From Desulfarculus baarsii DSM 2075 (lineage in GTDB: Bacteria; Desulfobacterota; Desulfarculia; Desulfarculales; Desulfarculaceae): a DNA stretch of 64,000 bases. The position numbers and the translations under genes were made by a program. Below the pieces are notes generated by a model, which saw nothing but the letters and a program-made list of their open reading frames with translations, was not told where the DNA came from and did not search any database. Shown here in pieces: positions 1-64,000 of the stretch. Each line of letters starts with the position of its first letter. Positions within the stretch are counted from its first letter, which is position 1. The stretch lies in contig NC_014365.1 of NCBI RefSeq assembly GCF_000143965.1, positions 1,081,501-1,145,500 of the forward strand, in the 5' to 3' direction.

Positions 1-125
1 ACGAGATCGTCAAGCAGTTGCGCGGCGAGTGCGGCCCGCGCCAGGTGGCGGGGGCCAAGGTGGGCATGGTCGACACGCTGGGCGGCGATCTGGGCACGGT
101 TTGCAATTTGATTCTGAGGAGTTGA
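1..125 (+). CDS. Thiolase / acetyl-CoA acetyltransferase-like protein, C-terminal fragment
   Basis: Only the last 40 codons lie in the window, read in frame 3 and ending at a TGA. The tail has the pattern of the thiolase / sterol-carrier-like family: QLRGE, then a VxGAKVG stretch, then LGG before a hydrophobic end. The family cleaves or forms carbon-carbon bonds in acyl-CoA substrates. The next gene, a DUF35 Zn-ribbon protein, starts three bases after the stop; thiolase-DUF35 pairs are common partners. The gene is cut by the window edge, so the substrate cannot be judged. Confidence 0.7.
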   Translation, partial: EIVKQLRGECGPRQVAGAKVGMVDTLGGDLGTVCNLILRS

Positions 126-128
126 GCC

Positions 129-530
129 ATGGCGCAAGGTGTTTTTCTCAAGGATTATATCCAGGCCTTGGCCGAGGGCCGCTTGCTGGGCCAGCGTTGC
201 GCGGCCTGTGGGGCGGTGACGTTTCCGCCCAAGGCCGTCTGCGCGGCTTGTGGCAAGGCCGAAAACGCGCCGGTCGAGCTTTCGGGCCAAGGCGAGCTGA
301 CCACCTTCACCGTCTGCCGGGTGGCGCCCGAGGGCATGACGCCGCCTTACATCGTGGCCATGGCCAAGCTGGCCGAGGGTCCGTGCGTGATCGGCAATCT
401 GGAGGGCGTCGCGGCCGATGACGCCGACATGAGCCTGATCGGCCGCCGGGTGCGCCTGGGGAGCAAACCGGCGGCCAGCAGATCCTACGCGGTCGATCAA
501 TGTCGCGTGCTGACTTTCGAACTGGAGTGA
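129..530 (+). CDS. DUF35 / OB-fold Zn-ribbon acyl-CoA-associated protein
   Basis: This 133-aa protein has a short N-terminal helix, a rubredoxin-like zinc ribbon with cysteines at 24, 27, 38 and 41, and then a beta-rich half typical of the DUF35 OB fold. Such proteins form complexes with thiolases or MaoC-type hydratases, where they bind the CoA part of the substrate. It lies three bases behind a thiolase tail and ahead of a dehydrogenase, so it is probably the small partner of that thiolase in an acyl-CoA degradation operon. The family call is secure; the exact substrate is not. Confidence 0.85.
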   Translation: MAQGVFLKDYIQALAEGRLLGQRCAACGAVTFPPKAVCAACGKAENAPVELSGQGELTTFTVCRVAPEGMTPPYIVAMAKLAEGPCVIGNLEGVAADDADMSLIGRRVRLGSKPAASRSYAVDQCRVLTFELE

Positions 531-585
531 CAACCAGACGCCTTGGCGTCGTTATTTCATGAACCGTTTCGTGTGGGGGTATCAC

Positions 586-1353
586 ATGGATGCGAAAAAC
601 ATCGTCGCCCTGGTCACTGGCGGAGCCTCGGGCCTGGGCGAGGCCACGGCGCGGGCCTTTGTGGCTGGCGGCGGCAAGGCGGCCATCTTCGACCTGGACG
701 AGGCGCGTGGCCAGCAAATCGCCGCCGATCTGGGTCCGGCGGCCATCTTTTGCAAGGTCAACGTGGTCGACGAGGCCAGCGTGCAGGCGGGCGTGGCGGC
801 GGCGTGCGCGGCCTTTGGCCTGGTCAACGTGGCGGTCAACTGCGCCGGCGTGGGCACGCCGGCCAAGGTGCTGGGCAAGGGCGGGCTGATGAGCCTGGAT
901 TTCTGGAACAAGGTCATCGGCATCAACCTCACCGGCACCATGAACGTCATCCGCTACGCCGTGGAGAAAATGGCCGCCAACCAGCCCAACGCCGATGGCG
1001 AGCGCGGCGTGATCATCAACACCGCCTCGGTGGCCGCCTTCGAGGGCCAGGTGGGCCAGGCCGCCTACAGCGCCTCCAAGGGCGCGGTGGTGGCCATGAC
1101 CCTGCCGTTGGCCCGCGAGTTCGCGCCCATCGGCGTGCGGGTGATGACCGTGGCCCCGGGCATCTTCGAGACGCCCATGCTCAAGGGCCTGCCGGCCAAC
1201 GTGCAAGAGGCCCTGGGCAAGATGGTGCCCTTCCCCTCGCGCCTGGGCCGCGCCGAGGAGTTCGCCGCCCTGGCCGCGCATATCGTGCAAAACAGCATGC
1301 TAAACGGCGAGACGATCCGGCTTGACGGGGCCATCCGCATGCAGCCAAAGTAG
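586..1353 (+). CDS. Short-chain dehydrogenase, 3-hydroxyacyl-CoA dehydrogenase type 2-like
   Basis: This is a classical SDR of 255 aa. The cofactor loop TGGASGLG sits at the N-terminus and the catalytic YxxxK at Tyr161-Lys165, preceded by an IINTAS strand that carries the active-site serine. Overall similarity is to the HSD17B10 / type-2 3-hydroxyacyl-CoA dehydrogenases, which oxidise 3-hydroxyacyl-CoA with NAD. I chose the ATG at 586 because a GGGGG run lies about 6 bases upstream; an ATG nine codons earlier (559) is possible. It sits between thiolase/DUF35 and acyl-CoA dehydrogenase genes, consistent with a beta-oxidation set. Confidence 0.85.
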
Positions 1354-1408
1354 AAAAGGCCCATTGTTTATCGGGTTTTGTTTGCGCAGTAATTTTGGGA
1401 GGGACCAA

Positions 1409-2551
1409 GTGGACTACAATCTGACCGAAGAACAAAGCATGCTCCGCGACATGGCCTACAAGTTCGCCGTCAAGGAGATCGCCCCGCTTTCGGCCAAATG
1501 CGACGCCGAGGAGGCCTACACGCCCGAGTTGGTCAAGCTGGCCGCCGAAAACGGCCTGGTTGGCTCGTGGGTGCCCGAGGAGTACGGCGGCGCCGGCGCG
1601 GGCATCATGGGCAACGCCCTGATCACCGAGCAGCTTTCGCGGGTGGACATGGGCATCGGCCTGAACATCGTGGCCGCCACCTTTGGCTGCGAGGCCATCG
1701 TGCTCTATGGCTCCGAGGAGCAAAAAGAGCAATACGTGCGGCCGGTTTGCGAGGGCAAGGCCATCAGCGCCGGGGCCTACACCGAGCCCAACGCCGGCAC
1801 CGACGTGGCCGGCTACGGCACCCGCGCCGTCAAGGACGGCGGCGATTACATCATCAACGGCCAGAAGATGTTCATCACCAACGGCACGGTGTGCGACTTT
1901 TTCCTGGTGCAGGCCATCACCAACCCCGAGAACAAACGCCACGCCCGCTTCAGCCAGATCATCGTGCCGGCCGACGCGCCGGGCGTGACCCGCACCAAGA
2001 TCCACGGCAAGATGGGCATCCGCTCCAGCAACACCGCCGAGATCAGCTTCGAGGACGTGCGCGTGCCCCAGAGCAATCTGGTGGGCGTGGAGGGCCGGGG
2101 CTTTTATCAGCTGATGCACTTTTTCGACACCACCCGGCCGATGATCGCCGCCCAGGCCTTGGGCCTGTCCCAGGCCTGCCTGGACACCTCGGCCAGGTAT
2201 TCCCGCGAGCGCGAGGTTTTTGGCGCGCCGCTGGGTTCTTTCCAACTCACCCAGAAAAAACTGGCCGAGATGGCCATCCGCATCGAGGCCCTGCGCGGCC
2301 TGACCTACCGCGCCTGCTGGCTGATCGACAATGGCACGCCCGATTACACCCTGGCGGCCATGGCCAAATATTATGGCGGCGAAACGGCGGTGTTCTGCGC
2401 CGACAAGGCCGTGGAGATCCACGGCGGCTACGGCTACATCGAGGAGTACCCCGTCCAGAAGTGGTACCGCGACGCCAAGATCCTCGAACTCTACGAGGGC
2501 ACCAAGGAAGCCGAGATCATGACCATCGGCGGGGCGATGATGCGTAAATAG
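1409..2551 (+). CDS. Acyl-CoA dehydrogenase
   Basis: This 380-aa flavoprotein has the usual length and order of the family: an alpha-helical N-domain (LTEEQSMLRD), a beta-domain with AYTEPNAGTD, and a C-terminal helical domain. The likely catalytic glutamate is Glu363 in LELYEGT. The family introduces the 2,3-double bond in acyl-CoA and passes electrons to ETF. The start is a GTG with a GGGAGG site about 6 bases upstream; the open frame extends further but that part does not resemble the family. It is the last gene of the acyl-CoA operon and a terminator follows it. Confidence 0.92.
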   Translation: MDYNLTEEQSMLRDMAYKFAVKEIAPLSAKCDAEEAYTPELVKLAAENGLVGSWVPEEYGGAGAGIMGNALITEQLSRVDMGIGLNIVAATFGCEAIVLYGSEEQKEQYVRPVCEGKAISAGAYTEPNAGTDVAGYGTRAVKDGGDYIINGQKMFITNGTVCDFFLVQAITNPENKRHARFSQIIVPADAPGVTRTKIHGKMGIRSSNTAEISFEDVRVPQSNLVGVEGRGFYQLMHFFDTTRPMIAAQALGLSQACLDTSARYSREREVFGAPLGSFQLTQKKLAEMAIRIEALRGLTYRACWLIDNGTPDYTLAAMAKYYGGETAVFCADKAVEIHGGYGYIEEYPVQKWYRDAKILELYEGTKEAEIMTIGGAMMRK

Positions 2552-2576
2552 CCCCCAGGGCCGGACCGAAAACATG

Positions 2577-2615
2577 GCGCTCCGGGCGGCGACAATTCCG
2601 CTCGGGGCGCTTTTT
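2577..2615 (+). terminator. Rho-independent terminator after the acyl-CoA dehydrogenase gene
   Basis: An 11-bp stem with two G-T wobbles (GCGCTCCGGGC / GCTCGGGGCGC) and a 12-base loop is followed by five T. It lies 25 bases behind the stop of the acyl-CoA dehydrogenase gene and closes the operon. Confidence 0.75.
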
Positions 2616-2670
2616 GCTTGGGGCGCTATCTGGTAATCTGTGGGCGGATCGCACACACGGAGAACCGGTC

Positions 2671-4560
2671 ATGCCCCGCGCGCTAATCGTGGCCCTTGCC
2701 GCGGCCCTTTCCCTGCTGACGGCGCTGACGGCCCCGCCCGCCGCCGCCGAACCCAGGGAGGTCTGCTGGATTCTGACGTTGGATTATCCGCTGGTGCGCC
2801 AGTTGATGATCGAACGGGCCTTTCCCCTGCCCGGCCAACGAGCCGTGGCCGCCGACTCCGACGACGGCTGCACGCGCATCGATCTGGCCGAACCCCAACT
2901 TTCCGGCGATTCGGGCATGCTCAAGGTGCGGGCCAAGATCAGCGTCAAGGCCGGCGTCTCGCTGCTGGGCAACTGCGCCTCGCCGGTGCGCTTCGACGGC
3001 TACGTGGACATCTGGCAGCAGATCGCCCTGGACCAACGCACCTGGCGGCTGAAAACCCACACCGTGCGCACCAGGCTCTTGGACCACGGCCGCCGACCGG
3101 TCTCGGTGGTCAACCTTGTCCTCAACCTGGTGCAGGAAAACGTCCCGGCCTACTTCGATCAATTCGACATCGACCTCTCGCCGCCGCGCCAGGATCTCGA
3201 CCGCCAACTGCCGCTGTTTTTCAAGCCCGAAATGACCGCCCAGGTCGAAAGTTGGCTGGCCACCCTGCGGCCGGGCAAGGTCGAAGCCCAGGCTGACGCC
3301 ATCAGGGCCCAGATGTGCATGACCGTCGACGTGCCCGAGCAAGAGCAGTTTTACGAAGAAACCCTGCTCATGCCCACCGACGAGGAAATCGACGCCTTCA
3401 GGAACTACTGGCAGGCCTGGGACTCTTTCTTCGTGGCCGAACTCCTCAGCCTTGAAAACCAGCCCCTGACCCTCGACGAACGCGATCAGGTGCTCACGGC
3501 CATGCTCGACATGCGCTACGGCTTTCTGGAGGCCCTGCGCGACAAGGACACCAGCCGCGACCTGGTGCGCCGGCAGTTCCTCGAAACATGGTCGGCCATC
3601 TCGCCGATCCTGCGCAAATACGGCTGGCAATCGCCCCAGCGGCCAACATTCAACTACTTTGCCCTGATGAGCGCTTCCGACGCCCTGGCCGCCCTCGACC
3701 GCCTGGGCCCGGCCATCGGCCTGGATATCAGCCGCGAAGGACTCTTCCGCCTGGCCCACCTGGTTTCCAGCGACCCCACCCTGGGCGAGTTGCCCTACAG
3801 CGACGCCCAAAACGACCGCCTGCGTCAAGTCCTGGGCCTGGGCCCCGCGCCGGAACGCACCGCGCCCGCCCCAGTCGGCGAGGAAATCATCCTGCCCATG
3901 CCGTCACTGGAACAAAGCTCCTGGCTCGATTTCTTCGTCTCAGCGGCCCACGCCTCGCAAATCGACGCCTCCTCCGTCGACTACGAAGCCATCGCCCCCT
4001 GGCTGCCGCCCTCCAGCGAAAACGCGCCGCAATACATCGAACGCGTGCGCGAAATGATGAACCAGGAAGCCGACGCCGTCGAACGCAAAAGCAAGCTCTC
4101 CGACAAACACAGAGGCCTCCTGCGCCTGATCATCGAAGCCTCCGCCTGGCAGGAAAGCTGCTGGCGACAGTTCATCGCCGGCCAGGGCCGCGTCACCTAC
4201 CTGCGCTCCTACAACAATACGTCGGTGGGCATCATGCAGATCTACCTCGACGTCTGGCGCGGCCTTTACGACCCCGACAGCCTGCGCTGGGATATCCGCT
4301 ACAACGCCAGGGCCGGCTGCGAAATCCTTGCCCTCTACATGAAACGCTACGCCCTCAAAAAAAGTCAAAACCTCAGCGACGACATCCTGGCCCGCTCTGT
4401 CTACGCCATGTATAACGGTGGCCCAGGTCAACTCGCCAAGTTCCTGCAACGACACAAAAAAGGCGAATTCTGGCTCAGCGACCGACTCTTCTGGGAAAAA
4501 TACCTCTGGGTCAAATCCGGCCAGTTCCAAAACATCGCCGCATGCCTGGTCGGCGGATGA
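2671..4560 (+). CDS. Exported lytic transglycosylase (SLT domain)
   Basis: The 629-aa protein starts with a Sec signal peptide (hydrophobic core, then AAA just before residue 27). Residues about 27-430 form a large region I do not recognise. The C-terminal part is a transglycosylase SLT domain: the QES motif gives catalytic Glu495, followed by SVGIMQI and AMYNGGPG. Such enzymes cut the MurNAc-GlcNAc bond of peptidoglycan in the periplasm. The large N-terminal region is unlike a plain Slt70 or MltC, so substrate recognition may differ. It stands alone between a terminator and repeat-rich non-coding DNA. An AT-poor but adequate CGGAGA site precedes the ATG. Confidence 0.8.
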   Translation: MPRALIVALAAALSLLTALTAPPAAAEPREVCWILTLDYPLVRQLMIERAFPLPGQRAVAADSDDGCTRIDLAEPQLSGDSGMLKVRAKISVKAGVSLLGNCASPVRFDGYVDIWQQIALDQRTWRLKTHTVRTRLLDHGRRPVSVVNLVLNLVQENVPAYFDQFDIDLSPPRQDLDRQLPLFFKPEMTAQVESWLATLRPGKVEAQADAIRAQMCMTVDVPEQEQFYEETLLMPTDEEIDAFRNYWQAWDSFFVAELLSLENQPLTLDERDQVLTAMLDMRYGFLEALRDKDTSRDLVRRQFLETWSAISPILRKYGWQSPQRPTFNYFALMSASDALAALDRLGPAIGLDISREGLFRLAHLVSSDPTLGELPYSDAQNDRLRQVLGLGPAPERTAPAPVGEEIILPMPSLEQSSWLDFFVSAAHASQIDASSVDYEAIAPWLPPSSENAPQYIERVREMMNQEADAVERKSKLSDKHRGLLRLIIEASAWQESCWRQFIAGQGRVTYLRSYNNTSVGIMQIYLDVWRGLYDPDSLRWDIRYNARAGCEILALYMKRYALKKSQNLSDDILARSVYAMYNGGPGQLAKFLQRHKKGEFWLSDRLFWEKYLWVKSGQFQNIAACLVGG

Positions 4561-4574
4561 AAACTCGCCTGGTC

Positions 4575-4768
4575 GGGCCGGCGCCCGGCCAGGCAGAGCG
4601 GGGCCGGCGCCCGGCCTCCCAGAGCGGGTCGAGTAGGCCGGGCTAACACCTACCCTCCATGGCTCCCGGTGGGCCGGCGCCCGGCCAGGCAGAGCGGGGC
4701 CAGTGCCTGGCCTCCCAAAGCGGGTCGACAGCGTTGGATTATCACCTACCCTCCATGGCTCCCGGTGA
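4575..4768. repeat. Two tandem copies of a ~96-bp GC-rich repeat
   Basis: Copy 1 begins at 4575 and copy 2 at 4671. Both start with GGGCCGGCGCCCGGCC, continue with AGGCAGAGCGGGGCC, contain AGCGGGTCGA, and end with CACCTACCCTCCATGGCTCC. They differ mainly in the middle (about 12 bases) and just before the shared end. The first 16 bases are themselves nearly palindromic. It is non-coding; the function is unknown. Confidence 0.8.
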
Positions 4769-4952
4769 TAGGCCGCTAAATCCAGCCAACGCGATTCCGC
4801 GATTCTTTGTAGCGCCGTTATCAAAGCAGCCGCGCCCGACTCCTAAGAGCCCATGCACCAGCGCCGCGAACGGGCGGCATGGCCACGGACACCTCGGAGC
4901 CACAAACGCGCTCCAGCGGTCGGAAGGCTATTTTGCGGGGGAGGGGTGGGGC

Positions 4953-5035
4953 GCGGGGCGGGCGAGGGGGCGGTTTTGTCGCCGCAAAAGAGCCCCCTCC
5001 CCGCCCCGCAATGGCTTTTGCTTTTTCTTTTTCTT
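4953..5035 (+). terminator. Long G/C hairpin followed by a T-rich tract
   Basis: The left arm (4953-4971) and right arm (4992-5009) pair almost perfectly over 18 bp of G/C with one bulged base and a 20-base loop. It is followed within 6 bases by a T-rich tract (CTTTTGCTTTTTCTTTTTC). This looks like a strong intrinsic terminator for transcripts from the left, though it lies 400 bases behind the nearest stop. Confidence 0.5.
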
Positions 5036-5130
5036 ATCCTTAATTCTTACTCTTCATTCTTATTCTTAGTTCTTGATCTTGATCTCGATCTCGATGGCTT
5101 CCCACCCCTACCCCTACCCCTACCCCTCAA
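5021..5130. repeat. Pyrimidine-rich low-complexity tract with short tandem repeats
   Basis: A run of TTC/CTT-rich sequence leads into TTGATC-type hexamers (TCTTGATCTTGATCTCGATC) and then about four units of CCCCTA. Slippage of short repeats is the likely origin. No coding signal was seen. Confidence 0.7.
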
Positions 5131-5167
5131 CGCCTCGACCAAACCCCAAAACACCCATCGCCCGTGG

Positions 5168-7213
<2,046 letters not shown>

Positions 7214-7413
7214 GGCGTTGCTCTCCGTCTGGGGTGGGCGGCGCTTGTCCCGCGCCTTTCTTTTTAAGATAAACGCATGGCCCCACGGGGCAACGGCAAA
7301 AGGGCGCGGCGGGCTGTTTGGCGTTGACCATGACGGCGGTGTGCTTCATGCTGAAACAAACCTCGCCGTTGGTGAGCGGCGGTTTCGTTTGTAGGCAAAC
7401 CAGGAGCATGGTC

Positions 7414-7890
7414 ATGAAACGATTGGTCTTCTTGGTTGTCATGGTCGGCCTGTGCCTGACGCCCGGCCTCTTGGCCGGCGCGGCCGGCGACATGCCTGGC
7501 CCTGACGCCCAGGCGCTGTGGGTCTACATCACCCAGACCGACCCATACAAAAACTGGCGCGCCTGGCCCGATTATCAAGGCGTTCAGCCGGCCCGGGGGC
7601 CGCACAAGCCGCTCAATCGGGTCTTTGTCAACGGCCGCGGCCTTTCCAGCCAAAAGCCGCCGGCCAACTTCGGCACGATCGAGGTCAAAGAGACGCTGAC
7701 CCAAGAGATGCAGCTGCGCAACATCACCGTGCAATACAAAATCGAAGGCTACAATCCCGACGGCGGCGACTGGTTTTGGGCCATGTACGACCCCGACGGC
7801 GCGGTGAAAATGGCCGGCAAGCTCGACGGCTGCATCGGTTGCCACGCCACGGCCAAGGGCAACGATTATATATTGGCGCACAAATTTTAG
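7414..7890 (+). CDS. Periplasmic cytochrome P460-family protein
   Basis: The 158-aa product has a signal peptide (about residues 1-25) and one c-type heme site, Cys140-x-x-Cys143-His144, near the C-terminus. The order of conserved pieces (NWxxWP near the start, YKIEGYNPDGGDWFW before the heme site) matches cytochrome P460 / DUF3365-neighbour proteins. Lys109 in VQYK sits where the heme-crosslinking lysine of P460 lies, but this is only a positional guess. The start at 7414 has an AGGAG site 7 bases upstream; ATG at 7408 is too close to it. A membrane protein gene follows 38 bases later and may be its partner. Confidence 0.75.
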   Translation: MKRLVFLVVMVGLCLTPGLLAGAAGDMPGPDAQALWVYITQTDPYKNWRAWPDYQGVQPARGPHKPLNRVFVNGRGLSSQKPPANFGTIEVKETLTQEMQLRNITVQYKIEGYNPDGGDWFWAMYDPDGAVKMAGKLDGCIGCHATAKGNDYILAHKF

Positions 7891-7928
7891 TGGCCGGGCC
7901 TGGGGGCCGGCCCGGGGAGTCCGGGGGC

Positions 7929-8363
7929 ATGTGGCATCTTTACGCCCACCCGTTGGCCCAGATGGCGGCAACGGCCCTGGGTTTTGGGGCGCTTTGGCTG
8001 GGCCTGGCCCGGACGCGAAGCCTGCATTTTGGCGTGATCACGCCGTTCAAGCGGCGCTGGCACGCGCTGCTGGGCCAGATGACGCTTTACACGTGGCTGG
8101 CCGGCGGCGTTTTTGGCGCGCTGGCGGCTTGGGATTATTGGGGCGCTTGGCTGCACAGCGGGGCCCACGCCATGGGGGGGCTGATCATGGCCCCGGTGGC
8201 CTTGTTCGGGTTGATCAGCGGGTTGGTCATGACGCGGCGGCCGCGGCGGCGCACGGCCTTGCCCCTGGCCCATGGGTTGGCGTGCCTGACGGCGTTGGCC
8301 CTGGCCGTGGTTCAGTTTTTCAGCGGCCGCGAACTGATGGCTCAACTCGTGCCCGGCCTGTGA
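7929..8363 (+). CDS. Four-helix integral membrane protein (DUF4079-like)
   Basis: This 144-aa protein has about four hydrophobic segments with histidines at their edges (AHP at 6-8, HALLGQM, HSGAHAMGG, AHGL). That is the layout of small cytochrome b561-like or DUF4079 proteins. The repeated histidines could ligate heme b, which is inference. It lies just behind the cytochrome P460-like gene, so a membrane redox pair is plausible. The ATG at 7929 follows a GGGGG run; the open frame starts earlier but in sequence that overlaps the previous gene out of frame. Confidence 0.65.
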   Translation: MWHLYAHPLAQMAATALGFGALWLGLARTRSLHFGVITPFKRRWHALLGQMTLYTWLAGGVFGALAAWDYWGAWLHSGAHAMGGLIMAPVALFGLISGLVMTRRPRRRTALPLAHGLACLTALALAVVQFFSGRELMAQLVPGL

Positions 8364-8521
8364 GGGCGCGGCCGGTTTTTTTGGCGCGGGGCGTGATTTT
8401 TGGCTGGAGTGGTCCGCCGGCGCGGCCGATAAGAACATTGCAGGCGGCGCGCGGGGAACTTGGGAACCGGCGGGCGATCTGCTAAAATTAAGCGCGTGAG
8501 CATCACAGGGAGAACCCGTTG

Positions 8522-8995
8522 ATGACCAAGATAGACCAGATCGGCGGCGGCGTTCAAGCCGGCGAAAGCAAGCCCGGCCAGCGCGGGGTCGGAGCGGGGC
8601 AGGGCGCTTCGTTCGATGATTTCCTCACGCGGGCCATCGATGATGGCCAGGCCAGCCAGGCCGCCGGCGAATCGACCGGCCTGGGCGGGGTGAGCCAGGT
8701 CGCCGCGCCGGCCGAAGTGTTGGCCGCGACGGGCCAGGCCCATGTGACCGCCGTGGCCCAGGCCGAGGATCTGCTGGCCACCCTGGAGCAATACGCCCAG
8801 GCCCTGGGCCAGGGCGGTTCGCTCAAGGATCTGGCCGGCGTGGTTCAGGCCATGGAAACCCAGGCCGGCCTGCTGGGCGAGACGGCCGATCAACTGCCCG
8901 AGGACGATGAATTGGCCGGGCTGCTGCGCCAGGTGCGGGCCAGGGCCGAGGCCGAGGCCATGAAGTTCAATCGTGGAGACTTTATTCCGGCCTAG
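8522..8995 (+). CDS. Conserved hypothetical protein, helical, Desulfobacterota-type
   Basis: The 157-aa product is acidic. Residues 1-70 are Gly/Gln/Ala-rich and probably disordered (they include a SFDDFLTRA segment), and the second half is helical. Its C-terminal part, LLATLEQY, GSLKDLAGVV and KFNRGDFI, recalls small proteins of unknown function seen in sulfate-reducing deltaproteobacteria; that is memory of a pattern, not a search. No signal peptide or membrane segment is present. GGGAGA lies 8 bases before the ATG; a TTG one codon earlier is the alternative start. Confidence 0.65.
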   Translation: MTKIDQIGGGVQAGESKPGQRGVGAGQGASFDDFLTRAIDDGQASQAAGESTGLGGVSQVAAPAEVLAATGQAHVTAVAQAEDLLATLEQYAQALGQGGSLKDLAGVVQAMETQAGLLGETADQLPEDDELAGLLRQVRARAEAEAMKFNRGDFIPA

Positions 8996-9178
8996 GCCGG
9001 CGTGAAGGGAGCGGTGGCGACCGTTCCGACGATAGGGCGGGTGGCGCTTCCCCGGCGTCGTCCGCCCCGCTTTTTGCTGGATTCCGCCGCGGGATCTGGC
9101 AAAACTTTTTGTCGGCCGCGCGCGAAACAATGAACCCGGAGACCGTCGGCCGCCACGCGGCGCGCCAAGGGATTGACC

Positions 9179-9688
9179 ATGCCGCAAGAGGAAACCGATC
9201 GTCAGCGCACCGTGACCTGGGAAGACCCGGCCATCACCGTCAAAGCCATGGGCGACCATGGCGGGCTGGAATGGCTGGGGCTGCTCAAGGATGGTTCGTT
9301 GCCCCGGCCGCCCATCGGCGCGCTTTTGGGCTATCGCCTTAAGGATTTCGGGCCGGGCTGGGCCCTATTCGAGATGGATGACGGCCAGTGGCTCTACAAC
9401 CCCATCGGCATGATCCATGGCGGAGCCCTGGCCACGCTGATGGATTCGGCCATGGGCTGCGCGGTGCACTCCACCCTGCCCAAGGGCGTGGGTTATTCCA
9501 CCATCGAGTTCAAGGTGAATTTCGTGCACCCGGTAAAAAGCGGCGTGGGCCGGGTGTTCGCCGAGGCCAAGGCCATTCATGTCGGCAAGAGCATCGCCAC
9601 GGCCGAGGCCACCGTCAAGGATGGCCAGGGCCGGCTCTACGCCCACGCCGTATGCACCTGCATGATCTTGCGGGCCCAAAAAGCCTAG
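9179..9688 (+). CDS. PaaI-family hotdog thioesterase
   Basis: This is a single hotdog-fold protein of 169 aa. It has the PaaI/YdiI signature: MIHGGALATLMDSAMG (with the active-site His-Gly-Gly), followed by TIEFKVNFVHPV and a final VCTCMI strand. Such enzymes hydrolyse acyl-CoA or aryl-CoA thioesters in the cytoplasm. The start at 9179 has AAGG upstream; TTG at 9173 is less likely. It is monocistronic and faces a minus-strand gene across a short hairpin. Given the acyl-CoA genes elsewhere in the window, a role in clearing stalled CoA esters is reasonable but unproven. Confidence 0.85.
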   Translation: MPQEETDRQRTVTWEDPAITVKAMGDHGGLEWLGLLKDGSLPRPPIGALLGYRLKDFGPGWALFEMDDGQWLYNPIGMIHGGALATLMDSAMGCAVHSTLPKGVGYSTIEFKVNFVHPVKSGVGRVFAEAKAIHVGKSIATAEATVKDGQGRLYAHAVCTCMILRAQKA

Positions 9689-9699
9689 GCCCGCGCGTG

Positions 9700-9722
9700 G
9701 CGGGCGGTGGCGGCCCGCTTTA
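9700..9722 (+). terminator. Short hairpin after the thioesterase gene
   Basis: A 6-bp stem, GCGGGC/GCCCGC, with a 7-base loop is followed by TTTA. It lies between the thioesterase gene and a converging gene. The U tract is short, so efficiency is uncertain. Confidence 0.35.
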
Positions 9723-10079
9723 TTGGCCGGTGGTCGCGCCTTGGGGCTGGGTGGAGCCCTGAGCCGCGGCGTCGGGCCGCGCGTCGATGACCATGCCGCC
9801 CACGGCCTCCAGGGATTTTTCTTCCTTCCAGCGCTCGTGGGCCTGGTTGGCCTGGCGGCGGGCGGCGTTGCCCTGGCCGGCTCGGTAAACCACCTGGCCG
9901 TCTTGCTCGGTCACCGCGCCTTGGCCCTGGAGCCGCTCCAGCTCCAGCATTTTTTGGATGTTGACCTCGCTGACGCCGGCCTTTCGGAGCCGTTGCATCT
10001 CCTCGGCGGTCATGGCGGCCGCGCCGGACCAGGCCAGGACGGCGGTCGCCAGTAACGAGATTAGTGCAATAAAGCGCAT
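9720..10079 (-). CDS. Small exported hypothetical protein
   Basis: The 119-aa product begins with a clear signal peptide (MRFIALISLLATAVLAW, cleavage near AAA). A helical segment follows (MTAEEMQRLRKAGVSE, then IQKMLELERL) that looks like the short C-terminal-type helix pair seen in many small periplasmic proteins. The last third is Gln/Ala-rich and likely disordered. GGAGG lies 7 bases before the ATG. I do not recognise a family and cannot assign a function. Confidence 0.65.
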   Translation of the reverse strand: MRFIALISLLATAVLAWSGAAAMTAEEMQRLRKAGVSEVNIQKMLELERLQGQGAVTEQDGQVVYRAGQGNAARRQANQAHERWKEEKSLEAVGGMVIDARPDAAAQGSTQPQGATTGQ

Positions 10080-10109
10080 GAGTTGGCCTCCGCTGTGGCG
10101 CTGTTGTCG

Positions 10110-10138
10110 AGTATAACTAAATATAACACGCCGCCGAA
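10110..10138 (-). promoter_or_regulatory. Candidate sigma-70 promoter for the small exported protein
   Basis: Reading the minus strand, TTCGGC and TATACT are separated by 17 bases and lie about 30 bases before the ATG. The -10 is good, the -35 weak. The sequence between is AT-rich in a GC-rich setting. Confidence 0.35.
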
Positions 10139-10251
10139 GCGCTTGTCGCGGGAGGGAAGGGGGGCCGGTTTTTGCTTTCAGACCCAAATAATTCGATTTG
10201 CCGCGGCCGCGGTGATGGCGTTTGGCCCTTGCTTGCGGTAGGATGCTGCGC

Positions 10252-12162
10252 ATGATTAAACGAATGCTGATAAATGCCCGTGAACCCGGCGAATTGCGGG
10301 TCGCGTTGGTGGAAGGCGGCCGACTGGAGGCCTTTTTCGTCGAGACGGCCGCCCGCGAACAGACGCGGGGCAACATCTACAAAGGCGTGGTGGTCAACGT
10401 CGAACGCAGCCTACAGGCGGCGTTCGTGGACTACGGCGCGGGGCGCAACGGCTTTTTGCAGATAAGCGACCTGTGCCCGGCCTTCATCAAAGGCGCGGGC
10501 CACAACGGCCGCGTGAACAAGCCCATCCAGGAGGTGCTGCGGGCCGGCCACGAGCTTTTGGTTCAGGTGGTCAAAGAGGAAACCGCCACCAAGGGCGCCA
10601 GTCTGACCACGTTTTTTTCCATCCCCGGCCAATACATGGTGCTGACGCCCGGCCACGAGAGCCAGGGCGTCTCGCGCAAGATCGAATCCGAGGCCGAGCG
10701 CGAGCGCATCAAGGAAGCCCTGGCCGGCGCGTCGTGCCCCGAGGGCATCGGAGTCATCGCCCGCACCGCCGCCGAAGGCCGCTCCAAGCGCGAGATCCAG
10801 CAAAACCTGCAGCAGTTGTTGCGCCTGTGGCTGGACATCAAGAAACGCGGCGACAGCGCCAAGCCGCGCACGCTGATCCACCGCGAGGAAGAACTGGCCG
10901 TGCGCGTGGTGCGCGACCACTTCACCAGCGACGTCACCGAGATCCTGGTCGACGATCAAGACGTCTTCAACCGCCTGCAACGCTATCTGGCCGTGGTCAG
11001 CCCCCGGCGCAAGACCCAGCTCAAGCTCTACACCGACCCCAGGCCCATTTTCCAGAAAAGCCAACTGGAACAACAGATCCTGTCGATATACCAGCCCACT
11101 GTCCCGCTGCCCTCCGGCGGCAGCATCGTCATCCACCCCACCGAGGCGCTGGTGTCCATCGACGTCAACTCCGGCCGCAACGTCAGCGGCAAGCAGATCG
11201 AGGAGACGGCGCTCAACGTCAACAAGGAGGCCGCCGTGGAGGTGGCCCGCCAGTTGCGCCTGCGCGACCTGGGCGGCTTGGTGGTGGTCGATTTCATCGA
11301 CATGCGCGACCGCGCCAACCAGCGCACCGTGCGCAAGGTGTTCGCCGACGAGCTGAAAAAAGACAAGGCCAAGATCACCATCGGGGCCATCAGCCGCTTT
11401 GGCCTGCTGGAGCTTAGCCGCCAGCGCATTCGGCCGCCCATCGATTTCGGCGCGACCATGGTCTGCCCCCACTGCCAGGGCCGCGGCCTGGTGCGCACCA
11501 CCGAGGCCATCGGCCGCGGCGTCATGCGCGCCCTGGAGCACAAGCTGGGTGATGGCGACAAGAGCGGCCTGCGCGTGAGGGTGGGCACCGAGGCGGCCAA
11601 CTATCTGCAGAACGTCCGGCGCGCCGACCTGATGCGCTTGGAGGAGCGCTACGGCCTGTGCATCGAGGTGTTGGCCGACCCCGGCCTTTCGCCCGAGGAA
11701 TCGCGCATGGAGCGTTTCGAGGCGACGTGGACTCCGCCCCAGCCGGCCGCGCCGCCGGTGCTTCAGGCCGTAATCGAGGCCCCGGAAGAGCCCGAGCCCG
11801 AGGAGTTCGAGGAAGACGAGGCCGATGGCGAAGGCGCCGTGGAGGCTGCCGCCGCCGACGAGCCGGCGAAGAAGTCGTCCTCGCGGCGGCGCAGGGGCGG
11901 GCGGCGCAAATCGGCCAAAAAAGACGCGATCGCGCCGGCGGCCCAACCCCAGGCCGGCCCCGCGCCGTCGGTCGAGGCCAAATCAATCGTCGAAACCCCG
12001 GTTGCCGAGCAATCCGGCGAGCCGACGGCGGCCAAAAAACGGCGTCGCCGGCCATCGTCCAGACGGCGTCGCAAGCCGGCCGAGGGGCAGGCCGCCGAGG
12101 CCAGATCGGCCATCGCGGCCGCGCCCGAGCACGGCGGCGTGATCGGCGACGAGGCCGATTGA
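10252..12162 (+). CDS. rng: Ribonuclease E/G
   Basis: This 636-aa endoribonuclease has an N-terminal S1 domain (GNIYKGVVVNVERSLQAAFV), then the RNase H/DNase I-like catalytic region. Asp304 (IDVNSG) and Asp347 (VDFIDM) correspond to the Mg-binding pair of E. coli RNase E. A Zn-link CPHC (Cys405, Cys408) follows. After about residue 490 comes an acidic stretch and then a long Lys/Arg/Ala-rich tail with RRRRGGRR-type patches, probably an RNA-binding disordered arm, shorter than that of E. coli RNase E. The start at 10252 has an AGGA site 8 bases upstream; earlier in-frame starts exist. Type G versus E cannot be settled by eye. Confidence 0.9.
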   Translation: MIKRMLINAREPGELRVALVEGGRLEAFFVETAAREQTRGNIYKGVVVNVERSLQAAFVDYGAGRNGFLQISDLCPAFIKGAGHNGRVNKPIQEVLRAGHELLVQVVKEETATKGASLTTFFSIPGQYMVLTPGHESQGVSRKIESEAERERIKEALAGASCPEGIGVIARTAAEGRSKREIQQNLQQLLRLWLDIKKRGDSAKPRTLIHREEELAVRVVRDHFTSDVTEILVDDQDVFNRLQRYLAVVSPRRKTQLKLYTDPRPIFQKSQLEQQILSIYQPTVPLPSGGSIVIHPTEALVSIDVNSGRNVSGKQIEETALNVNKEAAVEVARQLRLRDLGGLVVVDFIDMRDRANQRTVRKVFADELKKDKAKITIGAISRFGLLELSRQRIRPPIDFGATMVCPHCQGRGLVRTTEAIGRGVMRALEHKLGDGDKSGLRVRVGTEAANYLQNVRRADLMRLEERYGLCIEVLADPGLSPEESRMERFEATWTPPQPAAPPVLQAVIEAPEEPEPEEFEEDEADGEGAVEAAAADEPAKKSSSRRRRGGRRKSAKKDAIAPAAQPQAGPAPSVEAKSIVETPVAEQSGEPTAAKKRRRRPSSRRRRKPAEGQAAEARSAIAAAPEHGGVIGDEAD

Positions 12163-12223
12163 GCCTGGCCGATCCGGTCGGTCGGCCATCGCTTCGGGGC
12201 TTGTGACGTCTGACACATTTTTC

Positions 12224-12252
12224 TTGACAATGGTCTCGAGCCTGCGATAGAA
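12224..12252 (+). promoter_or_regulatory. Candidate distal promoter of aprBA
   Basis: A consensus TTGACA and an ATAGAA are separated by 17 bases, some 290 bases before aprB. The -35 is perfect and the -10 weak. Confidence 0.4.
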
Positions 12253-12312
12253 GATCACCACTTAACTGGAAGTTTTTTCCGCGCCTCTCGCCTGCCTGGC
12301 AGGAGGGGGCCG

Positions 12313-12344
12313 GGCAAGCAAAATACGTTCGTTTTTTGTTTGCC
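12313..12344 (+). terminator. Hairpin between the two candidate aprBA promoters
   Basis: GGCAAGCAAAA pairs with TTTTGTTTGCC (one G-T pair) around an 8-base loop, and the right arm carries six T. It may end transcripts from upstream (the RNase gene or the distal promoter) before the proximal promoter. The weak A-T base of the stem makes this uncertain. Confidence 0.35.
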
Positions 12345-12368
12345 TGGGGCGCGAAAAAAAGCTATACT
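12340..12368 (+). promoter_or_regulatory. Candidate proximal sigma-70 promoter of aprBA
   Basis: TTGCCT and TATACT are separated by 17 bases, with an A-rich spacer. This would start transcription near 12375 and give a leader of about 160 bases before aprB. It is the better of the two candidate promoters here. Confidence 0.5.
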
Positions 12369-12463
12369 TTGTTCCAATAGGCACAAGTAAAGATCATTGG
12401 GCGGCCTTGCCGAGCCGCGCGTGGCCAACGGGGCCGAGACCCGATGATGGTTGGCTAAAAAGA

Positions 12464-12514
12464 GACTGCGCGGGTGGCCCACGCAGTCGTGGAGTAGGTT
12501 GTCTCGCAACAACC
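12464..12514 (+). promoter_or_regulatory. Structured 5' leader of aprBA (two hairpins)
   Basis: Two perfect stems lie in the leader: GACTGCG/CGCAGTC with an 11-base loop (12464-12488), and GGTTGT/ACAACC with a 6-base loop (12497-12514). The second ends 10 bases before the GGAGG of aprB. They could stabilise the mRNA of a highly expressed operon; I do not recognise a riboswitch class. Confidence 0.45.
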
Positions 12515-12536
12515 AACACCCAACGGAGGAAACTGG

Positions 12537-12992
12537 ATGCCAAGCTACGTAATCGTCGAAAAGTGCGATGGCTGCAAGGGTCAGGACAAGACTGCTTGCA
12601 TGTACATCTGCCCCAACGACCTCATGCTGTTGGATAAAGACGGATCCATGGGCTATGGGGCGATGAAGGCTTTTAACCGTGACGTCTCCATGTGCTGGGA
12701 ATGCTACAACTGCGTGAAGATCTGCCCGCAGCAGGCGATCGACATCCGCGGTTACGCCGACTTCATGCCTCTGGGCGGTAGCGTTGTGCCTCTGCGCGGT
12801 TCCGACAGTATCATGTGGACCGTCAAATTCCGCGACGGCAACGTCAAGCGGTTCAAGTTCCCCATCCGCACCACCGCTGAAGGTTCCGCCGATCCGATGG
12901 GCGGCTTCCCCGTGGGCGACGGCGACATCAAATCCGCAAACCTGATGACCGAGCCGGCTTCCTGCGGCGCAGACGTACTTCCCACCCGCTAA
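12537..12992 (+). CDS. aprB: Adenylylsulfate reductase beta subunit (AprB)
   Basis: The 151-aa product carries two [4Fe-4S] binding patterns: Cys-x2-Cys-x8-Cys-x3-Cys in CDGCKGQDKTACMYICP, and CWECYNCVKICP. After these comes the AprB tail that wraps around AprA (MWTVKFRDGNVKRFKFPIRT). AprB passes electrons from the Qmo complex to the FAD of AprA during reduction of adenosine 5'-phosphosulfate to sulfite and AMP in the cytoplasm. GGAGG precedes the ATG by 7 bases and aprA follows 23 bases after the stop. The assignment is secure. Confidence 0.97.
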   Translation: MPSYVIVEKCDGCKGQDKTACMYICPNDLMLLDKDGSMGYGAMKAFNRDVSMCWECYNCVKICPQQAIDIRGYADFMPLGGSVVPLRGSDSIMWTVKFRDGNVKRFKFPIRTTAEGSADPMGGFPVGDGDIKSANLMTEPASCGADVLPTR

Positions 12993-13015
12993 GGTCAGAA
13001 GGAGGAGGATAAACA

Positions 13016-14884
13016 ATGCCGAATTTCGAGACTGTTCAGGTCACTACCGACCTTCTGATCTGTGGTGGCGGCATGGCTGCGGCCGGCGCCGCCGTCGAGG
13101 CCGCTTATTGGGCCAAAAAAAATGGTTTGAAAGTCACCTTGGTTGACAAGGCCGCTTTCGACCGTTCGGGCGCGGTGGCCATGGGCCTCAGCGCCATCAA
13201 CGAGTACATCGGCTACGCCGCCGGCGACAACTCGCTGGAAGACTACGTGAAGTACGTCCGCCAGGACCTCATGGGCATCGCCCGTGACGACTTGGTGTAC
13301 AACATCGCCCGTCACGTTGACGGTTCGGTGCATCTGTTCGAAAAATGGGGTCTGCCGATCTGGACCGACGAGAACGGCAAGTTCGTTCGCGAGGGTCGTT
13401 GGCAGATCATGATCAACGGCGAGTCCTACAAGGTGATCGTGGCCGAGGCCGCGAAGAACGCCATGAAGGACGCTGGCTGCGACATCATCGAGCGCGTGTT
13501 CATCGTCGGTCCGATCATGGACGGCGAGCGCGTGGCTGGCGCCTACGGCTTCAGCACCCGCGAGAACAAGTTCTACGTGTTCAACGCCAAAGCCACCATC
13601 GCCGTGATGGGCGGCGCCGTGCACGTGTTCCGTCCGCGCAGCGTCGGTGAAGGTCTGGGCCGTAGCTGGTATCCGCCGTTCAACAGCGGTTCGACCACCT
13701 ACTTCACCCTGCAGGCCGGCGCCGAGATGACCTGCCAGGAGATCCGCTTCATCCCCGTGCGCTTCAAAGACGCTTACGGCCCGGTGGGTGCGTGGTTCCT
13801 GCTGTTCAAGAGCCGCGCCACCAGCGCCACCGGCGGCGAGTACATGGCCGAGCGCAAGGCCGAGCTGAACAACTGGGCCCCCTATGGCCTGGTGAAGCCG
13901 ATCCCGGCCAACCTGCGTAACTACCTGGGCATGCTCGACGTCGACGCCGGCCTGGGCCCGCTATACATGGAGACCGCCGAGGCCATCCAGAAGCTGGCCG
14001 ACGCCTTCAAGGACGATCCCAAGGCCTTCAAGAAGAAGATGAAGACCCTGGAGAACGAGGCGTGGGAAGACTTCCTGGACATGACTTGCTCGCAGGCTCT
14101 TCTGTGGGCCTCCAGCAACATCTACCCCGAGCAGAGCCGCTCTGAGATCGCCGCTTGCGAGCCTTACTTCATCGGTTCGCACTCCGGTGGTTCGGGCGCC
14201 TGGGTCTCCGGTCCCGAAGACGTCAGCACCCCCTACAAGTGGGGCTACGGCAACATGACCACCACCAAGGGCCTGTTCACCGCTGGTGACGGCTCTGGCG
14301 CCTCCAGCCACAAGTTCTCCTCGGGCTCGCACGCCGAGGGTCGCTTCGCTGGCAAGGAAGCCGTTCGCTTCATCCTCGACAACAACACCCTGCCCGCCCT
14401 GGGCGACGTCGAGGCCCTGAAGGCCAAGGCTCTGGCTCCTCTGGCCCGCTTCGAGGAGTTCTCGGCCCTGTCGACCGACCCCCTGCTGAACCCCAACTAC
14501 ATCCGCCCGATGCAGTTCATGTTCCGCCTGCAGAAGATCATGGACGAGTACGCGGGTGGCGTCGTCAGCGCCTTCAAGACCTCCGACAAGCTGTTGGAGC
14601 GCGGTCTGGAGCTGCTGGCCATGCTGCAGGATGACTCTGGCAAGCTGGCCGCCAACGGCGTCTACGAGCTGGAGCGTTGCTGGGAGAACGTCCACCGCAT
14701 GTGGCAGGCCGAGGCCCACGTGCGCACCATCCTCTTCCGCGAGGAGACTCGTTGGCCGGGCTACTACTTCCGCGCCGACAAGCCCAAGATGGACGAGGCC
14801 AATTGGAAGTGCTTCGTCAACTGCACCTTCAAGGATGGCAAGTGGGAAATGAAGAAGGTTCCCGTTGTCCCCATGGACGTGTAG
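13016..14884 (+). CDS. aprA: Adenylylsulfate reductase alpha subunit (AprA)
   Basis: This 622-aa FAD enzyme of the fumarate reductase/succinate dehydrogenase type opens with a dinucleotide-binding GGGMAAAGAAVEAA and VTLVDKA. It has the AprA-specific RSGAVAMGLSAINEY and IGSHSGGSGAW stretches; the latter probably holds the active-site His. It reduces APS to sulfite plus AMP. A very strong AGGAGGAGG site precedes the ATG, consistent with high expression. Codon use is more uniform than in neighbours (many AAG, GAG, CTG), as expected for an abundant enzyme. A terminator follows. Confidence 0.98.
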   Translation: MPNFETVQVTTDLLICGGGMAAAGAAVEAAYWAKKNGLKVTLVDKAAFDRSGAVAMGLSAINEYIGYAAGDNSLEDYVKYVRQDLMGIARDDLVYNIARHVDGSVHLFEKWGLPIWTDENGKFVREGRWQIMINGESYKVIVAEAAKNAMKDAGCDIIERVFIVGPIMDGERVAGAYGFSTRENKFYVFNAKATIAVMGGAVHVFRPRSVGEGLGRSWYPPFNSGSTTYFTLQAGAEMTCQEIRFIPVRFKDAYGPVGAWFLLFKSRATSATGGEYMAERKAELNNWAPYGLVKPIPANLRNYLGMLDVDAGLGPLYMETAEAIQKLADAFKDDPKAFKKKMKTLENEAWEDFLDMTCSQALLWASSNIYPEQSRSEIAACEPYFIGSHSGGSGAWVSGPEDVSTPYKWGYGNMTTTKGLFTAGDGSGASSHKFSSGSHAEGRFAGKEAVRFILDNNTLPALGDVEALKAKALAPLARFEEFSALSTDPLLNPNYIRPMQFMFRLQKIMDEYAGGVVSAFKTSDKLLERGLELLAMLQDDSGKLAANGVYELERCWENVHRMWQAEAHVRTILFREETRWPGYYFRADKPKMDEANWKCFVNCTFKDGKWEMKKVPVVPMDV

Positions 14885-14905
14885 TGGCGATCCACTAGCG
14901 TGAGC

Positions 14906-14940
14906 AACTCCAGGCGCCGCACAGGCGCCTGGAGTTTTTT
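14906..14940 (+). terminator. Strong intrinsic terminator after aprA
   Basis: A perfect 13-bp stem, AACTCCAGGCGCC/GGCGCCTGGAGTT, with a 5-base loop runs into six T, 22 bases behind the aprA stop. It separates aprBA from qmoAB. Confidence 0.92.
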
Positions 14941-15055
14941 GCCCGCTCCGGGCGGCGGGCGCCTCCCGTGGCGGACAAAAGACTGTGTTTGCCGAAAACA
15001 GCGCGAATCTTCACGCTGGAATGCGCATCTTTCTGCTCTGGCCGCCAGCAAGTTC

Positions 15056-15084
15056 TGGACGTCGGTGACGGGAAGTTGTATATT
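15056..15084 (+). promoter_or_regulatory. Candidate promoter of qmoAB
   Basis: In the 345-bp gap between aprA and qmoA, TGGACG and TATATT are 17 bases apart, about 145 bases before qmoA. It supports separate transcription of qmoAB behind the aprA terminator. The rest of the gap shows no gene. Confidence 0.4.
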
Positions 15085-15229
15085 CTTTCACTAATCTTAT
15101 GCCCAAAGGGCCAGGAAAAAACGCCTCCGCCCGACATCACCCATCCGCGGCGAGGTCGCGGCGGTGGCTCGGGCAATCGTTGACCGGCGGTCGGCGGGGG
15201 CGACGATGCTATTTACCGGAGGACACTAA

Positions 15230-16486
15230 ATGACAGAGGAGAGCACGATGGGCCAAGCAATCATGGTCGTCGGTGCTGGCATGACCGGGCTCAGCGCCGC
15301 TCTGGAAGCGGCTGAAGCCGGCTGCAAGGTGGTTCTGGTCGAAAAGAACCCCTACCTTGGCGGTCGAGTGGCTCAGCTGCACCAATATTTCCCCAAGCTT
15401 TGCCCGCCCTACTGCGGCTTGGAGATAAATTTCCGGCGCGTCCGCAGCAACAGCAACATCGACATCCTGACCATGGCCGAGGTCACCGCCATCAGCGGCG
15501 AGCCCGGCAACTACAAAGTCAGCGTCAAGCAGTCCCCGCGGTTTGTCAACGACAAGTGCACCGCCTGCGGCAAGTGCGCCGAGGCCGTCGAGACCCAGAT
15601 CGACAGCGCCTTCAACTATGGCCTGTGCAAGACCAAGGCCGCTTACTTGCCCCACGACCTGGCCTTCCCCTACCGCTACGTCATCGACCCCAGCATCATC
15701 GGCACTCCCGAGGCCCAGAAGGCCAAGGACGCCTGTCCTTATGACGCGGTGGTTCTCGACGACGCCGAAAAAGAGCTGACCTTCGAGGTCGCTTCGGTGA
15801 TCTGGGCCGCCGGCTGGACCCCTTACGATCCCAGGAAGGTCCAGTACTACAACTTCGACAAGAGCCCCAACATCGTCACCAACGTGCAGATGGAGCGCCT
15901 GGCGGCCTTCAGCGGCCCCACCGGCGGCCAGATTCTGCGCCCCGGCGACGGCCAGGCCCCCAAGAGCGTGGCCTTTATCCAGTGCGCCGGCTCCCGCGAC
16001 ATCAACAACATGCCCCAGTGCTCGACGATCTGCTGTCTGGCCAGCCTCAAGCAGGCGACCTACGTCCGCGAAAAGCTGCCCGAGGCCAAGGTGACGATCT
16101 ACTTCATCGACATCCGGGCCATGGACCGCAACGAGGACTTCTACACCAAGGTCAAGGCCGACGAGGGCGTTTCGTTCGTCAAATCCAAGATTGCCATGAT
16201 CGAGCCCCAGGACGACGGCAGCCTGATCCTCGAAGGCGAAAACACCACCACCGGCGAACGCTTCAAGGCCCAGCACGACCTGGTCGTCCTGGCCACCGGC
16301 ATGCAGCCCAACACGGCGCTCAGCAAGGTTCCGGCCGAGGTCGAATACGATGAATACGGCTTCATGCGCCAGGGCGAAGGCATCTTCGGCGCGGGCACGG
16401 TTCGTCGGCCCAGCGAAGTCGTCACTTGCGTGCAGGACGGCACCGGCGCGGCCCTCAGAGCCATTCAACTGGTGGCCGGGAGGTAA
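15230..16486 (+). CDS. qmoA: Quinone-interacting membrane-bound oxidoreductase subunit A (QmoA)
   Basis: This 418-aa HdrA-like flavoprotein has an N-terminal FAD site (VVGAGMTGLSAALEAAEAG, then VEKNPYLGGRV) and the CPPYCGLEINFRR stretch typical of QmoA. A CTACGKC motif follows at about residue 106, and a second dinucleotide-binding part ends in GTVRRPSEVVTCVQDGTGAA. Qmo links the quinone pool or other donors to Apr, supplying electrons for APS reduction. GGAGG lies 7 bases before the ATG; an ATG six codons later is possible. QmoB follows immediately. Family identity is clear from length, motifs and place. Confidence 0.95.
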   Translation: MTEESTMGQAIMVVGAGMTGLSAALEAAEAGCKVVLVEKNPYLGGRVAQLHQYFPKLCPPYCGLEINFRRVRSNSNIDILTMAEVTAISGEPGNYKVSVKQSPRFVNDKCTACGKCAEAVETQIDSAFNYGLCKTKAAYLPHDLAFPYRYVIDPSIIGTPEAQKAKDACPYDAVVLDDAEKELTFEVASVIWAAGWTPYDPRKVQYYNFDKSPNIVTNVQMERLAAFSGPTGGQILRPGDGQAPKSVAFIQCAGSRDINNMPQCSTICCLASLKQATYVREKLPEAKVTIYFIDIRAMDRNEDFYTKVKADEGVSFVKSKIAMIEPQDDGSLILEGENTTTGERFKAQHDLVVLATGMQPNTALSKVPAEVEYDEYGFMRQGEGIFGAGTVRRPSEVVTCVQDGTGAALRAIQLVAGR

Positions 16487-16492
16487 ATGATC

Positions 16493-18730
16493 ATGAGCAA
16501 GAACGCAGTTTGCTATCTCTGCAAGGGCTGTGGCATCGGCGACGCCCTTGATTTCGAACGGCTTACCGAGGTCGTCGAGGAGGGCGGCGTCAGCGAGGTC
16601 AAGGAACATGACGCGCTGTGCTCTCCCGAGGGCCTGGCGATGATCAAAGAGGACATCGACGGCGGCGTCGACGCCGTGTTGATCGGCGCTTGCAGCAGCC
16701 GCGTCAAGACCGACGAGTTCTCCTTTGGCGGCGGCGTGGTTGTCGAGCGCACCAGCCTGCGCGAGCAGGTGGTGTGGTGCACCAGCCCCGACGCCACCGA
16801 TGACGGCGAGGAAGATCGCCAGATGCTGGCCGAGGACTACCTGCGCATGGCCTGCGTCAAGCTGGAAAAATGCCAGCCCCTCACGCCGTTCCAGCTCGAA
16901 GGCGAGATCTACAAGAGCCTCATGGTCGTTGGCGGCGGTCCCGCCGGCATGAGCGCGGCCATCCAGGCCGCCAAGGCCGGCAGCCAGGTCTTCTTGATCG
17001 AAAAAGAAGACAAGCTGGGCGGTTTCCTCAACACCATCGACAAGTTGGGCCCCCAGAGCCCGCCCTACACCGAGTTGGAAGACAACCCGGTGGCGGAGAT
17101 GGTCGGCCAGATCGAGGCCTCCGACAAGATCAAGGTCTTCACCGGCTGCACCGTGGCCAAGACCGCCGGCGCGCCCGGCAAGTTCGACGTGGAGCTGTCC
17201 AACGGCGAAAAGTTGCAGATCGGCGCCATCGTCCAGGCCACCGGCTGGCTGCCCTATGACGCCAGCAAGTTGGCCGACGAGCTGGCCTACGGCTCCTCGC
17301 CCGACATCGTCACCAACGTCGAGTTCGAGCAGATGGTCAAAGATGGCAAGCTGGCCCGCAAGTCCGATGGCGAGGATATCGCCGCCATCGCCTTCATCCA
17401 GTGCGCCGGCTCCCGCGACCAGAACCATCTGCCCTATTGTTCGGCCTTCTGCTGCCTGGTCTCGCTGAAGCAGGCCATCTACGTCAAGGAGCAGAACCCC
17501 GAGACGGCCGTCTACGTCATCTACAAAGACATCCGCACGCCCAGCCAGAGCGAGGAAGTCTATCGCGAGGCCCAGCGCAAGGGCGTGATCTTCATCCGCC
17601 GCGACGAGACCTACCCGACCATCACCGCCGGCGACAAGCTCAGCCTGGAAGTCAACGACGTCCTGCTGGGCGAGGACGTCAGCCTCGAAGAGCTGGACAT
17701 GGTCGTGCTGGCCACCGGCATGCGGCCCAACAACCCCAAGGTGGTCGACGCGCCGCTGGTGGCCTTTGGCGAGGACCAGGAAGTGGCCAAGAAGCTGACC
17801 GCCGAGGCCAAGGCCGCCTGCGAGGATTGGTCGGTGCTCAACCTGGACTACCGCCAGGGCAAGAACCTGCCGACCCTCAAGTACGCCATGCCCGACAGCC
17901 ACTTCATCTGCTTCCCCTACGAGAGCCGCCGCACGGGCATTTACCCGGTGGGCACCGTCCGCCGGCCCATGCGCCTGACCCAGGCCATCGACGACGGCGT
18001 GGGCGCGGCCCTCAAGGCCATCCAGGCCATCAAGGCCGCCGAGGCCGGTTGCGCCGTGCATCCGCGTAGCGGCGACGAAAGCTTCCCCGAGTTTTTCATG
18101 CAACGCTGCACCCAGTGCAAGCGCTGCACCGAGGAATGCCCCTTCGGCGCCATCAACGAGGACGAGAAGGCCAACCCGCTGCCCAACCCCACTCGCTGCC
18201 GTCGTTGCGGCGTGTGCATGGGCGCTTGCCCCGAGCGCATCATCTCCTTCAAGAACTACTCGGTGGACATGATCGGCTCGATGATCAAGGCCATCAACGT
18301 GCCCGAGGAGGACGATGAGAAGCCGCGGGTGATCATGCTGGCCTGCGAAAACGACGCCCTGCCGGCCATCGACATGGCCGCGGCCAAGGGCATGACCTGG
18401 AGCCCCTACGTGCGGCTGATCCCCATCCGCTGCCTGGGCTCGATGAACCTGGTCTGGATCGCCGACGCGCTGTCTTCGGGCATCGACGGCGTGGTGCTCT
18501 TGGGCTGCCGTCGCGGCGAAGACTACCAGTGCCACTTCATCAAGGGCTCCGAGCTGGCCAACGTGCGCATGTCCAAGATCTCCGAGACGCTCACCCGCCT
18601 CGTGTTGGAGAGCGACCGCGTGGCCGTCGAGGAAGTCAGCATCACCGACCTGCACAAGATTCCCGCCATCATCGATGCGTTCATGGAAACCATCGAAGAG
18701 GTTGGCCCGAACCCCTACAAGGGCTTCTAG
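16493..18730 (+). CDS. qmoB: QmoB, HdrA/MvhD-like flavoprotein
   Basis: About 745 aa. An N-terminal segment has cysteines in CYLCKGCG. An FAD-binding HdrA core follows (VVGGGPAGMSAAIQAAKAG, about residues 142-470). Two [4Fe-4S] clusters begin at Cys539 (CTQCKRCTEECP and CRRCGVCMGACP). A C-terminal MvhD-like domain ends the protein (LACENDALPAID, RCLGSMN, GCRRGEDYQCHF). MvhD domains usually pass electrons between hydrogenase and Hdr-type flavoproteins. The start is at 16493 (GGGAGG 9 bases upstream) or at 16487, right behind the qmoA stop. A strong terminator lies after it, before the hdrC-like gene. Confidence 0.95.
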   Translation: MSKNAVCYLCKGCGIGDALDFERLTEVVEEGGVSEVKEHDALCSPEGLAMIKEDIDGGVDAVLIGACSSRVKTDEFSFGGGVVVERTSLREQVVWCTSPDATDDGEEDRQMLAEDYLRMACVKLEKCQPLTPFQLEGEIYKSLMVVGGGPAGMSAAIQAAKAGSQVFLIEKEDKLGGFLNTIDKLGPQSPPYTELEDNPVAEMVGQIEASDKIKVFTGCTVAKTAGAPGKFDVELSNGEKLQIGAIVQATGWLPYDASKLADELAYGSSPDIVTNVEFEQMVKDGKLARKSDGEDIAAIAFIQCAGSRDQNHLPYCSAFCCLVSLKQAIYVKEQNPETAVYVIYKDIRTPSQSEEVYREAQRKGVIFIRRDETYPTITAGDKLSLEVNDVLLGEDVSLEELDMVVLATGMRPNNPKVVDAPLVAFGEDQEVAKKLTAEAKAACEDWSVLNLDYRQGKNLPTLKYAMPDSHFICFPYESRRTGIYPVGTVRRPMRLTQAIDDGVGAALKAIQAIKAAEAGCAVHPRSGDESFPEFFMQRCTQCKRCTEECPFGAINEDEKANPLPNPTRCRRCGVCMGACPERIISFKNYSVDMIGSMIKAINVPEEDDEKPRVIMLACENDALPAIDMAAAKGMTWSPYVRLIPIRCLGSMNLVWIADALSSGIDGVVLLGCRRGEDYQCHFIKGSELANVRMSKISETLTRLVLESDRVAVEEVSITDLHKIPAIIDAFMETIEEVGPNPYKGF

Positions 18731-18740
18731 GATAGTTGAG

Positions 18741-18769
18741 GGGGCCCACGCTCGTGGGCCCCTTTTTTT
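18741..18769 (+). terminator. Strong terminator between qmoB and the hdrC-like gene
   Basis: A perfect 9-bp stem, GGGGCCCAC/GTGGGCCCC, with a 4-base loop is followed by seven T, 10 bases behind the qmoB stop. The hdrC-like gene begins only 41 bases further on, so it is served by read-through or by a promoter I cannot see. Confidence 0.9.
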
Positions 18770-18810
18770 ATCCACTGAATGAATTTTGTTCATAGAGCGC
18801 GAGGTCTTAG

Positions 18811-19455
18811 ATGGATTCAAACCTTGAGAACGTCGCTGCCGGTGCGCAGGGGACCCAGAGCAAGGATAAAGCGCCTGCCACTCGGGCCTATGAACCCGAC
18901 TTCTGCAACGAGGTCTACGAGAAAGTAGATTGCGGTTCTGAAATCAAGCAGTGCATGCAGTGCGGAGTCTGCGGAGCCACTTGCCCGTTGCGGGATCAGA
19001 TGGTTTATGGGCCGAGACAACTGTGGATGCTGATCCGGGCGGGTCGCCGGGAACAAGTGCTCAATTGCCCGGACATCATGCTATGCACCTCGTGCTACAC
19101 CTGCAAGGTGCGTTGCCCGCGCGGCGTCAGGGTTATCGACGTCATGCACGGGCTGGCCAACTACGCCATCAAACAGGGCATCATGCCGCGCGAGGAGACC
19201 GTCAAGTTCGGCCGGGTGTTCTGGAAATCGATTTATAAAAAAGGCCGTGTCGACGAAACGGCGGTGGGGCAGGGTTACGCCTTGGCCGACGGCCTGGTCA
19301 AGGGCATCAAAAACGGCCTGGAAATGGCCCCCATGGGCCTGGCCATGGTTACCCACAAGCGCATGGGGCTGCTGCCGGTGCGGGCCATCAAGGGCATCAA
19401 GGACTTGCAGAAAATGCTGGACAAGGCCGCCCAAATGACCGGCGAGGAGGCGTAG
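18811..19455 (+). CDS. hdrC: HdrC-like iron-sulfur subunit (replaces QmoC N-domain)
   Basis: The 214-aa product has two [4Fe-4S] patterns, CMQCGVCGATCP and CTSCYTCKVRCP, spaced as in heterodisulfide reductase HdrC. No transmembrane segment is visible. This differs from QmoC of Desulfovibrio, which fuses an HdrC domain to a heme b membrane domain. The gene follows qmoAB and precedes an hdrB-like gene by one base. The natural reading is a QmoAB-HdrCB complex, as known from Gram-positive sulfate reducers, in which HdrC relays electrons between QmoAB and HdrB. An in vivo partner cannot be proven here. Confidence 0.88.
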   Translation: MDSNLENVAAGAQGTQSKDKAPATRAYEPDFCNEVYEKVDCGSEIKQCMQCGVCGATCPLRDQMVYGPRQLWMLIRAGRREQVLNCPDIMLCTSCYTCKVRCPRGVRVIDVMHGLANYAIKQGIMPREETVKFGRVFWKSIYKKGRVDETAVGQGYALADGLVKGIKNGLEMAPMGLAMVTHKRMGLLPVRAIKGIKDLQKMLDKAAQMTGEEA

Positions 19456-19456
19456 C

Positions 19457-20335
19457 ATGGACTATTTTCTTTATTCAGGCTGCTCCCTTGACGCCAGCGC
19501 CTCCCACTACATGATCAGCCTGGAGGCCGTGTGCAAGGCCCTGGGTGCCCATCTGAAGGATATCGAGGACTGGAACTGCTGCGGCGCCTCCATCGCCTAT
19601 ATCGGTGGCAACGAGATGCAGCAGATCGTGCTCAACGCGCGCAACCTGGCCCTGGCCGAAAAGCAGGGCGGCATGGATATCATCGCGCCGTGCTCGTCGT
19701 GCTACATCATGATGAACAAGTACAACCGCGAGCTCCAGGAAAACCCCGCGTTGCTGGCCAAGGTCAACGGCATCCTGGCCGAGGGCGGCCTGAGTTATTC
19801 GGGCGGCCTGAAGGTGCGGCATATCCTGGACGTGCTCTACAATGACATCGGCGTGGACAAGATCAAGGGCCAGTTGCGCAAGCCGCTGACCGGCGTCAAG
19901 GTGGCCTCGTACTATGGCTGCCAGACCACGCGGCCTTTCGGCGAGTACGACTCGATGGAGTCGCCCACGACCCAGGACGAGCTGCTGGCCGCTCTGGGCG
20001 CTGAGGTCGTGCCGTTCGACAAAAAGGTCAAGTGCTGTGGCTCGGGCCTGTTCCTCACCGAGATAGAACTGTGCGCGCGCCTGGCCGATGACATCATCGG
20101 CAACGCCAAGGACCATGGCGCGGAGGTGATCAGCACCGCCTGCCCGATGTGCCAGATGAACCTGGAGGTTTATCAGCCGCGCATCAGCAAGATCCTGGGC
20201 AAAGAGATCAAGATGCCCGTGGTGTTCATCACCCAGCTCATGGCCGTGGCCCTGGGGTTGGACCCCAAAAAAGATGCGGCCCTGGATCGCAATATAGTGG
20301 CGCCCGAAAGCGTGTTGCGCGCCGCCGCGGCCTGA
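19457..20335 (+). CDS. hdrB: HdrB-like CCG-domain subunit
   Basis: A 292-aa protein with two CCG (DUF224) domains. The first has YSGCSLDAS, then WNCCGASIAY and CSSCYIMM; the second has YYGCQTTRP, then VKCCGSGLF and CPMCQMNL. These bind the non-cubane [4Fe-4S] clusters of heterodisulfide reductase HdrB, the site of disulfide reduction in methanogens. In a sulfate reducer the substrate is unknown; it may be menaquinone, a thiol/disulfide or the DsrC trisulfide. It is coupled to hdrC by a one-base gap, and a GC-rich terminator follows. Confidence 0.9.
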   Translation: MDYFLYSGCSLDASASHYMISLEAVCKALGAHLKDIEDWNCCGASIAYIGGNEMQQIVLNARNLALAEKQGGMDIIAPCSSCYIMMNKYNRELQENPALLAKVNGILAEGGLSYSGGLKVRHILDVLYNDIGVDKIKGQLRKPLTGVKVASYYGCQTTRPFGEYDSMESPTTQDELLAALGAEVVPFDKKVKCCGSGLFLTEIELCARLADDIIGNAKDHGAEVISTACPMCQMNLEVYQPRISKILGKEIKMPVVFITQLMAVALGLDPKKDAALDRNIVAPESVLRAAAA

Positions 20336-20360
20336 TTATCATTATAATAAGACGCGACGT

Positions 20361-20394
20361 CCGCGCCGGGGTGTGCGCCCCGGCGCGGGCCTTT
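20361..20394 (+). terminator. Terminator after hdrB
   Basis: A perfect 11-bp stem, CCGCGCCGGGG/CCCCGGCGCGG, with a 6-base loop has only three T downstream (GCCTTT). The stem is very stable, the tail poor. Confidence 0.6.
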
Positions 20395-20420
20395 GACGGG
20401 CTCAAGCTGAAGGGTGCATA

Positions 20421-20693
20421 ATGAGCGAGGCAAAAGACAAAAGCATCTGCCCCCACTGCGGCGAGCAGATGAAGAAATGGGCCTCGCCGGTCACGGCGAC
20501 GTGGGGCGGCGAGTTTCTGTGGATCTGCTTCAACGACAACTGCGGCTACTATCAGCGCGGCTGGGATCACACTTTCAAGAAAATCGGCGTCAAGGCCAGC
20601 TACCGGCACCGCTACGACCCCGAGACCGGCCAGGAAGGCCCCTTCCCGGTCAACTCTCCCGATGCGGGAAAAGACGGCATCATCGACGGTTGA
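20421..20693 (+). CDS. Small zinc-ribbon protein (Ogr/Delta-like pattern)
   Basis: The 90-aa product has CPHC at residues 10-13 and a second Cys pair in WICFNDNCGYY, followed by a Trp/His/Arg-rich middle. The pattern CPHCG, about 22 residues, then CxxxxCGY resembles Ogr/Delta-type zinc fingers of phage origin and small rubredoxin-like proteins. It sits 27 bases behind the hdrB terminator. I cannot say whether it binds DNA or is a structural partner of the sulfate-reduction enzymes. Confidence 0.7.
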   Translation: MSEAKDKSICPHCGEQMKKWASPVTATWGGEFLWICFNDNCGYYQRGWDHTFKKIGVKASYRHRYDPETGQEGPFPVNSPDAGKDGIIDG

Positions 20694-20751
20694 GGCGCAA
20701 CTTTCCCCAAACGGGCGGGGACAGGCGCCCTGCCCGGCACGAGAATCTATC

Positions 20752-21504
20752 ATGGACTTGAGCAACATCGCCCGCAACGACCTTTGCCCCTGCGGCAGCG
20801 GCAAGAAATTCAAGAAGTGCCACATGGGCCGCGAAAATGAACTGCTGGACGACACCTTGAGTGTCGATCCGGCCCAACTGGCCATGAAAATCATCGCCTT
20901 GCCGGCTTGCGCGCACCCGCGGGCGGCCGAAATGGCGGCCTCGCTGGAGATCGTTTCGCCGGCGGGCAAGCAGCTCAAGGTCAAGCTGGTGGACTTGGCG
21001 GCCTATTGCGCCCTGACGCCATACGCCAAGCAAAACGGCGCGGAGCAGAACGACGGCGGCGTGGTGATCAATCCGCTCAAGACGAAACTGCTTGACCCCG
21101 GCTTTGTCTATCTGGCTCTGAGCCCCAAGGCCGGTGATTCGACCATTGTGCATGAGTTGGCCCATGTTATCGATATGGTTTGCGGTTCGTGTCTGCCCGC
21201 CGGCAAGGCCCAAGAGATGGCCGGCGAGATGAGCGTGCCCGTGGAGCTGTTGGAGCATCCCCAGGAGTTCGGCGACAAGCTGATCGAGCTGGCCGAACGT
21301 TTTGCCGTGAGCCTGGACGCCGAAGATGAGATCATCGCCATCCTGGCCCGGCGGCAACTACTGTTGCCCGCCCGCATGGTGGCCAAGGGCGATCACAAAG
21401 AGATCGTCGCCGCCGCCGAGAAGACGATGAGGTTCATGCAGAACAACCAGGCCGAGATCGACGCGCGCATCAGGGAACGCGAAGGCTACTTGGGCCCGCG
21501 CTGA
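20752..21504 (+). CDS. SEC-C motif protein with HExxH metal site
   Basis: The 250-aa protein begins with a SEC-C zinc motif (Cys12, Cys14, Cys23, His24 in LCPCGSGKKFKKCH). It also contains HELAH at 134-138, a zincin-like HExxH metal site, within a helix after a DSTIV strand. SEC-C motifs are found on SecA and on many adaptor-like proteins. The combination suggests a small zinc metalloprotease with a docking motif, but no third metal ligand can be assigned with confidence. The ATG at 20752 begins just before the SEC-C; upstream codons overlap the previous gene. It is probably co-transcribed with that gene. Confidence 0.7.
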   Translation: MDLSNIARNDLCPCGSGKKFKKCHMGRENELLDDTLSVDPAQLAMKIIALPACAHPRAAEMAASLEIVSPAGKQLKVKLVDLAAYCALTPYAKQNGAEQNDGGVVINPLKTKLLDPGFVYLALSPKAGDSTIVHELAHVIDMVCGSCLPAGKAQEMAGEMSVPVELLEHPQEFGDKLIELAERFAVSLDAEDEIIAILARRQLLLPARMVAKGDHKEIVAAAEKTMRFMQNNQAEIDARIREREGYLGPR

Positions 21505-21811
21505 TAGAAGGTGGCGAGTCCGGGCGCATGACGTTCAACCGCGCGCCGCGCGACCTGATCCAGCCAAGACGATGAGGCGCTGATCGTGTTCATGGTCTTT
21601 CACGGCCGGCGTCATCGGTAAAATCACGGCTATAAGGTGGATACTGCCTCTGACTCGTTACGCGTCTTGCCAGGCCGCGTGATGGGCAAGCATGTTGGCG
21701 CTGAAAGCATTTGTGCGCGGGCAATAATTTGATTATGCTGAACATGGCTGGTTTGATCAATTTCTGTGCTGGCAGGCCCCGCCAGTGGAAAGTCAGTGAA
21801 CGCCGATCGTA
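21505..21811. other. Intergenic region before the glycan cluster
   Basis: These 307 bases carry no convincing gene. Base composition shifts here from GC-rich to AT-richer. The only signal I support is the promoter listed at 21711. Confidence 0.6.
21711..21739 (+). promoter_or_regulatory. Candidate sigma-70 promoter of the glycosyltransferase cluster
   Basis: TTGTGC and TATGCT are separated by 17 bases with an AT-rich spacer, about 70 bases before the first glycosyltransferase. No competing signal lies closer. Confidence 0.45.
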
Positions 21812-23737
21812 ATGAGCATGCTTGCGTCTGATCATACGCGGTTGTTTCAGCGCCTGGCGAGGCTGTGGCAGCAACTATATCCTTATAAACATCGCATGAT
21901 CCAGGCGATGTTCATTCCGCAATACTATAAACTTCAAGCCGGGTTGGACCAGGCGGTGACCGATGAGCAGGCCTGGCGACACTGGCTTCTTGCTGGGCAT
22001 AAGCGCGAAATTGCGCTGAATCCGTTGTTTGATGCGGAGTATTACCGCCAAGTGTGGGCCGATAAAGAGCCACGCATAGCGAGTGAACCATCGGCGTTTA
22101 TGCATTGGCTCAAGCACGGCCTCCAAGAGAGAATCATCCCGACGGTATTGTTTGACGAAAAGTTTTATTTGCATGCGTATCCCGATGTTGTGGCCTGCGG
22201 AATGTGGTCGTTTGAGCACTTCATACGTTTTGGCGTAAATGAGCGGCGGTGGCCAAATGGCCTGTTCAGCTCGGGCCGATACATGGAGAAAAACAACGAC
22301 AATCTGAATGGCCTTGCCCCGTACTATCATTTTTTGATGTACGGCGACGATTGCGGTTTCAATGGCGATACGCACAATTTTGACCCGCGCGAATTTGGCA
22401 TGCCATCGTGGCGTGATTTATATCGTTTAGCGGTGGATAAAAACAGAGAATTTTTCGACGATCGCATACAGTGTGGGGTCTTGGCGGAAGTGCTTGAACG
22501 GGCCGCGCGCATTGAGCCACTGATCAACAAGCCGGCCGTGGCCGCGCGCGTGCTTCATATTCCGCCGTTCATGGGCCAACAAACCGGCACTTACGCCGCA
22601 GCGAAAAAGGCGAGGCTGGCGTTGCGCCGGCCGCATTATACAAATGTGGTTTGCATACCTCATTGCCGCGTGGGTGGCGCGGCGCGCGTCGCGGGCCTGT
22701 TCTGCCAGGCGCTGGCCAAAATTTTTCCTGATGAACCAACCTTGCTGATATTAACCGACTTGTCGGTCTTCGCTCGACCGGATTGGTTCCCCGACAATAT
22801 TGAGATTTTCGATCTTAGCGCGATTGTCGATGGATTGTCCGCCGCGCACAAACAAACGGTGCTCATGGATGTTCTGCGAGGCACAACTCCAGAAAGAATT
22901 GTCAACATAAATAGCCGTTTGTGCTGGGACACCTACATGGTGTTTGGCCAGCAACTATCGCAGTGGTCTCGACTTTTTGCCTATTTCTTTTGCTATGATA
23001 TTAATCCGCAGGGCCATAAGGTTGGTTACCCCATTGAGTTTTTTGCTCCAAGCTATAAATTTATGAGTGGGTATTTTTTTGATAATCAAGCATTGGTCGA
23101 TGAGTTGGAGTATCGCTATCTTTTGAAAAACAGTAGCGAGCATAAGTCCAAAGCTGTCTGGACGCCAATCGAGAGCGACTCCACGCTTTGCCTACATGCG
23201 CAGAAGTTGCAAAAAAAATCTGAAGTTTCGTCGAGATGGCGCGCTTTTTGGGCGGGCAGACTTGATCGGCAAAAACGCTACGATATCGTTGTCGAAATAG
23301 CCAACATGATGCCAGAGCTTGATATATGGACTTGGGGTCATGCGGTTTTGGACGGAGGATTTGACACCAAAAATCTGCCGCCGAATATGAAGTTTTTTGG
23401 CACGTTTGAATCATTTGATGATTTGCCGCTGCACGACTGTGACTTTTGGCTATACACCTCTGAGTGGGATGGTTTGCCGACGATGCTTCTGGAAACAGGA
23501 GTGCGTGGGATTGCCACCGTTGCGTCCAGAGTTGGCGGTACGGCCGATGTCATCAACGAAGAAACAGGTTGGCCAGTTGATGATTTTCTCGATCCACGCT
23601 CCTATGTCATGGCGATAAGGCAGATGATGGGAGATCCTGGCGCATGCCTGGCCAAAGCCGGTGCTTTGCGCGATTTGATTGCTGCGCGGCACAGTATGAA
23701 TCACTATGCAACTGAGATCGAGGCCGCACTAAAGTGA
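21812..23737 (+). CDS. Glycosyltransferase family 4 with three N-terminal FDxxYY repeats
   Basis: 641 aa. Residues about 60-215 hold three imperfect repeats: NPLFDAEYY, TVLFDEKFYLHAYPDV and NGLFSSGRYMEKN. Each is followed by a hydrophobic helix and a glycine turn (HWLKHG, HFIRFGVNE, HFLMYGDD). Such repeats are often attached to glycosyltransferases of surface polysaccharides. The C-terminal half (about 275-641) is GT4/GT-B: HCRVGGAARV, a FWAGRLDRQKRYD strand, and the nucleotide-sugar region TSEWDGLPTMLLE. It likely adds a sugar to a cell-surface glycan at the inner face of the membrane. The next gene overlaps its stop by 4 bases (GTGA). Confidence 0.85.
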   Translation: MSMLASDHTRLFQRLARLWQQLYPYKHRMIQAMFIPQYYKLQAGLDQAVTDEQAWRHWLLAGHKREIALNPLFDAEYYRQVWADKEPRIASEPSAFMHWLKHGLQERIIPTVLFDEKFYLHAYPDVVACGMWSFEHFIRFGVNERRWPNGLFSSGRYMEKNNDNLNGLAPYYHFLMYGDDCGFNGDTHNFDPREFGMPSWRDLYRLAVDKNREFFDDRIQCGVLAEVLERAARIEPLINKPAVAARVLHIPPFMGQQTGTYAAAKKARLALRRPHYTNVVCIPHCRVGGAARVAGLFCQALAKIFPDEPTLLILTDLSVFARPDWFPDNIEIFDLSAIVDGLSAAHKQTVLMDVLRGTTPERIVNINSRLCWDTYMVFGQQLSQWSRLFAYFFCYDINPQGHKVGYPIEFFAPSYKFMSGYFFDNQALVDELEYRYLLKNSSEHKSKAVWTPIESDSTLCLHAQKLQKKSEVSSRWRAFWAGRLDRQKRYDIVVEIANMMPELDIWTWGHAVLDGGFDTKNLPPNMKFFGTFESFDDLPLHDCDFWLYTSEWDGLPTMLLETGVRGIATVASRVGGTADVINEETGWPVDDFLDPRSYVMAIRQMMGDPGACLAKAGALRDLIAARHSMNHYATEIEAALK

Positions 23738-24477
23738 ACGCACAGGCGCAGTTTGAAATCAGCGCGATAATGACAGTTCATGGTGAAGGCGTGCTTGCAG
23801 GTTTGTCGCTGCGCAGCATGCTAGAAGCCGTCGATAATGTGCGGCATGACGCGGAAGCTGTGGAGCTGATGGTCGTGCTTGATTGTCCAGACAACGCCAC
23901 GAGATCGTTTGTGGAATCGTTGTCAGTTGACGGAATGGTTGTTTTAAACACTGATTTTGCCGACCAGGGTAAGGTTCGAAATCATGCGATAAAAAATGCG
24001 CGAGGACGGTACGTTGCGTTTCTTGACGGCGATGATTTGTGGAGCTTCAATTGGCTCAGCGCCGCATGGGATATGATACGCGCATGTGATGATGGAGCTA
24101 TCGTTCATCCAGAGTTTAATTGGTTGTTTGATATGTCTGGTGGAGTGTTGGAAAAGATTGAGATGTCTAATAGATTTTTTGACAAAGAATATTTGCGCGT
24201 CATGAATTATTGGGACGCATTGTGTTTTGCTTCAAAGGCTACGTATGAAACATTTCCTTATCCAGAGCGAAACATTTCCTCGGGTTTTGCCTACGAAGAC
24301 TGGTATTGGAATTGCGTCACCGTGGCCAGCGGCTACGAGCATGTTGTTGCGCCAGACACCGTGCACTTCAAGAGGCGCAGATCAGGCTCGCAAACAGTCG
24401 AAGCCAGTTCACGTAGGGCTCTGCCCAGGATGAACGGTTTTTTTGATTACAAATTTTTCTCTCAAGGTGAATTTTAA
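23734..24477 (+). CDS. Glycosyltransferase family 2
   Basis: 247 aa, GT-A fold. It has ISAIMTVHGEG at the start, VVLDCPDNA, then GKVRNHAIKNARGRYVAFLDGDDLW, where the DGDD is the metal-binding DxD. The start is a GTG inside the stop of the previous gene (GTGA), a sign of translational coupling. The enzyme is short, with little beyond the catalytic domain. Donor and acceptor cannot be read from sequence. It belongs to the AT-rich glycan cluster. Confidence 0.88.
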   Translation: MNAQAQFEISAIMTVHGEGVLAGLSLRSMLEAVDNVRHDAEAVELMVVLDCPDNATRSFVESLSVDGMVVLNTDFADQGKVRNHAIKNARGRYVAFLDGDDLWSFNWLSAAWDMIRACDDGAIVHPEFNWLFDMSGGVLEKIEMSNRFFDKEYLRVMNYWDALCFASKATYETFPYPERNISSGFAYEDWYWNCVTVASGYEHVVAPDTVHFKRRRSGSQTVEASSRRALPRMNGFFDYKFFSQGEF

Positions 24478-24516
24478 TTTGCGACAGTCTGATGATTGGT
24501 GAGCTGTGTGTTGACG

Positions 24517-25662
24517 ATGCTTCACAAAGATAAAAAATTTCTTCGCGCTGTTGTGGGAGTAGATTCATCCCATTGTGATAAAGCCCTGCCGGATGATACA
24601 GTGCAGGCGCTTTTGAGAAATATTATTGAAAACCAAACCGATTCAACGCAGCGCGTAAAACTGTCCTCTTATTATCGTTCGGTGGACAAGACTGATATTG
24701 CGGATAGAATCAGCTCTATTGGAGATGATTTGGCGGCTACAGAGATGGAACCGGTTGCGATTCAGATCTTTAGGGTTTTGTTGGACGGGAAGCTATATCA
24801 AGATTGTGACTTGCTGGTGGATGCGCTTATAGATAGTCGGCAAGAAGTTGATGTTTACAAAAAAATTGGAGACATTTATCGCATTGGTGGGCGGAACGAC
24901 AAGGCTATTGATGTTTTGTTGCGCGCGTGTGACGTCTGCAATAGTGCCGATAGCCTATATTATGAACTCGGCGAATTGTATGCCAAGGACGGCAACCATC
25001 GTGCTGCAGCAGATTTTTATTACAAAGCATCCGTGCTAAACCGGTCCATACTATTTTATTATTCAAAAATGAGCGAGGCTTTGTTGCGGCAAGGAGAAAT
25101 GTCTAAAGCGATTGAATATACGCAGAACATTATATCGCTGGGTACGGATAACCAGTACATAGTGTTCGGGCTTGGTAAATTATTGCTTGATGCCGAGAAC
25201 TACAAAGAAGCTGAGGCGCTATTCCAGCGCGCAATATCCATGGACAACACTGTTGCTATGTTTTATACGCATCTCGCTGAATGCTATAGTCGGCAAGGTA
25301 GAGTCCATGAGGCGATCGACTGTTTGAAAGGTATAATTTCGAAATTTTCTGATAAACCAAGCGTACATTACCTGCTTGCAAAGCTTTTGATCCGCACCAA
25401 GAAATTTACAGATGCCGAAGACGTAATTTCGAACGCTATATCTATAGATCCAACATCTAGCCTCTACTATCGACTTGCTGCGGAGTGTATGAGGCTGCAG
25501 GGAAAATTCGATGACGCTTGTCGATTGCTCAGACTGGCGATTAAACACGATGAGCTCAACCCAGCGCATTATTTTGAGCTATCGAGATGTTTGAAGCTCA
25601 CTGGAGACTTTCTTGGCGCAGAGCTGTTACATGATAGAGCGTTGGTGTTATGCCAATCGTGA
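24517..25662 (+). CDS. Tetratricopeptide-repeat protein
   Basis: About 381 aa made of TPR units. Recognisable ones include DVYKKIGDIYRIGGRNDKAI, SLYYELGELYAKDGNHRAAA, FYTHLAECYSRQGRVHEAI and SLYYRLAAECMRLQGKFDDA. There is no signal peptide or membrane segment, so a cytoplasmic scaffold for neighbouring glycosyltransferases is likely. The start is uncertain: TTG at 24496, GTG at 24499 and ATG at 24517 are in frame and none has a strong ribosome site. AT-rich codon use matches its neighbours. Confidence 0.8.
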   Translation: MLHKDKKFLRAVVGVDSSHCDKALPDDTVQALLRNIIENQTDSTQRVKLSSYYRSVDKTDIADRISSIGDDLAATEMEPVAIQIFRVLLDGKLYQDCDLLVDALIDSRQEVDVYKKIGDIYRIGGRNDKAIDVLLRACDVCNSADSLYYELGELYAKDGNHRAAADFYYKASVLNRSILFYYSKMSEALLRQGEMSKAIEYTQNIISLGTDNQYIVFGLGKLLLDAENYKEAEALFQRAISMDNTVAMFYTHLAECYSRQGRVHEAIDCLKGIISKFSDKPSVHYLLAKLLIRTKKFTDAEDVISNAISIDPTSSLYYRLAAECMRLQGKFDDACRLLRLAIKHDELNPAHYFELSRCLKLTGDFLGAELLHDRALVLCQS

Positions 25663-25676
25663 GCTGGTAAGATTTT

Positions 25677-26660
25677 ATGCCATGCGTGCTAAATCCTGAC
25701 TTTTGTAAAGCCAGTGTGGTCATTACCACCAAAAATCCTGGGCGTATATTTGACAATGTAATTGCGATGGTGCTTTCCCAAAAGACGCCATGGGACTACG
25801 AAGTCATAGTGATTGATAGCGGCTCAAAAGATGGCACTGTTGAAAAATTACGACTGCTTGATGATAAAATTACGCTGATATGTATTCGCCCAGAAGAGTT
25901 TGGTCATGGTCGCACAAGGAACTTAGGCGTTACGCATGCGCAAGGAGATTATGTTGCATTTCTCACGCATGATGCGGTGCCCGCAACATCCGAATGGTTA
26001 AGTGAACTTGTCACAGCATTAGAGCTTGATGTTACTGCTTGCGCCGCTTTTGGCCGACACATCGCACACAATGATGCAGATCCATTTACGAAGCGAGATC
26101 TGCAGGCTCACTTTGACTTTTTGGGCTCCACCACAACGGTGCAATCAAAATTCAGCGACCACATTCTTTACGATACTCAGATAAGGCATCGGCAGTTCTT
26201 ACATTTTTATTCAGATAATAATTCTTGTTTGAGGAAATCGGTATGGAAGGTCTATCCATATCCTGATGCGGAATTTGCCGAAGACCAGATCTGGGCTGCC
26301 ACCGTGATCGATGCTGGTTTTAGCCGAGTGTACGCTCATTCAGCAGTGGTAAAACATTCTCACGATTATTCTTCCATCGGCACTTTCCGTAGGGCGTTTG
26401 ATGAATCTGCTGCTTTTCAAAGGATATTTGGCTATTCATTGTGTGCAAGCCTTGTTAGAGGGATGTTGTCGGCGGCCAGCTGCTGCATGCATGACATGCA
26501 ATATGCGTTGATCAATAAACTGCCATTACGACGTGTCATCTCGAGAATTATACGAAACATATTGCGCAGTTTCGGTCATTATTTGGGTGCCAAAATTGAC
26601 CAAATCCCAACGAGCGTAGCCATGCAACTATCGTTAGATAAAAAGCTATATCGTTCTTGA
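25677..26660 (+). CDS. Glycosyltransferase family 2, rhamnosyltransferase-like
   Basis: The 327-aa protein opens with ASVVITTKNPG, followed by VIVIDSGSKDGT and FGHGRTRNLGVTHAQGDYVAFLTHDAVP. The THDA replaces the usual DxD, as in the RfbF/rhamnosyltransferase branch. The later EDQIWAATVIDAG segment is also typical of that branch. It would transfer rhamnose or a similar deoxysugar onto a lipid-linked glycan. It begins 14 bases behind the TPR gene and is probably in the same operon. Sugar specificity is inference from family resemblance. Confidence 0.85.
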   Translation: MPCVLNPDFCKASVVITTKNPGRIFDNVIAMVLSQKTPWDYEVIVIDSGSKDGTVEKLRLLDDKITLICIRPEEFGHGRTRNLGVTHAQGDYVAFLTHDAVPATSEWLSELVTALELDVTACAAFGRHIAHNDADPFTKRDLQAHFDFLGSTTTVQSKFSDHILYDTQIRHRQFLHFYSDNNSCLRKSVWKVYPYPDAEFAEDQIWAATVIDAGFSRVYAHSAVVKHSHDYSSIGTFRRAFDESAAFQRIFGYSLCASLVRGMLSAASCCMHDMQYALINKLPLRRVISRIIRNILRSFGHYLGAKIDQIPTSVAMQLSLDKKLYRS

Positions 26661-26675
26661 TTTCAGGTGGATGTA

Positions 26676-27848
26676 ATGGTTTTTTCTCATATCAGGGACG
26701 GGCTGCATGCCCTCCTGGTCAGGGGCTATGGCCTGATTGCACCCAAGCAATCCGTCGACAAAAGATTTGATTTCGTTTCATGCGCTCCCTTTGGTCCTTC
26801 ACACAAAGATGTGAAGCCATCATGCAACACCGTCAACTGGTTCGTCCCACCAATTGGTTATGGGAGTGGTGGCCATTTGAACATCGTAAGATTTATTAAA
26901 CTGCTAGAGGATGATGGATTTGAATGCAGGATTGTTGTTACAAATGAATTTCGCCCGTATGATAATAAAAAAATAGCATCGCAAATTTCGGAATGGTTTG
27001 CGCCAGTCAAAGCAAAAGTATATTTGCATCCACAAGATACAATTCCTGCGGCGCATATATCAGTCGCTACTGGTTGGCAGACTGCTTATCCAGTAAAATA
27101 TTTTTCGGGTAGCGCGCATAAGTATTATTTTGTTCAAGATTATGAACCATATTTTTATCCTTTGGGCACCGAGTACTTTTTGGCTGAGGATACATATCGT
27201 TTTGGATTCACGGGGATTGCTTTAGGCTCGTGGTTAGCGGACATGCTTAGTGCTCAATACGGAATGCGAATGTATGGAATAGGTTTTTCATATGATGATG
27301 ATCTGTATACGCCGCGATTAGATAAAGATTGTTCCGGGCCTAAACGCTTGTTGTTCTATGCGCGACCGGAAACACCTCGCCGTGCATTTGAACTTGGTGT
27401 TTTAGCTATAAACGATGTGAAAAAACATATGCCGTCAGTTGATGTTCTCCTGGTCGGTGGAAACTTGAGCCGATATAATCTTCCTTTTTCATTTAAAGAT
27501 TGTGGCAGATTGCCTATTTCCGAGCTTCCGCATTTGTACTCACAGTGCGATGCCGCCTTGGTGCTATCAATGACCAATTTATCGCTTTTGCCTCTTGAAA
27601 TTATGGCGTGCGGTTGTCCTGTGATCAGCAACTGCGGACCCAATGTTGAATGGATGCTGAACAGCACCAATTGTAAGCTCAGCCGGCCTACTGTCTCAGG
27701 ATTGGCAGAAGCAATCATTTCGGTTCTCTCAGACGAGCGCGAACGAAAGCAGTTGATAAAAAATGGTCTTGACTATGCCAGATCAACAAGCTGGAAAGAG
27801 GAGGCAAAAAAAGTCGCGCAAATATTCCGGCAAACTTATAATGAATAG
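26676..27848 (+). CDS. WsaF-like glycosyltransferase (GT-B)
   Basis: About 390 aa. The order of motifs fits the WsaF-type rhamnosyltransferases. An NWFVPPIGYGSGGHLNIVRF strand-loop comes first. YYFVQDYEPYFYPLGTEY and GIALGSWLADML follow, and a C-terminal Rossmann domain holds LLFYARPETPRRAFELG and NLSLLPLEIMACGCPVI. WsaF acts in S-layer glycan synthesis. I prefer the ATG at 26676 because AGGTGG lies 5 bases before it; the GTG at 26667 lies inside that site. The end overlaps the epimerase start by 8 bases. Confidence 0.82.
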   Translation: MVFSHIRDGLHALLVRGYGLIAPKQSVDKRFDFVSCAPFGPSHKDVKPSCNTVNWFVPPIGYGSGGHLNIVRFIKLLEDDGFECRIVVTNEFRPYDNKKIASQISEWFAPVKAKVYLHPQDTIPAAHISVATGWQTAYPVKYFSGSAHKYYFVQDYEPYFYPLGTEYFLAEDTYRFGFTGIALGSWLADMLSAQYGMRMYGIGFSYDDDLYTPRLDKDCSGPKRLLFYARPETPRRAFELGVLAINDVKKHMPSVDVLLVGGNLSRYNLPFSFKDCGRLPISELPHLYSQCDAALVLSMTNLSLLPLEIMACGCPVISNCGPNVEWMLNSTNCKLSRPTVSGLAEAIISVLSDERERKQLIKNGLDYARSTSWKEEAKKVAQIFRQTYNE

Positions 27849-28875
27849 TCATGGTCGTATCAGCATGGCAAATGAGTTTTCATCTGATTTGAATAATTTC
27901 AGACATGTGGTGGTTGGTGCTGGTGGCTTTTTGGGCACAAACATTTCCGCTGGTTTCAAAAAATCGAATCTAGACTTGCTATGCATCGATGCTTGCGAAC
28001 GGCCAAAGTATTCTAACCATGCCGGCGAAAAAAATTGGCTATCCGGCACGTTGTCAGACAAGGAATTCTTTGTTGAACATCTGAAACCCAACGACATTGT
28101 ATACCATTTGGTCAGCACGACAAACCCAAGCAACTCGGACCTTGCGCCAGATAAAGATGTTGAAGATAACTTGATAGGATCCCTGAAATTGTTCCAGGCG
28201 TGCAGTGAAAGACGTATTAAAAAGCTTATTTTTATTTCTTCTGGCGGCACCATATATGGGCCTGACGCTCCCGTCCCAACTCCTGAATTTGCAGACACAT
28301 CACCGATTTGCTCTTATGGGGCAACCAAACTCGCTATTGAAAAATATCTGGAAATTTTTCGTAAGCAGCATGGACTTGACTATATCATATTTCGTGTCTC
28401 CAACGCTTATGGCCCATTTCAGATCGCGCGAGGTCAAGGCATAATTGCAATGGCTCTGCACAGGTTTTTCCATGATGAACCGCTGGAAATTTGGGGAGAC
28501 GGCAGTGCAGTACGTGATTACATCTTTGTCGATGACATCGTGTCAGCCGTTTTGATGGGCGCCGCGTCGTCGACGCAATCTCCTCGGCTCTATAACCTTG
28601 GCAGCGGAGTTGGCCACTCGGTCAACGAGGTCGTTGAGGCGCTCAATTTTGCCCTTGGCGGCAGACTTGAAACGGTCAGGCGTGAAGGCAGAAGTGTGGA
28701 CGTTCCTCGTAGCATTTTGGACATTGAGCGGATCAAGCTACACTTGAATTGGCGGCCAAAAATTGACCTTAAGGCAGGAATCAGCGCTACGGTGAATTGG
28801 TATAGAGAGTTCATTCGATGCTCGGGGCAAGACCATAACCACGAATATTCTCGTGCCGACGAAAAAATAAATTAA
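27841..28875 (+). CDS. NAD-dependent sugar epimerase/dehydratase
   Basis: 344 aa, extended SDR. The nucleotide site is VVGAGGFLG (a GxGGFxG variant), the catalytic pair lies in SYGATK (Tyr and Lys), and FISSGGTIYG precedes it. The C-terminal part contains VDVPRSILDIERI, seen in UDP-glucose 4-epimerase-like proteins. It likely makes a nucleotide sugar for the surrounding transferases. The start overlaps the previous gene by 8 bases; an ATG at 27865 is the alternative. The exact reaction (C4 epimerisation, dehydration or reduction) cannot be told. Confidence 0.85.
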   Translation: MNSHGRISMANEFSSDLNNFRHVVVGAGGFLGTNISAGFKKSNLDLLCIDACERPKYSNHAGEKNWLSGTLSDKEFFVEHLKPNDIVYHLVSTTNPSNSDLAPDKDVEDNLIGSLKLFQACSERRIKKLIFISSGGTIYGPDAPVPTPEFADTSPICSYGATKLAIEKYLEIFRKQHGLDYIIFRVSNAYGPFQIARGQGIIAMALHRFFHDEPLEIWGDGSAVRDYIFVDDIVSAVLMGAASSTQSPRLYNLGSGVGHSVNEVVEALNFALGGRLETVRREGRSVDVPRSILDIERIKLHLNWRPKIDLKAGISATVNWYREFIRCSGQDHNHEYSRADEKIN

Positions 28876-28888
28876 TGGCGCTGCAAGC

Positions 28889-29884
28889 ATGGTAGGCACA
28901 TTTCGCAAGGCTTTGATCACGGTTATAATTGTCAATTATAATGCGAAGACGCATTTGGCAAGATGCCTGGATGCCTTGCGCGAACAAACCGTGCAAGACT
29001 TTCATATTGTCCTCGTTGACAACGCCTCCACCGACGGATCGCTGAACGAAATTTACACCAACGAAAACCTAACCGTGGTTCGCCTTGCAGAGAATGTAGG
29101 TTTTGCCGCGGCCAACAACATTGGGGCGCTAAGATCGCAAAGCGAATTCATTGCATTGCTCAACCCAGATGCTTTTCCCGCGCCGACTTGGCTCGAAAAA
29201 CTCATGGAGCACGCAAAAGCCTACCCAGAATACGCGGCGTTCGGCTCAACTCAGTTGCTTGACGCCAATTCTGACCTGTTGGATGGCGCTGGCGATGTTT
29301 TGTATTTTTTTGGTTTGCCGCGGCGTTCGAAACACCTCGAACGCGCAATACCTCTGCCGCCGACTCGGGAAGTTTTCAGTCCATGCGCCGCTGCCGCTTT
29401 GTATCGTCGGCATCTTTTCGTGGGTGTTGGCGGCTTGGACGAGGCGTTTTTTTGCTATTGCGAAGACGTTGATTTGGGCTTCAGGTTAAGGTTGCGCGGG
29501 TATAAATGTTTGCAGGTCGCCGACGCGATAGTGCGGCATGTCGGCGGGGGCTCAAGCGGACAAATTTCAGGGTTTGCCGAGCGACATGGCCATAGAAACG
29601 CTTTATGGATGCACATAAAAAACATGCCAATGCCGTTGTTGGCGCTGACCCTACCATGTCACTTCATTGCCGAGTTTGCCAAAGCAATTTTCGACATTGC
29701 AAGCCCAAGCCGTGGCCGTCTTGCGCAACGCGCGCATAACGTTAAATGCCGAATCCAAGGGATTTGCGAGGCGTTGGCGCAAATAGGTCCGATGATGCTT
29801 CAACGGAGGATCATCCAAGAAAAGCGTGTGATCTCCAGCTGTTCCGTGGCCAGGACGCTCTGCTGGCGTCCGTGGGCTAGTTGA
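28889..29884 (+). CDS. Glycosyltransferase family 2, rhamnosyl/galactofuranosyl-type
   Basis: 331 aa with ITVIIVNYNA, VDNASTDGS, NVGFAAANNIG, then LLNPDAFP (DxD-like) and GGLDEAFFCYCEDVDLGFRLR. These are the hallmarks of the WcaA/rhamnosyl GT2 branch (COG1216). The C-terminal 80 residues are helical and may contact the membrane. It is the last gene of the AT-rich cluster. Its stop overlaps the stop of the converging chemoreceptor gene by 8 bases, which leaves no room for a terminator. Confidence 0.88.
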   Translation: MVGTFRKALITVIIVNYNAKTHLARCLDALREQTVQDFHIVLVDNASTDGSLNEIYTNENLTVVRLAENVGFAAANNIGALRSQSEFIALLNPDAFPAPTWLEKLMEHAKAYPEYAAFGSTQLLDANSDLLDGAGDVLYFFGLPRRSKHLERAIPLPPTREVFSPCAAAALYRRHLFVGVGGLDEAFFCYCEDVDLGFRLRLRGYKCLQVADAIVRHVGGGSSGQISGFAERHGHRNALWMHIKNMPMPLLALTLPCHFIAEFAKAIFDIASPSRGRLAQRAHNVKCRIQGICEALAQIGPMMLQRRIIQEKRVISSCSVARTLCWRPWAS

Positions 29885-31415
29885 TTTCCGTGGACATTTT
29901 TTCGGGCAATGCGCGCTGAATCGCGGCGTCTTGCCCGCTGTTATACGATGTGCGGAACGTGCCCATTGTCGTAGCCAGATTGGCCGCTTGCGCCGCACCT
30001 TGCCCAGTGGCGTTATCTATTTCGCGCAGAGAATTGCTTATGCCGGCGATGCCCGTGTCTTGTTCTTGAGATGACATGGCCACCCCCGCCATCAATTCGG
30101 CCGCTTGCTCGATTATCTGTTGCACGCCGCCAAATGCTTCGTGGGTGGCGGTGACCAATTCGCCACTTTCTTGAATCTTGCCAATGGTGCCATCGATGAG
30201 TTGGGCGGTGTTGCGCGCGGCCTCGGCCACGCGCAGGGCCAGGCTGCGCACCTCGCCCGCCACCACGGCAAAACCTGCGCCGGCCTCGCCGGCCCGGGCC
30301 GCCTCGACGGCGGCGTTGAGGGCCAAGAGGTTGGTTTGGAAGGCTATCTCGTCGATGGTCTTCATGATATTGGCGACTTGGCGGCTTGATTCACGCAGCT
30401 CATCCATCGCCCCGGAAAGATTGGCGATACTTTTGCCGGACTGCACGACTTGCGCGGTCACCGCGCTCATCAGATCGGCGGCGGTCTTGGCGTCGGCCGC
30501 GTTTTCCCTGGTCAGGGCCGTGATGTCGTTGGCCGCGTGGGAAATCTGCTCGATGGCCGCGGCCTGTTGGCCGGCTTGTACGCCCGTGGCCGCGGCGACT
30601 TGCTGGGAATGGCCGATGACGTCGTTGAGTTTTTGCACGAAACGATTGAGCAACTTGGCTGCTTGCCCTATTTCATCCCTGCTTTGAATGGGCATTTCCA
30701 GAGTCAGGTCAACGTCATATTGGGTGAGCATTTCGACGAGCTTGGCCATTGGCTGGTCGACAAAACGTCGTACGGTTAGGAACAGGCACAGCGCTACCAA
30801 AACCAAAACGCCGGCCACCGCGGCCAAAGCTGTTTGCAGGGAGTTGGCTTTTAGCACGGCCATATTGTCGGCGGCTTCGGCTTCCGCTTGGCGCAAAGCA
30901 GCGGTGGAAAAACGATAGAAAGTGACGCCTCTGATTTCACCGTTGCGCCAGGAAATGTGGCAACGAATGCAGTCGGCGCTCACTTTGTGAGGCTGGTATA
31001 TCTCCAAGGCGTTTTGCGTTTGTCGATAGTGAGTCTGTGGTTCGTTCAACACCTTGGCGGCCATGGTTTTGTCCAGCCGCGAGCCCAAAAATTTGCGATT
31101 GGAGGAGTGAGTCGCAACTCCCGCGGCGCTGAACAGGCTGACTTCCTCCAGGCCCTTCAGTTGGCGTAGCGACTCTAAAAGGCTGGTGAATTTTTCCATC
31201 TCGCCGCGCACCAGCGAACCTTGCACGGCGCGTTCGATGGTGAAAAATAAATTGTCCGCCTGCTGCTTTTCGCTCTGTTCCAGCATCTCCAGGCGGTGCG
31301 CCGTCATCTCGGAGACCAGGTTGATGGTCCAGTTGTATTGAAATATCTGCACGGCGCATAGGGCCGTGATCAAGACCAAAGCCAGGGATATCAGCAGCTT
31401 GGTGCGCAGCTTCAA
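29877..31415 (-). CDS. Methyl-accepting chemotaxis protein with c-type heme sensor domain
   Basis: 512 aa. TM1 spans about residues 7-26. A periplasmic domain (27-190) carries a single heme-c site, Cys149-x-x-Cys152-His153, in a DUF3365-like context (ISWRNGEIRGVTFYRF). TM2 is at about 194-215, HAMP at 216-270, and a cytoplasmic signalling domain holds the MCP hairpin around 357-395 (EIAFQTNLLALNAAVEAARAG). No pentapeptide for CheR/CheB docking ends the protein. The start is TTG, overlapping the hydrogenase small-subunit stop as TTGA, with GGAGG 6 bases before it. It is thus the third gene of the hydrogenase operon and probably reads out that enzyme's redox output. Confidence 0.93.
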   Translation of the reverse strand: MKLRTKLLISLALVLITALCAVQIFQYNWTINLVSEMTAHRLEMLEQSEKQQADNLFFTIERAVQGSLVRGEMEKFTSLLESLRQLKGLEEVSLFSAAGVATHSSNRKFLGSRLDKTMAAKVLNEPQTHYRQTQNALEIYQPHKVSADCIRCHISWRNGEIRGVTFYRFSTAALRQAEAEAADNMAVLKANSLQTALAAVAGVLVLVALCLFLTVRRFVDQPMAKLVEMLTQYDVDLTLEMPIQSRDEIGQAAKLLNRFVQKLNDVIGHSQQVAAATGVQAGQQAAAIEQISHAANDITALTRENAADAKTAADLMSAVTAQVVQSGKSIANLSGAMDELRESSRQVANIMKTIDEIAFQTNLLALNAAVEAARAGEAGAGFAVVAGEVRSLALRVAEAARNTAQLIDGTIGKIQESGELVTATHEAFGGVQQIIEQAAELMAGVAMSSQEQDTGIAGISNSLREIDNATGQGAAQAANLATTMGTFRTSYNSGQDAAIQRALPEKMSTEIN

Positions 31416-32341
31416 TTGCGGCCTCCTTTGCCCCTGGCCAACTCGGTCTTGCGATAAAACGGCAGTTCGGCCGAACGTGCGAATCCCTCCGACGCGCAGC
31501 CGATGCACGGCGCGCCGGCGGCGATGCAGGTGTTGACGCCGCCATTCCAGAAACGCACCGTGCAATCGGCGTGGGTGATCGGCCCCAGGCAGCCCAGCTT
31601 GAACAGGCAACCCGGTTCGCCAAAGGTCTTGGCGAAATTTTCCCGCTCGTAGTCGGCAAACCGCGGGCATTGATCGTGCAAGATGCGACCATAAAAGGCT
31701 TTTGGCCGCTTGAGGGCGTCCAGGGGCGGCAGGCCCCATTGCAGTAGGTGAGCCAACGTCCCCACCAGCCAATCGGGGTGGGTCGGGCAGCCGGGCAGAT
31801 TGATCAACGGCGTTTTGACCCCTTGCGCCTCGAGGAATTCGGCCACGCCGACCGCGCCGGTGGGGTTGTTTTGCGCCGCGGGGATGCCGCCAAAGGCCGC
31901 GCAAGAGCCGAGGGCCACCACGGCCTTGGCCTTGGCCGCGGCGGCTTTGACCAGATCGGTCACCGGGCGGTGGCCCATGACGCACGCCTCGGGCATGCCG
32001 GCGGGTAGCGAACCCTCGACCACCAGCAGGTAGCCGCCGGCGTCGATGGCCTTGTCCACCGTGTCCATGGCGGTCTGACCGGTGGCCGCCGAGAGGGTGG
32101 AGTGGAACAATAAAGAGATGTAGCGCGTGATGACCCGAGCTGGCGAAGGCGCTTCGGAGTTTAAAAACGACACGGAGCAGCCGGAGCAACTCTGGCCCTG
32201 CAGCCATAGCACCGGGGCCTGGCCAGCCTCCATCCGCGCCAGGGCCTGGGCCAGGCTTGGCGCCAAGCTTGGCTCAAGTCCCATGACCGCGGCCAGGGTC
32301 GCGCCGAATTTCAAAAATTGACGCCTGGTTATGCTGGCCAT
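31412..32341 (-). CDS. [NiFe] hydrogenase small subunit, Tat-exported
   Basis: 309 aa. A Tat signal (TRRQFLKF, residues 5-12) is followed by a hydrophobic segment. The proximal cluster is bound by Cys52, Cys55, Cys147 and Cys185; the distal one by His222, Cys225, Cys245 and Cys251. The medial site has four cysteines (260, 272, 279, 282), where common uptake enzymes have a Pro and a [3Fe-4S] cluster, so three [4Fe-4S] clusters are predicted. There is no C-terminal membrane anchor. I chose ATG 32341 (GGAGA 5 bases upstream) over GTG 32344. The end overlaps the chemoreceptor start by 4 bases. Confidence 0.94.
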   Translation of the reverse strand: MASITRRQFLKFGATLAAVMGLEPSLAPSLAQALARMEAGQAPVLWLQGQSCSGCSVSFLNSEAPSPARVITRYISLLFHSTLSAATGQTAMDTVDKAIDAGGYLLVVEGSLPAGMPEACVMGHRPVTDLVKAAAAKAKAVVALGSCAAFGGIPAAQNNPTGAVGVAEFLEAQGVKTPLINLPGCPTHPDWLVGTLAHLLQWGLPPLDALKRPKAFYGRILHDQCPRFADYERENFAKTFGEPGCLFKLGCLGPITHADCTVRFWNGGVNTCIAAGAPCIGCASEGFARSAELPFYRKTELARGKGGRN

Positions 32342-32353
32342 CACGGTCTCCGC

Positions 32354-33856
32354 TCAGTGAACCGCGCAGGCCAGGCACGGATCGAACGAACGCACGATCC
32401 TGGCGGCCTCCAACGGGTTTTGCGGGTCGGCCACCGGCAGGCCTTCGAGGGACGACTCGACCGGGCCGGGCACGCCGGCGTCGTCGCGGGGCGAGCAGTT
32501 CCAGGTGGTGGGCACGACACACTGATAATTGGCGATGCGGTAGTCGGCGATCTCGATCCAGTGGCCCAGCGCGCCGCGCGGCGCTTCGATCAGGCCCGCG
32601 CCCGCGCCGCTGGCGGGCACGTCGAAGTCGGCATAGGTCGGCTCGCCTGGTTTGAGTTGGTTGATCCAGCGCGCGCAGGCCTCGGCCACCAGCTTGCATT
32701 CGATGGCGCGGGCGGCATGGCGGCCCATGGCCGAGTTGAGCTCGGCCGGTTGGCGGCCAAGAGCGCCGAGGAGCTGATCGACCATCTCCCGCACCTGGGC
32801 CTGGCCGGCCTGGTAAGCCACCAGAATGCGCGCCAACGGGCCAACCTCCTGCGGGCGATTGTCGTAGCGCGGTGCTTTCAGCCATGAATAGGCCCCGCTT
32901 TTGCGTGGCGCGGGTATTGTTTGGCCCTTGGTCGGATGCAGGCCGGACGGAGAAGAGAACAGCGAATGGGTGGTCTGCTCGGTGATCTTGGTCAGATCCA
33001 ACGACGCGGCCTGGCCATGGCTGACGCGTCCGGCTGGCAGCAGAAAGCCGTCCTCTTGGGGAAAGACGCCATAGGCCATGAAGTCACCGGGGCCGGCGCC
33101 ATGCTGAAAATACTCGGGAAACGCCGTGGCGACGGCCAGGATGTCGGGCAGGTAGGCCGTGTCGATGAAAACGCGCAACTGATCGATGATGGCGGCGTAA
33201 GCGGCGATTTTTTTGGCGCTGACCTGCTCGGTGACGCCGCCGGGCGCCAACGCCGTGGCGTGAGGAACCTTGCCGGCCCAGATGGCCACGGCCTGATGGG
33301 CCAAGGCGCGCATGTCAAGGGCCTGCAAATAGTGCTTCAGCGCTCCCACGTTGAGGCCGGCGTCTTGAATGTAATGGCCGGCGTAGCGCGGCAGAAACGG
33401 CGCGCCGGGGCTGATGGCCCCAGCCTTTCGCTGGCCGCTCACCCAATCACGCAGATCGTTCAAGGCCGGGTCCGCCCCGTGATAACCCAGAATGGCTGTC
33501 ACGTCGACAAAGTCTAGCGCGGAAAGTTGATAAAAATGAATAAGATGAGACTGAATATAATTGGCGCCCAAGATCAGGTTGCGCGCGATGACGCCATTGG
33601 GGGTCAGCGCTGGGTTATATATCTGCTCCTGGGCCAAAATAGAGGCCAAGCCGTGGGAGATGGGACAGACGCCACAGATGCGCTGGGTGATTTGCTGGGC
33701 GTCGAGTGGGTCGCGTCCTCTGAGTATGTTCTCGAAGCCACGGAACATTTCCCCCGCGCAATAAGCACTGGCCACCTTGCCGCCATCAAGCTCAAGACGA
33801 ATGCCCAAGTGCCCTTCGATGCGGGTCAACGGCGAAAGCTCAACTAGGGTGCCCAT
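32354..33856 (-). CDS. [NiFe] hydrogenase large subunit lacking a C-terminal extension
   Basis: 500 aa. The N-terminal nickel-site motif is RICGVCPISH (Cys61, Cys64). The C-terminal motif DPCLACAVH (Cys494, Cys497, His500) is followed directly by TGA. Most [NiFe] large subunits carry about 15 more residues that an endopeptidase removes after nickel insertion; here there is nothing to remove. Both nickel ligand pairs are cysteines, with no selenocysteine. The small subunit starts 12 bases later. No maturation genes lie nearby, so Hyp proteins must come from elsewhere. The enzyme would oxidise H2 in the periplasm, carried by the Tat signal of its partner. Confidence 0.95.
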   Translation of the reverse strand: MGTLVELSPLTRIEGHLGIRLELDGGKVASAYCAGEMFRGFENILRGRDPLDAQQITQRICGVCPISHGLASILAQEQIYNPALTPNGVIARNLILGANYIQSHLIHFYQLSALDFVDVTAILGYHGADPALNDLRDWVSGQRKAGAISPGAPFLPRYAGHYIQDAGLNVGALKHYLQALDMRALAHQAVAIWAGKVPHATALAPGGVTEQVSAKKIAAYAAIIDQLRVFIDTAYLPDILAVATAFPEYFQHGAGPGDFMAYGVFPQEDGFLLPAGRVSHGQAASLDLTKITEQTTHSLFSSPSGLHPTKGQTIPAPRKSGAYSWLKAPRYDNRPQEVGPLARILVAYQAGQAQVREMVDQLLGALGRQPAELNSAMGRHAARAIECKLVAEACARWINQLKPGEPTYADFDVPASGAGAGLIEAPRGALGHWIEIADYRIANYQCVVPTTWNCSPRDDAGVPGPVESSLEGLPVADPQNPLEAARIVRSFDPCLACAVH

Positions 33857-34251
33857 GTCGCATCCGTATTGTGTGGTCTTAACCAGCTATTGGCGGCAGA
33901 CGGTTGGCGCCTCAGCGGATTGCGTCCAGGTGATAATCGGCGCATCCAATGGGGGGTCGGAAGCGGGCCGGTGATCATAACCATGGCGTAAGGTTCTGAG
34001 AAGTCTGCGCGAAATTGGTTGTATGGTAAATGATTGATCGGCGTGGCGTCAAGTGCGCCGAGAATGAAAAGAGCAAACAGTCTATTTTTGTGCCATCGGC
34101 GAAGACAAGCGGGCAATGTTTTGCATATACAAATCAATTAATATGATTTTAGATGCTTAACATGCTGGAAATAAACTAAATGATCGTTGCAAAAGATCGT
34201 GACGCAATCTGTTGTCCATGCTGGCGCACATTGCGTCGATGCCACGTTGGT
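33857..34251. other. 395-bp intergenic region between the defence-like island and the hydrogenase operon
   Basis: The stretch has no supported gene; a 97-codon minus-strand frame here has no family signal and runs into the hydrogenase gene. It should contain the hydrogenase promoter, but I see no convincing -35/-10 or sigma-54 site. The half next to the island is AT-rich. It also holds the inverted repeat at 34201. Confidence 0.55.
34201..34237 (-). terminator. Inverted repeat just behind the island's ATPase gene
   Basis: A perfect 8-bp inverted repeat, GACGCAAT/ATTGCGTC, with a 21-base spacer lies 15 bases past the stop of the SMC-like gene. It may end the island transcript, but it lacks a clean U tract (CGATCTTTTGC follows). 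Confidence 0.3.
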
Positions 34252-37095
34252 TCAGCCGAGAGCCTCCTTCACGGCGGTCACGCCATTTCTGGCGTTGCCC
34301 AACAGCCTGTAAACGCGCAAGGGAGGGGCGTCATTTCCGGGCAATGGGCCAAGGTTAGCGAATTTGGCGATGAGCAGATTCATCAAAAGATCGCTGGCTG
34401 TCGTTATGACCAGCTTGAGTTTTCCTTTTTGCTCGATCGCCAGCATTCGCACAATATCGATCACGGCGACGCGATTGAGGTCGTCAAGGTGCGCGAAAGG
34501 TTCATCAAGGAAATATGTGCCGCCAGCTTCCCGTGCACGCGCAAGGAAGATTGACAGTGCAAGGTCTTGGCGCTGACCACGGCTGAAATATTTGGAGGGA
34601 GAGAGCGGGACGCCATTTTCAATATAGGCCACGATATCGGTAATATTGATTTGGTTGTCATGGCTGGAGAAATCAACTTTGTTAAAGATGCTGTTTGTAT
34701 TCATTCTGGAGAATAACGCAAACATGACATCTTTCAAGTCAGAAAGAGCGGCGCGTCTTTGTTGGGAAAATTGTTGGCGATTAAATTTAATGATATTATT
34801 GCACGATGAGATTTTCTTGTTTAGCAATGTTATGCACTCATTTATTTTATCAGCAGAACTTTGAAGACTTTCACGCTTGGCGCCATTGGTTAAAATAAAT
34901 ATGCATGCGTCGATGTTTGCTAATTCATTCCGAGCGCTTGATGCAACATCGTTGTCTGCTTGAATAGAGTGCTTGAGAGATAGTAATTCCTCGTCAGAAA
35001 ATGGTATGTGTTTGCCAATAGACTCCCACGCAAGTTTGAAAGCTATCTCGTTATGATGAAGTTTATTAATTATTTCCATGGCTGATGTATGTCTGTCTGA
35101 CGCTTGCTCAAAGGCCAGTTCAAGAGTAGCCAGCTCTTCCTCGGTGCGGTGCAAATCCTGGCGAGCAGCGGCATCTTTTGCTTTCAGTTCTTCGGCCGCC
35201 ACCTCAAAAAACCTGGATAATGCATCGCGCAAGCCAAGAAGAGAAAGTTTCTCTGGTGCTGAAATATTCAGCGCGCTGTGGATGGACTCCATGTCATGCC
35301 ACAGCTGAGCGAGATGGCCGGCGACATTCAGGCCTCTGATGATGTCTTTCAACGACCGGTGGATATCGTCGAAATCAAAATCATCGACAAGGCGTTTGCA
35401 TGAAGAAATATAGTCATTCCACTTTTGTTCACGTTCGTTAATTTCTTGGCGGATTATGGACAAGCGCTCTTTGTTGGAATTGTAAGTATTGATGTCCTCC
35501 GTTAGCGCGCAAATTTCCTGCTCGATTCGTTCTAATGACTGGCGAAGTTGAGCTTCCTTTGAAGAAGAATAGTCGATGCCGAGGTCTGTGCTGCTGGAAA
35601 CTGCATTGAACAAATCGTGCGCGGTTTTCCAGTCGTGCCCACAGGTTGGGCACACACTTTGAGTTTTTATGGCGGGCAGGGCATTGCGCGCGTAAACTTT
35701 CAGCTGCGTAAGATCGTCCGTTATCTTGGCTAATTGGCTGCGTAAAATCGCCCGTTTAGACTGTGCTTGATCCAGCCTGCCTTCAAGAATTGAAGCTTTG
35801 GCTGTTTCGGTTTTTACGAGATTTGATAGTTTGTGTGACTCAGAGCGAACACGGTCAAGCTGATAGTTGTTCTCCACGGCTTGTGGATAGACTTCAAGTA
35901 AATATGACGCGCTCTGCAGCAAACTTTTGCGCGCCATAAGGTCGATCTTATAATACTGGTTTGTTTTAAATATTTCCTCGACTGTTTTGGATGATATCTC
36001 TGGATAATATGTAACAATGGAAGTGATTGTTGAGGCGACATGTTCACAAATATCAGATACGGAAGAATGCTGTGCGGCGAGTGATGCAACTTCCATGTTA
36101 AGTGTATTGATCTGCTGCTTTTTTTGGGCAATTTGCGTGGAAACGTTGGCCAAATTATCCAGTTGAGCGTGCCTGTCCGCACCGGACGCTTCAGCTTTTT
36201 CTTTTAGCTGAGTTATATCATCAATAAGTTGTCTGATGTAATCAATTTCTTGTTTTCTCTTTTCGATATGCGCGACAAATCGATCAAGCTTGTTCGAAAT
36301 TCTCTGCTTCATGTCGACGATTTCATGGAGATCGTTAACAGCGCCAAGCGGTTCGATCTGGATATTTAATAGCAATATGCAGGCATTGATTGACTTTTTC
36401 GTATCGCTGAAAATATGCTCATATCGAGCGGGGTCTGGTGGCAAGTCTCCAGTATCGTCTATGAGTTGCTTAATTTTTTCTGCCCGCCTTTTTTCTAGCT
36501 TGAGATTTGCATTAAGAAGTCTTATGAAGTTTTTAACTATATCGTTTATATCATTAAGATGACTCATGCCAAGTAAATCATAAAAAATTTGTTCACGCAG
36601 ACCTGATGATTCGCTATCCACCATCGTTGAAAGCGAATCTTGATAAAAAAAGTGTTTGCCCCATAAATGGTTTTGATGCAGCTCCAGCAGGCGAGCGTAA
36701 TCATGATTTTCGGCACTTAATACGGAATTTTTTATAAACGTATTTAGGTATTCCAACGATGATTTAACTATATCGCTATCGCGCTGATCTGATTTATCAG
36801 TTTTCCATTTGCCATCATTGCAAGTTACATATTCGCCAGAAATTTCGCCACAGATCAGAAAGCTATCTTTTTTTGTCAAGCACGCACATTCACTCCAACA
36901 ATTATTCATATCTGCATTAATACGTTTCGAGCGAATTCGGCGCGTAAACAATAATTCAGCAGCTTGCAATAGCGTGGTTTTACCTGTTCCATTGGGCGCA
37001 TATATCAAAGTGATCGGTGAGGAAAAGTCGAGCTCAATGCTGCCTGCAAGGCCACGAAAATTAACAACTTTTATGCTAGAGAATTGTACTGACAT
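34252..37095 (-). CDS. Rad50/SMC-like ABC ATPase of a three-gene conflict system
   Basis: 947 aa. Walker A is NGTGKTT (35-41). A long coiled-coil arm runs to about 480, a CPTC zinc hook (Cys482, Cys485) marks the hinge, a second arm returns, and the C-terminal head has SRGQRQDLALSIFLAR (signature) and FLDEPFAHLDD (Walker B plus D-loop). This is the layout of Rad50/SbcC and of LmuB-type ATPases of Lamassu defence. The start is ATG 37095, inside the end of the middle gene; a TTG at 37122 is less likely. AT-rich codon use sets it off from the hydrogenase genes. It probably binds DNA ends and licenses the effector. Confidence 0.88.
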   Translation of the reverse strand: MSVQFSSIKVVNFRGLAGSIELDFSSPITLIYAPNGTGKTTLLQAAELLFTRRIRSKRINADMNNCWSECACLTKKDSFLICGEISGEYVTCNDGKWKTDKSDQRDSDIVKSSLEYLNTFIKNSVLSAENHDYARLLELHQNHLWGKHFFYQDSLSTMVDSESSGLREQIFYDLLGMSHLNDINDIVKNFIRLLNANLKLEKRRAEKIKQLIDDTGDLPPDPARYEHIFSDTKKSINACILLLNIQIEPLGAVNDLHEIVDMKQRISNKLDRFVAHIEKRKQEIDYIRQLIDDITQLKEKAEASGADRHAQLDNLANVSTQIAQKKQQINTLNMEVASLAAQHSSVSDICEHVASTITSIVTYYPEISSKTVEEIFKTNQYYKIDLMARKSLLQSASYLLEVYPQAVENNYQLDRVRSESHKLSNLVKTETAKASILEGRLDQAQSKRAILRSQLAKITDDLTQLKVYARNALPAIKTQSVCPTCGHDWKTAHDLFNAVSSSTDLGIDYSSSKEAQLRQSLERIEQEICALTEDINTYNSNKERLSIIRQEINEREQKWNDYISSCKRLVDDFDFDDIHRSLKDIIRGLNVAGHLAQLWHDMESIHSALNISAPEKLSLLGLRDALSRFFEVAAEELKAKDAAARQDLHRTEEELATLELAFEQASDRHTSAMEIINKLHHNEIAFKLAWESIGKHIPFSDEELLSLKHSIQADNDVASSARNELANIDACIFILTNGAKRESLQSSADKINECITLLNKKISSCNNIIKFNRQQFSQQRRAALSDLKDVMFALFSRMNTNSIFNKVDFSSHDNQINITDIVAYIENGVPLSPSKYFSRGQRQDLALSIFLARAREAGGTYFLDEPFAHLDDLNRVAVIDIVRMLAIEQKGKLKLVITTASDLLMNLLIAKFANLGPLPGNDAPPLRVYRLLGNARNGVTAVKEALG

Positions 37096-37699
37096 CGTCT
37101 GAATCCCCGATATATGATTCAATCAAAATGATGATTTCATCCTCGCTTGCGTTGGCCAGTTGACGCATGAGGATCTCATCATCTTTGCATAATGATATTA
37201 GCGTGCTATCAGCATTTGCGGCTGCACTTTTGGCAAAAGGCAAAGACAGTATGGGTATGCGCCTGATCCGCTCTTCCCAGGCGGAAGGATCATCAGGATC
37301 GCCAACCGGCCAAATTATTTGTTTGCGACACAGGTATAAGTCGCTTTCAAGGCTCTGAATTGTGCCGTGTAGATCGTCGCTGCCCACGACTCTATTTTCT
37401 TCATCAAGCGCAGGCGATCTATACGTGTTCATGTCATGCGCAATCGCCAAGATAAGGTAGCCATCAACTATCTTATGCTTACGGCGCTTTTCGCCAAGTT
37501 TTTGCGATAATATGGCCAGGCCTTCACCATGAGAACTTTTCAGCTTTGACGCGATAGGTTCGTCGATTACGACTAGTGCTACCACGGCATAGTCTGATTC
37601 CCAAAGTGTGCAATTGGCCGCATCTGCCGCGCTATCAGCTAGTGTTAGTCCGACGGGATTAGCGTAGGAATCAATACAATCAACACATGCGTTATGCAT
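37076..37699 (-). CDS. Middle component of the SMC-linked conflict system
   Basis: The 207-aa product is of unknown family. It has a Cys-rich start (ACVDC), a conserved-looking core KIVDGYLILAIAHD followed by LESDLYLCRKQIIWPV, and an acidic end. No membrane segment or nuclease motif is visible. Its size and place, between an effector-like gene and an SMC-like ATPase with overlaps on both sides (8 and 20 bases), match the LmuC or middle component of Lamassu and ABC-three-component systems. The assignment rests on context only. Confidence 0.65.
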   Translation of the reverse strand: MHNACVDCIDSYANPVGLTLADSAADAANCTLWESDYAVVALVVIDEPIASKLKSSHGEGLAILSQKLGEKRRKHKIVDGYLILAIAHDMNTYRSPALDEENRVVGSDDLHGTIQSLESDLYLCRKQIIWPVGDPDDPSAWEERIRRIPILSLPFAKSAAANADSTLISLCKDDEILMRQLANASEDEIIILIESYIGDSDDVSTIL

Positions 37700-39527
37700 A
37701 AGACACGCTTCCTGAGCTTAACATGCCAATTATACCTGATAGCCTCATGCAATTTATTTTGCTTGTCGTTGCGTCTTGATAGCAGTTTTCAATAGTCGTC
37801 AGCGGCAATAAATATATTGAAAATGGTCGCGGGGGTGATCCGATGCTTTCGCTAGGCGCGTGTGTTATGGATGACGCGCCTGGCGTGATCTGGTCCTCAT
37901 CGATGTGTCCCATGCCGGGAGCAATGCACATGATCAGTGGCTTTTTGTATTGCGTTAGCGAATTTTCCATGGCATTTTTCATATCATATGCATGTTTTGA
38001 TTTGTCAGACCAAATATTAATATCAATATTGCCAATATTTGTTCTGAGTTGCGCTGTCTCTTCCGCAACTAGGTGCGCGATATTGCAATACATAAGTACG
38101 GAAATGCAACGCAGGGCCTTTATCAGATCATCTCGGTGCTCATGCAGCTTATCGCATAAAGAGGTCGAATAGCTTCCTGGCGCCATTCCACTTTTTATCA
38201 AGGCGATAAGATTATCTGCTTGCACGCCCTTAATGGTCGTTTTGATCTGTAATTTCAACCAACAGAGCGCTGAAAATATCTCCTTGGTTGCATGATGCCC
38301 GTATCCGCAAGAGCAGTTTCTGCAAATAAATCTCGCAAGCTCATAGGGTTGATGCTCAAATTCGCTATACTCTCTAAGCTGATAGCTCAGGCCATGATCG
38401 TGGTTTGTTGTTATCTGATTGTGTAGCGTGGCGGGCCAATTATGTCTTTCAGCATCAGGTACAGTTTTGAACTTCAACTTGCCTGATATCAACAGGGGTT
38501 CCGTTGATCGCACCAACCTGGCAACAAAGTTTCCGTTCTTATGAAGCCTTGTCCCTTTTTTGATCTCATGTTTTACGATATGCGCAGCATCGGCATGAAT
38601 ATATATTCCACTTAAATTACGTAGTTTGTCGTTTGACTCATCCTTGTCATGCTTCCCCATCGCATGATTGGCCAGTGCGATTGCAAAATGGTTATGAGCT
38701 GTAATGTCAAGATTAGTAAATATTCTATTTAACGCATCTTGCCATGCTGAAGCATGTGGGTCTTTTTGATATAATTGCCCGGCAACAAGTATGTATTTTC
38801 GTGTTGCTTCAGGAAGCAGATTGGTCTTGTTGCATACTGTAACCATTTCACTGGTGGGGGTTTTGCCATCACCATTATAAATGAAGTCGGAGCAAATAAT
38901 TGGCCAAATATCGAGGCCATTTGTCTGTATGCAAACCTGCGAAACGCCGCCATCTAAATAATCAATCTGTCCCAACTCTGCACATTGCTCTGGGAAATGC
39001 TTAACATAAATTACGCTTTTAGTCGTGAGCTTTTCCGTGCCATCAGCAGGATATCTTAGCCAGCACCATCCATAATTATATCGCCGTTTGGCCCCGGGAA
39101 ACCCCTCCTCGTCCTCGCGCCAGCTTTTTATGATTTCCGTTCCGTGATGCCGTGTCCTGTCTGTAAAAATCTCATTTAATTTATTGCCATGCGTAAATCC
39201 GAACCCCGCTATAAGCACTATCTTCCCTTTGTATTTATTGATTAAATCATTTATCGTATACCAATCTTTAACGCCAAATGTCAGTTCTGGAAACATGATT
39301 ATAATTGGTTTATTGCCTGGAAAATGATCGCCTATTTCTTGTTCCAAAAACTCCTTGACCAAGTTTACATATTCAGGGCGGCTGTCGTCATATAGCCGCT
39401 CTCTTTTTGGTGGTGGCGTTTGCACCAGGCATAAATTCAGATGGTTGCTGTCCACGAAATCGCCGGGCACTTTTACATTGTGCACATACAAGCCATTGCC
39501 TTTTTTTGCCCCGCGTGCCCTCGGCAT
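37692..39527 (-). CDS. Nitrilase-fold protein, candidate effector of the conflict system
   Basis: 611 aa. Residues about 30-300 fit a carbon-nitrogen hydrolase: Glu81 in MFPELTFG, Lys176 in IYVKHFPEQ and Cys212 in WPIICSDFI. These make the Glu-Lys-Cys triad with family spacing, and a typical later strand, NHFAIALANHAMG, follows. The C-terminal half is unrelated and has a Cys-rich ICRNCSCGYGHH patch, possibly a metal site. Nitrilases hydrolyse amides or nitriles; in NAD synthetase they release ammonia. The first gene of the operon is where Lamassu-type systems keep their toxic effector. The target is unknown. AAGGGTG precedes the ATG. Confidence 0.72.
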   Translation of the reverse strand: MPRARGAKKGNGLYVHNVKVPGDFVDSNHLNLCLVQTPPPKRERLYDDSRPEYVNLVKEFLEQEIGDHFPGNKPIIIMFPELTFGVKDWYTINDLINKYKGKIVLIAGFGFTHGNKLNEIFTDRTRHHGTEIIKSWREDEEGFPGAKRRYNYGWCWLRYPADGTEKLTTKSVIYVKHFPEQCAELGQIDYLDGGVSQVCIQTNGLDIWPIICSDFIYNGDGKTPTSEMVTVCNKTNLLPEATRKYILVAGQLYQKDPHASAWQDALNRIFTNLDITAHNHFAIALANHAMGKHDKDESNDKLRNLSGIYIHADAAHIVKHEIKKGTRLHKNGNFVARLVRSTEPLLISGKLKFKTVPDAERHNWPATLHNQITTNHDHGLSYQLREYSEFEHQPYELARFICRNCSCGYGHHATKEIFSALCWLKLQIKTTIKGVQADNLIALIKSGMAPGSYSTSLCDKLHEHRDDLIKALRCISVLMYCNIAHLVAEETAQLRTNIGNIDINIWSDKSKHAYDMKNAMENSLTQYKKPLIMCIAPGMGHIDEDQITPGASSITHAPSESIGSPPRPFSIYLLPLTTIENCYQDATTSKINCMRLSGIIGMLSSGSVSYA

Positions 39528-39564
39528 TTGTCACCCTTGTTTTGTTGCGGCAAACCAATGCGCC

Positions 39565-39608
39565 AAAAACAAAAACCGCCCCCACGGCGGATGCCGTGAA
39601 AGGGCGGT
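39565..39608 (-). terminator. Terminator-like hairpin in the leader of the conflict operon
   Basis: On the minus strand ACCGCCC pairs with GGGCGGT around an inner stem CACGGC/GCCGTG. It is followed by TTTTTGTTTTT. It lies 38 bases before the first island gene and behind the candidate promoter at 39623, so it could attenuate the operon or end a short RNA. Confidence 0.75.
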
Positions 39609-39622
39609 CTTGACCCGCGCCT

Positions 39623-39652
39623 AATTTGCCACTCGCCCTTGGCTTCTGTCAA
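39623..39652 (-). promoter_or_regulatory. Candidate promoter of the conflict operon or a short RNA
   Basis: On the minus strand a perfect TTGACA is followed after 18 bases by CAAATT. Transcription would begin about 10-15 bases before the terminator-like hairpin. The -10 is weak. Confidence 0.4.
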
Positions 39653-39722
39653 GCGATTATCATTTGCCGATATTTATTTTTTGCCCCAACTGTGCCAAAA
39701 TAAAAGCCCAGGGAGCGCGCCG

Positions 39723-39932
39723 ATGTACCGCCCACCAAACAACCATGCGGAGATAACCGTCAGTCAGGCCAAGGCCATCGACGCGCCATTGGCCCGGCTG
39801 TTGGCCCCTCTGGCCGGTGACACGCCGTTGAGCGCTCGGGCGCTACGCGCTCACGCCAGGCCAGGTCAGCCTATCGACCGCTTGGCCGTCTGCGCCATCA
39901 TCTTCGAATATCTGCGATTTTCCGGGCGTTGA
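39723..39932 (+). CDS. Small hypothetical protein upstream of the heptosyltransferase gene
   Basis: The 69-aa product starts at an ATG with GGGAG 7 bases upstream. It is Ala/Arg/Pro-rich with two probable helices (AKAIDAPLARLLAPL and IDRLAVCAIIFEYLRF). I do not recognise a family. Its stop overlaps the next ATG by one base (TGATG), which suggests translational coupling to the heptosyltransferase. High-GC codon use marks the return to the host background. Confidence 0.55.
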   Translation: MYRPPNNHAEITVSQAKAIDAPLARLLAPLAGDTPLSARALRAHARPGQPIDRLAVCAIIFEYLRFSGR

Positions 39933-41503
39933 TGCGCGTTCTCTTCGTCCAGACCCTGGCCATGGGCGATCTGCTGCTGACCACGCCCGCGCTGTCGGCC
40001 CTGGCCCAGGCCCGGCCTCAAGCCGTCATCGACGTGCTGGCCAATGATTCCTTTGCCCGCGTTTTGGCAGGCAATCCGGCGGTCAACCGCTTTATTGCCT
40101 TGCCTTTCACCCGGCTCTACGCCCTGGCCAACCAGCCCGACGAAGCCCGAGCGGTCATGGAAACCCTGGCTCTGCTGGCCCGCTTCACCGAAGACCTGGC
40201 CGGCGGCTATGACCTGGTCTACAACCCCTGCTTCAACGAGTTGGCCTGCGCCCTGACCGTGCGGACCAAGGGCGGCCAGGCCTTGGGCGGCGATTTTACC
40301 GCTGATGGGGCCATGATCATGCGCGGTGATTGGCCCAATTATTGCCACAATATTTTCAGCGGCCCGGCCTATAACGGCCTGCATCTGAGCGATCTGCACG
40401 GCCTGGCCCTGGGTTTGCCGTCGGCGACGCGGCGGCCAGTGTTCCAGGCGCGGCCCGAGGACCAGCGTCAGGCCCGGGCCTTGCTGACCCAACTGGGCTG
40501 GCGGCCCGAGCGGCCCCTGATCGCCTTGCAGGTGGGGGCGGGCAAGGCCGATCGCCGTTGGCCGCCGGAAAAGTGGGTGGAGCTGGGGCGTTTGTTGGGA
40601 CATAAAGGCCTGAGCGTGGTTTTGCCCGGCGCGCCCCACGAGGCCGCGCTCACCGCCCGGGTGGCGGCGGGGCTGGGCCCGACGGCCCTGGATCTGGCCG
40701 GCCGCACCGATCTGGGACAGTTGGCCGCCGTGCTGGGTCACTGCCGGGCCTTGATCGCCAACGACACCGGCACTGTCCACCTGGCCGCCGCCTTGGCCCT
40801 GCCCATCGTCAGCCTCAGCCTGGGCAAGGCCCAGTTTCGCGCCACCGGGCCATATGGCCCCGGCAACGTGGTCGTGGAGGCCGATCTGCCCTGCGCGCCC
40901 TGCCTCGATGCGGCCGCCTGCCAGGCCAAGCACTGCTGGGCGGCCATCGCGCCGGCCGACGCCTTGGCCGCCTTGGAGCACGTTTTGGGCCGAGCCTTTC
41001 AGCGGCCGGCCGGTTCGCGGGCCAGGTTTTATCGCGCCCAGCCCGACGCGGCCGGGCTCATGGACTGGCTACCTTTAAGCCCCGACCCAGCCCAGGCCAG
41101 GCACGCGGCCTATCGCCAGGCCTGGCTGAGCGTCTTGCGCCCTGGCCAGTGGCCCCGCGCGCCGCTGTCGCCATCCCGCCCGCCGGCCTCGGGCCCGCTG
41201 GCCGCCTTTGACGCCCTGGCCGCCGCCGCCTTGGCAGCCCTGGCGCGCATCGAGGCGGCCCTTGGCGGCCAGGCCCCGCCCGCCACGGCCCGCCCGGCCA
41301 TGGACGCGCTCAATCAGGCCACGGCCGAGGCGCGCCGCCTGGGGGCGGCCGAAGCGTTGGTCCGGCCGCTGGCGATGTATCTTGTCCAGCGCCTGGCCAG
41401 CCTGGACGAGCCTCGGCCCGAGCGGCAAATCCGCCTGCAACGGGCCGTGTTCGCCCAGACGCGGGCCGTGGCCGGGCTGGTCTGGGCGGCGCTGACGGGC
41501 TAG
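39932..41503 (+). CDS. ADP-heptose:LPS heptosyltransferase-like (GT9)
   Basis: 523 aa. The GT9 signature is clear: VLFVQTLAMGDLLLTTPAL at the start, ALQVGAGKADRRWPPEKW in the middle, then VLPGAPHE and LIANDTGTVHLAAAL. The latter binds the ADP-sugar. The enzyme transfers heptose to the LPS inner core on the cytoplasmic face. The last 170 residues go beyond the usual length (about 350) and form an Ala/Pro-rich helical extension of unknown role. Its TAG stop is shared with the converging gene through CTAG. It marks the cell as having an LPS-like outer membrane. Confidence 0.9.
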   Translation: MRVLFVQTLAMGDLLLTTPALSALAQARPQAVIDVLANDSFARVLAGNPAVNRFIALPFTRLYALANQPDEARAVMETLALLARFTEDLAGGYDLVYNPCFNELACALTVRTKGGQALGGDFTADGAMIMRGDWPNYCHNIFSGPAYNGLHLSDLHGLALGLPSATRRPVFQARPEDQRQARALLTQLGWRPERPLIALQVGAGKADRRWPPEKWVELGRLLGHKGLSVVLPGAPHEAALTARVAAGLGPTALDLAGRTDLGQLAAVLGHCRALIANDTGTVHLAAALALPIVSLSLGKAQFRATGPYGPGNVVVEADLPCAPCLDAAACQAKHCWAAIAPADALAALEHVLGRAFQRPAGSRARFYRAQPDAAGLMDWLPLSPDPAQARHAAYRQAWLSVLRPGQWPRAPLSPSRPPASGPLAAFDALAAAALAALARIEAALGGQAPPATARPAMDALNQATAEARRLGAAEALVRPLAMYLVQRLASLDEPRPERQIRLQRAVFAQTRAVAGLVWAALTG

Positions 41504-42747
41504 ACTTCCTGCCAGACAACGCCGCGCTGGCGGTTGGCCCGGGCCGCCCGCTCCAGGGCCGGGTGGCCGGCGGGTAGGACGCCCTGGGGCGCGGGGTTCC
41601 AGCGGCCCTGGGCCTTCAACTCGGCGACGCGCGCCTCGATGGGCCCCCGCCAGCGGCGTTCGATGACGTTAAAGAGCCACTTGGCCAGATCATTGAAGCG
41701 CGACCAGGTGTTGTCCTGCACGCGGTAGAGATAGAGCAGTTTGGCGATGTGGCCGATCTTGCCGCCGATGAAAAAACGGATCATCAGCTCGTAATCGTCG
41801 GCGATGACCAAGCGGGGGTTATAGCCGCCCAAGCGCCACAGCTCGCTGGCCCGAAAGGCCCGCACGTGATTGGGGCAGACGGCCATGTGCTGGATCACCG
41901 GCCCGGCCCCGAAAACATCGCCGTAAACATCGTAGGCCAGAGCCTCGCGATAGCGCCGGCCTTGCAACTCGGTCCAGCGGTAGCGACCGCGATCTTCCCA
42001 CTCGGGGTAGACGTGGGGCGAGCCATCGGGCAAAAACTCGGCGAAGTTGGAGTGAACCATGCCCAGCTCCGGGTCGGCGGCAAAGGCGGCCACGACCTCT
42101 TGCAGGCAGTCGGCGCCGAGCATGTCGTCGTGGTCGAGCTCCACCAAAATCTCGCCGCCGCACAGGCCCGTGGCCTGGCGCTTGATCCAGCCGATGTTGG
42201 CCTGGCCCCGTCGCTGGGGAAAAAAGGCCTTGATCCGATGATCGGCCCGGGCCAATCGCTCGATCAGCCGGGGCGTGCCGTCGCTGGAGCCGTCGTCGAC
42301 AAGCACCCACTCCCAGTTGCGATAGCCCTGGCCGCACAGCGAGGCGTAGGCCTCCATCAGGCGCTGGCCGGGGTTGAAGGTGGGGGTGTAGACCGAAACC
42401 AGGGGCTCGTCGCGGCCGGCGGTGGGGGGAAAGACGGCCCAACTCAGATATGTCTCGTGCACGGCGCGCAACAGCTCGTCCGGCCGGGGCGCTTGATCAA
42501 AGTGCAGCCAGCGCCGACGATCGGCCAGCGGCAGCATGACCAGCGGTTTGGGCCGTGGGCCGATGCTGACGAAAACATGGGCCGGCCGTTGGTTGAGGTT
42601 GGCCAGAAGCTCGCCCTCCGTGGCCGAAAAGCACGCCTCCACCGCCGGCAGCGCGCCCGACTCCAGGGGCAGGCTTCGCCCCAGATGGGCCGCATAGGCC
42701 GTTTGAGCCCGCTGGTCCAGCCCGCCGTGAATGACCACCCGCAACAC
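41500..42747 (-). CDS. Glycosyltransferase family 2
   Basis: 415 aa. An N-terminal region (1-110) of no clear family precedes a GT-A domain: LVSVYTPTFNPG, LVDDGSSDGT, then GGEILVELDHDDML, where the DHDD is the metal site. Residues in FRASELWRLGGYNPRLVIADDYELMIRF complete the acceptor side. The start is GTG with GGAGG 5 bases upstream; the open frame is longer but that part lacks a ribosome site. It diverges from the following GT4 gene with 89 bases between starts. Confidence 0.85.
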   Translation of the reverse strand: MLRVVIHGGLDQRAQTAYAAHLGRSLPLESGALPAVEACFSATEGELLANLNQRPAHVFVSIGPRPKPLVMLPLADRRRWLHFDQAPRPDELLRAVHETYLSWAVFPPTAGRDEPLVSVYTPTFNPGQRLMEAYASLCGQGYRNWEWVLVDDGSSDGTPRLIERLARADHRIKAFFPQRRGQANIGWIKRQATGLCGGEILVELDHDDMLGADCLQEVVAAFAADPELGMVHSNFAEFLPDGSPHVYPEWEDRGRYRWTELQGRRYREALAYDVYGDVFGAGPVIQHMAVCPNHVRAFRASELWRLGGYNPRLVIADDYELMIRFFIGGKIGHIAKLLYLYRVQDNTWSRFNDLAKWLFNVIERRWRGPIEARVAELKAQGRWNPAPQGVLPAGHPALERAARANRQRGVVWQEV

Positions 42748-42836
42748 CGCAGCCTCCTTTTGCCTGATCCGCGCCCAATGGCGTAATATAGCCCAAGGCC
42801 GCCGGCCCACGGCGGTCAAAGGCCAAAAGGGCGCTC

Positions 42837-44066
42837 ATGAAGATTTTACAGGTCGCGCACAATTTTCCCCCGCTATCGTGGGCCGGCACGGAAAACTACA
42901 CCCTGGGCCTGTCGCTGGCCCTGCGCCGCCGGGGCGTGGAGGTCGAGGTGATCCACCCCGTCTTCGGCCGGGGCCAGGGCCTGGAGCGCCTGGAAATGCT
43001 GGGCCTGCCAACCTGGCGGGTGGGTCTGGACGACGAACCCACGCTGGTCAGTCTGGTCGATCGCCGCTCGGCGGCCATTGTCTGCGATGTGGCCCAAGAG
43101 GGCGGCTTCGAGCTGATCCACGCCCAGCATCTGCTGGGCTTCAGCGCCGAGGTCGTTTACGAGGCCCAGCGCCGCGGCCTGCCCGTGGTGCTGACCCTGC
43201 ACGACTTCTGGATCATCTGCCCGCTGATCTTTGGCCAGACGCCCAGCCAAAAGCCCTGCCCCGGCCGGGGCAGGCAAAATTGCCTGAACTGCCTGATGGA
43301 AGCCGTGTCACAAGCCGGCCCCAGGCCCGACCTGCTGCCCACCTTGGAGCGCTTTTGGCGGGAACGCGACGCCTATTTGGGCCAGATGCTCAAACTGCCC
43401 AGCAAGGTGCTGGCCGTCAGCCGTTTCGTGGCGCGGACCATGGCCGCCCGTGGCCTGGCCGGGCCCAACATGGCCGTCATGCCGGCCGGCGTCGTGCCCT
43501 TCACCCTGGGTCCAAACCCCGGCCCCGATCCGGCCGACGGCCTGGTCCTGGCCTTCATGGGCAACATCATGCCCCTCAAGGGGCCCCACCTGGCGGCGCG
43601 GGCCATCGACGGCCTGGCCGGCGCGCGGCTGGAAATCCACGGCAAGGCGGTCAACCAACCCTACGCCGCCGGCCTGCTGGCGCTCTGCGAAGACAAACCC
43701 GAGACCTTCAGCTATCACGGGCCCTACGACATCAGCCAGCGCGGCGGCGTCTTGGCCCGCTGCCACGCGCTGGTCGTGCCCTCACTGACGGAATCCTATT
43801 GCCTGACCGCCCGCGAGGCCCTTTTTGCCGGTCGGCCGGTCCTGGCCTCCGATGTGGGCGGCATCCCCGAGGCCGTGCGCCACGGCCAAAACGGCCTGCT
43901 CTTTCCGCCCGGCGATTGGCGAAGCCTGCGCCGGCTCGCGCAAAGGCTCATCGAGCGGCCCGAGGAACTTGCCGCCTTGACCCGGGGCGTGCGCCAGCCA
44001 CACACCGTCACCGAGGACGCCGAAAAATACCTGAGCCTCTATCGTCGCATCCTGGCCAGTGGCTAG
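42837..44066 (+). CDS. Glycosyltransferase family 4
   Basis: 409 aa, GT-B fold. The N-terminal acceptor domain begins KILQVAHNFPPLSWAGTENY and includes LTLHDFWIICP. A CPGRGRQNCLNC patch suggests a small metal or disulfide site also found in WecA-linked GT4 enzymes. The C-terminal donor domain has VLAFMGNIMPLKGPHLA and SLTESYCLTAREALFAG. It likely builds LPS or a related glycan. The stop is shared with the converging gene (CTAG). Confidence 0.9.
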   Translation: MKILQVAHNFPPLSWAGTENYTLGLSLALRRRGVEVEVIHPVFGRGQGLERLEMLGLPTWRVGLDDEPTLVSLVDRRSAAIVCDVAQEGGFELIHAQHLLGFSAEVVYEAQRRGLPVVLTLHDFWIICPLIFGQTPSQKPCPGRGRQNCLNCLMEAVSQAGPRPDLLPTLERFWRERDAYLGQMLKLPSKVLAVSRFVARTMAARGLAGPNMAVMPAGVVPFTLGPNPGPDPADGLVLAFMGNIMPLKGPHLAARAIDGLAGARLEIHGKAVNQPYAAGLLALCEDKPETFSYHGPYDISQRGGVLARCHALVVPSLTESYCLTAREALFAGRPVLASDVGGIPEAVRHGQNGLLFPPGDWRSLRRLAQRLIERPEELAALTRGVRQPHTVTEDAEKYLSLYRRILASG

Positions 44067-44983
44067 ACGCCTGGGCGTTCGTCGGCCCGGCCGCCCTGAT
44101 CCAGGCTAATGGTGCGGGTGCGGCTGGGGTCGAGCAAGTGGTGGATGGTGCAGCGCGTGAAATCGTCGTTGTAACTCAACCGCAGGCCCAGCTTGGCGTA
44201 ATGACGGTTTTCATCGGGCTCGACCACGCCGGCCCAGCGCTCCATGAACAGCAGCATGTTGGGCACGTCGTGGGCCTTGCGGCCTGGTGAAATGCCCTCG
44301 TGATGCAACACCTTGCCGCGCGGCTCGTAGTGGATCGTCCAACCCATGCGCCCGACCTTCAAACACAGGTCGATGTCTTCGAATCCGTTGACAAAAGCCT
44401 CGTCAAACATGCCGGCGGCGAAAAAAGCCTCGGCCCGGATCAACAGGCACGCCCCGGTCACGGCCTGAAAGCGTTCGGGCGTGTTGACCACCGGGTGTTC
44501 GGCGTCCAGGCCCTGAAAAATGTGATAAGGCGCGCCGTTGGGCCGGAAAGCCACGCCGGCGTGCTGCACGCGGTTGCCGTGGGGGTAGATCAGCCGCGCC
44601 CCGACCACCGCCGCCCGTCGCTCGCGCGCCAAAACTTCCAGCAGCGGCGGCAACCAGCCGGCTTGTGGCTCGGTGTCGTTGTTCAAAAACAGCAGATTGC
44701 CCGAACGCGCGGCCTGGGCCCCCTGGTTGCAGGCCTTGGCGAAACCAAGGTTGTGCTGGTTGCTGATCACCGTCACGTCGCCGCCCAGCCCGGCCAAAAG
44801 GGCCGCCGTGCCGTCGGTGGAGGCGTTGTCGACGATGATCACCTCGTAACTGGGGCCGTCACTGTTCTGGGCCAGGGTTTGCAGACAACGCAAGGTGAAC
44901 GCCGCCCGATTGAACACCGGGATGATGATGCTCACGTCATAGGCCGGTTGGACGGATTTTGTGGCAATGTCGCTTTGGGTCAT
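44063..44983 (-). CDS. Glycosyltransferase family 2 (COG1216 type)
   Basis: 306 aa. It has VSIIIPVFNRA, IIVDNASTDGTA, NLGFAKACNQGAQAARSGNLLFLNNDTEPQAGW (the NND is the metal site), VTGACLLIR and NGFEDIDLCLKVG. This is the full motif set of the glycosyltransferase branch that decorates O-antigen or similar glycans. I chose ATG 44983; the frame is open for 70 codons more, but that part is AT-rich and has no family signal. Confidence 0.87.
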   Translation of the reverse strand: MTQSDIATKSVQPAYDVSIIIPVFNRAAFTLRCLQTLAQNSDGPSYEVIIVDNASTDGTAALLAGLGGDVTVISNQHNLGFAKACNQGAQAARSGNLLFLNNDTEPQAGWLPPLLEVLARERRAAVVGARLIYPHGNRVQHAGVAFRPNGAPYHIFQGLDAEHPVVNTPERFQAVTGACLLIRAEAFFAAGMFDEAFVNGFEDIDLCLKVGRMGWTIHYEPRGKVLHHEGISPGRKAHDVPNMLLFMERWAGVVEPDENRHYAKLGLRLSYNDDFTRCTIHHLLDPSRTRTISLDQGGRADERPGV

Positions 44984-45321
44984 GTTCGCGCCAAATTTTG
45001 GTTGGAGCCGCGCTTGATCGTTGGGTTGCCTCGCGGTTATATGATGCAAGAGCCGCGCCACGGGATTGTGTTGCGTTAATATGCTGTAATTATTTGATAA
45101 ATATTTGGCATGCCGGTGCGGTTGGGTAATATTTGACGGGTGCGGGGAAATTTTGCCGTGGGCTGGCGTGTTCATGGCGGTGGAGCCGTGCAAAGTCGCG
45201 CCGGGTTGCGCGGGCTTTTTGGGCTGTGTTCATGAAGTTGCAAAGCAATTTTATGATATGAACAAAACCATGAAACAAAGCGCGCCGCGAAGTTTGCCGT
45301 AAAAAAAAGCAAAACGCGTTT

Positions 45322-45346
45322 GCGGTGATTGCGCGGCGATCACCGC
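45322..45346. repeat. Inverted repeat GCGGTGAT/ATCACCGC
   Basis: Perfect 8-bp arms with a 9-base spacer lie 110 bases before the oxidoreductase start. It could be an operator or a weak hairpin; the neighbouring sequence is T-rich downstream. Confidence 0.45.
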
Positions 45347-45378
45347 CTGCGCTTTTCTTTTTGGAGGGTGGTGCGTCA

Positions 45379-45411
45379 AACCTTTTTCTTTTGGCGCGAA
45401 AGAAAAAGGTT
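45379..45411. repeat. 13-bp perfect inverted repeat AACCTTTTTCTTT
   Basis: Perfect 13-bp arms flank a 7-base GC-rich loop (TGGCGCG). The same CTTTTTCTTTTGGCGC-type sequence recurs between genes in many proteobacteria as a dispersed element, as far as I recall. It is 43 bases before the oxidoreductase start. Confidence 0.55.
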
Positions 45412-45454
45412 CTCCCCGCGTCTTGGGCTTCCCCAAGGAAGAAAGGTCAACGCC

Positions 45455-46614
45455 GTGGTGGATGTAGTGGTGATCGGGGCTGGGGTGGTTGGTTGCGCGG
45501 TTGCGCGTTGGGCGGCGTTGTTTGGGCGCGAGGTGGTGGTGTTGGAGCGGGGGAGTGGCGGGGTGGATGGTCAATCGGCGCGCAACTCGGGGGTGATGCA
45601 CGCGGGGCATTATTACGACGAACAAACACGGCCGTTGAAGGCGCGGCTGTGCGCGCGGGGCAATGGATTGTTGCGCGAGTTTTGCCTGGCCCATGGCGTG
45701 GCCCATGCGCGTTGCGGCAAGTTGATGGTGGCGGTGGACGCGGCCGACGAGGCGGCGTTGGAGATGTATTTGGCGCGGGCGCGGACCAACGGGGTGACGG
45801 CGCATCTGGTTGGCGGTGAGGAAGCGCGGGAGATGGAGCCCGGGGTAGTGGCGCGGCGGGCGTTGTGGCTGCCGGACTCGGGCGTGGTGGAGCCTACGTC
45901 ATTGGCGCGGGCCTTGGAGGCCGACGCCGTGGCTGCTGGGGCGTTGGTGGGGTGCGGGGCGCGGAGGTGGCGGGCGCGCGGGCGGCGAGGGGAGGATTCG
46001 TGCTGGAGGCGCGGCGGGCCGGAGGGGAGGTGGAGTCCTTGGCGGCCGGCTGGGTGGTCAACTGCGCGGGGTTGTGGGCGGACGATGTGGCGCGGCTGAT
46101 AGACCCGGCTTGCCGGGAGCGCATCGACCCCATGCGCGGCGAGGCGGCCTGGTTTCGGCGCGGGGCGCGGCCAGGGCTGGATGTGGCGCGGATGAACGTT
46201 TATCCCACGCCGCGCCGGGTGCGTCTGCCCGGGGGCGAGTATTGGACGGTGGGGGTGCATCTGACGCCGACGCTTTTGCCGGCCGGGCCGGAGGGCGGCG
46301 CGGCGCGGCTGAGCGACGTGGTCAGCGTGGGGCCGCTCAACTTCGCGGCGCGGGGCAAGGGCGACCTGGCGGGGGAGCATCGGCCGATGGAAGAGTTTCG
46401 CGCCCAGGTGGCCGGCTATTTTCCTCAATTGCGCGCGGCGGACCTGCGGCCCTATCAGGTGGGGGTGCAGGCCCGTTTGGCCGGCCGGCAGGACTGGCAT
46501 GTGGCCGCGGACCCGAACCACCGGCGCTGGATCAACCTGTTGGGCATCGACAGCCCCGGCCTGACCAGTTGCCTGGCCCTGGCCGAACACGTGGGCGGGA
46601 TGCTGGCGGCGTGA
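45455..46614 (+). pseudogene. FAD-dependent oxidoreductase (L-2-hydroxyglutarate oxidase-like), frameshifted
   Basis: Two frames together make one LhgO/DAO-type flavoprotein of about 386 aa. Frame one gives VVVIGAGVVGCAVARWAALFG (FAD site), SARNSGVMHAGHYY and ALWLPDSGVVEP. The second takes over with VVNCAGLWADDVARL, PLNFAARGKGD and LLGIDSPGLTSCLALAEHV. The break falls at the GGGG run at 45956-45959; adding one G restores one frame. This is either a sequencing slip or a real inactivating deletion. Codon use is odd for the window (many GGG, GTG, TTG). The start is GTG with GAAAGG 8 bases upstream. LhgO oxidises L-2-hydroxyglutarate to 2-oxoglutarate. Confidence 0.82.
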
Positions 46615-46620
46615 AATGGA

Positions 46621-46651
46621 CCGGCCGCGCCGAGATTGACGGCGCGGCCGG
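46621..46651. terminator. Bidirectional hairpin between converging genes
   Basis: A perfect 11-bp G/C stem, CCGGCCGCGCC/GGCGCGGCCGG, has a 9-base loop. It lies between the oxidoreductase stop and the stop of the converging glycosyltransferase. No T tract follows on either side. Confidence 0.5.
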
Positions 46652-46674
46652 ATGTTTCGCGGCGTGGGGCCGGG

Positions 46675-48435
46675 CTATTGGCTGAAGCCGAAGGCTCCGC
46701 CCAGCCATTCAGTGACGCTGGGGGGCGTCGCGGTTTCGAGGGCGGCCTGACTCGGCGCGGCTTCGCCGGCGTGGAACGAGTCGATTATCTGGATATAAAA
46801 ATCTTCCAGGCGGGTGATCTCGCCGTCGTAAGTCTTGGCGTGGGCGGTGAGGTCTTGGCTGGCGGCGATGCGCAGCAACTCCGGCGTGGCGGCGATGGCC
46901 TCGGCGGCGTCGTGGAAGACCTTGCCGACGTTGTTTAGCTTGAAGAAATCCACATAGCTTTGCAGGGGCGAGGCCAGCACGGGCAGGCCGGCGGCCAGGT
47001 ACTCGAAGAGCTTGTTGGCGATGGTCGAGTCGAGAAACTGCTTGTTTCCCTTGACGATATTGAAGGGGATGATGCCGATGTCATATTGGCTCATCACCTC
47101 CATGATTTCGGTGGGCGAAACCGGCTGATGGTAATGCATGCGGGGGATGGCGCTCAGGCGCTGGTGCATGGCCTGGTCGAAGTGCACCGGGTAGACATGC
47201 ACGTGAAGCCCGCCTTGGGTCAGTTGGGCGAACAAGTCGATGAAGTCGCGGTGGCCGTTGCCGCCGATGCCTCCTTCATAGACGATGTGGGTCTGGCCGT
47301 CCTGGGCGGAGAGCTTGGGCAGAAAGCGCTTGGGCAGATCGCCGGCCGAGGCGTAGTTGTAAAAGACCAGCGACGGGCCCTTGACGCCGTAGAGGGCCAG
47401 GGCGGCGTCGCGCTGGTAAGGGGTGGTGTAGACGCGGCCATGGGCCCCGCGGTTGGCCACGCCCTCGAAAAAGGCCAGGTTCTGGTCGCCGCCGGCGCGC
47501 AGGGAGATCAGGTCGTGGGTGTCGTGGATGACCGGGGCTTCGCCGGCCAGGGCGGCGACGGTGAGGACGTCGGGTTCGTTGTGGCAGTGGACGAGGTCGA
47601 ACTTGGCGCTGATGTCCCACAGGTGGCGATTGTTGGTCAGCCGGACGCAACGGTCGTAGACTTCGTCGCTAAGGCCCTTGTACATCTGGCTGAGGGTGGC
47701 GCGGGTGTAGGCCAGGCAGACCTTGTGGCCCCTGGCGCGCAGGGCGCTGGCGGTCTTGTAGTTGCGGATGCAGGGCGCTTCCTGCACGAAAAGGATGTTC
47801 AGCGGGCGGCTGGCGGCGACCAGCGGCGTGGGCCGGCGCGGTTGACGCTGGACCGTGTCGGCGTGGGCCGGCGCGGTCGGCGCGGCGACTTGGGCCGGCG
47901 GCCACGGGCTTGGGCTCGGTGCGACGGCCTGGGCCTGGCCGGCTGGCGTCTGGGCGCACAGGCCCAGCAGGCCGCGCAGCTCGGCGGCCCGTTTTTCGTC
48001 GGCCAGGGGCATGGCCCTGTCGATGACTTCACGAGCGGCTGTCAAGTCGCCCTGCATGATCATCACCTTGGCCATGTTGGCCAGGTATTTCGGGTTGTCC
48101 GGGGCCAGGCCGACGGCGCGGCCCATGGCCCGCCGGGCCTCGTCCAGACGGCCGGTCATGGCCAGGCTGGTGGCCATGTCGGTCAGGGGCTGGGGGTCGT
48201 CGGGGCGCAGTTGGCTGGCGCGTTTGAACACGCGGCAGGCTTGGTCGTAGTCTTTGGCGGCCATGTACTTGGCGGCCAACTGGTCAAGGGCGGCCTTGTC
48301 GATGTTGGGGTCGGCCAAGGCCTGATCGACGACCGTGGCCTGGTCGGCCGGGGAGGTGGCGGGCTGGGCCGGCCGCGTCCGTTGGGCCGGGCGGCGCGGG
48401 GCCGCGGTTTTGCCTTTGCGCTTGTTTTTGGCCAC
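46675..48435 (-). CDS. Glycosyltransferase with N-terminal TPR region
   Basis: 586 aa. A Lys/Arg/Ala-rich start (KNKRKGKTA) is followed by TPR-like repeats at about 45-165 (DYDQACRVFKRASQLRPDDP, RLDEARRAMGRAVGLAPDNP). After an Ala/Pro linker comes a GT4-like GT-B region from about 215: NILFVQEAPCIRNYKTASALR, VHCHNEPDVLTVAALAGEAP, HDTHDLISLR and IANKLFEYLAAGLPVLASP. The same transferase region recurs in the three-domain gene near 60.7 kb, so the two are paralogs. The start is GTG with AGGAG 5 bases upstream. Probable cytoplasmic glycosyltransferase of a surface or flagellar glycan. Confidence 0.85.
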   Translation of the reverse strand: MAKNKRKGKTAAPRRPAQRTRPAQPATSPADQATVVDQALADPNIDKAALDQLAAKYMAAKDYDQACRVFKRASQLRPDDPQPLTDMATSLAMTGRLDEARRAMGRAVGLAPDNPKYLANMAKVMIMQGDLTAAREVIDRAMPLADEKRAAELRGLLGLCAQTPAGQAQAVAPSPSPWPPAQVAAPTAPAHADTVQRQPRRPTPLVAASRPLNILFVQEAPCIRNYKTASALRARGHKVCLAYTRATLSQMYKGLSDEVYDRCVRLTNNRHLWDISAKFDLVHCHNEPDVLTVAALAGEAPVIHDTHDLISLRAGGDQNLAFFEGVANRGAHGRVYTTPYQRDAALALYGVKGPSLVFYNYASAGDLPKRFLPKLSAQDGQTHIVYEGGIGGNGHRDFIDLFAQLTQGGLHVHVYPVHFDQAMHQRLSAIPRMHYHQPVSPTEIMEVMSQYDIGIIPFNIVKGNKQFLDSTIANKLFEYLAAGLPVLASPLQSYVDFFKLNNVGKVFHDAAEAIAATPELLRIAASQDLTAHAKTYDGEITRLEDFYIQIIDSFHAGEAAPSQAALETATPPSVTEWLGGAFGFSQ

Positions 48436-48611
48436 GGCAACTCCTTTTGCTGGCGCCAAAGATCATGGCGTGGGTGTTTGGCGCTTTTGCTTGCAATTTG
48501 CGCGCCAAACGCCAGCGGGCCCGACAAGGGCCTGGGCGGGGCGAACCGGACCGCGTGGCGGGCCGAGCGGCCCTGGAGTGGGCAAATATTTCCGGTTTGG
48601 GGCGGGCCCTT

Positions 48612-49406
48612 TCAGGCCGGGGGGCGGCATTCGGCGGCGGCGAAGACCCGCTGACCGTCAAATACCTGGCACAGGCGGGCCATGGCCATCAGGGCCGGGT
48701 CCAGGGCGTCGAGCATCACCGCGTGCAGGCCGGCGCCAAAGGCCGCGGCCAGAAACGGCCCGCCGGCGAAACGGGTGTCGGCCCCGGCCGATTTGGTGGT
48801 CAGGTTGCTGAGGGCGATGAAGCCGCGCGGGGCCGGCGCGGCCAGGTAGGGCAGGGCGCGCAGGGTTTCCAGGACGGCCTTGGCGTGGGTCTGGCCGTCC
48901 TGCAGGGCCAGGGGCATGACCATGGGGTCGAGGTAGAGTTTTTCGGGATCGACGCCGCCAGCCTGGGCGCGGCCCAGGATATGGGCGGCCAGGGCCAGGC
49001 GCTCGTCGGCGCCAAGGGGCACGGCGCGGTCGATGGTGGCGGCGATCATGGGCAGATCGTGAGCCGCGGCCAGGGCCACCACGGGATCAAGGCGCTCGGC
49101 CTGGGCCGTGGCCATGTTCAAAACCGGCGGCCGCGAACAAAACGCCAGGGCCACGGCCAAGGTCTCGGGTTCGGGCGGATCGAGGATCAGGCGCAGTGAA
49201 CAGGCCTTTTCTGCGGTTTCGATCAGAAAGCGCCAGACCTCGGCCCGCTTGGCCGGGGCCAGATAGCCGGGGTTGACGTCGAGCCAATGAGCCCCGGCGG
49301 CGGCGGCTTTTTGGCACAGCGCGGCGATGAAGGCCTCGTCGCGGTTTTCCACGGCGCGGCGCACCGAGGGGCGCGAGGTGGTGAGGTTGTCGGCGGCGAT
49401 GATCAT
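48612..49406 (-). CDS. Pterin-binding methyltransferase (AcsE/DHPS-type TIM barrel)
   Basis: 264 aa. It shows the pterin-binding barrel pattern: MIIAADNLTTSRPSVRRAV at the start, HWLDVNPGY on the second strand, LRLILDPPEP, LNMATAQ, then LYLDPMVMPLALQDG and FIALSNLTTKSAG. This resembles the methyltetrahydrofolate:corrinoid protein methyltransferase AcsE of the acetyl-CoA pathway more than a folate-synthesis DHPS, but some positions differ (NPGY for the usual NVG). It could be an AcsE paralog acting on another corrinoid protein. The ATG 49406 starts the barrel; an open extension upstream is not family-like. Confidence 0.78.
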   Translation of the reverse strand: MIIAADNLTTSRPSVRRAVENRDEAFIAALCQKAAAAGAHWLDVNPGYLAPAKRAEVWRFLIETAEKACSLRLILDPPEPETLAVALAFCSRPPVLNMATAQAERLDPVVALAAAHDLPMIAATIDRAVPLGADERLALAAHILGRAQAGGVDPEKLYLDPMVMPLALQDGQTHAKAVLETLRALPYLAAPAPRGFIALSNLTTKSAGADTRFAGGPFLAAAFGAGLHAVMLDALDPALMAMARLCQVFDGQRVFAAAECRPPA

Positions 49407-49511
49407 GGCCCGATTGTAAACCGCCAGCCGCCGGGCCGCAAGGGGCCTTGACAGCGCGCCCGGCGGCCTGTTCAATTGACCAAACGCCCACGCCGCCACG
49501 AGAGGCCCCGC

Positions 49512-50690
49512 ATGCCCGGCCACGACCTGTTGCGCCTGCGCCAAGAACTCGAACTCCGCGAACAAGCCGCGCTTTCGCCCCTGGCCTGCCCCAGCGTGGC
49601 CGCCCTGCGCCGTCGGCTAGATCCGGTCAGCGACAGCGGCCACCGCCTGGCCTTCGCCGTCGACGCCGACCGCGTCCTGCACTCGCTGGCCTACACCCGC
49701 TACATCGACAAGACCCAGGTCTTCAGCCTCGTCGACAACGACCATATCTCCCACCGCGTCCTGCACGTCCAACTCGTCAGCAAGATCGGCCGCACCGTGG
49801 GCCGCCTGCTGGGCCTCAACGAAGACCTCATCGAGGCCATCGCCCTGGCCCACGACCTGGGGCACCCGCCCTTTGGCCACGACGGCGAAGGCTATCTCTC
49901 GGCCCTGTGCCAGGAGCACGGCCTGGGGCCGTTTTTGCACAATGTCCAGTCGGTGCGTTTTTTGGAGAGCGTCGAGCGCGGCGGCCGGGGCCTGAACCTG
50001 TCGTTGCAGGTCTTGGACGGCGTGCTCTGCCACGATGGCGAGGTCTGCGACAATCGCCTGACGCCGTGGCCCGGCAAGGATTTCGCCGCCCTCGACGCCG
50101 AATTGGCCGCCAAGCAGGCTGACCCAGGCCTGAGCCTACGGCCCATGACCATGGAAGGCTGCGTGGTGCGCCTTTGCGACGCGGTGGCCTACGTGGGCCG
50201 CGACCTGGAGGACGCCATCAACATCGGCTTGATCGACCGCGACGACCTGCCCGCCGAGGTGGCCCGGACCTTGGGCCGCACCAACGGGGCCATCGTCTAC
50301 CGCCTGGTGGAGGATCTAGCCCAGAATTCGCTGGGCCGGCCCCATCTGGCCTTCAGTGACGAGGTCGGCCAGGCCCTGGCCCAGCTCAAGCGCTTCAACC
50401 TGGAGCGCATCTACCTCAACCCCAAGATCAAGACCCAACACCACAAGATCGCCGAAATCTATCGCCACCTCTTCGAACAATACCTGGGCGACCTGGGCGG
50501 CCAGCGCCGACAGAGCCCGGTTTTCGCTCACTTCCTCGACGCCATGGACGATGACTATCGCCAGGCCACGCCCGCCGCCGGCGTCGTGCGCGATTTCATT
50601 TCCAGCATGACCGACGACTACTTTCTGCGCTGCTATCGCCGCCTGGTCTGGCCCGAGCGCCTGCCCAGCCGCTTCGGGGCGTCGGGCTAA
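49512..50690 (+). CDS. dgt: Deoxyguanosinetriphosphate triphosphohydrolase-like protein
   Basis: 392 aa, HD superfamily. The metal site is formed by His in SHRVLHVQ, the AHDLGHPPFGHDGE block (His-Asp) and a later Asp in LCDAVAYVGRDLEDA. RYIDKTQVF is the nucleotide-side motif of dNTPases. The enzyme hydrolyses dNTPs to deoxynucleosides and tripolyphosphate, which balances pools and can resist phage. It is a type-2 dNTPase by length. The start at 49512 has AGAGG 6 bases upstream. It diverges from the methyltransferase gene. Confidence 0.9.
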   Translation: MPGHDLLRLRQELELREQAALSPLACPSVAALRRRLDPVSDSGHRLAFAVDADRVLHSLAYTRYIDKTQVFSLVDNDHISHRVLHVQLVSKIGRTVGRLLGLNEDLIEAIALAHDLGHPPFGHDGEGYLSALCQEHGLGPFLHNVQSVRFLESVERGGRGLNLSLQVLDGVLCHDGEVCDNRLTPWPGKDFAALDAELAAKQADPGLSLRPMTMEGCVVRLCDAVAYVGRDLEDAINIGLIDRDDLPAEVARTLGRTNGAIVYRLVEDLAQNSLGRPHLAFSDEVGQALAQLKRFNLERIYLNPKIKTQHHKIAEIYRHLFEQYLGDLGGQRRQSPVFAHFLDAMDDDYRQATPAAGVVRDFISSMTDDYFLRCYRRLVWPERLPSRFGASG

Positions 50691-50776
50691 AAAAGTTCCA
50701 CTTTTCTTTTGTGGCGCTAATGGCCCGCCGCTCGGCGAAACGCGATTATACCTTACGTAACTTTCCGTCTATTTAT

Positions 50777-50845
50777 CTGATATCTTTCGAAAAACGATTA
50801 TTCCTCTAGGTTATGATATATATTTCACAATACTTTTGATATCAG
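50777..50845. promoter_or_regulatory. Inverted repeat CTGATATC...GATATCAG before the liv operon
   Basis: Perfect 8-bp arms (50777-50784 and 50838-50845) lie 61 bases apart within an AT-rich 130-bp block upstream of the -35 at 50865. Such spaced arms could bind a dimeric regulator that loops DNA. A separate palindrome, TTACGTAA, is at 50753. Confidence 0.35.
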
Positions 50846-50864
50846 CTAGTTGGCATAAGGGGGC

Positions 50865-50894
50865 TTGACATTGGGCCGGCGCTTTCTTCACTAT
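50865..50894 (+). promoter_or_regulatory. Promoter of the liv/acyl-CoA ligase operon
   Basis: A consensus TTGACA is followed after 18 bases by CACTAT, about 55 bases before the livG start. A long AT-rich stretch upstream may act as an UP element. Confidence 0.6.
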
Positions 50895-50947
50895 CTCACA
50901 ATAGAAGAGCGCCATTTTCGCCCGCCAGTTCTCGCACGGGAGGCAAA

Positions 50948-51793
50948 ATGCCCGGTTCAAGCTCCGCCCTTCATCCGCCGGCCGGCCCGCCCGGCGGCCA
51001 GACGCCCATCCTGAAAATCGAAGACTTGCATCTGCGCTTCGGCGGCCTGGCCGCCCTGGCCGGGGTCGGCTTCGAGGTGGCCTTCGGCGTGATCCAGGCC
51101 ATCATCGGACCCAATGGCGCGGGCAAGACCTGCATCCTCAACTGTATCTGTCGTTTTTATCATCCCCAGCGCGGGCGGGTGATCTTCATGGGCCAGGACA
51201 TCTCGCGCCTGCCCACCCACGCCGTGGCCGGCCTGGGCATCGCCCGCAGCTTCCAGAACATCGAGTTGTTCAAGGGCATGACGGTGTTGGACAACATCAA
51301 GCTGGGCCGCCACGCCCACTTGAAAAGCGGTTTTTTGTCGGGCGGGCTCTACCTGGGCAAGGCCCGCCGCGAGGAAATGGCCGTGCGCGCCGAGATCGAG
51401 GAAAAGATCATCGACCTGCTGGAGATCGAGTCCATCCGCAAAAAAGTCGTGGGCGCGTTGCCCTATGGCCTGCAAAAGCGCGTGGAGTTGGCCCGCGCCC
51501 TGGCCATGAAGCCCAAGCTGCTGCTTCTGGACGAGCCCATGGCCGGCATGAACCTGGAGGAGACCGAGGACATGGCCCGCTTCATCCTCGACATCAACCA
51601 GGAGTGGGGCGTTACGGTGGTGCTCATCGAGCACGACATGGGCGTGGTCATGGACATCAGCGACGACGTGGTGGTGCTGGACTTCGGCACCAAGATCGCC
51701 CAGGGCCCGCCGGCGGCGGTGGCCCGCAATCCTCACGTGATCCAGGCCTATCTGGGCGCCGACGACGCGGCCCATTCCAAGCTGGGCGTCTAG
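50948..51793 (+). CDS. livG: Branched-chain amino acid-type ABC transporter ATPase LivG
   Basis: 281 aa. Walker A is GPNGAGKT, the Q-loop follows in SFQNIELF, the Walker B/D-loop is LLLDEPMAGMNLEE, and the switch His lies in VVLIEHDMGVVM. The signature helix reads LPYGLQKRVELARAL, a variant of LSGGQ in which the Ser-Gly pair is Pro-Tyr; this is often seen in LivG. A Pro-rich 20-residue start is unusual. With LivF it drives import through LivHM. It leads an operon in which an acyl-CoA ligase follows, so the true cargo may be an aromatic or fatty acid, not leucine. Confidence 0.93.
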   Translation: MPGSSSALHPPAGPPGGQTPILKIEDLHLRFGGLAALAGVGFEVAFGVIQAIIGPNGAGKTCILNCICRFYHPQRGRVIFMGQDISRLPTHAVAGLGIARSFQNIELFKGMTVLDNIKLGRHAHLKSGFLSGGLYLGKARREEMAVRAEIEEKIIDLLEIESIRKKVVGALPYGLQKRVELARALAMKPKLLLLDEPMAGMNLEETEDMARFILDINQEWGVTVVLIEHDMGVVMDISDDVVVLDFGTKIAQGPPAAVARNPHVIQAYLGADDAAHSKLGV

Positions 51794-51816
51794 AGCTCCG
51801 CTGGCGGGAGGAAACA

Positions 51817-53834
51817 TTGGCCCAAACTCATGTCAAAGCCAAGGAGCCCGGCGTCGACATAGGCCAGGCCACCCTGCCGGCCTTGCTGGCCCGCAACGCC
51901 GCCCGTTTCGGCGACGAGCGGGCGGCTCTGCGCGAAAAGGAGTTTGGCGTCTGGCGGGCGGTGGGTTGGCGGACCTATCACCGGCGGGTCAAGGACTTGG
52001 CCCTGGGCCTGGCGGCCATGGGCTTTGGCGCCGACGACTCCCTGGCCATCATCGGCGACAATCGGCCCGAGTGGCTCTACGCCGAGTTGGCCGCCCAGTC
52101 GCTCAAGGGCCGGCCGCTGGGCGTCTACCAAGACTCCATCCTCACCGAGGTGGCCTATGTGCTGCGCCACGCCGAGGCTCGCTTCGTGGTGGCCGAGGAT
52201 CAGGAGCAGGTGGACAAGATACTGGACATGAGCGACGAACTGCCCCTGGTCCAGCGCATCATCTACACCGACCCCAAGGGCCTGCGCTCCTACGACGATC
52301 CGCGCCTGATGGCCATCGAGCAGGTCGAGGAGTTGGGCCGCCGTTTCGAGCGCGACAACCCCGGCCATTACGAACGCTCGGTGGAGCGCCTGCGGCCCGA
52401 CGACGTGGCCCTGATCGCCTACACCTCGGGCACCACGGGCTTTCCCAAGGGCTCGCTGCTGACCCACGCCAACATGCTCAAGATGGCCCTCAACCTGGCC
52501 GCGGTCGATCCCAAGCTGCCCGACGACGAGTTCGTCTCGTTTCTGCCCCTGCCCTGGATCGGCGAGCAGATGATGAGCGTGTCGTCGGCGCTGGCGGTGG
52601 GCTTCACGGTCAATTTTCCCGAGGAGCCCGAGACGGCCATGGCCGACCTCTACGAGATCGGGCCCAACGTGGTCTTCGCCCCGCCCCGGGTCTGGGAGCA
52701 GATGGCCCGCTCGGTGATCGTCAAGCACATGGACGCCACCTGGCTCAAGCGCTTGATCTATCGCTTTTGCATGCCCATCGGCTATCAGATGGCCGACTTT
52801 CACTTTGAAAAGCAACCGCCCTCGCCGGCCTGGCGGGCGCTCTACGCCCTGAGTTGGCTGCTGCTATTTCGCGCGCTCAAGGACCGCCTGGGCCTGGCCA
52901 ACGTGCGCAGCGCCTCCACCGGCGGCGCGGCCCTGGGGCCCGATGTGTTTCGTTTTTTCCACGCCTGCGGCGTGCGGCTCAAGCAGATCTACGGCCAGAC
53001 CGAGATCAGCGGCATAAGCTGCATCCACCGCAACGGCAACGTGGATTTCGTCTCGGTGGGCGAGCCCATCCCCGAGACCGAAGTGCGCATCGACGACCCC
53101 GACCCCCAGGGCGTGGGCCAGATCGTCTCGCGCTCGCCGGCGCTGTTTTGCGGCTATCTGAAAAACGACCAGGCCACCTGCGAGACGATCATCGACGGTT
53201 GGCTGCATTCCGGCGACGCCGGCTACCTGACCGATGACGGCCCCGCCTGGTGTGCATCGACCGGGTCAAGGATTTGATGCGCCTGCGCGGCGGGGCCAGA
53301 TTTTCGCCCATGTTCATCGAAAACAAGCTGAAGTTTTGCCCCTACGTGGTCGAGGCCTGCGTGCTGGGCCACGAGCGCGACTACGTCACGGCCCTGATCT
53401 GCATCGATTACAAGCACGTGGGCAAGTGGGCCGAGGAACGCCGCCTGGTCTACACCACCTACTCCGATCTGGCGGCCAAGGCCCAGGTCTACGATTTGAT
53501 CGAAAAGGAAGTGGTGCGGGTCAATCGCATTTTGCCCGAGGCCGCCCGCATCCAGAAATTCCTGCTGCTCTACAAGGAGTTCGACCCCGATGACGGCGAG
53601 CTGACCCGCACGCGCAAGCTGCGGCGGCGCTACATCGCCGAGCGCTACGTCAACGAGATCGAGGCGCTCTATCAGGACGTGGGCTCGGTGCGGGTGGAGA
53701 GCGAAATCCGCTACCAGGACGGCAAGAGCGCCACCATCGTCAGCGACCTGCACATCCGCGGCCTCAAGCCCCTGGACCAATACCGCCTGGAGGCCGAGCG
53801 CAAGTGGTGGCAGTTCTGGAAGCCGGTGCACTGA
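51817..53834 (+). pseudogene. Long-chain fatty acid-CoA ligase, frameshifted
   Basis: Two frames form one AMP-binding enzyme of about 670 aa. The first (to 53277) carries AYTSGTTGFPKGSLLTHAN (P-loop motif), VRSASTGGAAL, YGQTEISG and WLHSGDAGYLTDDG. The second (from about 53250) continues with VCIDRVKDLMRLRGGARFSP and a C-terminal domain that includes RTRKLRRRYI. One C added to the CCCC run at 53241-53244 restores one frame. The start is TTG with GGAGG 5 bases upstream. The enzyme activates a fatty acid with ATP and CoA. It lies between livG and livH, which suggests uptake and activation of the same acid. Confidence 0.87.
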
Positions 53835-53865
53835 GCGGCCGACGGCCGTCGACGAAAGGAGGCCC

Positions 53866-54870
53866 ATGGAAAACCTGTTCGGCCTGATCATCACGGGCCT
53901 GGCCATCGGCAGCGTCTACGCCCTGGTGGCCATGGGCTTCGCCCTGATCTACAAATCCACCAGCATCATCAACTTCGCCCAGGGCGAGTTCGTGCTGGTG
54001 GGCGGCTACGTGGCCCTGTGGCTCTACACCGATCTGCGCGGCCTGGCCTTCGAGGCCCTGGCCCAGGCCCGGCCCGAGGTTTTCGCGGCGCTGTCGCCGG
54101 CGGGCTGGCAACTGGTGGTGGTGGCGGCGGCCTTTTTACTGACGATCGTGGCGGGCCTGGTGATGGTGCTGGCGCTGGAGCGCCTGATCCTGCGGCCGAT
54201 GATCGGCGAGCCGATCATCAGCGTGATCATGGTCACCATCGCCCTGGCCACGGTGCTCAAGGGCCTGGTGACCCTGATCTGGGAGACCCAGATCCGCAAC
54301 TTCGACCCGCCCATTTTTCAGCAGCAGGACGGCCTGCGCCTGGGCGTGATCACCCTGCCCGGGGTTTATCTGTGGATCTTTTTCTTCGCGGCGCTGTTTT
54401 TGGTGTCGTTCGCCTTGTTTTTCAAGTTCACGCGGGTGGGCGTGAGCATGCGGGCGGTGGCCGCCGACCAGCAAGTGGCCCAGTCCATGGGCATCAGCGT
54501 CAAGACGGTCTTCGCCATAAGTTGGTCCATCGGCGCGGTGGTGGCGGTGGTGGGCGGCATGCTGGTGGGCAACATCAACGGCGTCAACATCGAGTTGAGC
54601 CACTTTGGCCTGACGGTCTTTCCGGCGGTGATCCTGGGCGGGCTGGAGTCGGTGGGCGGGGCGATCATCGGCGGGCTGGTCATCGGCCTGGTGCAGTACC
54701 TGGGGCCGGAGCTGGTGGGCCAGGCCGTGGCGCTCTACAACCGCGCCTTCGACGCGGCGCTGGTCACGCCGGGCAACCTGGAGGCGGTGCTGCCCTTCGT
54801 GGTGCTCATCGCCATCCTGATGGTCAGGCCCTACGGCCTGTTTGGCATCAAGGAAATCGAGCGGGTCTAG
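53866..54870 (+). CDS. livH: Branched-chain amino acid-type ABC permease LivH
   Basis: 334 aa with about eight hydrophobic segments. It starts GLIITGLAIGSVYALVAMGF, with YKSTSIINFAQGEF following, and has the EAA-like loop RAVAADQQVAQSMGISV and GGLESVGGAIIGGLVIG near the end. These are typical of LivH. An insertion at about 55-80 between the first membrane segments is longer than usual. AAAGGAGG lies 5 bases before the ATG. It pairs with LivM to form the membrane channel. Confidence 0.93.
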   Translation: MENLFGLIITGLAIGSVYALVAMGFALIYKSTSIINFAQGEFVLVGGYVALWLYTDLRGLAFEALAQARPEVFAALSPAGWQLVVVAAAFLLTIVAGLVMVLALERLILRPMIGEPIISVIMVTIALATVLKGLVTLIWETQIRNFDPPIFQQQDGLRLGVITLPGVYLWIFFFAALFLVSFALFFKFTRVGVSMRAVAADQQVAQSMGISVKTVFAISWSIGAVVAVVGGMLVGNINGVNIELSHFGLTVFPAVILGGLESVGGAIIGGLVIGLVQYLGPELVGQAVALYNRAFDAALVTPGNLEAVLPFVVLIAILMVRPYGLFGIKEIERV

Positions 54871-54886
54871 CCGAAGGAGGCCAAAC

Positions 54887-55939
54887 ATGCCCTGCGGGTT
54901 GTTTTTCGAGACCTACGAAAAAGACGAGGCCATCTTCCAGACCACTTTCCTGCGCGTGGCCATGGCGGCCTTTGCCGTGTTGTTGTTGGCGTTCCCGTTC
55001 TTTTCCGACTGGCTCAGCGGCCTGACCAATCTTTATTGGCTGGGCATCATGACCCACATTTGCATTTTTGTGCTGGGGGCCCAGGGGCTCAACCTGCTCA
55101 CCGGCTTCACCGGCCAGATCTCGCTGGGCCACGGCGCGTTCATGGCCGTGGGCGCCTTCACCGCCGGCGTCCTCCACATGGACCTGGGCTGGAACTTTCT
55201 GCTGGCGATCCTGGCCGGCGGGCTGATGGCGGCGGCGTTGGGCATGATCTTCGGCGTGCCGTCGCTGCGCCTGCGCGGGCTCTACCTGGCCATCGCCACC
55301 CTGGCTGCCCAGATCATCATCATCTGGCTGCTGCGCGGCGTCTTCGAGGCCGGCGCGGTGGAGGTCTCCGACGCCACGCTCTTTGGCTTCAGTTTCGACA
55401 CCGATCAGCGCAAGTACTACCTGTGCCTGTTCTTCGCGGCCCTGGGCACGCTCTACCTGAAAAACCTCATGCGCACGCGCACGGGCCGGGCCTTTGTCGC
55501 CGTGCGCGACCGCTATCTTTCGGCCGAGGTCATCGGCGTCAATCTGTTCAAGTATCGCATTTTGAGTTTCGGCATCAGTTCGTTCATGGTCGGGCTGGCC
55601 GGCGGGCTGTGGGCCTTCACCGAAAACGCCGTCACCGACGAGGCCTTTGGCGTGGCGCTGAGCGTCAAGTATCTGGCCTACATCATCGTCGGCGGCCTGG
55701 GCCAGGTGACGGGGGCGATCTTCGGCGTGACCTTCCTGGAGCTGCTGCACTGGCTGCTGGAGGTGCCCACGGATGCGCTTTCGCGGATATTCCCCAATAT
55801 TTTCGAAAAGCTGGCCAGCCTGCGCGAGATAGTCTTCGGCTTGATCGTAATCGTGTTTCTCATTTTCGAGCCCGACGGGCTCAGCGCCCGCTGGCGCACG
55901 ATCCGTTCGTATTGGAAGCTGTGGCCGTTTTCTTATTGA
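54887..55939 (+). CDS. livM: Branched-chain amino acid-type ABC permease LivM
   Basis: 350 aa. After a polar start (ETYEKDEAIFQTT) come eight or so membrane segments. Hallmarks are GAQGLNLLTGFTGQISLGHGAFMAVGAF, RLRGLYLAIATLA, AVRDRYLSAEVIGVNLFKYRI and VGGLGQVTGAIFGV. AAGGAGG precedes the ATG and livH ends 16 bases earlier. The gene is complete and of normal length. Confidence 0.93.
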   Translation: MPCGLFFETYEKDEAIFQTTFLRVAMAAFAVLLLAFPFFSDWLSGLTNLYWLGIMTHICIFVLGAQGLNLLTGFTGQISLGHGAFMAVGAFTAGVLHMDLGWNFLLAILAGGLMAAALGMIFGVPSLRLRGLYLAIATLAAQIIIIWLLRGVFEAGAVEVSDATLFGFSFDTDQRKYYLCLFFAALGTLYLKNLMRTRTGRAFVAVRDRYLSAEVIGVNLFKYRILSFGISSFMVGLAGGLWAFTENAVTDEAFGVALSVKYLAYIIVGGLGQVTGAIFGVTFLELLHWLLEVPTDALSRIFPNIFEKLASLREIVFGLIVIVFLIFEPDGLSARWRTIRSYWKLWPFSY

Positions 55940-56117
55940 AAGCGGCCCCGGCCAAGGGGCCCTGGCGTTGCATCGGCCCGCACCTAGCACGCATCTCCCG
56001 CCAGGATATTTTCGGGGCGCGGCCGCGCGTCCGACGACGGTCCATGGAGCCAAGGCCTGGCGGCGGCGGCCAGGCCGGCCATCACCAAGGCCGCAAAGGG
56101 AAAAGGGAGACGAAAAA

Positions 56118-57284
56118 ATGAAAAAAGGTCTTTTGTTTTTGGCGCTGGCGGCCCTGGTTTGCCTGACTATGCAGCCCCTGGCCGCCACGGCGGCCGAGGA
56201 GATTCCCGTCGGCGGCATCTTTGACATCACCGGCGCGACCTCCAAGGTGGGGGCCGACTACGCCAAGGGCGTGCGCGCCGCCTGCGACTACGTCAACTCC
56301 CTGGGTGGCGTCAACGGCCGCATGATCAACCTCGAAAGCGCCGACTACGCCTACGCCATCCCCAAGGCGCTCAACCTCTACAAGAAATACGTCAACGTCA
56401 ACAAGGTCTTCGTCATTCAGGGCTGGGGCACCGGCGACACCAACGCGCTCACCCCCAAGCTCAAGAAGGACGAAGTGATCTTCATGAGCGCCAGCTATGA
56501 CGCCAATCTGACCAACCCCGCCAACAACCCCTACAACTTTTTCATCGGCACCGACTACTCCACCTCCATCCGCCTGGCCATGCAGTTCGCCAAGGACAAT
56601 GGGGCCAAGAAGGTGCTCTTCTGTTATCCCGACCACCCCTACGGCCGCGCGCCCATCGCCGCCGGCAAGGAATACGCTCAGATGCTGGGCCTGGAGATCG
56701 GCCCCGACGAGATGGTCGACCTGACGGCCACCGACGCCACCCAGCAATTGCTGCGCATGAAAAAGTTCGCCCCGGACTATGTCTGGCTGGGCGGCACCAC
56801 GCCATCGTGCGCGGTGGTGATCAAGGGCGCGGCCAGCATCCTGCCCGAGGCCAAGTTCCTGATCAATTGCTGGGGGTTCGACTCCAACCTGCCCCTGCTG
56901 GCCCAGGGCGCGGCCGAGGGCCGGGCGTTCGGCATTTTGCCCGTGGTGCCCTACGGCGCCGACGTGCCGGGCATGAAGGCGATGATGGCATGGACCAAGG
57001 GCGAGCCCCACACCCTGCACTTCGTCAAGGGCTGGGTCTCGGTGCTGGTCATGGCCGAGGGCCTCAAGCGGGCCGGCGACAAGCTCAGCGGCCCCGGCCT
57101 CAAGGCCGCCCTGGAGACGCTCACGGACTTTGAAACCGGCGGGCTCTGCGCGCCCATCACCTACACCAGCACCGACCACCGCCCCAACACCACCTGCGGC
57201 ATCGGCGCCATCAAGGACGGCAAGGTGGTCGTGCTCGTCGGCAAGGTGAGCATGCCTCGCGAGGCCAAGTACATCGGCAATTAA
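56118..57284 (+). CDS. livK: ABC transporter substrate-binding protein (LivK-type)
   Basis: 388 aa. A signal peptide (KKGLLFLALAALVCL, cleavage near TAA) precedes a type-I periplasmic binding fold: VGGIFDITGATSKVGADYAKG, ESADYAYAIPKALNLYKKYV, FVIQGWGTGDTNALTP and KKVLFCYPDHPYGRAP. This is a LivK relative of the kind that binds aromatic or other carboxylates. A start earlier in the frame would give a non-signal sequence. A 178-base gap separates it from livM, with no clear promoter. AGGGAGA lies 7 bases before the ATG. Confidence 0.92.
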   Translation: MKKGLLFLALAALVCLTMQPLAATAAEEIPVGGIFDITGATSKVGADYAKGVRAACDYVNSLGGVNGRMINLESADYAYAIPKALNLYKKYVNVNKVFVIQGWGTGDTNALTPKLKKDEVIFMSASYDANLTNPANNPYNFFIGTDYSTSIRLAMQFAKDNGAKKVLFCYPDHPYGRAPIAAGKEYAQMLGLEIGPDEMVDLTATDATQQLLRMKKFAPDYVWLGGTTPSCAVVIKGAASILPEAKFLINCWGFDSNLPLLAQGAAEGRAFGILPVVPYGADVPGMKAMMAWTKGEPHTLHFVKGWVSVLVMAEGLKRAGDKLSGPGLKAALETLTDFETGGLCAPITYTSTDHRPNTTCGIGAIKDGKVVVLVGKVSMPREAKYIGN

Positions 57285-57340
57285 CCACGCCGGCGGGCGG
57301 GGGGCGCGGGTCTCCCGCCCGCCGCCAGGGGGAAGGGCCC

Positions 57341-58144
57341 ATGGCGCTGCTTTCGGTCAACAACATCGAGGTCATTTACGACGACGTGATCCTGGTCTTG
57401 AAGGGCCTGTCGCTGGAGGTGGAGGAAGGCGCCATCGTGGCCCTGCTGGGGGCCAACGGCGCGGGCAAGACCACCACGCTCAAGGCCATCAGCGGCCTGC
57501 TCAAAACCGAGGAGGGCGAAGTCACCGACGGGGCCATCGTCTTCGACGGCCAGCGCATCAACGACCTGGAGCCGGAAAAGATCGTCCGTCGGGGCGTCTT
57601 TCAGGTCATGGAAGGCCGCCGCGTCTTCGTCGACCTGACGGCCAGGGAAAACCTCATCGCCGCCGCCCACACCCAGAAATGCACCCGCCGCCAGCTCGAC
57701 GAGCGCATCGAGCAGGTCTACGCTTATTTTCCCCGGCTCAAGGAGCGGCAAAACGGCCTGGCCGGCTATCTCTCGGGCGGCGAGCAACAGATGCTGGTGA
57801 TCGGCCGGGGCATGATGGCCCGGCCCAGGCTGATGATGCTCGACGAACCCAGCCTGGGCCTCTCGCCGCTGTTGGTCGGCGAGATCTTCGAGATCATCGC
57901 CCGGCTCAACCGCGAACTGGGCACGACGATACTCTTGGTCGAGCAGAACGCCCGCATGGCCCTCAACATCGCCAGCCACGGCTATATCATGGAAAACGGC
58001 AAGATCGTCCTCGACGACACCACCGAAAAGCTCAAAAACAACGAAGACGTCAAACGCTTTTACCTGGGCGTGGGCGAGGAAGGCCAAAAGCGCTCCTATC
58101 GCCAGGTCAAGCACTACAAGCGCCGCAAGCGCTGGCTGAGCTGA
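57341..58144 (+). CDS. livF: Branched-chain amino acid-type ABC transporter ATPase LivF
   Basis: 267 aa. Walker A is GANGAGKTTT, the Q-loop is FQVMEGRRVF, the signature is LSGGEQQMLVIGRG, Walker B reads LMMLDEPSLGLSP, and the switch is LLVEQNA. The last 25 residues are Lys/Arg-rich (KHYKRRKRW), longer than in E. coli LivF. GGGGGAAGG precedes the ATG. It completes the set with livG, livH, livM and livK. Confidence 0.93.
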   Translation: MALLSVNNIEVIYDDVILVLKGLSLEVEEGAIVALLGANGAGKTTTLKAISGLLKTEEGEVTDGAIVFDGQRINDLEPEKIVRRGVFQVMEGRRVFVDLTARENLIAAAHTQKCTRRQLDERIEQVYAYFPRLKERQNGLAGYLSGGEQQMLVIGRGMMARPRLMMLDEPSLGLSPLLVGEIFEIIARLNRELGTTILLVEQNARMALNIASHGYIMENGKIVLDDTTEKLKNNEDVKRFYLGVGEEGQKRSYRQVKHYKRRKRWLS

Positions 58145-58179
58145 GGCCAAAACCGGCCCGCGCCCCAAGGAGAGGCCCC

Positions 58180-59463
58180 GTGACCGCCATCGACCGCCAG
58201 AGCGGCGCCCTGCGCCCCGACCTGGAATTCATCGACCCCCAAGCCCGCCGCCAATACCTCGACGGCAAGGTGGCGGCCATCGTGGCCCACGCCTTTGAGC
58301 ACGCCCCGGCTTTTGCCCGGCGCATGGCCGACGCCGGCCTGACGCCGGCCGACATCGGCGGCGTCGACGATCTGGCCCGCCTGCCGCTGCTGCGCAAGTC
58401 CGATCTGGTCGAGCTGCAAAAAAAGGCCCCGCCCTTTGGCGGCCTGAGCCATCTGACCACCGCCGGTCTGCGCCGTGTCTACGTCTCGCCCGGGCCCATC
58501 TACGAGCCCGCCGAAAACAGCCTGGCCGACGACCGCTGGGCCCAGGCATTTTACGCCGCCGGCTTTCGCCCCGGCGACCTCTGCCAGGTCAGCTTCAATT
58601 TCAACTTGGCGCCCTTTGCCTTTTGGCTCGACGAGAGCCTGCGTCAACTGGGCTGCGCCTGCCTGCCGGCCGGCGTGGGCAACGGCGAGATCCAGGTGCG
58701 GGCCATGAAAGACCTTGGCGTGACGGGCTATCTGGGCACGCCGTCGTTTTTGGCCACCCTGGCCGACAAGGCCGAGGAGATGGGCCTGGACCCCCGCCGT
58801 GACCTTAGCCTGGCCGTGGGCTTCGTCGCCGCCGAGATGCTGCCCGAGAGCCTGCGCCAGAGCCTGGAGGAGCGCTTTGGCATGATCGTCCGCCAAAGCT
58901 ACGGCACCGCCGACGTGGGCTGCCTGTCCTACGAGTGCCGGCATCTGGGCGGCATGCATCTGGCCCAGGGCTGCCTGACCCAGATCGTCGACCCCGACAC
59001 CGGCCTGCCCCTGGGCCCCGGCCAGCCCGGCGAAGTCGTGGCCACGGTGTTCAACCCGGCCTATCCGCTGATCCGCTTCGCCACGGGCGATCTGTCGTTC
59101 ATCGACGAAACGCCCTGCCCCTGCGGCCGCACCAGCGCCAAGCTGGGCCGCATCATGGGCCGCGTGGACCAGATGACCAAGGTCAAGGGCATGTTCGTTC
59201 ACCCCGGCGGCGTGCGCCAGGTGGTGGATAAATTCCCTCAGGTGGCGGCTTATCAACTGGTGGTCGAGCGGCAGGGCCACAACGACGTGCTGACATTGGT
59301 CTGCGAGGTGGAAGACGACTCCGGCGGCCACGACGAGCTGAAGGCGCGCATGGCGGCGGCCATGAAGGACATCCTGCGCCTGAGCGGCGAGGTGCGCCTG
59401 CAAAAGCGCGGCGGCTTGGCCCCCGGCTGCAAGGTCATCGACGACCGCCGCAAGTGGGACTGA
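58180..59463 (+). CDS. Phenylacetate-CoA ligase-like AMP-forming enzyme
   Basis: 427 aa, PaaK branch of the adenylate-forming enzymes. Recognisable pieces are LPLLRKSDLVELQ at about 70, FRPGDLCQVSFNFN, RQSYGTADVGCLSYEC (the adenylate-binding turn), RFATGDLS and MGRVDQMTKVKGMFVHP. It links an aromatic or other carboxylate to CoA with ATP. The start is GTG with AAGGAGAGG 5 bases upstream; the frame is open much earlier but overlaps livF. As the last gene of the liv operon it suggests that the transported acid is converted to its CoA ester. Confidence 0.88.
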   Translation: MTAIDRQSGALRPDLEFIDPQARRQYLDGKVAAIVAHAFEHAPAFARRMADAGLTPADIGGVDDLARLPLLRKSDLVELQKKAPPFGGLSHLTTAGLRRVYVSPGPIYEPAENSLADDRWAQAFYAAGFRPGDLCQVSFNFNLAPFAFWLDESLRQLGCACLPAGVGNGEIQVRAMKDLGVTGYLGTPSFLATLADKAEEMGLDPRRDLSLAVGFVAAEMLPESLRQSLEERFGMIVRQSYGTADVGCLSYECRHLGGMHLAQGCLTQIVDPDTGLPLGPGQPGEVVATVFNPAYPLIRFATGDLSFIDETPCPCGRTSAKLGRIMGRVDQMTKVKGMFVHPGGVRQVVDKFPQVAAYQLVVERQGHNDVLTLVCEVEDDSGGHDELKARMAAAMKDILRLSGEVRLQKRGGLAPGCKVIDDRRKWD

Positions 59464-59538
59464 AAGGCCGCGCGGCTTGGCCCCCGGCCCGGGCGGTGGT
59501 ATGGTTGAGGGCGTTTCGACCATCACCGCGAGGCCGCC

Positions 59539-60369
59539 ATGAGCCAACCGCTGCGCCTGGGGCGCATCGATTTTGTCAACATCCTGCCGGTGCATCTGCG
59601 TTTGGCCGCCACGCCGGCGCTCTTCATCGAGGCGCGTGGCGTGCCCTCGGCTCTCAATCGTCAGTTGCGCCAGGGCCTGCTGGACGTGAGCGTCATCTCG
59701 TCGGTGGAGTACGCCCTGCACGCCGATGATTATCTGCTCTTGCCCGACCTGGGCATCTGCTCCGACGGCCCGGTGGGCAGCGTCACGCTTTTTTCCCGCC
59801 AACCCATGGACCTTTGGGCCGGCCGGCCGGTGGAGGCTCCCTTCGAGTCCGACACCTCGGTGGCCCTGGCCCGGGTGCTGTTGGCCCACCTTTGGCGGCT
59901 GGATTGCCCCCTGGCCCCCGAGGGCCAAGCGCTCGATCCGGCGGCCACCCTGCGCATCGGCGACCGGGCGCTGCAAGAGGCGGCCAGCGGGCGTTGGGCC
60001 CACTCGTGGGACATGGGCCAACAGTGGCGCGAGCTGACGGGCCTGCCGTTCGTGTTCGCGGTGTGGGCCGTGCGGCGGCCAGTGGCCCAGGCCCGGCCCG
60101 CCGAGGTGGCCGCCCTGCACGGGCGTTTGCTGGCGGCCAAGGCGGCGGGCGTGGCCGATCTGCCGGCCTGCGCGGCCGAGGCCAGCCGCCTGCTGGGCGG
60201 GTCGGTCGAGGGTTACCTGCGTTATTACAAGCTCTTGAGCTATGACCTTGGCCCACGCTTCCGCCAGGGACTGGGCCGTTTTTTCGCCTTCCTGGCCGCG
60301 ATGGGCCAGATCGAGCGGGCCCCACGGCTTTGCTTTTTCGGCGCGGATGGGCCGCAAACCGCCACCTGA
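59539..60369 (+). CDS. mqnA: Chorismate dehydratase MqnA (futalosine pathway)
   Basis: 276 aa. It starts LRLGRIDFVNILPVHLRL and has LDVSVISSVEYALHADDYLLLPDLGIC, FESDTSVALARVLL and FVFAVWAVRR, the pattern of the MqnA/MqnD fold. MqnA dehydrates chorismate to 3-enolpyruvylbenzoate in the futalosine route to menaquinone, the quinone used by sulfate reducers. No other mqn gene lies in the window. It is probably transcribed alone or with the preceding ligase gene, 75 bases away. Confidence 0.9.
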   Translation: MSQPLRLGRIDFVNILPVHLRLAATPALFIEARGVPSALNRQLRQGLLDVSVISSVEYALHADDYLLLPDLGICSDGPVGSVTLFSRQPMDLWAGRPVEAPFESDTSVALARVLLAHLWRLDCPLAPEGQALDPAATLRIGDRALQEAASGRWAHSWDMGQQWRELTGLPFVFAVWAVRRPVAQARPAEVAALHGRLLAAKAAGVADLPACAAEASRLLGGSVEGYLRYYKLLSYDLGPRFRQGLGRFFAFLAAMGQIERAPRLCFFGADGPQTAT

Positions 60370-60595
60370 GCCCAGCGCCAGCCTCGTCAAGCGGCCAGCC
60401 GCACCGCCACGAAAGACGCGCGCGGGCATATCTTTCATGCCATAGGCAATTATTTGACGCGCCGCCCATGAGCCTTTCGGAGCGATCCGGCGAGGCTTTT
60501 TCCGGCTAATAATCTGAAAGCATTGGATATATCTTGCGGAGCCTCCGTGCGCGGTGGTGCGGCACTACTTTTGCATGCACGAAGGTGGAGCCTCG

Positions 60596-60673
60596 ATGCG
60601 GCACATTAAACAGGACCACGCCGCGCTTGACGGGGCGCGCAACGCTTGGCGCGGGATTGGATGGAGGCGATGA
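60596..60673 (+). CDS. 25-codon leader ORF overlapping the glycosyltransferase start
   Basis: An ATG with GGTGGAG 5 bases upstream begins a 25-codon frame (MRHIKQDHAAL...) that ends in an ATGA overlap with an in-frame ATG of the next gene at 60670. This resembles a translation-coupled leader peptide. It could equally be chance in GC-rich DNA; no family is known to me. Confidence 0.3.
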   Translation: MRHIKQDHAALDGARNAWRGIGWRR

Positions 60674-63048
60674 AAGCTGCTGGTTACGCGGCCGAGGCCA
60701 ACGCGGCCTTTGGCGACGACAACGAACGACGGGCCGATTTGGGCTCGGAGCCGGCCAAGAAGCGCAACGTGCTCTTCGTGCAGGAGAGCCCCTGCATACG
60801 CAATTACAAGATGGCCACGGCCCTGCGCAAAAGGGGTCACCGCGTCACCCTGGCCTATGGCCGGGCCCGGCTGAGCCAGGTGTATCCAGGGCTTTCGGAC
60901 GATGTCTACGACGAGCTGATCCACCTCGACGGCTTTCGCGAGCTTTGGGACATCGCCAAGGGCTTTGATGTCGTCCACTGCCACAACGAGCCCGATTTCC
61001 TGACGGTGGCCGCCTTGGGCTGCGCCGCGCCGGTGATCCACGACACCCACGAGCTGATCTCGCTGCGGGCCAACGGCGACAAGAACCTGGCCTTTTTCGA
61101 GGGCCTGGCCAACCGGGCCGCCGCCGGCCGCGTCTACTCCACGGCCTACCAGATGCGCGAGGCCCAGAGGCTCTACGGCGTGGAAGGGCCTTCGGAGGTC
61201 GTGCACAACTACGTCGTCGAGGACGATCTGCCCAAAAACTTCAAGCCCAAGCTCTCGCGCGGCGATGGCCAGCTTCATCTGGTCTATGAAGGCGGCGTGG
61301 GCGCGCAAGGCCACCGCGACTACCGCGAGCTGTTTTTCGCCCTGGCCGGCCTGGGCGTCCATGTGCACATCCATCCCACCGCCCACGACCCGGAGCTGGC
61401 CAAGGCCTTTGGCCGCGACCCGCGCCTGCATTATCACCAGCCGCTGTCGCCCAAGCGGATCATCGAGGAGATGACCCAATACGACGTCGGCCTGATCCCC
61501 TCCAACATGGAGCGGGGCGACAAGCGTTTTCTGGATTCGACCATCGCCAACAAGCTGTTTGAATACCTGGCCGCCGGGCTGCCGGTGATCGCCTCGCCGT
61601 TGCAAAGCTATATCGATTATTTCGAGGCCACGCCCGCGGGCAAGGTCTTCCACTCGCCAGCCGAGGCGGTGGCGGCGGCGCGTGAGCTGGTCGAGCGGGC
61701 CAGGAACACCGACTTCACGGTTTTCGCCAAGAGCCACGAGGCCGAGATCTGGCGCGTGGAAAGGCTCTACGACCAAGTGCTGGGTCAGGCGTGCGTCTCC
61801 CCGCGGCCCCAGGCGGTCGCCGTGGCCCAGGCCGAAGCCAGAATCCATGTCGCGGCCACCGTCCACGACCTGGCCCTGGCCGCGACCAGGGCCGCCGCGC
61901 CGGAGCGCTGGCCGGCCGATCCGGCCGCCGGCCGGCAACCCGATTGGGACGCCTGGGCCACGCGCCGTTATCAAGAGTTTTATCGCGGCCGCCCGGAGGG
62001 CCCGCCCGTGGTCGACCAGCGGATAACGGCGATCCTGGGGCGCTATCTGGGCAAGGAAATCGAAACCGCCGTGGACCTGGGCTGCGGCCAGGGGCAGTAC
62101 GCCGATTTTCTGCAAGGCAAGGGCAAGATGGTCCTGGGCCTGGACGTGGTCGATCGCCTGGCCTTCCCCCAGGTCCGCTTCAGGGGCCAGCCGGCCTGGC
62201 GGCTCGACGAACCGGTCGATCTGGCCTACGCCATCGATCTGCTCCAACACGTGCCCGAGTCGCTGATCGAGCCGACCATCAAGGCCATCGCCGACCATTG
62301 CCGGATATTCTTCGGCGCGGTGGCGCTGGGGCCAAGCGGCGAAAAAGATAGTGACGGCCAGGAGATGCACCAGACCATCGAGCCGCTGGGCTGGTGGCTG
62401 AGGCGCTTGTCGGCTGCCTTTGCCGAGGTCAAAACGCTGGCCGTCACCAAGGACTGGTTCTGGGCCGAATGCCGCCACGAGCACATGCCGATCTTCGACG
62501 CCTCGCGCATGAACGGCTATCAGGGCTGGAGCCAGGTGACGGGCCAGGCGGTCACGCCCTACCGCGATCTGTGGAATCGGCACGCCCGTAGCCTGCCCTG
62601 GGGCGGCAAGGTGCTCTACATCGGCTCCAACCACCTTTGCCAGCAGTATTATTCTCGCCAATACTTCATGGCCCAGGAGGTGCTGCACATCGACCCCGAT
62701 CCGCGGAACAAGCCCGACGTGGTCACCATCGGCGAGGATTTGAGCATGTTCCCCGACGCATCGGTCGACGGCGTGGCCTTTTTCGGCACGCCCTACCTGA
62801 TGAACGACCCGCTGCGTTTCGTCCGGGAGGCCCGCCGGGTCTTGAAGCCGGGCGGCCTGTTTTCCGGCTCGTTCAACGGCCCACAATCCCGTTGGCAGGG
62901 CGTGACCTACGTCAAGGGCAAGGTCAAGACGGCCGACGAGATCTGGCACTTCCAACGCGACGTGCTGGATCTGTTCGACGACTGGACGGTGGTCTATTGG
63001 GCGCGCCAGGGCGACGAATACTATCACCTCAGCACGGTGAAGATGTAA
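60661..63048 (+). CDS. Glycosyltransferase fused to two SAM methyltransferase-like domains
   Basis: About 795 aa, three parts. Residues 1-400 are a GT4-like region that closely parallels the gene at 46.7 kb (NVLFVQESPCIRNYKMATALRK, VHCHNEPDFLTVAALG, IANKLFEYLAAGLPVIASP). Residues about 440-610 hold a Rossmann methyltransferase (AVDLGCGQGQYADFL, then LVVDR-type and DLAYAIDLLQHVPE). Residues 640-795 form a second one (VLYIGSNHLCQQYY, ARRVLKPGGLFSGSFNG). The start could be TTG 60646, ATG 60661 or ATG 60670. The fusion suggests a glycan that is glycosylated and O-methylated by one polypeptide. A toroid-type protein gene follows 4 bases later. Confidence 0.85.
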   Translation: MEAMKAAGYAAEANAAFGDDNERRADLGSEPAKKRNVLFVQESPCIRNYKMATALRKRGHRVTLAYGRARLSQVYPGLSDDVYDELIHLDGFRELWDIAKGFDVVHCHNEPDFLTVAALGCAAPVIHDTHELISLRANGDKNLAFFEGLANRAAAGRVYSTAYQMREAQRLYGVEGPSEVVHNYVVEDDLPKNFKPKLSRGDGQLHLVYEGGVGAQGHRDYRELFFALAGLGVHVHIHPTAHDPELAKAFGRDPRLHYHQPLSPKRIIEEMTQYDVGLIPSNMERGDKRFLDSTIANKLFEYLAAGLPVIASPLQSYIDYFEATPAGKVFHSPAEAVAAARELVERARNTDFTVFAKSHEAEIWRVERLYDQVLGQACVSPRPQAVAVAQAEARIHVAATVHDLALAATRAAAPERWPADPAAGRQPDWDAWATRRYQEFYRGRPEGPPVVDQRITAILGRYLGKEIETAVDLGCGQGQYADFLQGKGKMVLGLDVVDRLAFPQVRFRGQPAWRLDEPVDLAYAIDLLQHVPESLIEPTIKAIADHCRIFFGAVALGPSGEKDSDGQEMHQTIEPLGWWLRRLSAAFAEVKTLAVTKDWFWAECRHEHMPIFDASRMNGYQGWSQVTGQAVTPYRDLWNRHARSLPWGGKVLYIGSNHLCQQYYSRQYFMAQEVLHIDPDPRNKPDVVTIGEDLSMFPDASVDGVAFFGTPYLMNDPLRFVREARRVLKPGGLFSGSFNGPQSRWQGVTYVKGKVKTADEIWHFQRDVLDLFDDWTVVYWARQGDEYYHLSTVKM

Positions 63049-63052
63049 ACCC

Positions 63053-64000
63053 ATGCCGATCCCCGACGCGAACAAGCTGGTGGACGAGGCCGTGGGGTTG
63101 GGCCGGGCCATGTTCGACTCGCCCCTGTGGGACGCCGACGAAAAAAAGTGGCGTCGTCACATCGACCTCGACAGCGGCCAGGTGGACGCCAGCCAGCATT
63201 TCTACTATGATATCTGCAACATCTACGCCCTGGCCCGGGCCATGGCCCTCAGCGGCCAGATGGAGCGCTTTCGCGAGGGCTGGTTGCAGGCGGTCGGTTG
63301 GCTGTTCTGGCTGGTCAATTCCAAGGGCGCGATCGGCTACACCTCCTTCGATGTGACCGGCCCCAGGGATCAATACAGCTTCGCCCTGGCCCCGGCGGCC
63401 CTGGCCGAGGCCCACCGCCTGACCGGCCGTCCGGCTCTGCTGCGCAAGGCCGGCGAGTTGTTCGGCGCCTATCGCGCGGCCTTTCCCCTGGGTAAGGTTC
63501 GCAACGTCCAGGCCAGCAATCATTTCATCTTGTCGGCTCTGAGCCTCTACCGCGCCGCCGGCCAGGCGGCCTATCTGGAGGCGGCCCAGGCCGAGGCAGA
63601 GCATCTGCTGGCCGCCTGCCGTCTGGCCGGCGGCCCGGCGGCCGGCTGCTTCACCGACGATCAACGCCTGACCGCCTTCCCGCGCCACGTCTACGCCACC
63701 TGGGCCCTGGTCGAGCTCAATCACTTGCGGCCGGACCAGCGCCTGCAACAGGCCTGCGCCCAATCCATGGATTGGTGGCGGGCCAACCAACTGGCCGACG
63801 GCGGGTTTTACTTCTTTTATGACGCCCAGGCCGGCCGCTGGGTGGACCAGACGGTCTATTCCGTGCACCAAAAGGGCATGCTCCTGCTCTCGGCGTGGGA
63901 GATCAACCGCCTGTGCCAGGGCCGCTTCGACGAGATGATCCGGCGGGCCATGGCCACCTGCGACGACCCGCGCTGGCAATACGCCTCGCCGGAGGGCTGG
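63053..64000 (+). CDS. Alpha/alpha-toroid protein, truncated at the window end
   Basis: The first 316 codons of an open frame with no stop before the window ends. The start at 63053 is 4 bases behind the previous stop. The sequence is rich in aromatic helices with repeats such as YNICNIYALAR-type, ALAPAALAEAHRLTGRP, NHFILSALSLYRAAGQ and HVYATWALVELN. This fits an alpha/alpha-barrel of the terpene-cyclase/glycosyl hydrolase type (DUF1680-like or heparinase-like). It is probably a glycan-modifying partner of the fused transferase. The fold call is by pattern only. Confidence 0.65.
   Translation, partial: MPIPDANKLVDEAVGLGRAMFDSPLWDADEKKWRRHIDLDSGQVDASQHFYYDICNIYALARAMALSGQMERFREGWLQAVGWLFWLVNSKGAIGYTSFDVTGPRDQYSFALAPAALAEAHRLTGRPALLRKAGELFGAYRAAFPLGKVRNVQASNHFILSALSLYRAAGQAAYLEAAQAEAEHLLAACRLAGGPAAGCFTDDQRLTAFPRHVYATWALVELNHLRPDQRLQQACAQSMDWWRANQLADGGFYFFYDAQAGRWVDQTVYSVHQKGMLLLSAWEINRLCQGRFDEMIRRAMATCDDPRWQYASPEGW

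Follow-up and report, generated by a model that had tools for sequence, protein, structure and literature searches.

An exported [NiFe]-hydrogenase encoded with a heme-bearing chemoreceptor: a probable periplasmic H2 chemosensor

The hydrogenase–MCP operon

The window, the whole 64,000-nucleotide stretch of the Desulfarculus baarsii DSM 2075 genome that was analysed, carries on its minus strand a three-gene operon for a [NiFe]-hydrogenase and a methyl-accepting chemotaxis protein (MCP). Its features are as follows.

32354..33856, minus strand: [NiFe]-hydrogenase large subunit, 500 aa (PF00374, E 2.6e-154)
31412..32341, minus strand: [NiFe]-hydrogenase small subunit (TAT_signal; Oxidored_q6, PF01058; NiFe_hyd_SSU_C, PF14720)
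29877..31415, minus strand: heme-c MCP, 512 aa, TTG start (MCPsignal, E 7.5e-39)
30863..31334, minus strand: predicted periplasmic sCache sensor domain of the MCP, about residues 28–184 (AlphaFold model, pLDDT 87)
31197..31199, minus strand: Met73 of the RGEM motif of the MCP, candidate distal ligand of the heme (cf. Met60 of GSU0935)
30957..30971, minus strand: CIRCH c-type heme attachment motif of the MCP, residues 149–153
29880..30780, minus strand: HAMP and MCP signalling region, from family search

Gene order, export signal and heme motif, and the intactness of the active-site and Fe–S ligands, can all be read directly from the DNA. The first-pass annotation had described three co-directional genes, the first two 12 bases apart and the last two overlapping in TTGA, and this holds: the gap is 12 nt when ATG 32341 is taken as the small-subunit start, and TTGA joins the small-subunit stop to the TTG start of the MCP. 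Its other structural claims also stand. The small subunit has a Tat signal (TAT_signal match, motif RRQFLK), and the CxxCH domain of the MCP is flanked by two transmembrane segments (hydrophobic residues 1–27 and 190–221, with CIRCH between them). No transmembrane anchor was found in the small subunit. The third protein has an MCPsignal domain behind a transmembrane sensor, as an MCP should; its HAMP domain scores slightly under the cut-off, and that of the MCPs at L195 and L058 above it.

The large subunit contains two CxxC pairs (RICGVC and DPCLAC) and the small subunit the ligands for three [4Fe-4S] clusters, which together identify a [NiFe]-hydrogenase. The second CxxC pair is encoded with a Cys codon, not selenocysteine, the NiFeSe feature. 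The large subunit terminates exactly at DPCLACAVH, without a cleavable C-terminal extension, a feature that the first-pass annotation did not mention. Elsewhere the genome holds a separate, ordinary uptake hydrogenase with the order small–large and a C-terminal extension. The sole HypD (G000:C1:3034980-3036014) is encoded well away from either hydrogenase operon, which means that the two must share their maturation.

Other genes in the window include a heterodisulfide-reductase-like cluster (15230-20335, plus strand) with two HdrA-type proteins, an HdrC-like ferredoxin and HdrB (NCBIfam, Pfam), and a glycan cluster (21812-29884, plus strand) with several glycosyltransferases, a sugar epimerase and a TPR protein, which converges on the MCP gene. 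Just upstream of the hydrogenase lies a three-gene cassette (34252-39527, minus strand) encoding a 956-aa SMC-type ATPase that resembles Lamassu LmuB (PADLOC, E 2e-33); its 207-aa and 611-aa proteins gave no family match. The cassette is possibly an undescribed defence system. It was considered as part of the hydrogenase–MCP unit and rejected, because it is not seen beside the unit at L033, L058 or L195 and also lies about 400 bp away from the hydrogenase.

Recurrence and linkage across the clade

The small-subunit alignment, run against 84,980 species genomes, found at least 22 further loci of the large–small–MCP kind. Past these, there is an abrupt shift to hydrogenases that have the order small–large and a C-terminal extension and that lack an MCP. 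The large–small–MCP order is also found in G003, of the window's family, and in G082, of another class of the same phylum; one locus (L048) has the order small–MCP–large. With 14 more loci from a phylum survey, the tree sample comprised 39 loci of this kind and 85 other hydrogenases. The 39 form one clade in the small-subunit tree (SH-aLRT 97), with the 85 outside it.

An MCP adjoins the small subunit at 39/39 clade loci versus 0/85 outside the clade in the tree sample, which excludes a chance arrangement; the MCP is visible at 36 of the 39, and L052, L054 and L062 are contig ends showing the receptor start only. Other apparent exceptions were resolved: L060, L065 and L066 have an MCP that falls outside the search motif, and at L050 the MCP frame is broken in the assembly. 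The large subunit lacks the C-terminal extension, ending in DPCxxCxxH, in 39/39 clade members versus 1/85 others (L099), so the clade enzymes are systematically unlike respiratory ones.

A separate, independent survey applied a small-subunit profile to 395 evenly drawn genomes of the window's phylum. The result was 21 loci scoring 400 bits or more, spread over 20 genomes; no match fell between 353 and 400 bits. An MCP is adjacent at 20 of the 21, the remaining locus (L179) being at a contig end, and no MCP stands beside the ten lower-scoring matches (at or below 353 bits) that were examined. An MCP-less hydrogenase pair in most relatives had been named at the outset as the observation that would speak against an H2 sensor; the opposite is seen, with 39/39 and 20/21 loci linked, and the unit, searched for across genomes, recurs in at least seven phyla. 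These are, by record titles, Thermodesulfobacteriota, Omnitrophota, Hydrogenedentes, Verrucomicrobiota, Riflebacteria, Planctomycetota and Lentisphaerota, and individual placements may be wrong because many members are metagenome-assembled genomes (MAGs).

Some loci have features of their own. At L056, in a Verrucomicrobia MAG, two tandem heme MCPs follow one hydrogenase (about 7726-11147, plus strand). In G003, an integrase-like ORF (L033, 10211-11407, minus strand) sits immediately upstream of the unit, which is followed downstream by nitrogenase-type genes (nifA-like, nifH and nifI, recognized by eye); this copy of the unit may be on mobile DNA.

The MCP sensor domain and its heme

The MCP sensor is predicted to have an sCache fold. 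Its AlphaFold model forms a single Cache domain and matches in Foldseek WalK (Z 12.5, 2.5 Å), 3b42 (Z 9.5, 2.2 Å, 77 residues), 3b47 and 5b82; the c-heme sensors GSU0935, GSU0582 and Tll0287 are among the matches. When the sensor was compared with PDB sequences by profile search, nothing but designed proteins and noise came up. Since the Pfam models match only below their cut-offs (PF21563 at 14.1 of 27 bits, PF11845 at 12.4 of 24.1 bits), the sensor is a divergent branch of the sCache_heme family.

Across 22 aligned sensors, the strongest conserved features are (S)LxRGEM and DCxRCH. The proposal of a heme-bearing receptor stands for 34 of the 36 complete receptors, which have CxxCH (CxRCH in 32 of the 34) at a near-fixed distance from RGEM/RGQM, and fails for the other two, where CxxCH is absent. 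The Met of RGEM, RGQM or KGNM is present in 34/34 CxxCH receptors and is Ala in both receptors without CxxCH. In GSU0935 the sixth heme ligand is Met60, which precedes the first CxxCH Cys by 80 residues (PMC8396549). The corresponding distance in the window MCP is 76 residues, and by this analogy Met73 is a probable heme ligand.

The two receptors without heme (L064, 7954-9531; L067, 7966-9603) retain the sensor domain and the pairing with hydrogenase. They belong to one hydrogenase subclade (Planctomycetota/Lentisphaerota), a branch that has lost the heme. The pairing persists here with neither CxxCH nor Met, so the heme is not indispensable in these two.

Whether the CxxCH sensor is exclusive to this hydrogenase had been posed as a check, and it is not: in the window's phylum, 10 of the 30 sensor matches examined are unlinked to a hydrogenase. 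These heme-Cache receptors are L134, L140, L145, L147, L148, L150-L153 and L155, and at L140 and L151 a CheA gene lies within about 5 kb. The CxRCH variant occurs in 32/34 linked heme sensors versus 1/10 unlinked ones.

The proposed electron path

Among the aligned small subunits, the ligands that we assign, by analogy with solved relatives, to the medial cluster (C260, C272, C279, C282) and the distal cluster (H222, C225, C245, C251) are all invariant, so the Fe–S chain to the protein surface is intact. Four members, L064, L144, L146 and L154, have Glu or Asp in place of the second Cys (CSGC) of the cluster taken to be proximal (CSGE, CSGD, CTGD). At 20 of the 21 loci examined, no ORF within 4 kb has more than one CxxCH motif. 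Therefore, in these 20 neighbourhoods no multiheme cytochrome competes as an acceptor beside the genes, and the unit itself shows no heme protein besides the MCP.

Periplasmic hydrogenases are able to pass electrons to distant cytochromes encoded away from them, which counts against the MCP-heme route. The energetics would allow that route. The H2/H+ potential is −414 mV, below the potentials of Geobacter heme MCPs. The latter are −156 and −251 mV (PMC8396549), and for hemes at such potentials even a low partial pressure of H2 should suffice for reduction.

Co-divergence and links to chemotaxis genes

The small subunit and the sensor have diverged together. Over 36 modules, their distances correlate with a Mantel r of 0.87, a raw value for which shared descent accounts in part; the MCP signalling domain, on the same protein and the opposite side of the membrane, provides an internal control. 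Small-subunit and signalling-domain distances give r 0.54 in the same modules. The partial r between small subunit and sensor, given the signalling domain, is 0.82, and that between small subunit and signalling domain, given the sensor, is 0.00.

Three members of the clade lie among chemotaxis genes, two of them (L195 and L058) within complete che operons. At L195 (G297, in the window's phylum), one strand reads large subunit–small subunit–MCP–CheA–CheW–CheB–CheR–CheX/Y. At L058 (Riflebacteria), the order, also on one strand, is CheW–STAS–large subunit–small subunit–MCP–CheA–CheB, and at L047 (Omnitrophota), cheA and cheW lie upstream of the unit on the opposite strand. CheA is encoded in 37/37 unit-carrying genomes versus 289/395 phylum genomes, a modest excess that is uncorrected for kinship. 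Carriers have several CheA per genome; the window genome has three, together with three strong flagellin matches. The che operons around the unit and the co-divergence of sensor and small subunit lend the H2-signalling interpretation of the first-pass annotation further support.

Proposed mechanism and alternatives

The three-gene unit most likely lets cells sense H2 and respond to it, as judged from gene content and conservation. There is good reason to think that the operon specifies a chemosensor for H2 in the periplasm, in which the signal would run from hydrogenase through the Fe–S chain and the MCP heme to CheA. The Tat system would export the hydrogenase dimer via its small subunit, and H2 would be oxidized in the periplasm. 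Electrons would then cross the three small-subunit Fe–S clusters to the MCP, where they would reduce the one c-type heme of its sCache domain. A change in heme redox state and axial ligation, probably Met73 going on or off as proposed for the Geobacter heme MCPs, would be relayed via HAMP to the signalling tip, alter CheA activity and so make the cell respond to H2. Three steps of this scheme are inferred: that electrons reach the heme, that its ligand switches and that the output is flagellar steering. For the clade as a whole it is fairly likely that a separate group of exported [NiFe]-hydrogenases, spread over at least seven phyla, supplies chemosensory arrays with their H2-binding component and signals by passing electrons into a covalent heme of the receptor.

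The alternative that survives best, though itself unlikely, is an H2 sensor whose CheA output is not swimming: it would act on pili, on gene expression or on a different Che-like pathway. It agrees with the preferred explanation as far as CheA, and the confidence placed in the two overlaps. Dedicated CheB or CheB/CheR genes accompany the linked CheA at L195 and L058, carrier genomes have several CheA each, and carriers include MAGs of phyla rich in non-motile members, all of which fit this alternative; flagellins and several CheA in the window genome speak against it.

A less probable, distinctly doubtful possibility is that the hydrogenase signals conformationally, by direct protein contact as in HoxBC–HoxJ, with the heme only tuning redox or oxygen sensitivity. 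Such signalling is possible at least in L064 and L067, whose heme-less receptors remain linked; the co-divergence of small subunit and sensor would suit a contact surface, and the C-terminal extension is missing as in HoxC-type sensors. However, heme motif and Met are retained in 34/36 receptors, and the distal and medial Fe–S ligands are intact in all aligned members, which implies that electrons exit.

It is very improbable that this is an ordinary respiratory uptake hydrogenase feeding a periplasmic cytochrome pool beside a co-regulated redox or NO/O2 receptor with a different input: the nearest solved relatives are indeed periplasmic [NiFeSe]/[NiFe] uptake enzymes and heme MCPs unlinked to hydrogenase do occur, but the 39/39 linkage, the reversed large–small order, the missing processing peptide, the surrounding che operons, a unit with neither multiheme cytochrome nor membrane-anchor gene and the separate normal uptake hydrogenase of the window genome all argue otherwise. 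The one signalling-type heme-sCache domain tested elsewhere binds NO and acts as an NO sensor (preprint, PMC12889525), which favours this respiratory alternative and counts against the H2 chemosensor. NO could, by analogy, be a second input to the heme sCache receptor; as an explanation NO binding is insufficient, because it leaves the fixed hydrogenase partnership unaccounted for.

Significance and comparison with known systems

In anoxic habitats, H2 plays a central part as an electron carrier. Taxis towards H2 has reportedly been seen in a methanogen. No described H2 chemoreceptor was found in the literature searched, and no published account of this hydrogenase–MCP unit in the open-access literature. 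A 2025 study of NiFe-hydrogenase neighbourhoods has an MCP cluster in a table, uncommented (PMC12727194). The unit offers a concrete set of genes with named Cys, His and Met mutation targets, in cultured bacteria, Desulfosarcina cetonica JCM 12296 (L050) among them, and in uncultured ones. If the H2 chemosensor is real, the chemotactic signal would be the product electron of a redox enzyme instead of a ligand, and H2 would be sensed by a dedicated enzyme–receptor pair instead of via metabolism. The clade, now likely counted as respiratory in metagenome surveys, would then be split from energy metabolism.

Group 2b regulatory hydrogenases, too, are not known to carry a large-subunit C-terminal extension. 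The HoxBC/HupUV members of that HydDB group are, like the present unit, H2-sensing [NiFe] heterodimers with a signalling-protein partner. They differ in being cytoplasmic and without Tat signal, whereas the window small subunit has TAT_signal and the RRxF motif, and in their partner, which is the histidine kinase HoxJ/HupT instead of the transmembrane heme MCP found in all members here. Cytoplasmic H2 sensing by HoxBC through the kinase HoxJ has been reviewed (PMC6978683). MCP signalling has been proposed for the "chemotactic (putative)" group C2 of the [FeFe]-hydrogenases (HydDB, PMC5037454), which have an [FeFe] active site and belong to another family; the present enzymes match PF00374 and PF01058/PF14720.

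On the receptor side, the closest systems are GSU0935, GSU0582 and DcrA, together with the sCache_heme family (Tll0287/DUF3365). They share a single c-type heme in a periplasmic Cache/PAS-like MCP domain, and a Met is the likely sixth ligand. No pairing with a hydrogenase is known for any of them, and the window sensor differs from them in scoring below the Pfam cut-offs and in its CxRCH variant.

On the enzyme side, periplasmic [NiFeSe]/[NiFe] hydrogenases (HydDB group 1a; 1CC1, D. vulgaris HysAB) are the best sequence match for both subunits. They share the Tat-exported small subunit and the [4Fe-4S] medial cluster ligands. However, they have a C-terminal extension and respiratory partners; the clade described here has neither the extension nor selenocysteine, and is set apart by Cys in its place, the order large–small and a constant MCP.

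Follow-up and report, generated by a model that had tools for sequence, protein, structure and literature searches.

This locus raises the question of why the large subunit (LSU) of a [NiFe] hydrogenase of Desulfarculus baarsii DSM 2075 ends at the last residue of its nickel motif, and what such an enzyme does in an operon with a methyl-accepting chemotaxis protein (MCP). In the window (the whole 64,000-nucleotide stretch of DNA that was analysed) the operon lies on the minus strand in the order LSU (33856-32354), small subunit (SSU; 32341-31412) and MCP (31415-29877). The features are as follows.

32354..33856, minus strand: [NiFe] hydrogenase large subunit, 500 amino acids, ATG start, tail-less C-terminus
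32357..32383, minus strand: nickel motif DPCLACAVH at the C-terminal end of the large subunit
32354..32356, minus strand: stop codon TGA of the large subunit, directly after DPCLACAVH
31412..32341, minus strand: hydrogenase small subunit, 309 amino acids, with the Cys/His set for three [4Fe-4S] clusters
32243..32341, minus strand: Tat (twin-arginine) signal at the start of the small subunit, TRRQFLKF..., with an approximate 3′ limit
29877..31415, minus strand: methyl-accepting chemotaxis protein, 512 amino acids, PF00015 with E 7.6e-39
30774..31409, minus strand: two transmembrane helices and periplasmic single-Cache sensor of the MCP, model mean pLDDT 91.6
31197..31217, minus strand: SLVRGEM motif of the MCP, its Met being the presumed sixth heme ligand
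30957..30971, minus strand: CIRCH, a sequence motif for attachment of c-type heme within the MCP periplasmic domain

The original prediction was that the nickel motif is followed directly by a stop codon, and this was confirmed, with the motif at 32383-32357 and TGA at 32356-32354. The LSU matched Pfam PF00374 with an E-value of 2.6e-154 and NCBIfam NF033181 with 629 bits (cut-off 600). Because the PF00374 match reaches the final model position (508/508), the domain is complete and the tail alone is missing. A stop codon immediately followed the last His in all 39 tail-less relatives that carry the motif at the same place (17 TAA, 16 TGA and 6 TAG), indicating that the tail is absent by nature and ruling out both chance and the reading error at the stop that had been raised as a possible objection. 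Read-through of the TGA as selenocysteine was rejected on the same grounds. The SSU starts 12 nt past the LSU stop in the same frame in the window, and this spacing and frame differ from relative to relative, which disfavours a read-through fusion. The view that the frame runs on into a tail, the stop being either recoded or an error of sequencing, for which the coding of selenocysteine by TGA and the in-frame position of the SSU could be cited, is thus already refuted and has practically no chance of being correct.

It had also been proposed that the enzyme matures without a protease and that the genome be checked for a cognate protease gene. The genome consists of one contig of 3,655,731 bases (99.98% complete) and encodes two large subunits matching PF00374. 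The one outside the operon (C1:1568750-1570339) has a 15-amino-acid tail (VIDPHTNEVYKFKVL), and the sole HycI protease gene of this complete genome lies <0.2 kb behind it; the single HycI gene therefore adjoins the other, tail-bearing hydrogenase, in keeping with the proposal. HypD, three CheA-type hits and the flagellar protein FlhA were also found, so that maturation and motile chemotaxis are possible. As described in PMC7294309, the Ralstonia membrane-bound hydrogenase (MBH) without its tail is still active and present in lower amount. By analogy, this result supports the view that an enzyme of group 1 build can mature tail-less, and it would fit a sensor of low abundance.

Upstream of the hydrogenase the window contains a three-gene cluster (34252-39527, minus strand). 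It encodes a 956-amino-acid SMC/RecN-like ATPase whose best PADLOC hit was LmuB (E 2.2e-33), a 207-amino-acid protein with a weak hit to an ABC-3C middle component (E 0.0042) and a 611-amino-acid protein with no Pfam hit. The cluster may represent a defence system of the ABC-three-component or Lamassu-like kind.

The class of the enzyme was judged from both subunits. The LSU carries both CxxC motifs within its PF00374 domain and was placed with group 1 sequences, and the SSU has a Tat signal, three predicted clusters and a PF14720 domain, as in group 1; a C-terminal tail cut by a HycI-type protease, a usual but not defining trait of that group, is missing. The nearest named relative of the LSU is from Desulfocarbo indianensis (66% identity). 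In a main tree of 74 rows, whose tails were trimmed beforehand and which leaves out HoxC, four group 2d-like rows, L013 and further near copies, 35 tail-less rows fell on one side of a branch with bootstrap 100 and SH-aLRT 94, and the tail state changed once. A one-off loss of the tail was thereby rejected. The nearest tail-bearing rows, L008 and L081, both have the normal gene order. On this tree evidence, the enzyme belongs to a separate tail-less clade within tail-bearing group 1. A clear position among uptake enzymes that bear tails had been named as an outcome that would count against the original prediction; the clade does lie inside group 1, but all of its members that we examined are tail-less.

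Three divergent tail-less LSU-SSU-MCP loci that were found via the sensor domain and have CxxCH in the receptor (L165, L166 and L168) were included with HoxC and L013 in an extended tree of 69 rows, which lowered support for the main clade to 80/92. The position of these three loci is unsure in that tree. A tree holding all 32 tail-less LSU-SSU rows together was not rejected (p-AU 0.62) and was 6.3 log units ahead of the free tree, a result that does not prove a single origin. L165 and L166 have CxGD at the position of the proximal-cluster CxxC, and their receptors have a KGNM motif. The Neomarinimicrobiota large subunit L013 (L013:2266-3756) is also tail-less and ends in DPCLACAIQ, with Gln for the last His; it has the normal gene order and a long branch of unsure place, and was left out of the clade count.

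The original prediction had leaned towards regulatory hydrogenases, and this kinship was rejected. In a first tree of 92 of 129 different large subunits, from which near copies and most Campylobacterota sequences were dropped, HoxC and the tail-less Campylobacterota enzymes (which we call group 2d-like from their DVCSVCTTH ending) were far from the tail-less clade. HoxC fell outside the clade in the extended tree as well. Beside the active site, the LSU has CGVC and LSALDF where HoxC has CGIC and LFFMPDF. The RH-type gas-channel residues, which we take to be the sole sequence hint on the low turnover that had been suggested, are absent from the LSU. Kinship with CooH is likewise unsupported, the SSU being of group 1 type as judged from its sequence and the tree holding no CooH sequence. 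Like the group 2b enzymes HoxBC and HupUV, which act with a kinase such as HoxJ, this enzyme has a tail-less LSU and a medial Cys in the SSU and is a presumed sensor tied to a signalling protein. HoxBC, however, resides in the cytoplasm and signals through a histidine kinase, as described in PMC6978683, whereas this enzyme does not group with HoxC, carries a Tat signal and is linked to an MCP. PMC7294309 gives groups 2b, 2d, 4c, 4e and 4g as naturally tail-less [NiFe] enzymes, and group 1 is absent from the groups that it names.

The nearest solved structures to the LSU by sequence are those of the [NiFeSe] hydrogenases of group 1 (HysAB; PDB 4kl8, 1cc1 and 5jsu). These enzymes have three [4Fe-4S] clusters and no membrane anchor, and the same is predicted for the enzyme studied here. 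It differs from them in having Cys (DPC) rather than the selenocysteine of DPUxxCxxH, in scoring 506 bits against the [NiFeSe] exception model NF045518 (cut-off 780), and in lacking the tail (the HysA chain of 5jsu has 507 residues, and the match ends at 492). The reversed gene order and the chemoreceptor in the operon are further differences.

Inspection of the SSU sequences pointed to export of the enzyme. The Tat signal of the window SSU scored 20.7 bits against TIGR01409 (cut-off 16.7) and 21.4 bits against PF10518, slightly below the cut-off of 22.7. A twin-Arg motif was present in 36 of 36 clade SSUs (RRQAL in L118), whereas a Tat motif was looked for in HoxB and not found. The window SSU has no C-terminal anchor, and a strongly hydrophobic C-terminus was seen in none of the 36 clade SSUs. 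Comparison of twelve Cys columns and the distal-cluster His showed that the medial position is Cys in all 36, as in HoxB, and Pro in HoxK of the MBH; three [4Fe-4S] clusters are therefore predicted. In three SSUs of the Planctomycetota set (L146, L147 and L148), Glu or Asp takes the place of the second Cys in the proximal CxxC, and the MCPs of these loci are also heme-less.

We next consider the genes that surround the LSU in other genomes. Large subunits of the relatives came from the same phylum, Riflebacteria, Planctomycetota, the phylum of L007 (labelled Omnitrophota) and others, and members of the tail-less clade occur in several phyla. Gene context was counted for 111 different complete LSUs scoring at least 200 bits, comprising 38 tail-less sequences (36 clade members, L013 and HoxC) and 73 tail-bearing ones. 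The reversed order LSU-SSU was found at all 36 clade loci. Among the tail-bearing LSUs, the SSU was upstream in 67, downstream in 3 (L116, L117 and L153) and missing from the stretch in 3. These three large subunits with reversed order have DPCLSCAVH as their motif, and in the L116 genome a HycI hit (G374:C1:2941362) lies between the large and small subunit. An MCP was directly downstream at 30 of 36 clade loci compared with 0 of 73 tail-bearing relatives, a comparison in which the LSU searches are biased by a query alignment of eight MCP-linked members and the downstream stretch of many tail-bearing loci is only about 1.45 kb. The link between the LSU and a chemoreceptor in one operon, already pointed out for the window, is thus conserved. 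No MCP adjoined the hydrogenase at five of the 36 loci (L139, L140, L141, L143 and L145), and at L104 the contig end cuts off the position of the next gene; the enzyme can therefore persist without an adjacent MCP. Other chemotaxis genes were present near the copies in L009 (CheA, CheW, CheY-like and CheX) and L007 (CheA and CheW), and CheW and HypF were found near that in L006.

In the MCP, as expected for this family, two membrane helices flank the periplasmic sensor and the PF00015 signalling domain follows. Its start codon was inferred from relatives beginning MKLxTKL and is likely a TTG that overlaps the SSU stop codon (TTGA). The model of the sensor matched Cache domains, including those of WalK and CitA, and, with weaker E-values, the heme sensors GSU0935 (3b42), GSU0582 (3b47) and Tll0287 (5b82). 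A Cache fold with CxxCH is the pattern of the sCache_heme and heme-c MCP sensors, and the receptor shares the periplasmic Cache fold, one CxxCH and MCP output with GSU0582/GSU0935, DcrA and the sCache_heme domains (Tll0287/DUF3365). Its sensor nevertheless scored below the cut-offs of the corresponding Pfam models (12.5 bits against PF11845, cut-off 24.1; 14.3 bits against PF21563, cut-off 27), to which 11 and 5 of 24 members, respectively, gave weak matches. A sequence search of the PDB with the sensor profile gave chance-like hits only.

In the 24 heme-bearing MCPs CxRCH was invariant, as was the Met that ends S(L/I)xRG(E/Q)M. The CxxCH motif and this Met were jointly present in 24 of the 30 adjacent MCPs and jointly absent in the other 6, where F, A, A, A, V and Q replace the Met; all six belong to the Planctomycetota set. 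The heme-c chemoreceptors GSU0582/GSU0935 have a His/Met heme, the ligands in GSU0935 being Met60 and His144, with the Met released redox-dependently (PMC8396549). The joint loss of both motifs fits a His/Met heme of the GSU0935 kind, which would likewise be predicted here. PMC8396549, as a source on heme-c chemoreceptors, describes no hydrogenase partner for those of the GSU0582/GSU0935 type.

The sensor profile was also used to find receptors of the same type. Its only match in the D. baarsii genome was the MCP of this operon. The 17 best hits in the phylum belong to the alignment of the profile itself and so match by construction. The hits that carry information are the eight next ones, which lie away from the tail-less hydrogenases found by the LSU search, and G213, G321 and G301, each of which proved to adjoin a tail-less hydrogenase. 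Six heme MCPs of the same type have no adjoining tail-less hydrogenase (L167, L169, L170, L171, L174 and L175). At L167 (4475-6247) no hydrogenase is nearby, and the neighbouring open reading frames appear, as judged by eye, to encode CheA-, CheW-, CheR- and CheB-type proteins.

A hydrogen sensor tied to chemotaxis is the likely function of this locus, well supported by association, and we consider it probable that the LSU, SSU and MCP form an enzyme-coupled hydrogen chemoreceptor. In the proposed mechanism, the Hyp system would load the LSU with its NiFe(CN)2CO site without involvement of a C-terminal tail or protease. The LSU and SSU would then fold together and exit through the Tat pore on the signal of the SSU. 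H2 would be split in the periplasm, and the electrons would cross the three [4Fe-4S] clusters, whose ligands are present, and pass from the distal cluster to the c-type heme in the Cache domain of the MCP, the operon partner. Reduction would change the axial ligation of the heme, probably through coordination by the invariant Met in the manner described for the Geobacter sensors, and this change would alter the coiled coil and CheA activity such that the cell follows or avoids H2. Loss of the tail would be an ancestral, conserved trait of the clade, in line with low-level production of the enzyme for sensing and not for bulk respiration. At pH 7 the H2 couple lies at about -414 mV at 1 atm and about -296 mV at 1e-4 atm (Nernst). 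Since the potentials of the Geobacter heme sensors (-156 and -251 mV; PMC8396549) are above this couple, transfer would be downhill, and by analogy these values allow H2-to-heme transfer at environmental H2.

The main doubts about this mechanism come from the five loci without an MCP, the six heme-less receptors and the NO-sensor preprint PMC12889525. The heme route cannot be universal, given that 6 of 30 adjoining MCPs are heme-less. The hydrogenase might instead dock on the MCP and signal by contact, as HoxBC does with its kinase, with the heme serving as an extra input (for example, for NO or O2) or as a lineage-limited electron sink. The six receptors that lost the heme motif and Met while the operon was kept fit this explanation, as does the report in the preprint of heme Cache domains fused to signalling modules that bind NO and act as its sensors. 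We regard it as unlikely, as the heme motif was retained in 24 of 30 MCPs, with a pattern of Met conservation that fits a redox switch.

It is also rather improbable that the hydrogenase simply takes up or evolves H2 in the periplasm and passes electrons to a soluble cytochrome c, with the MCP watching the same redox pool and the operon reflecting co-regulation. The group 1 build with its full Cys/His cluster set, the clade loci without an MCP and the heme MCPs found apart from tail-less hydrogenases are all compatible with such an arrangement. However, a tail-bearing group 1 enzyme accompanied by a protease of its own is already encoded in the genome, the three-gene operon contains no cytochrome gene, and the coupling of the genes, tight in the window as the TTGA overlap shows, recurs at 30 of 36 clade loci.

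The enzyme-coupled hydrogen chemoreceptor, which remains our preferred reading, was compared with chemotaxis-linked hydrogenases in the literature. HydDB describes [FeFe] group C2 as 'chemotactic (putative)', with H2 sensing proposed via methyl-accepting chemotaxis proteins, and its table shows no chemotactic [NiFe] class (PMC5037454); the [FeFe] enzyme is an unrelated metalloenzyme. An MCP cluster of 87 genes appears without comment among the neighbours of [NiFe] large subunits in PMC12727194, and PMC3543383, as a source, covers only [FeFe] enzymes, and MCPs apart from them. We found no description of a [NiFe] hydrogenase-chemoreceptor operon in open-licence PMC papers.

The observation that the LSU stops at its nickel motif is right and more meaningful than originally claimed. 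H2 is a common currency of anoxic sediments, and how anaerobes find it is poorly known. We lean towards the interpretation that these enzymes form a widespread, undescribed tail-less class of group 1 [NiFe] hydrogenases that acts as the detachable sensing head of a chemoreceptor, with H2 electrons written directly into a heme, giving true hydrogen taxis, and that loss of the tail accompanied a change from respiration to sensing independently of groups 2b and 4. The purpose of the LSU tail is an old question, for which a complete tail-less clade offers a natural experiment; the clade has close tail-bearing relatives, and some genomes hold both kinds. If the interpretation is true, the three-gene enzyme-chemoreceptor module would make hydrogen taxis testable at once.
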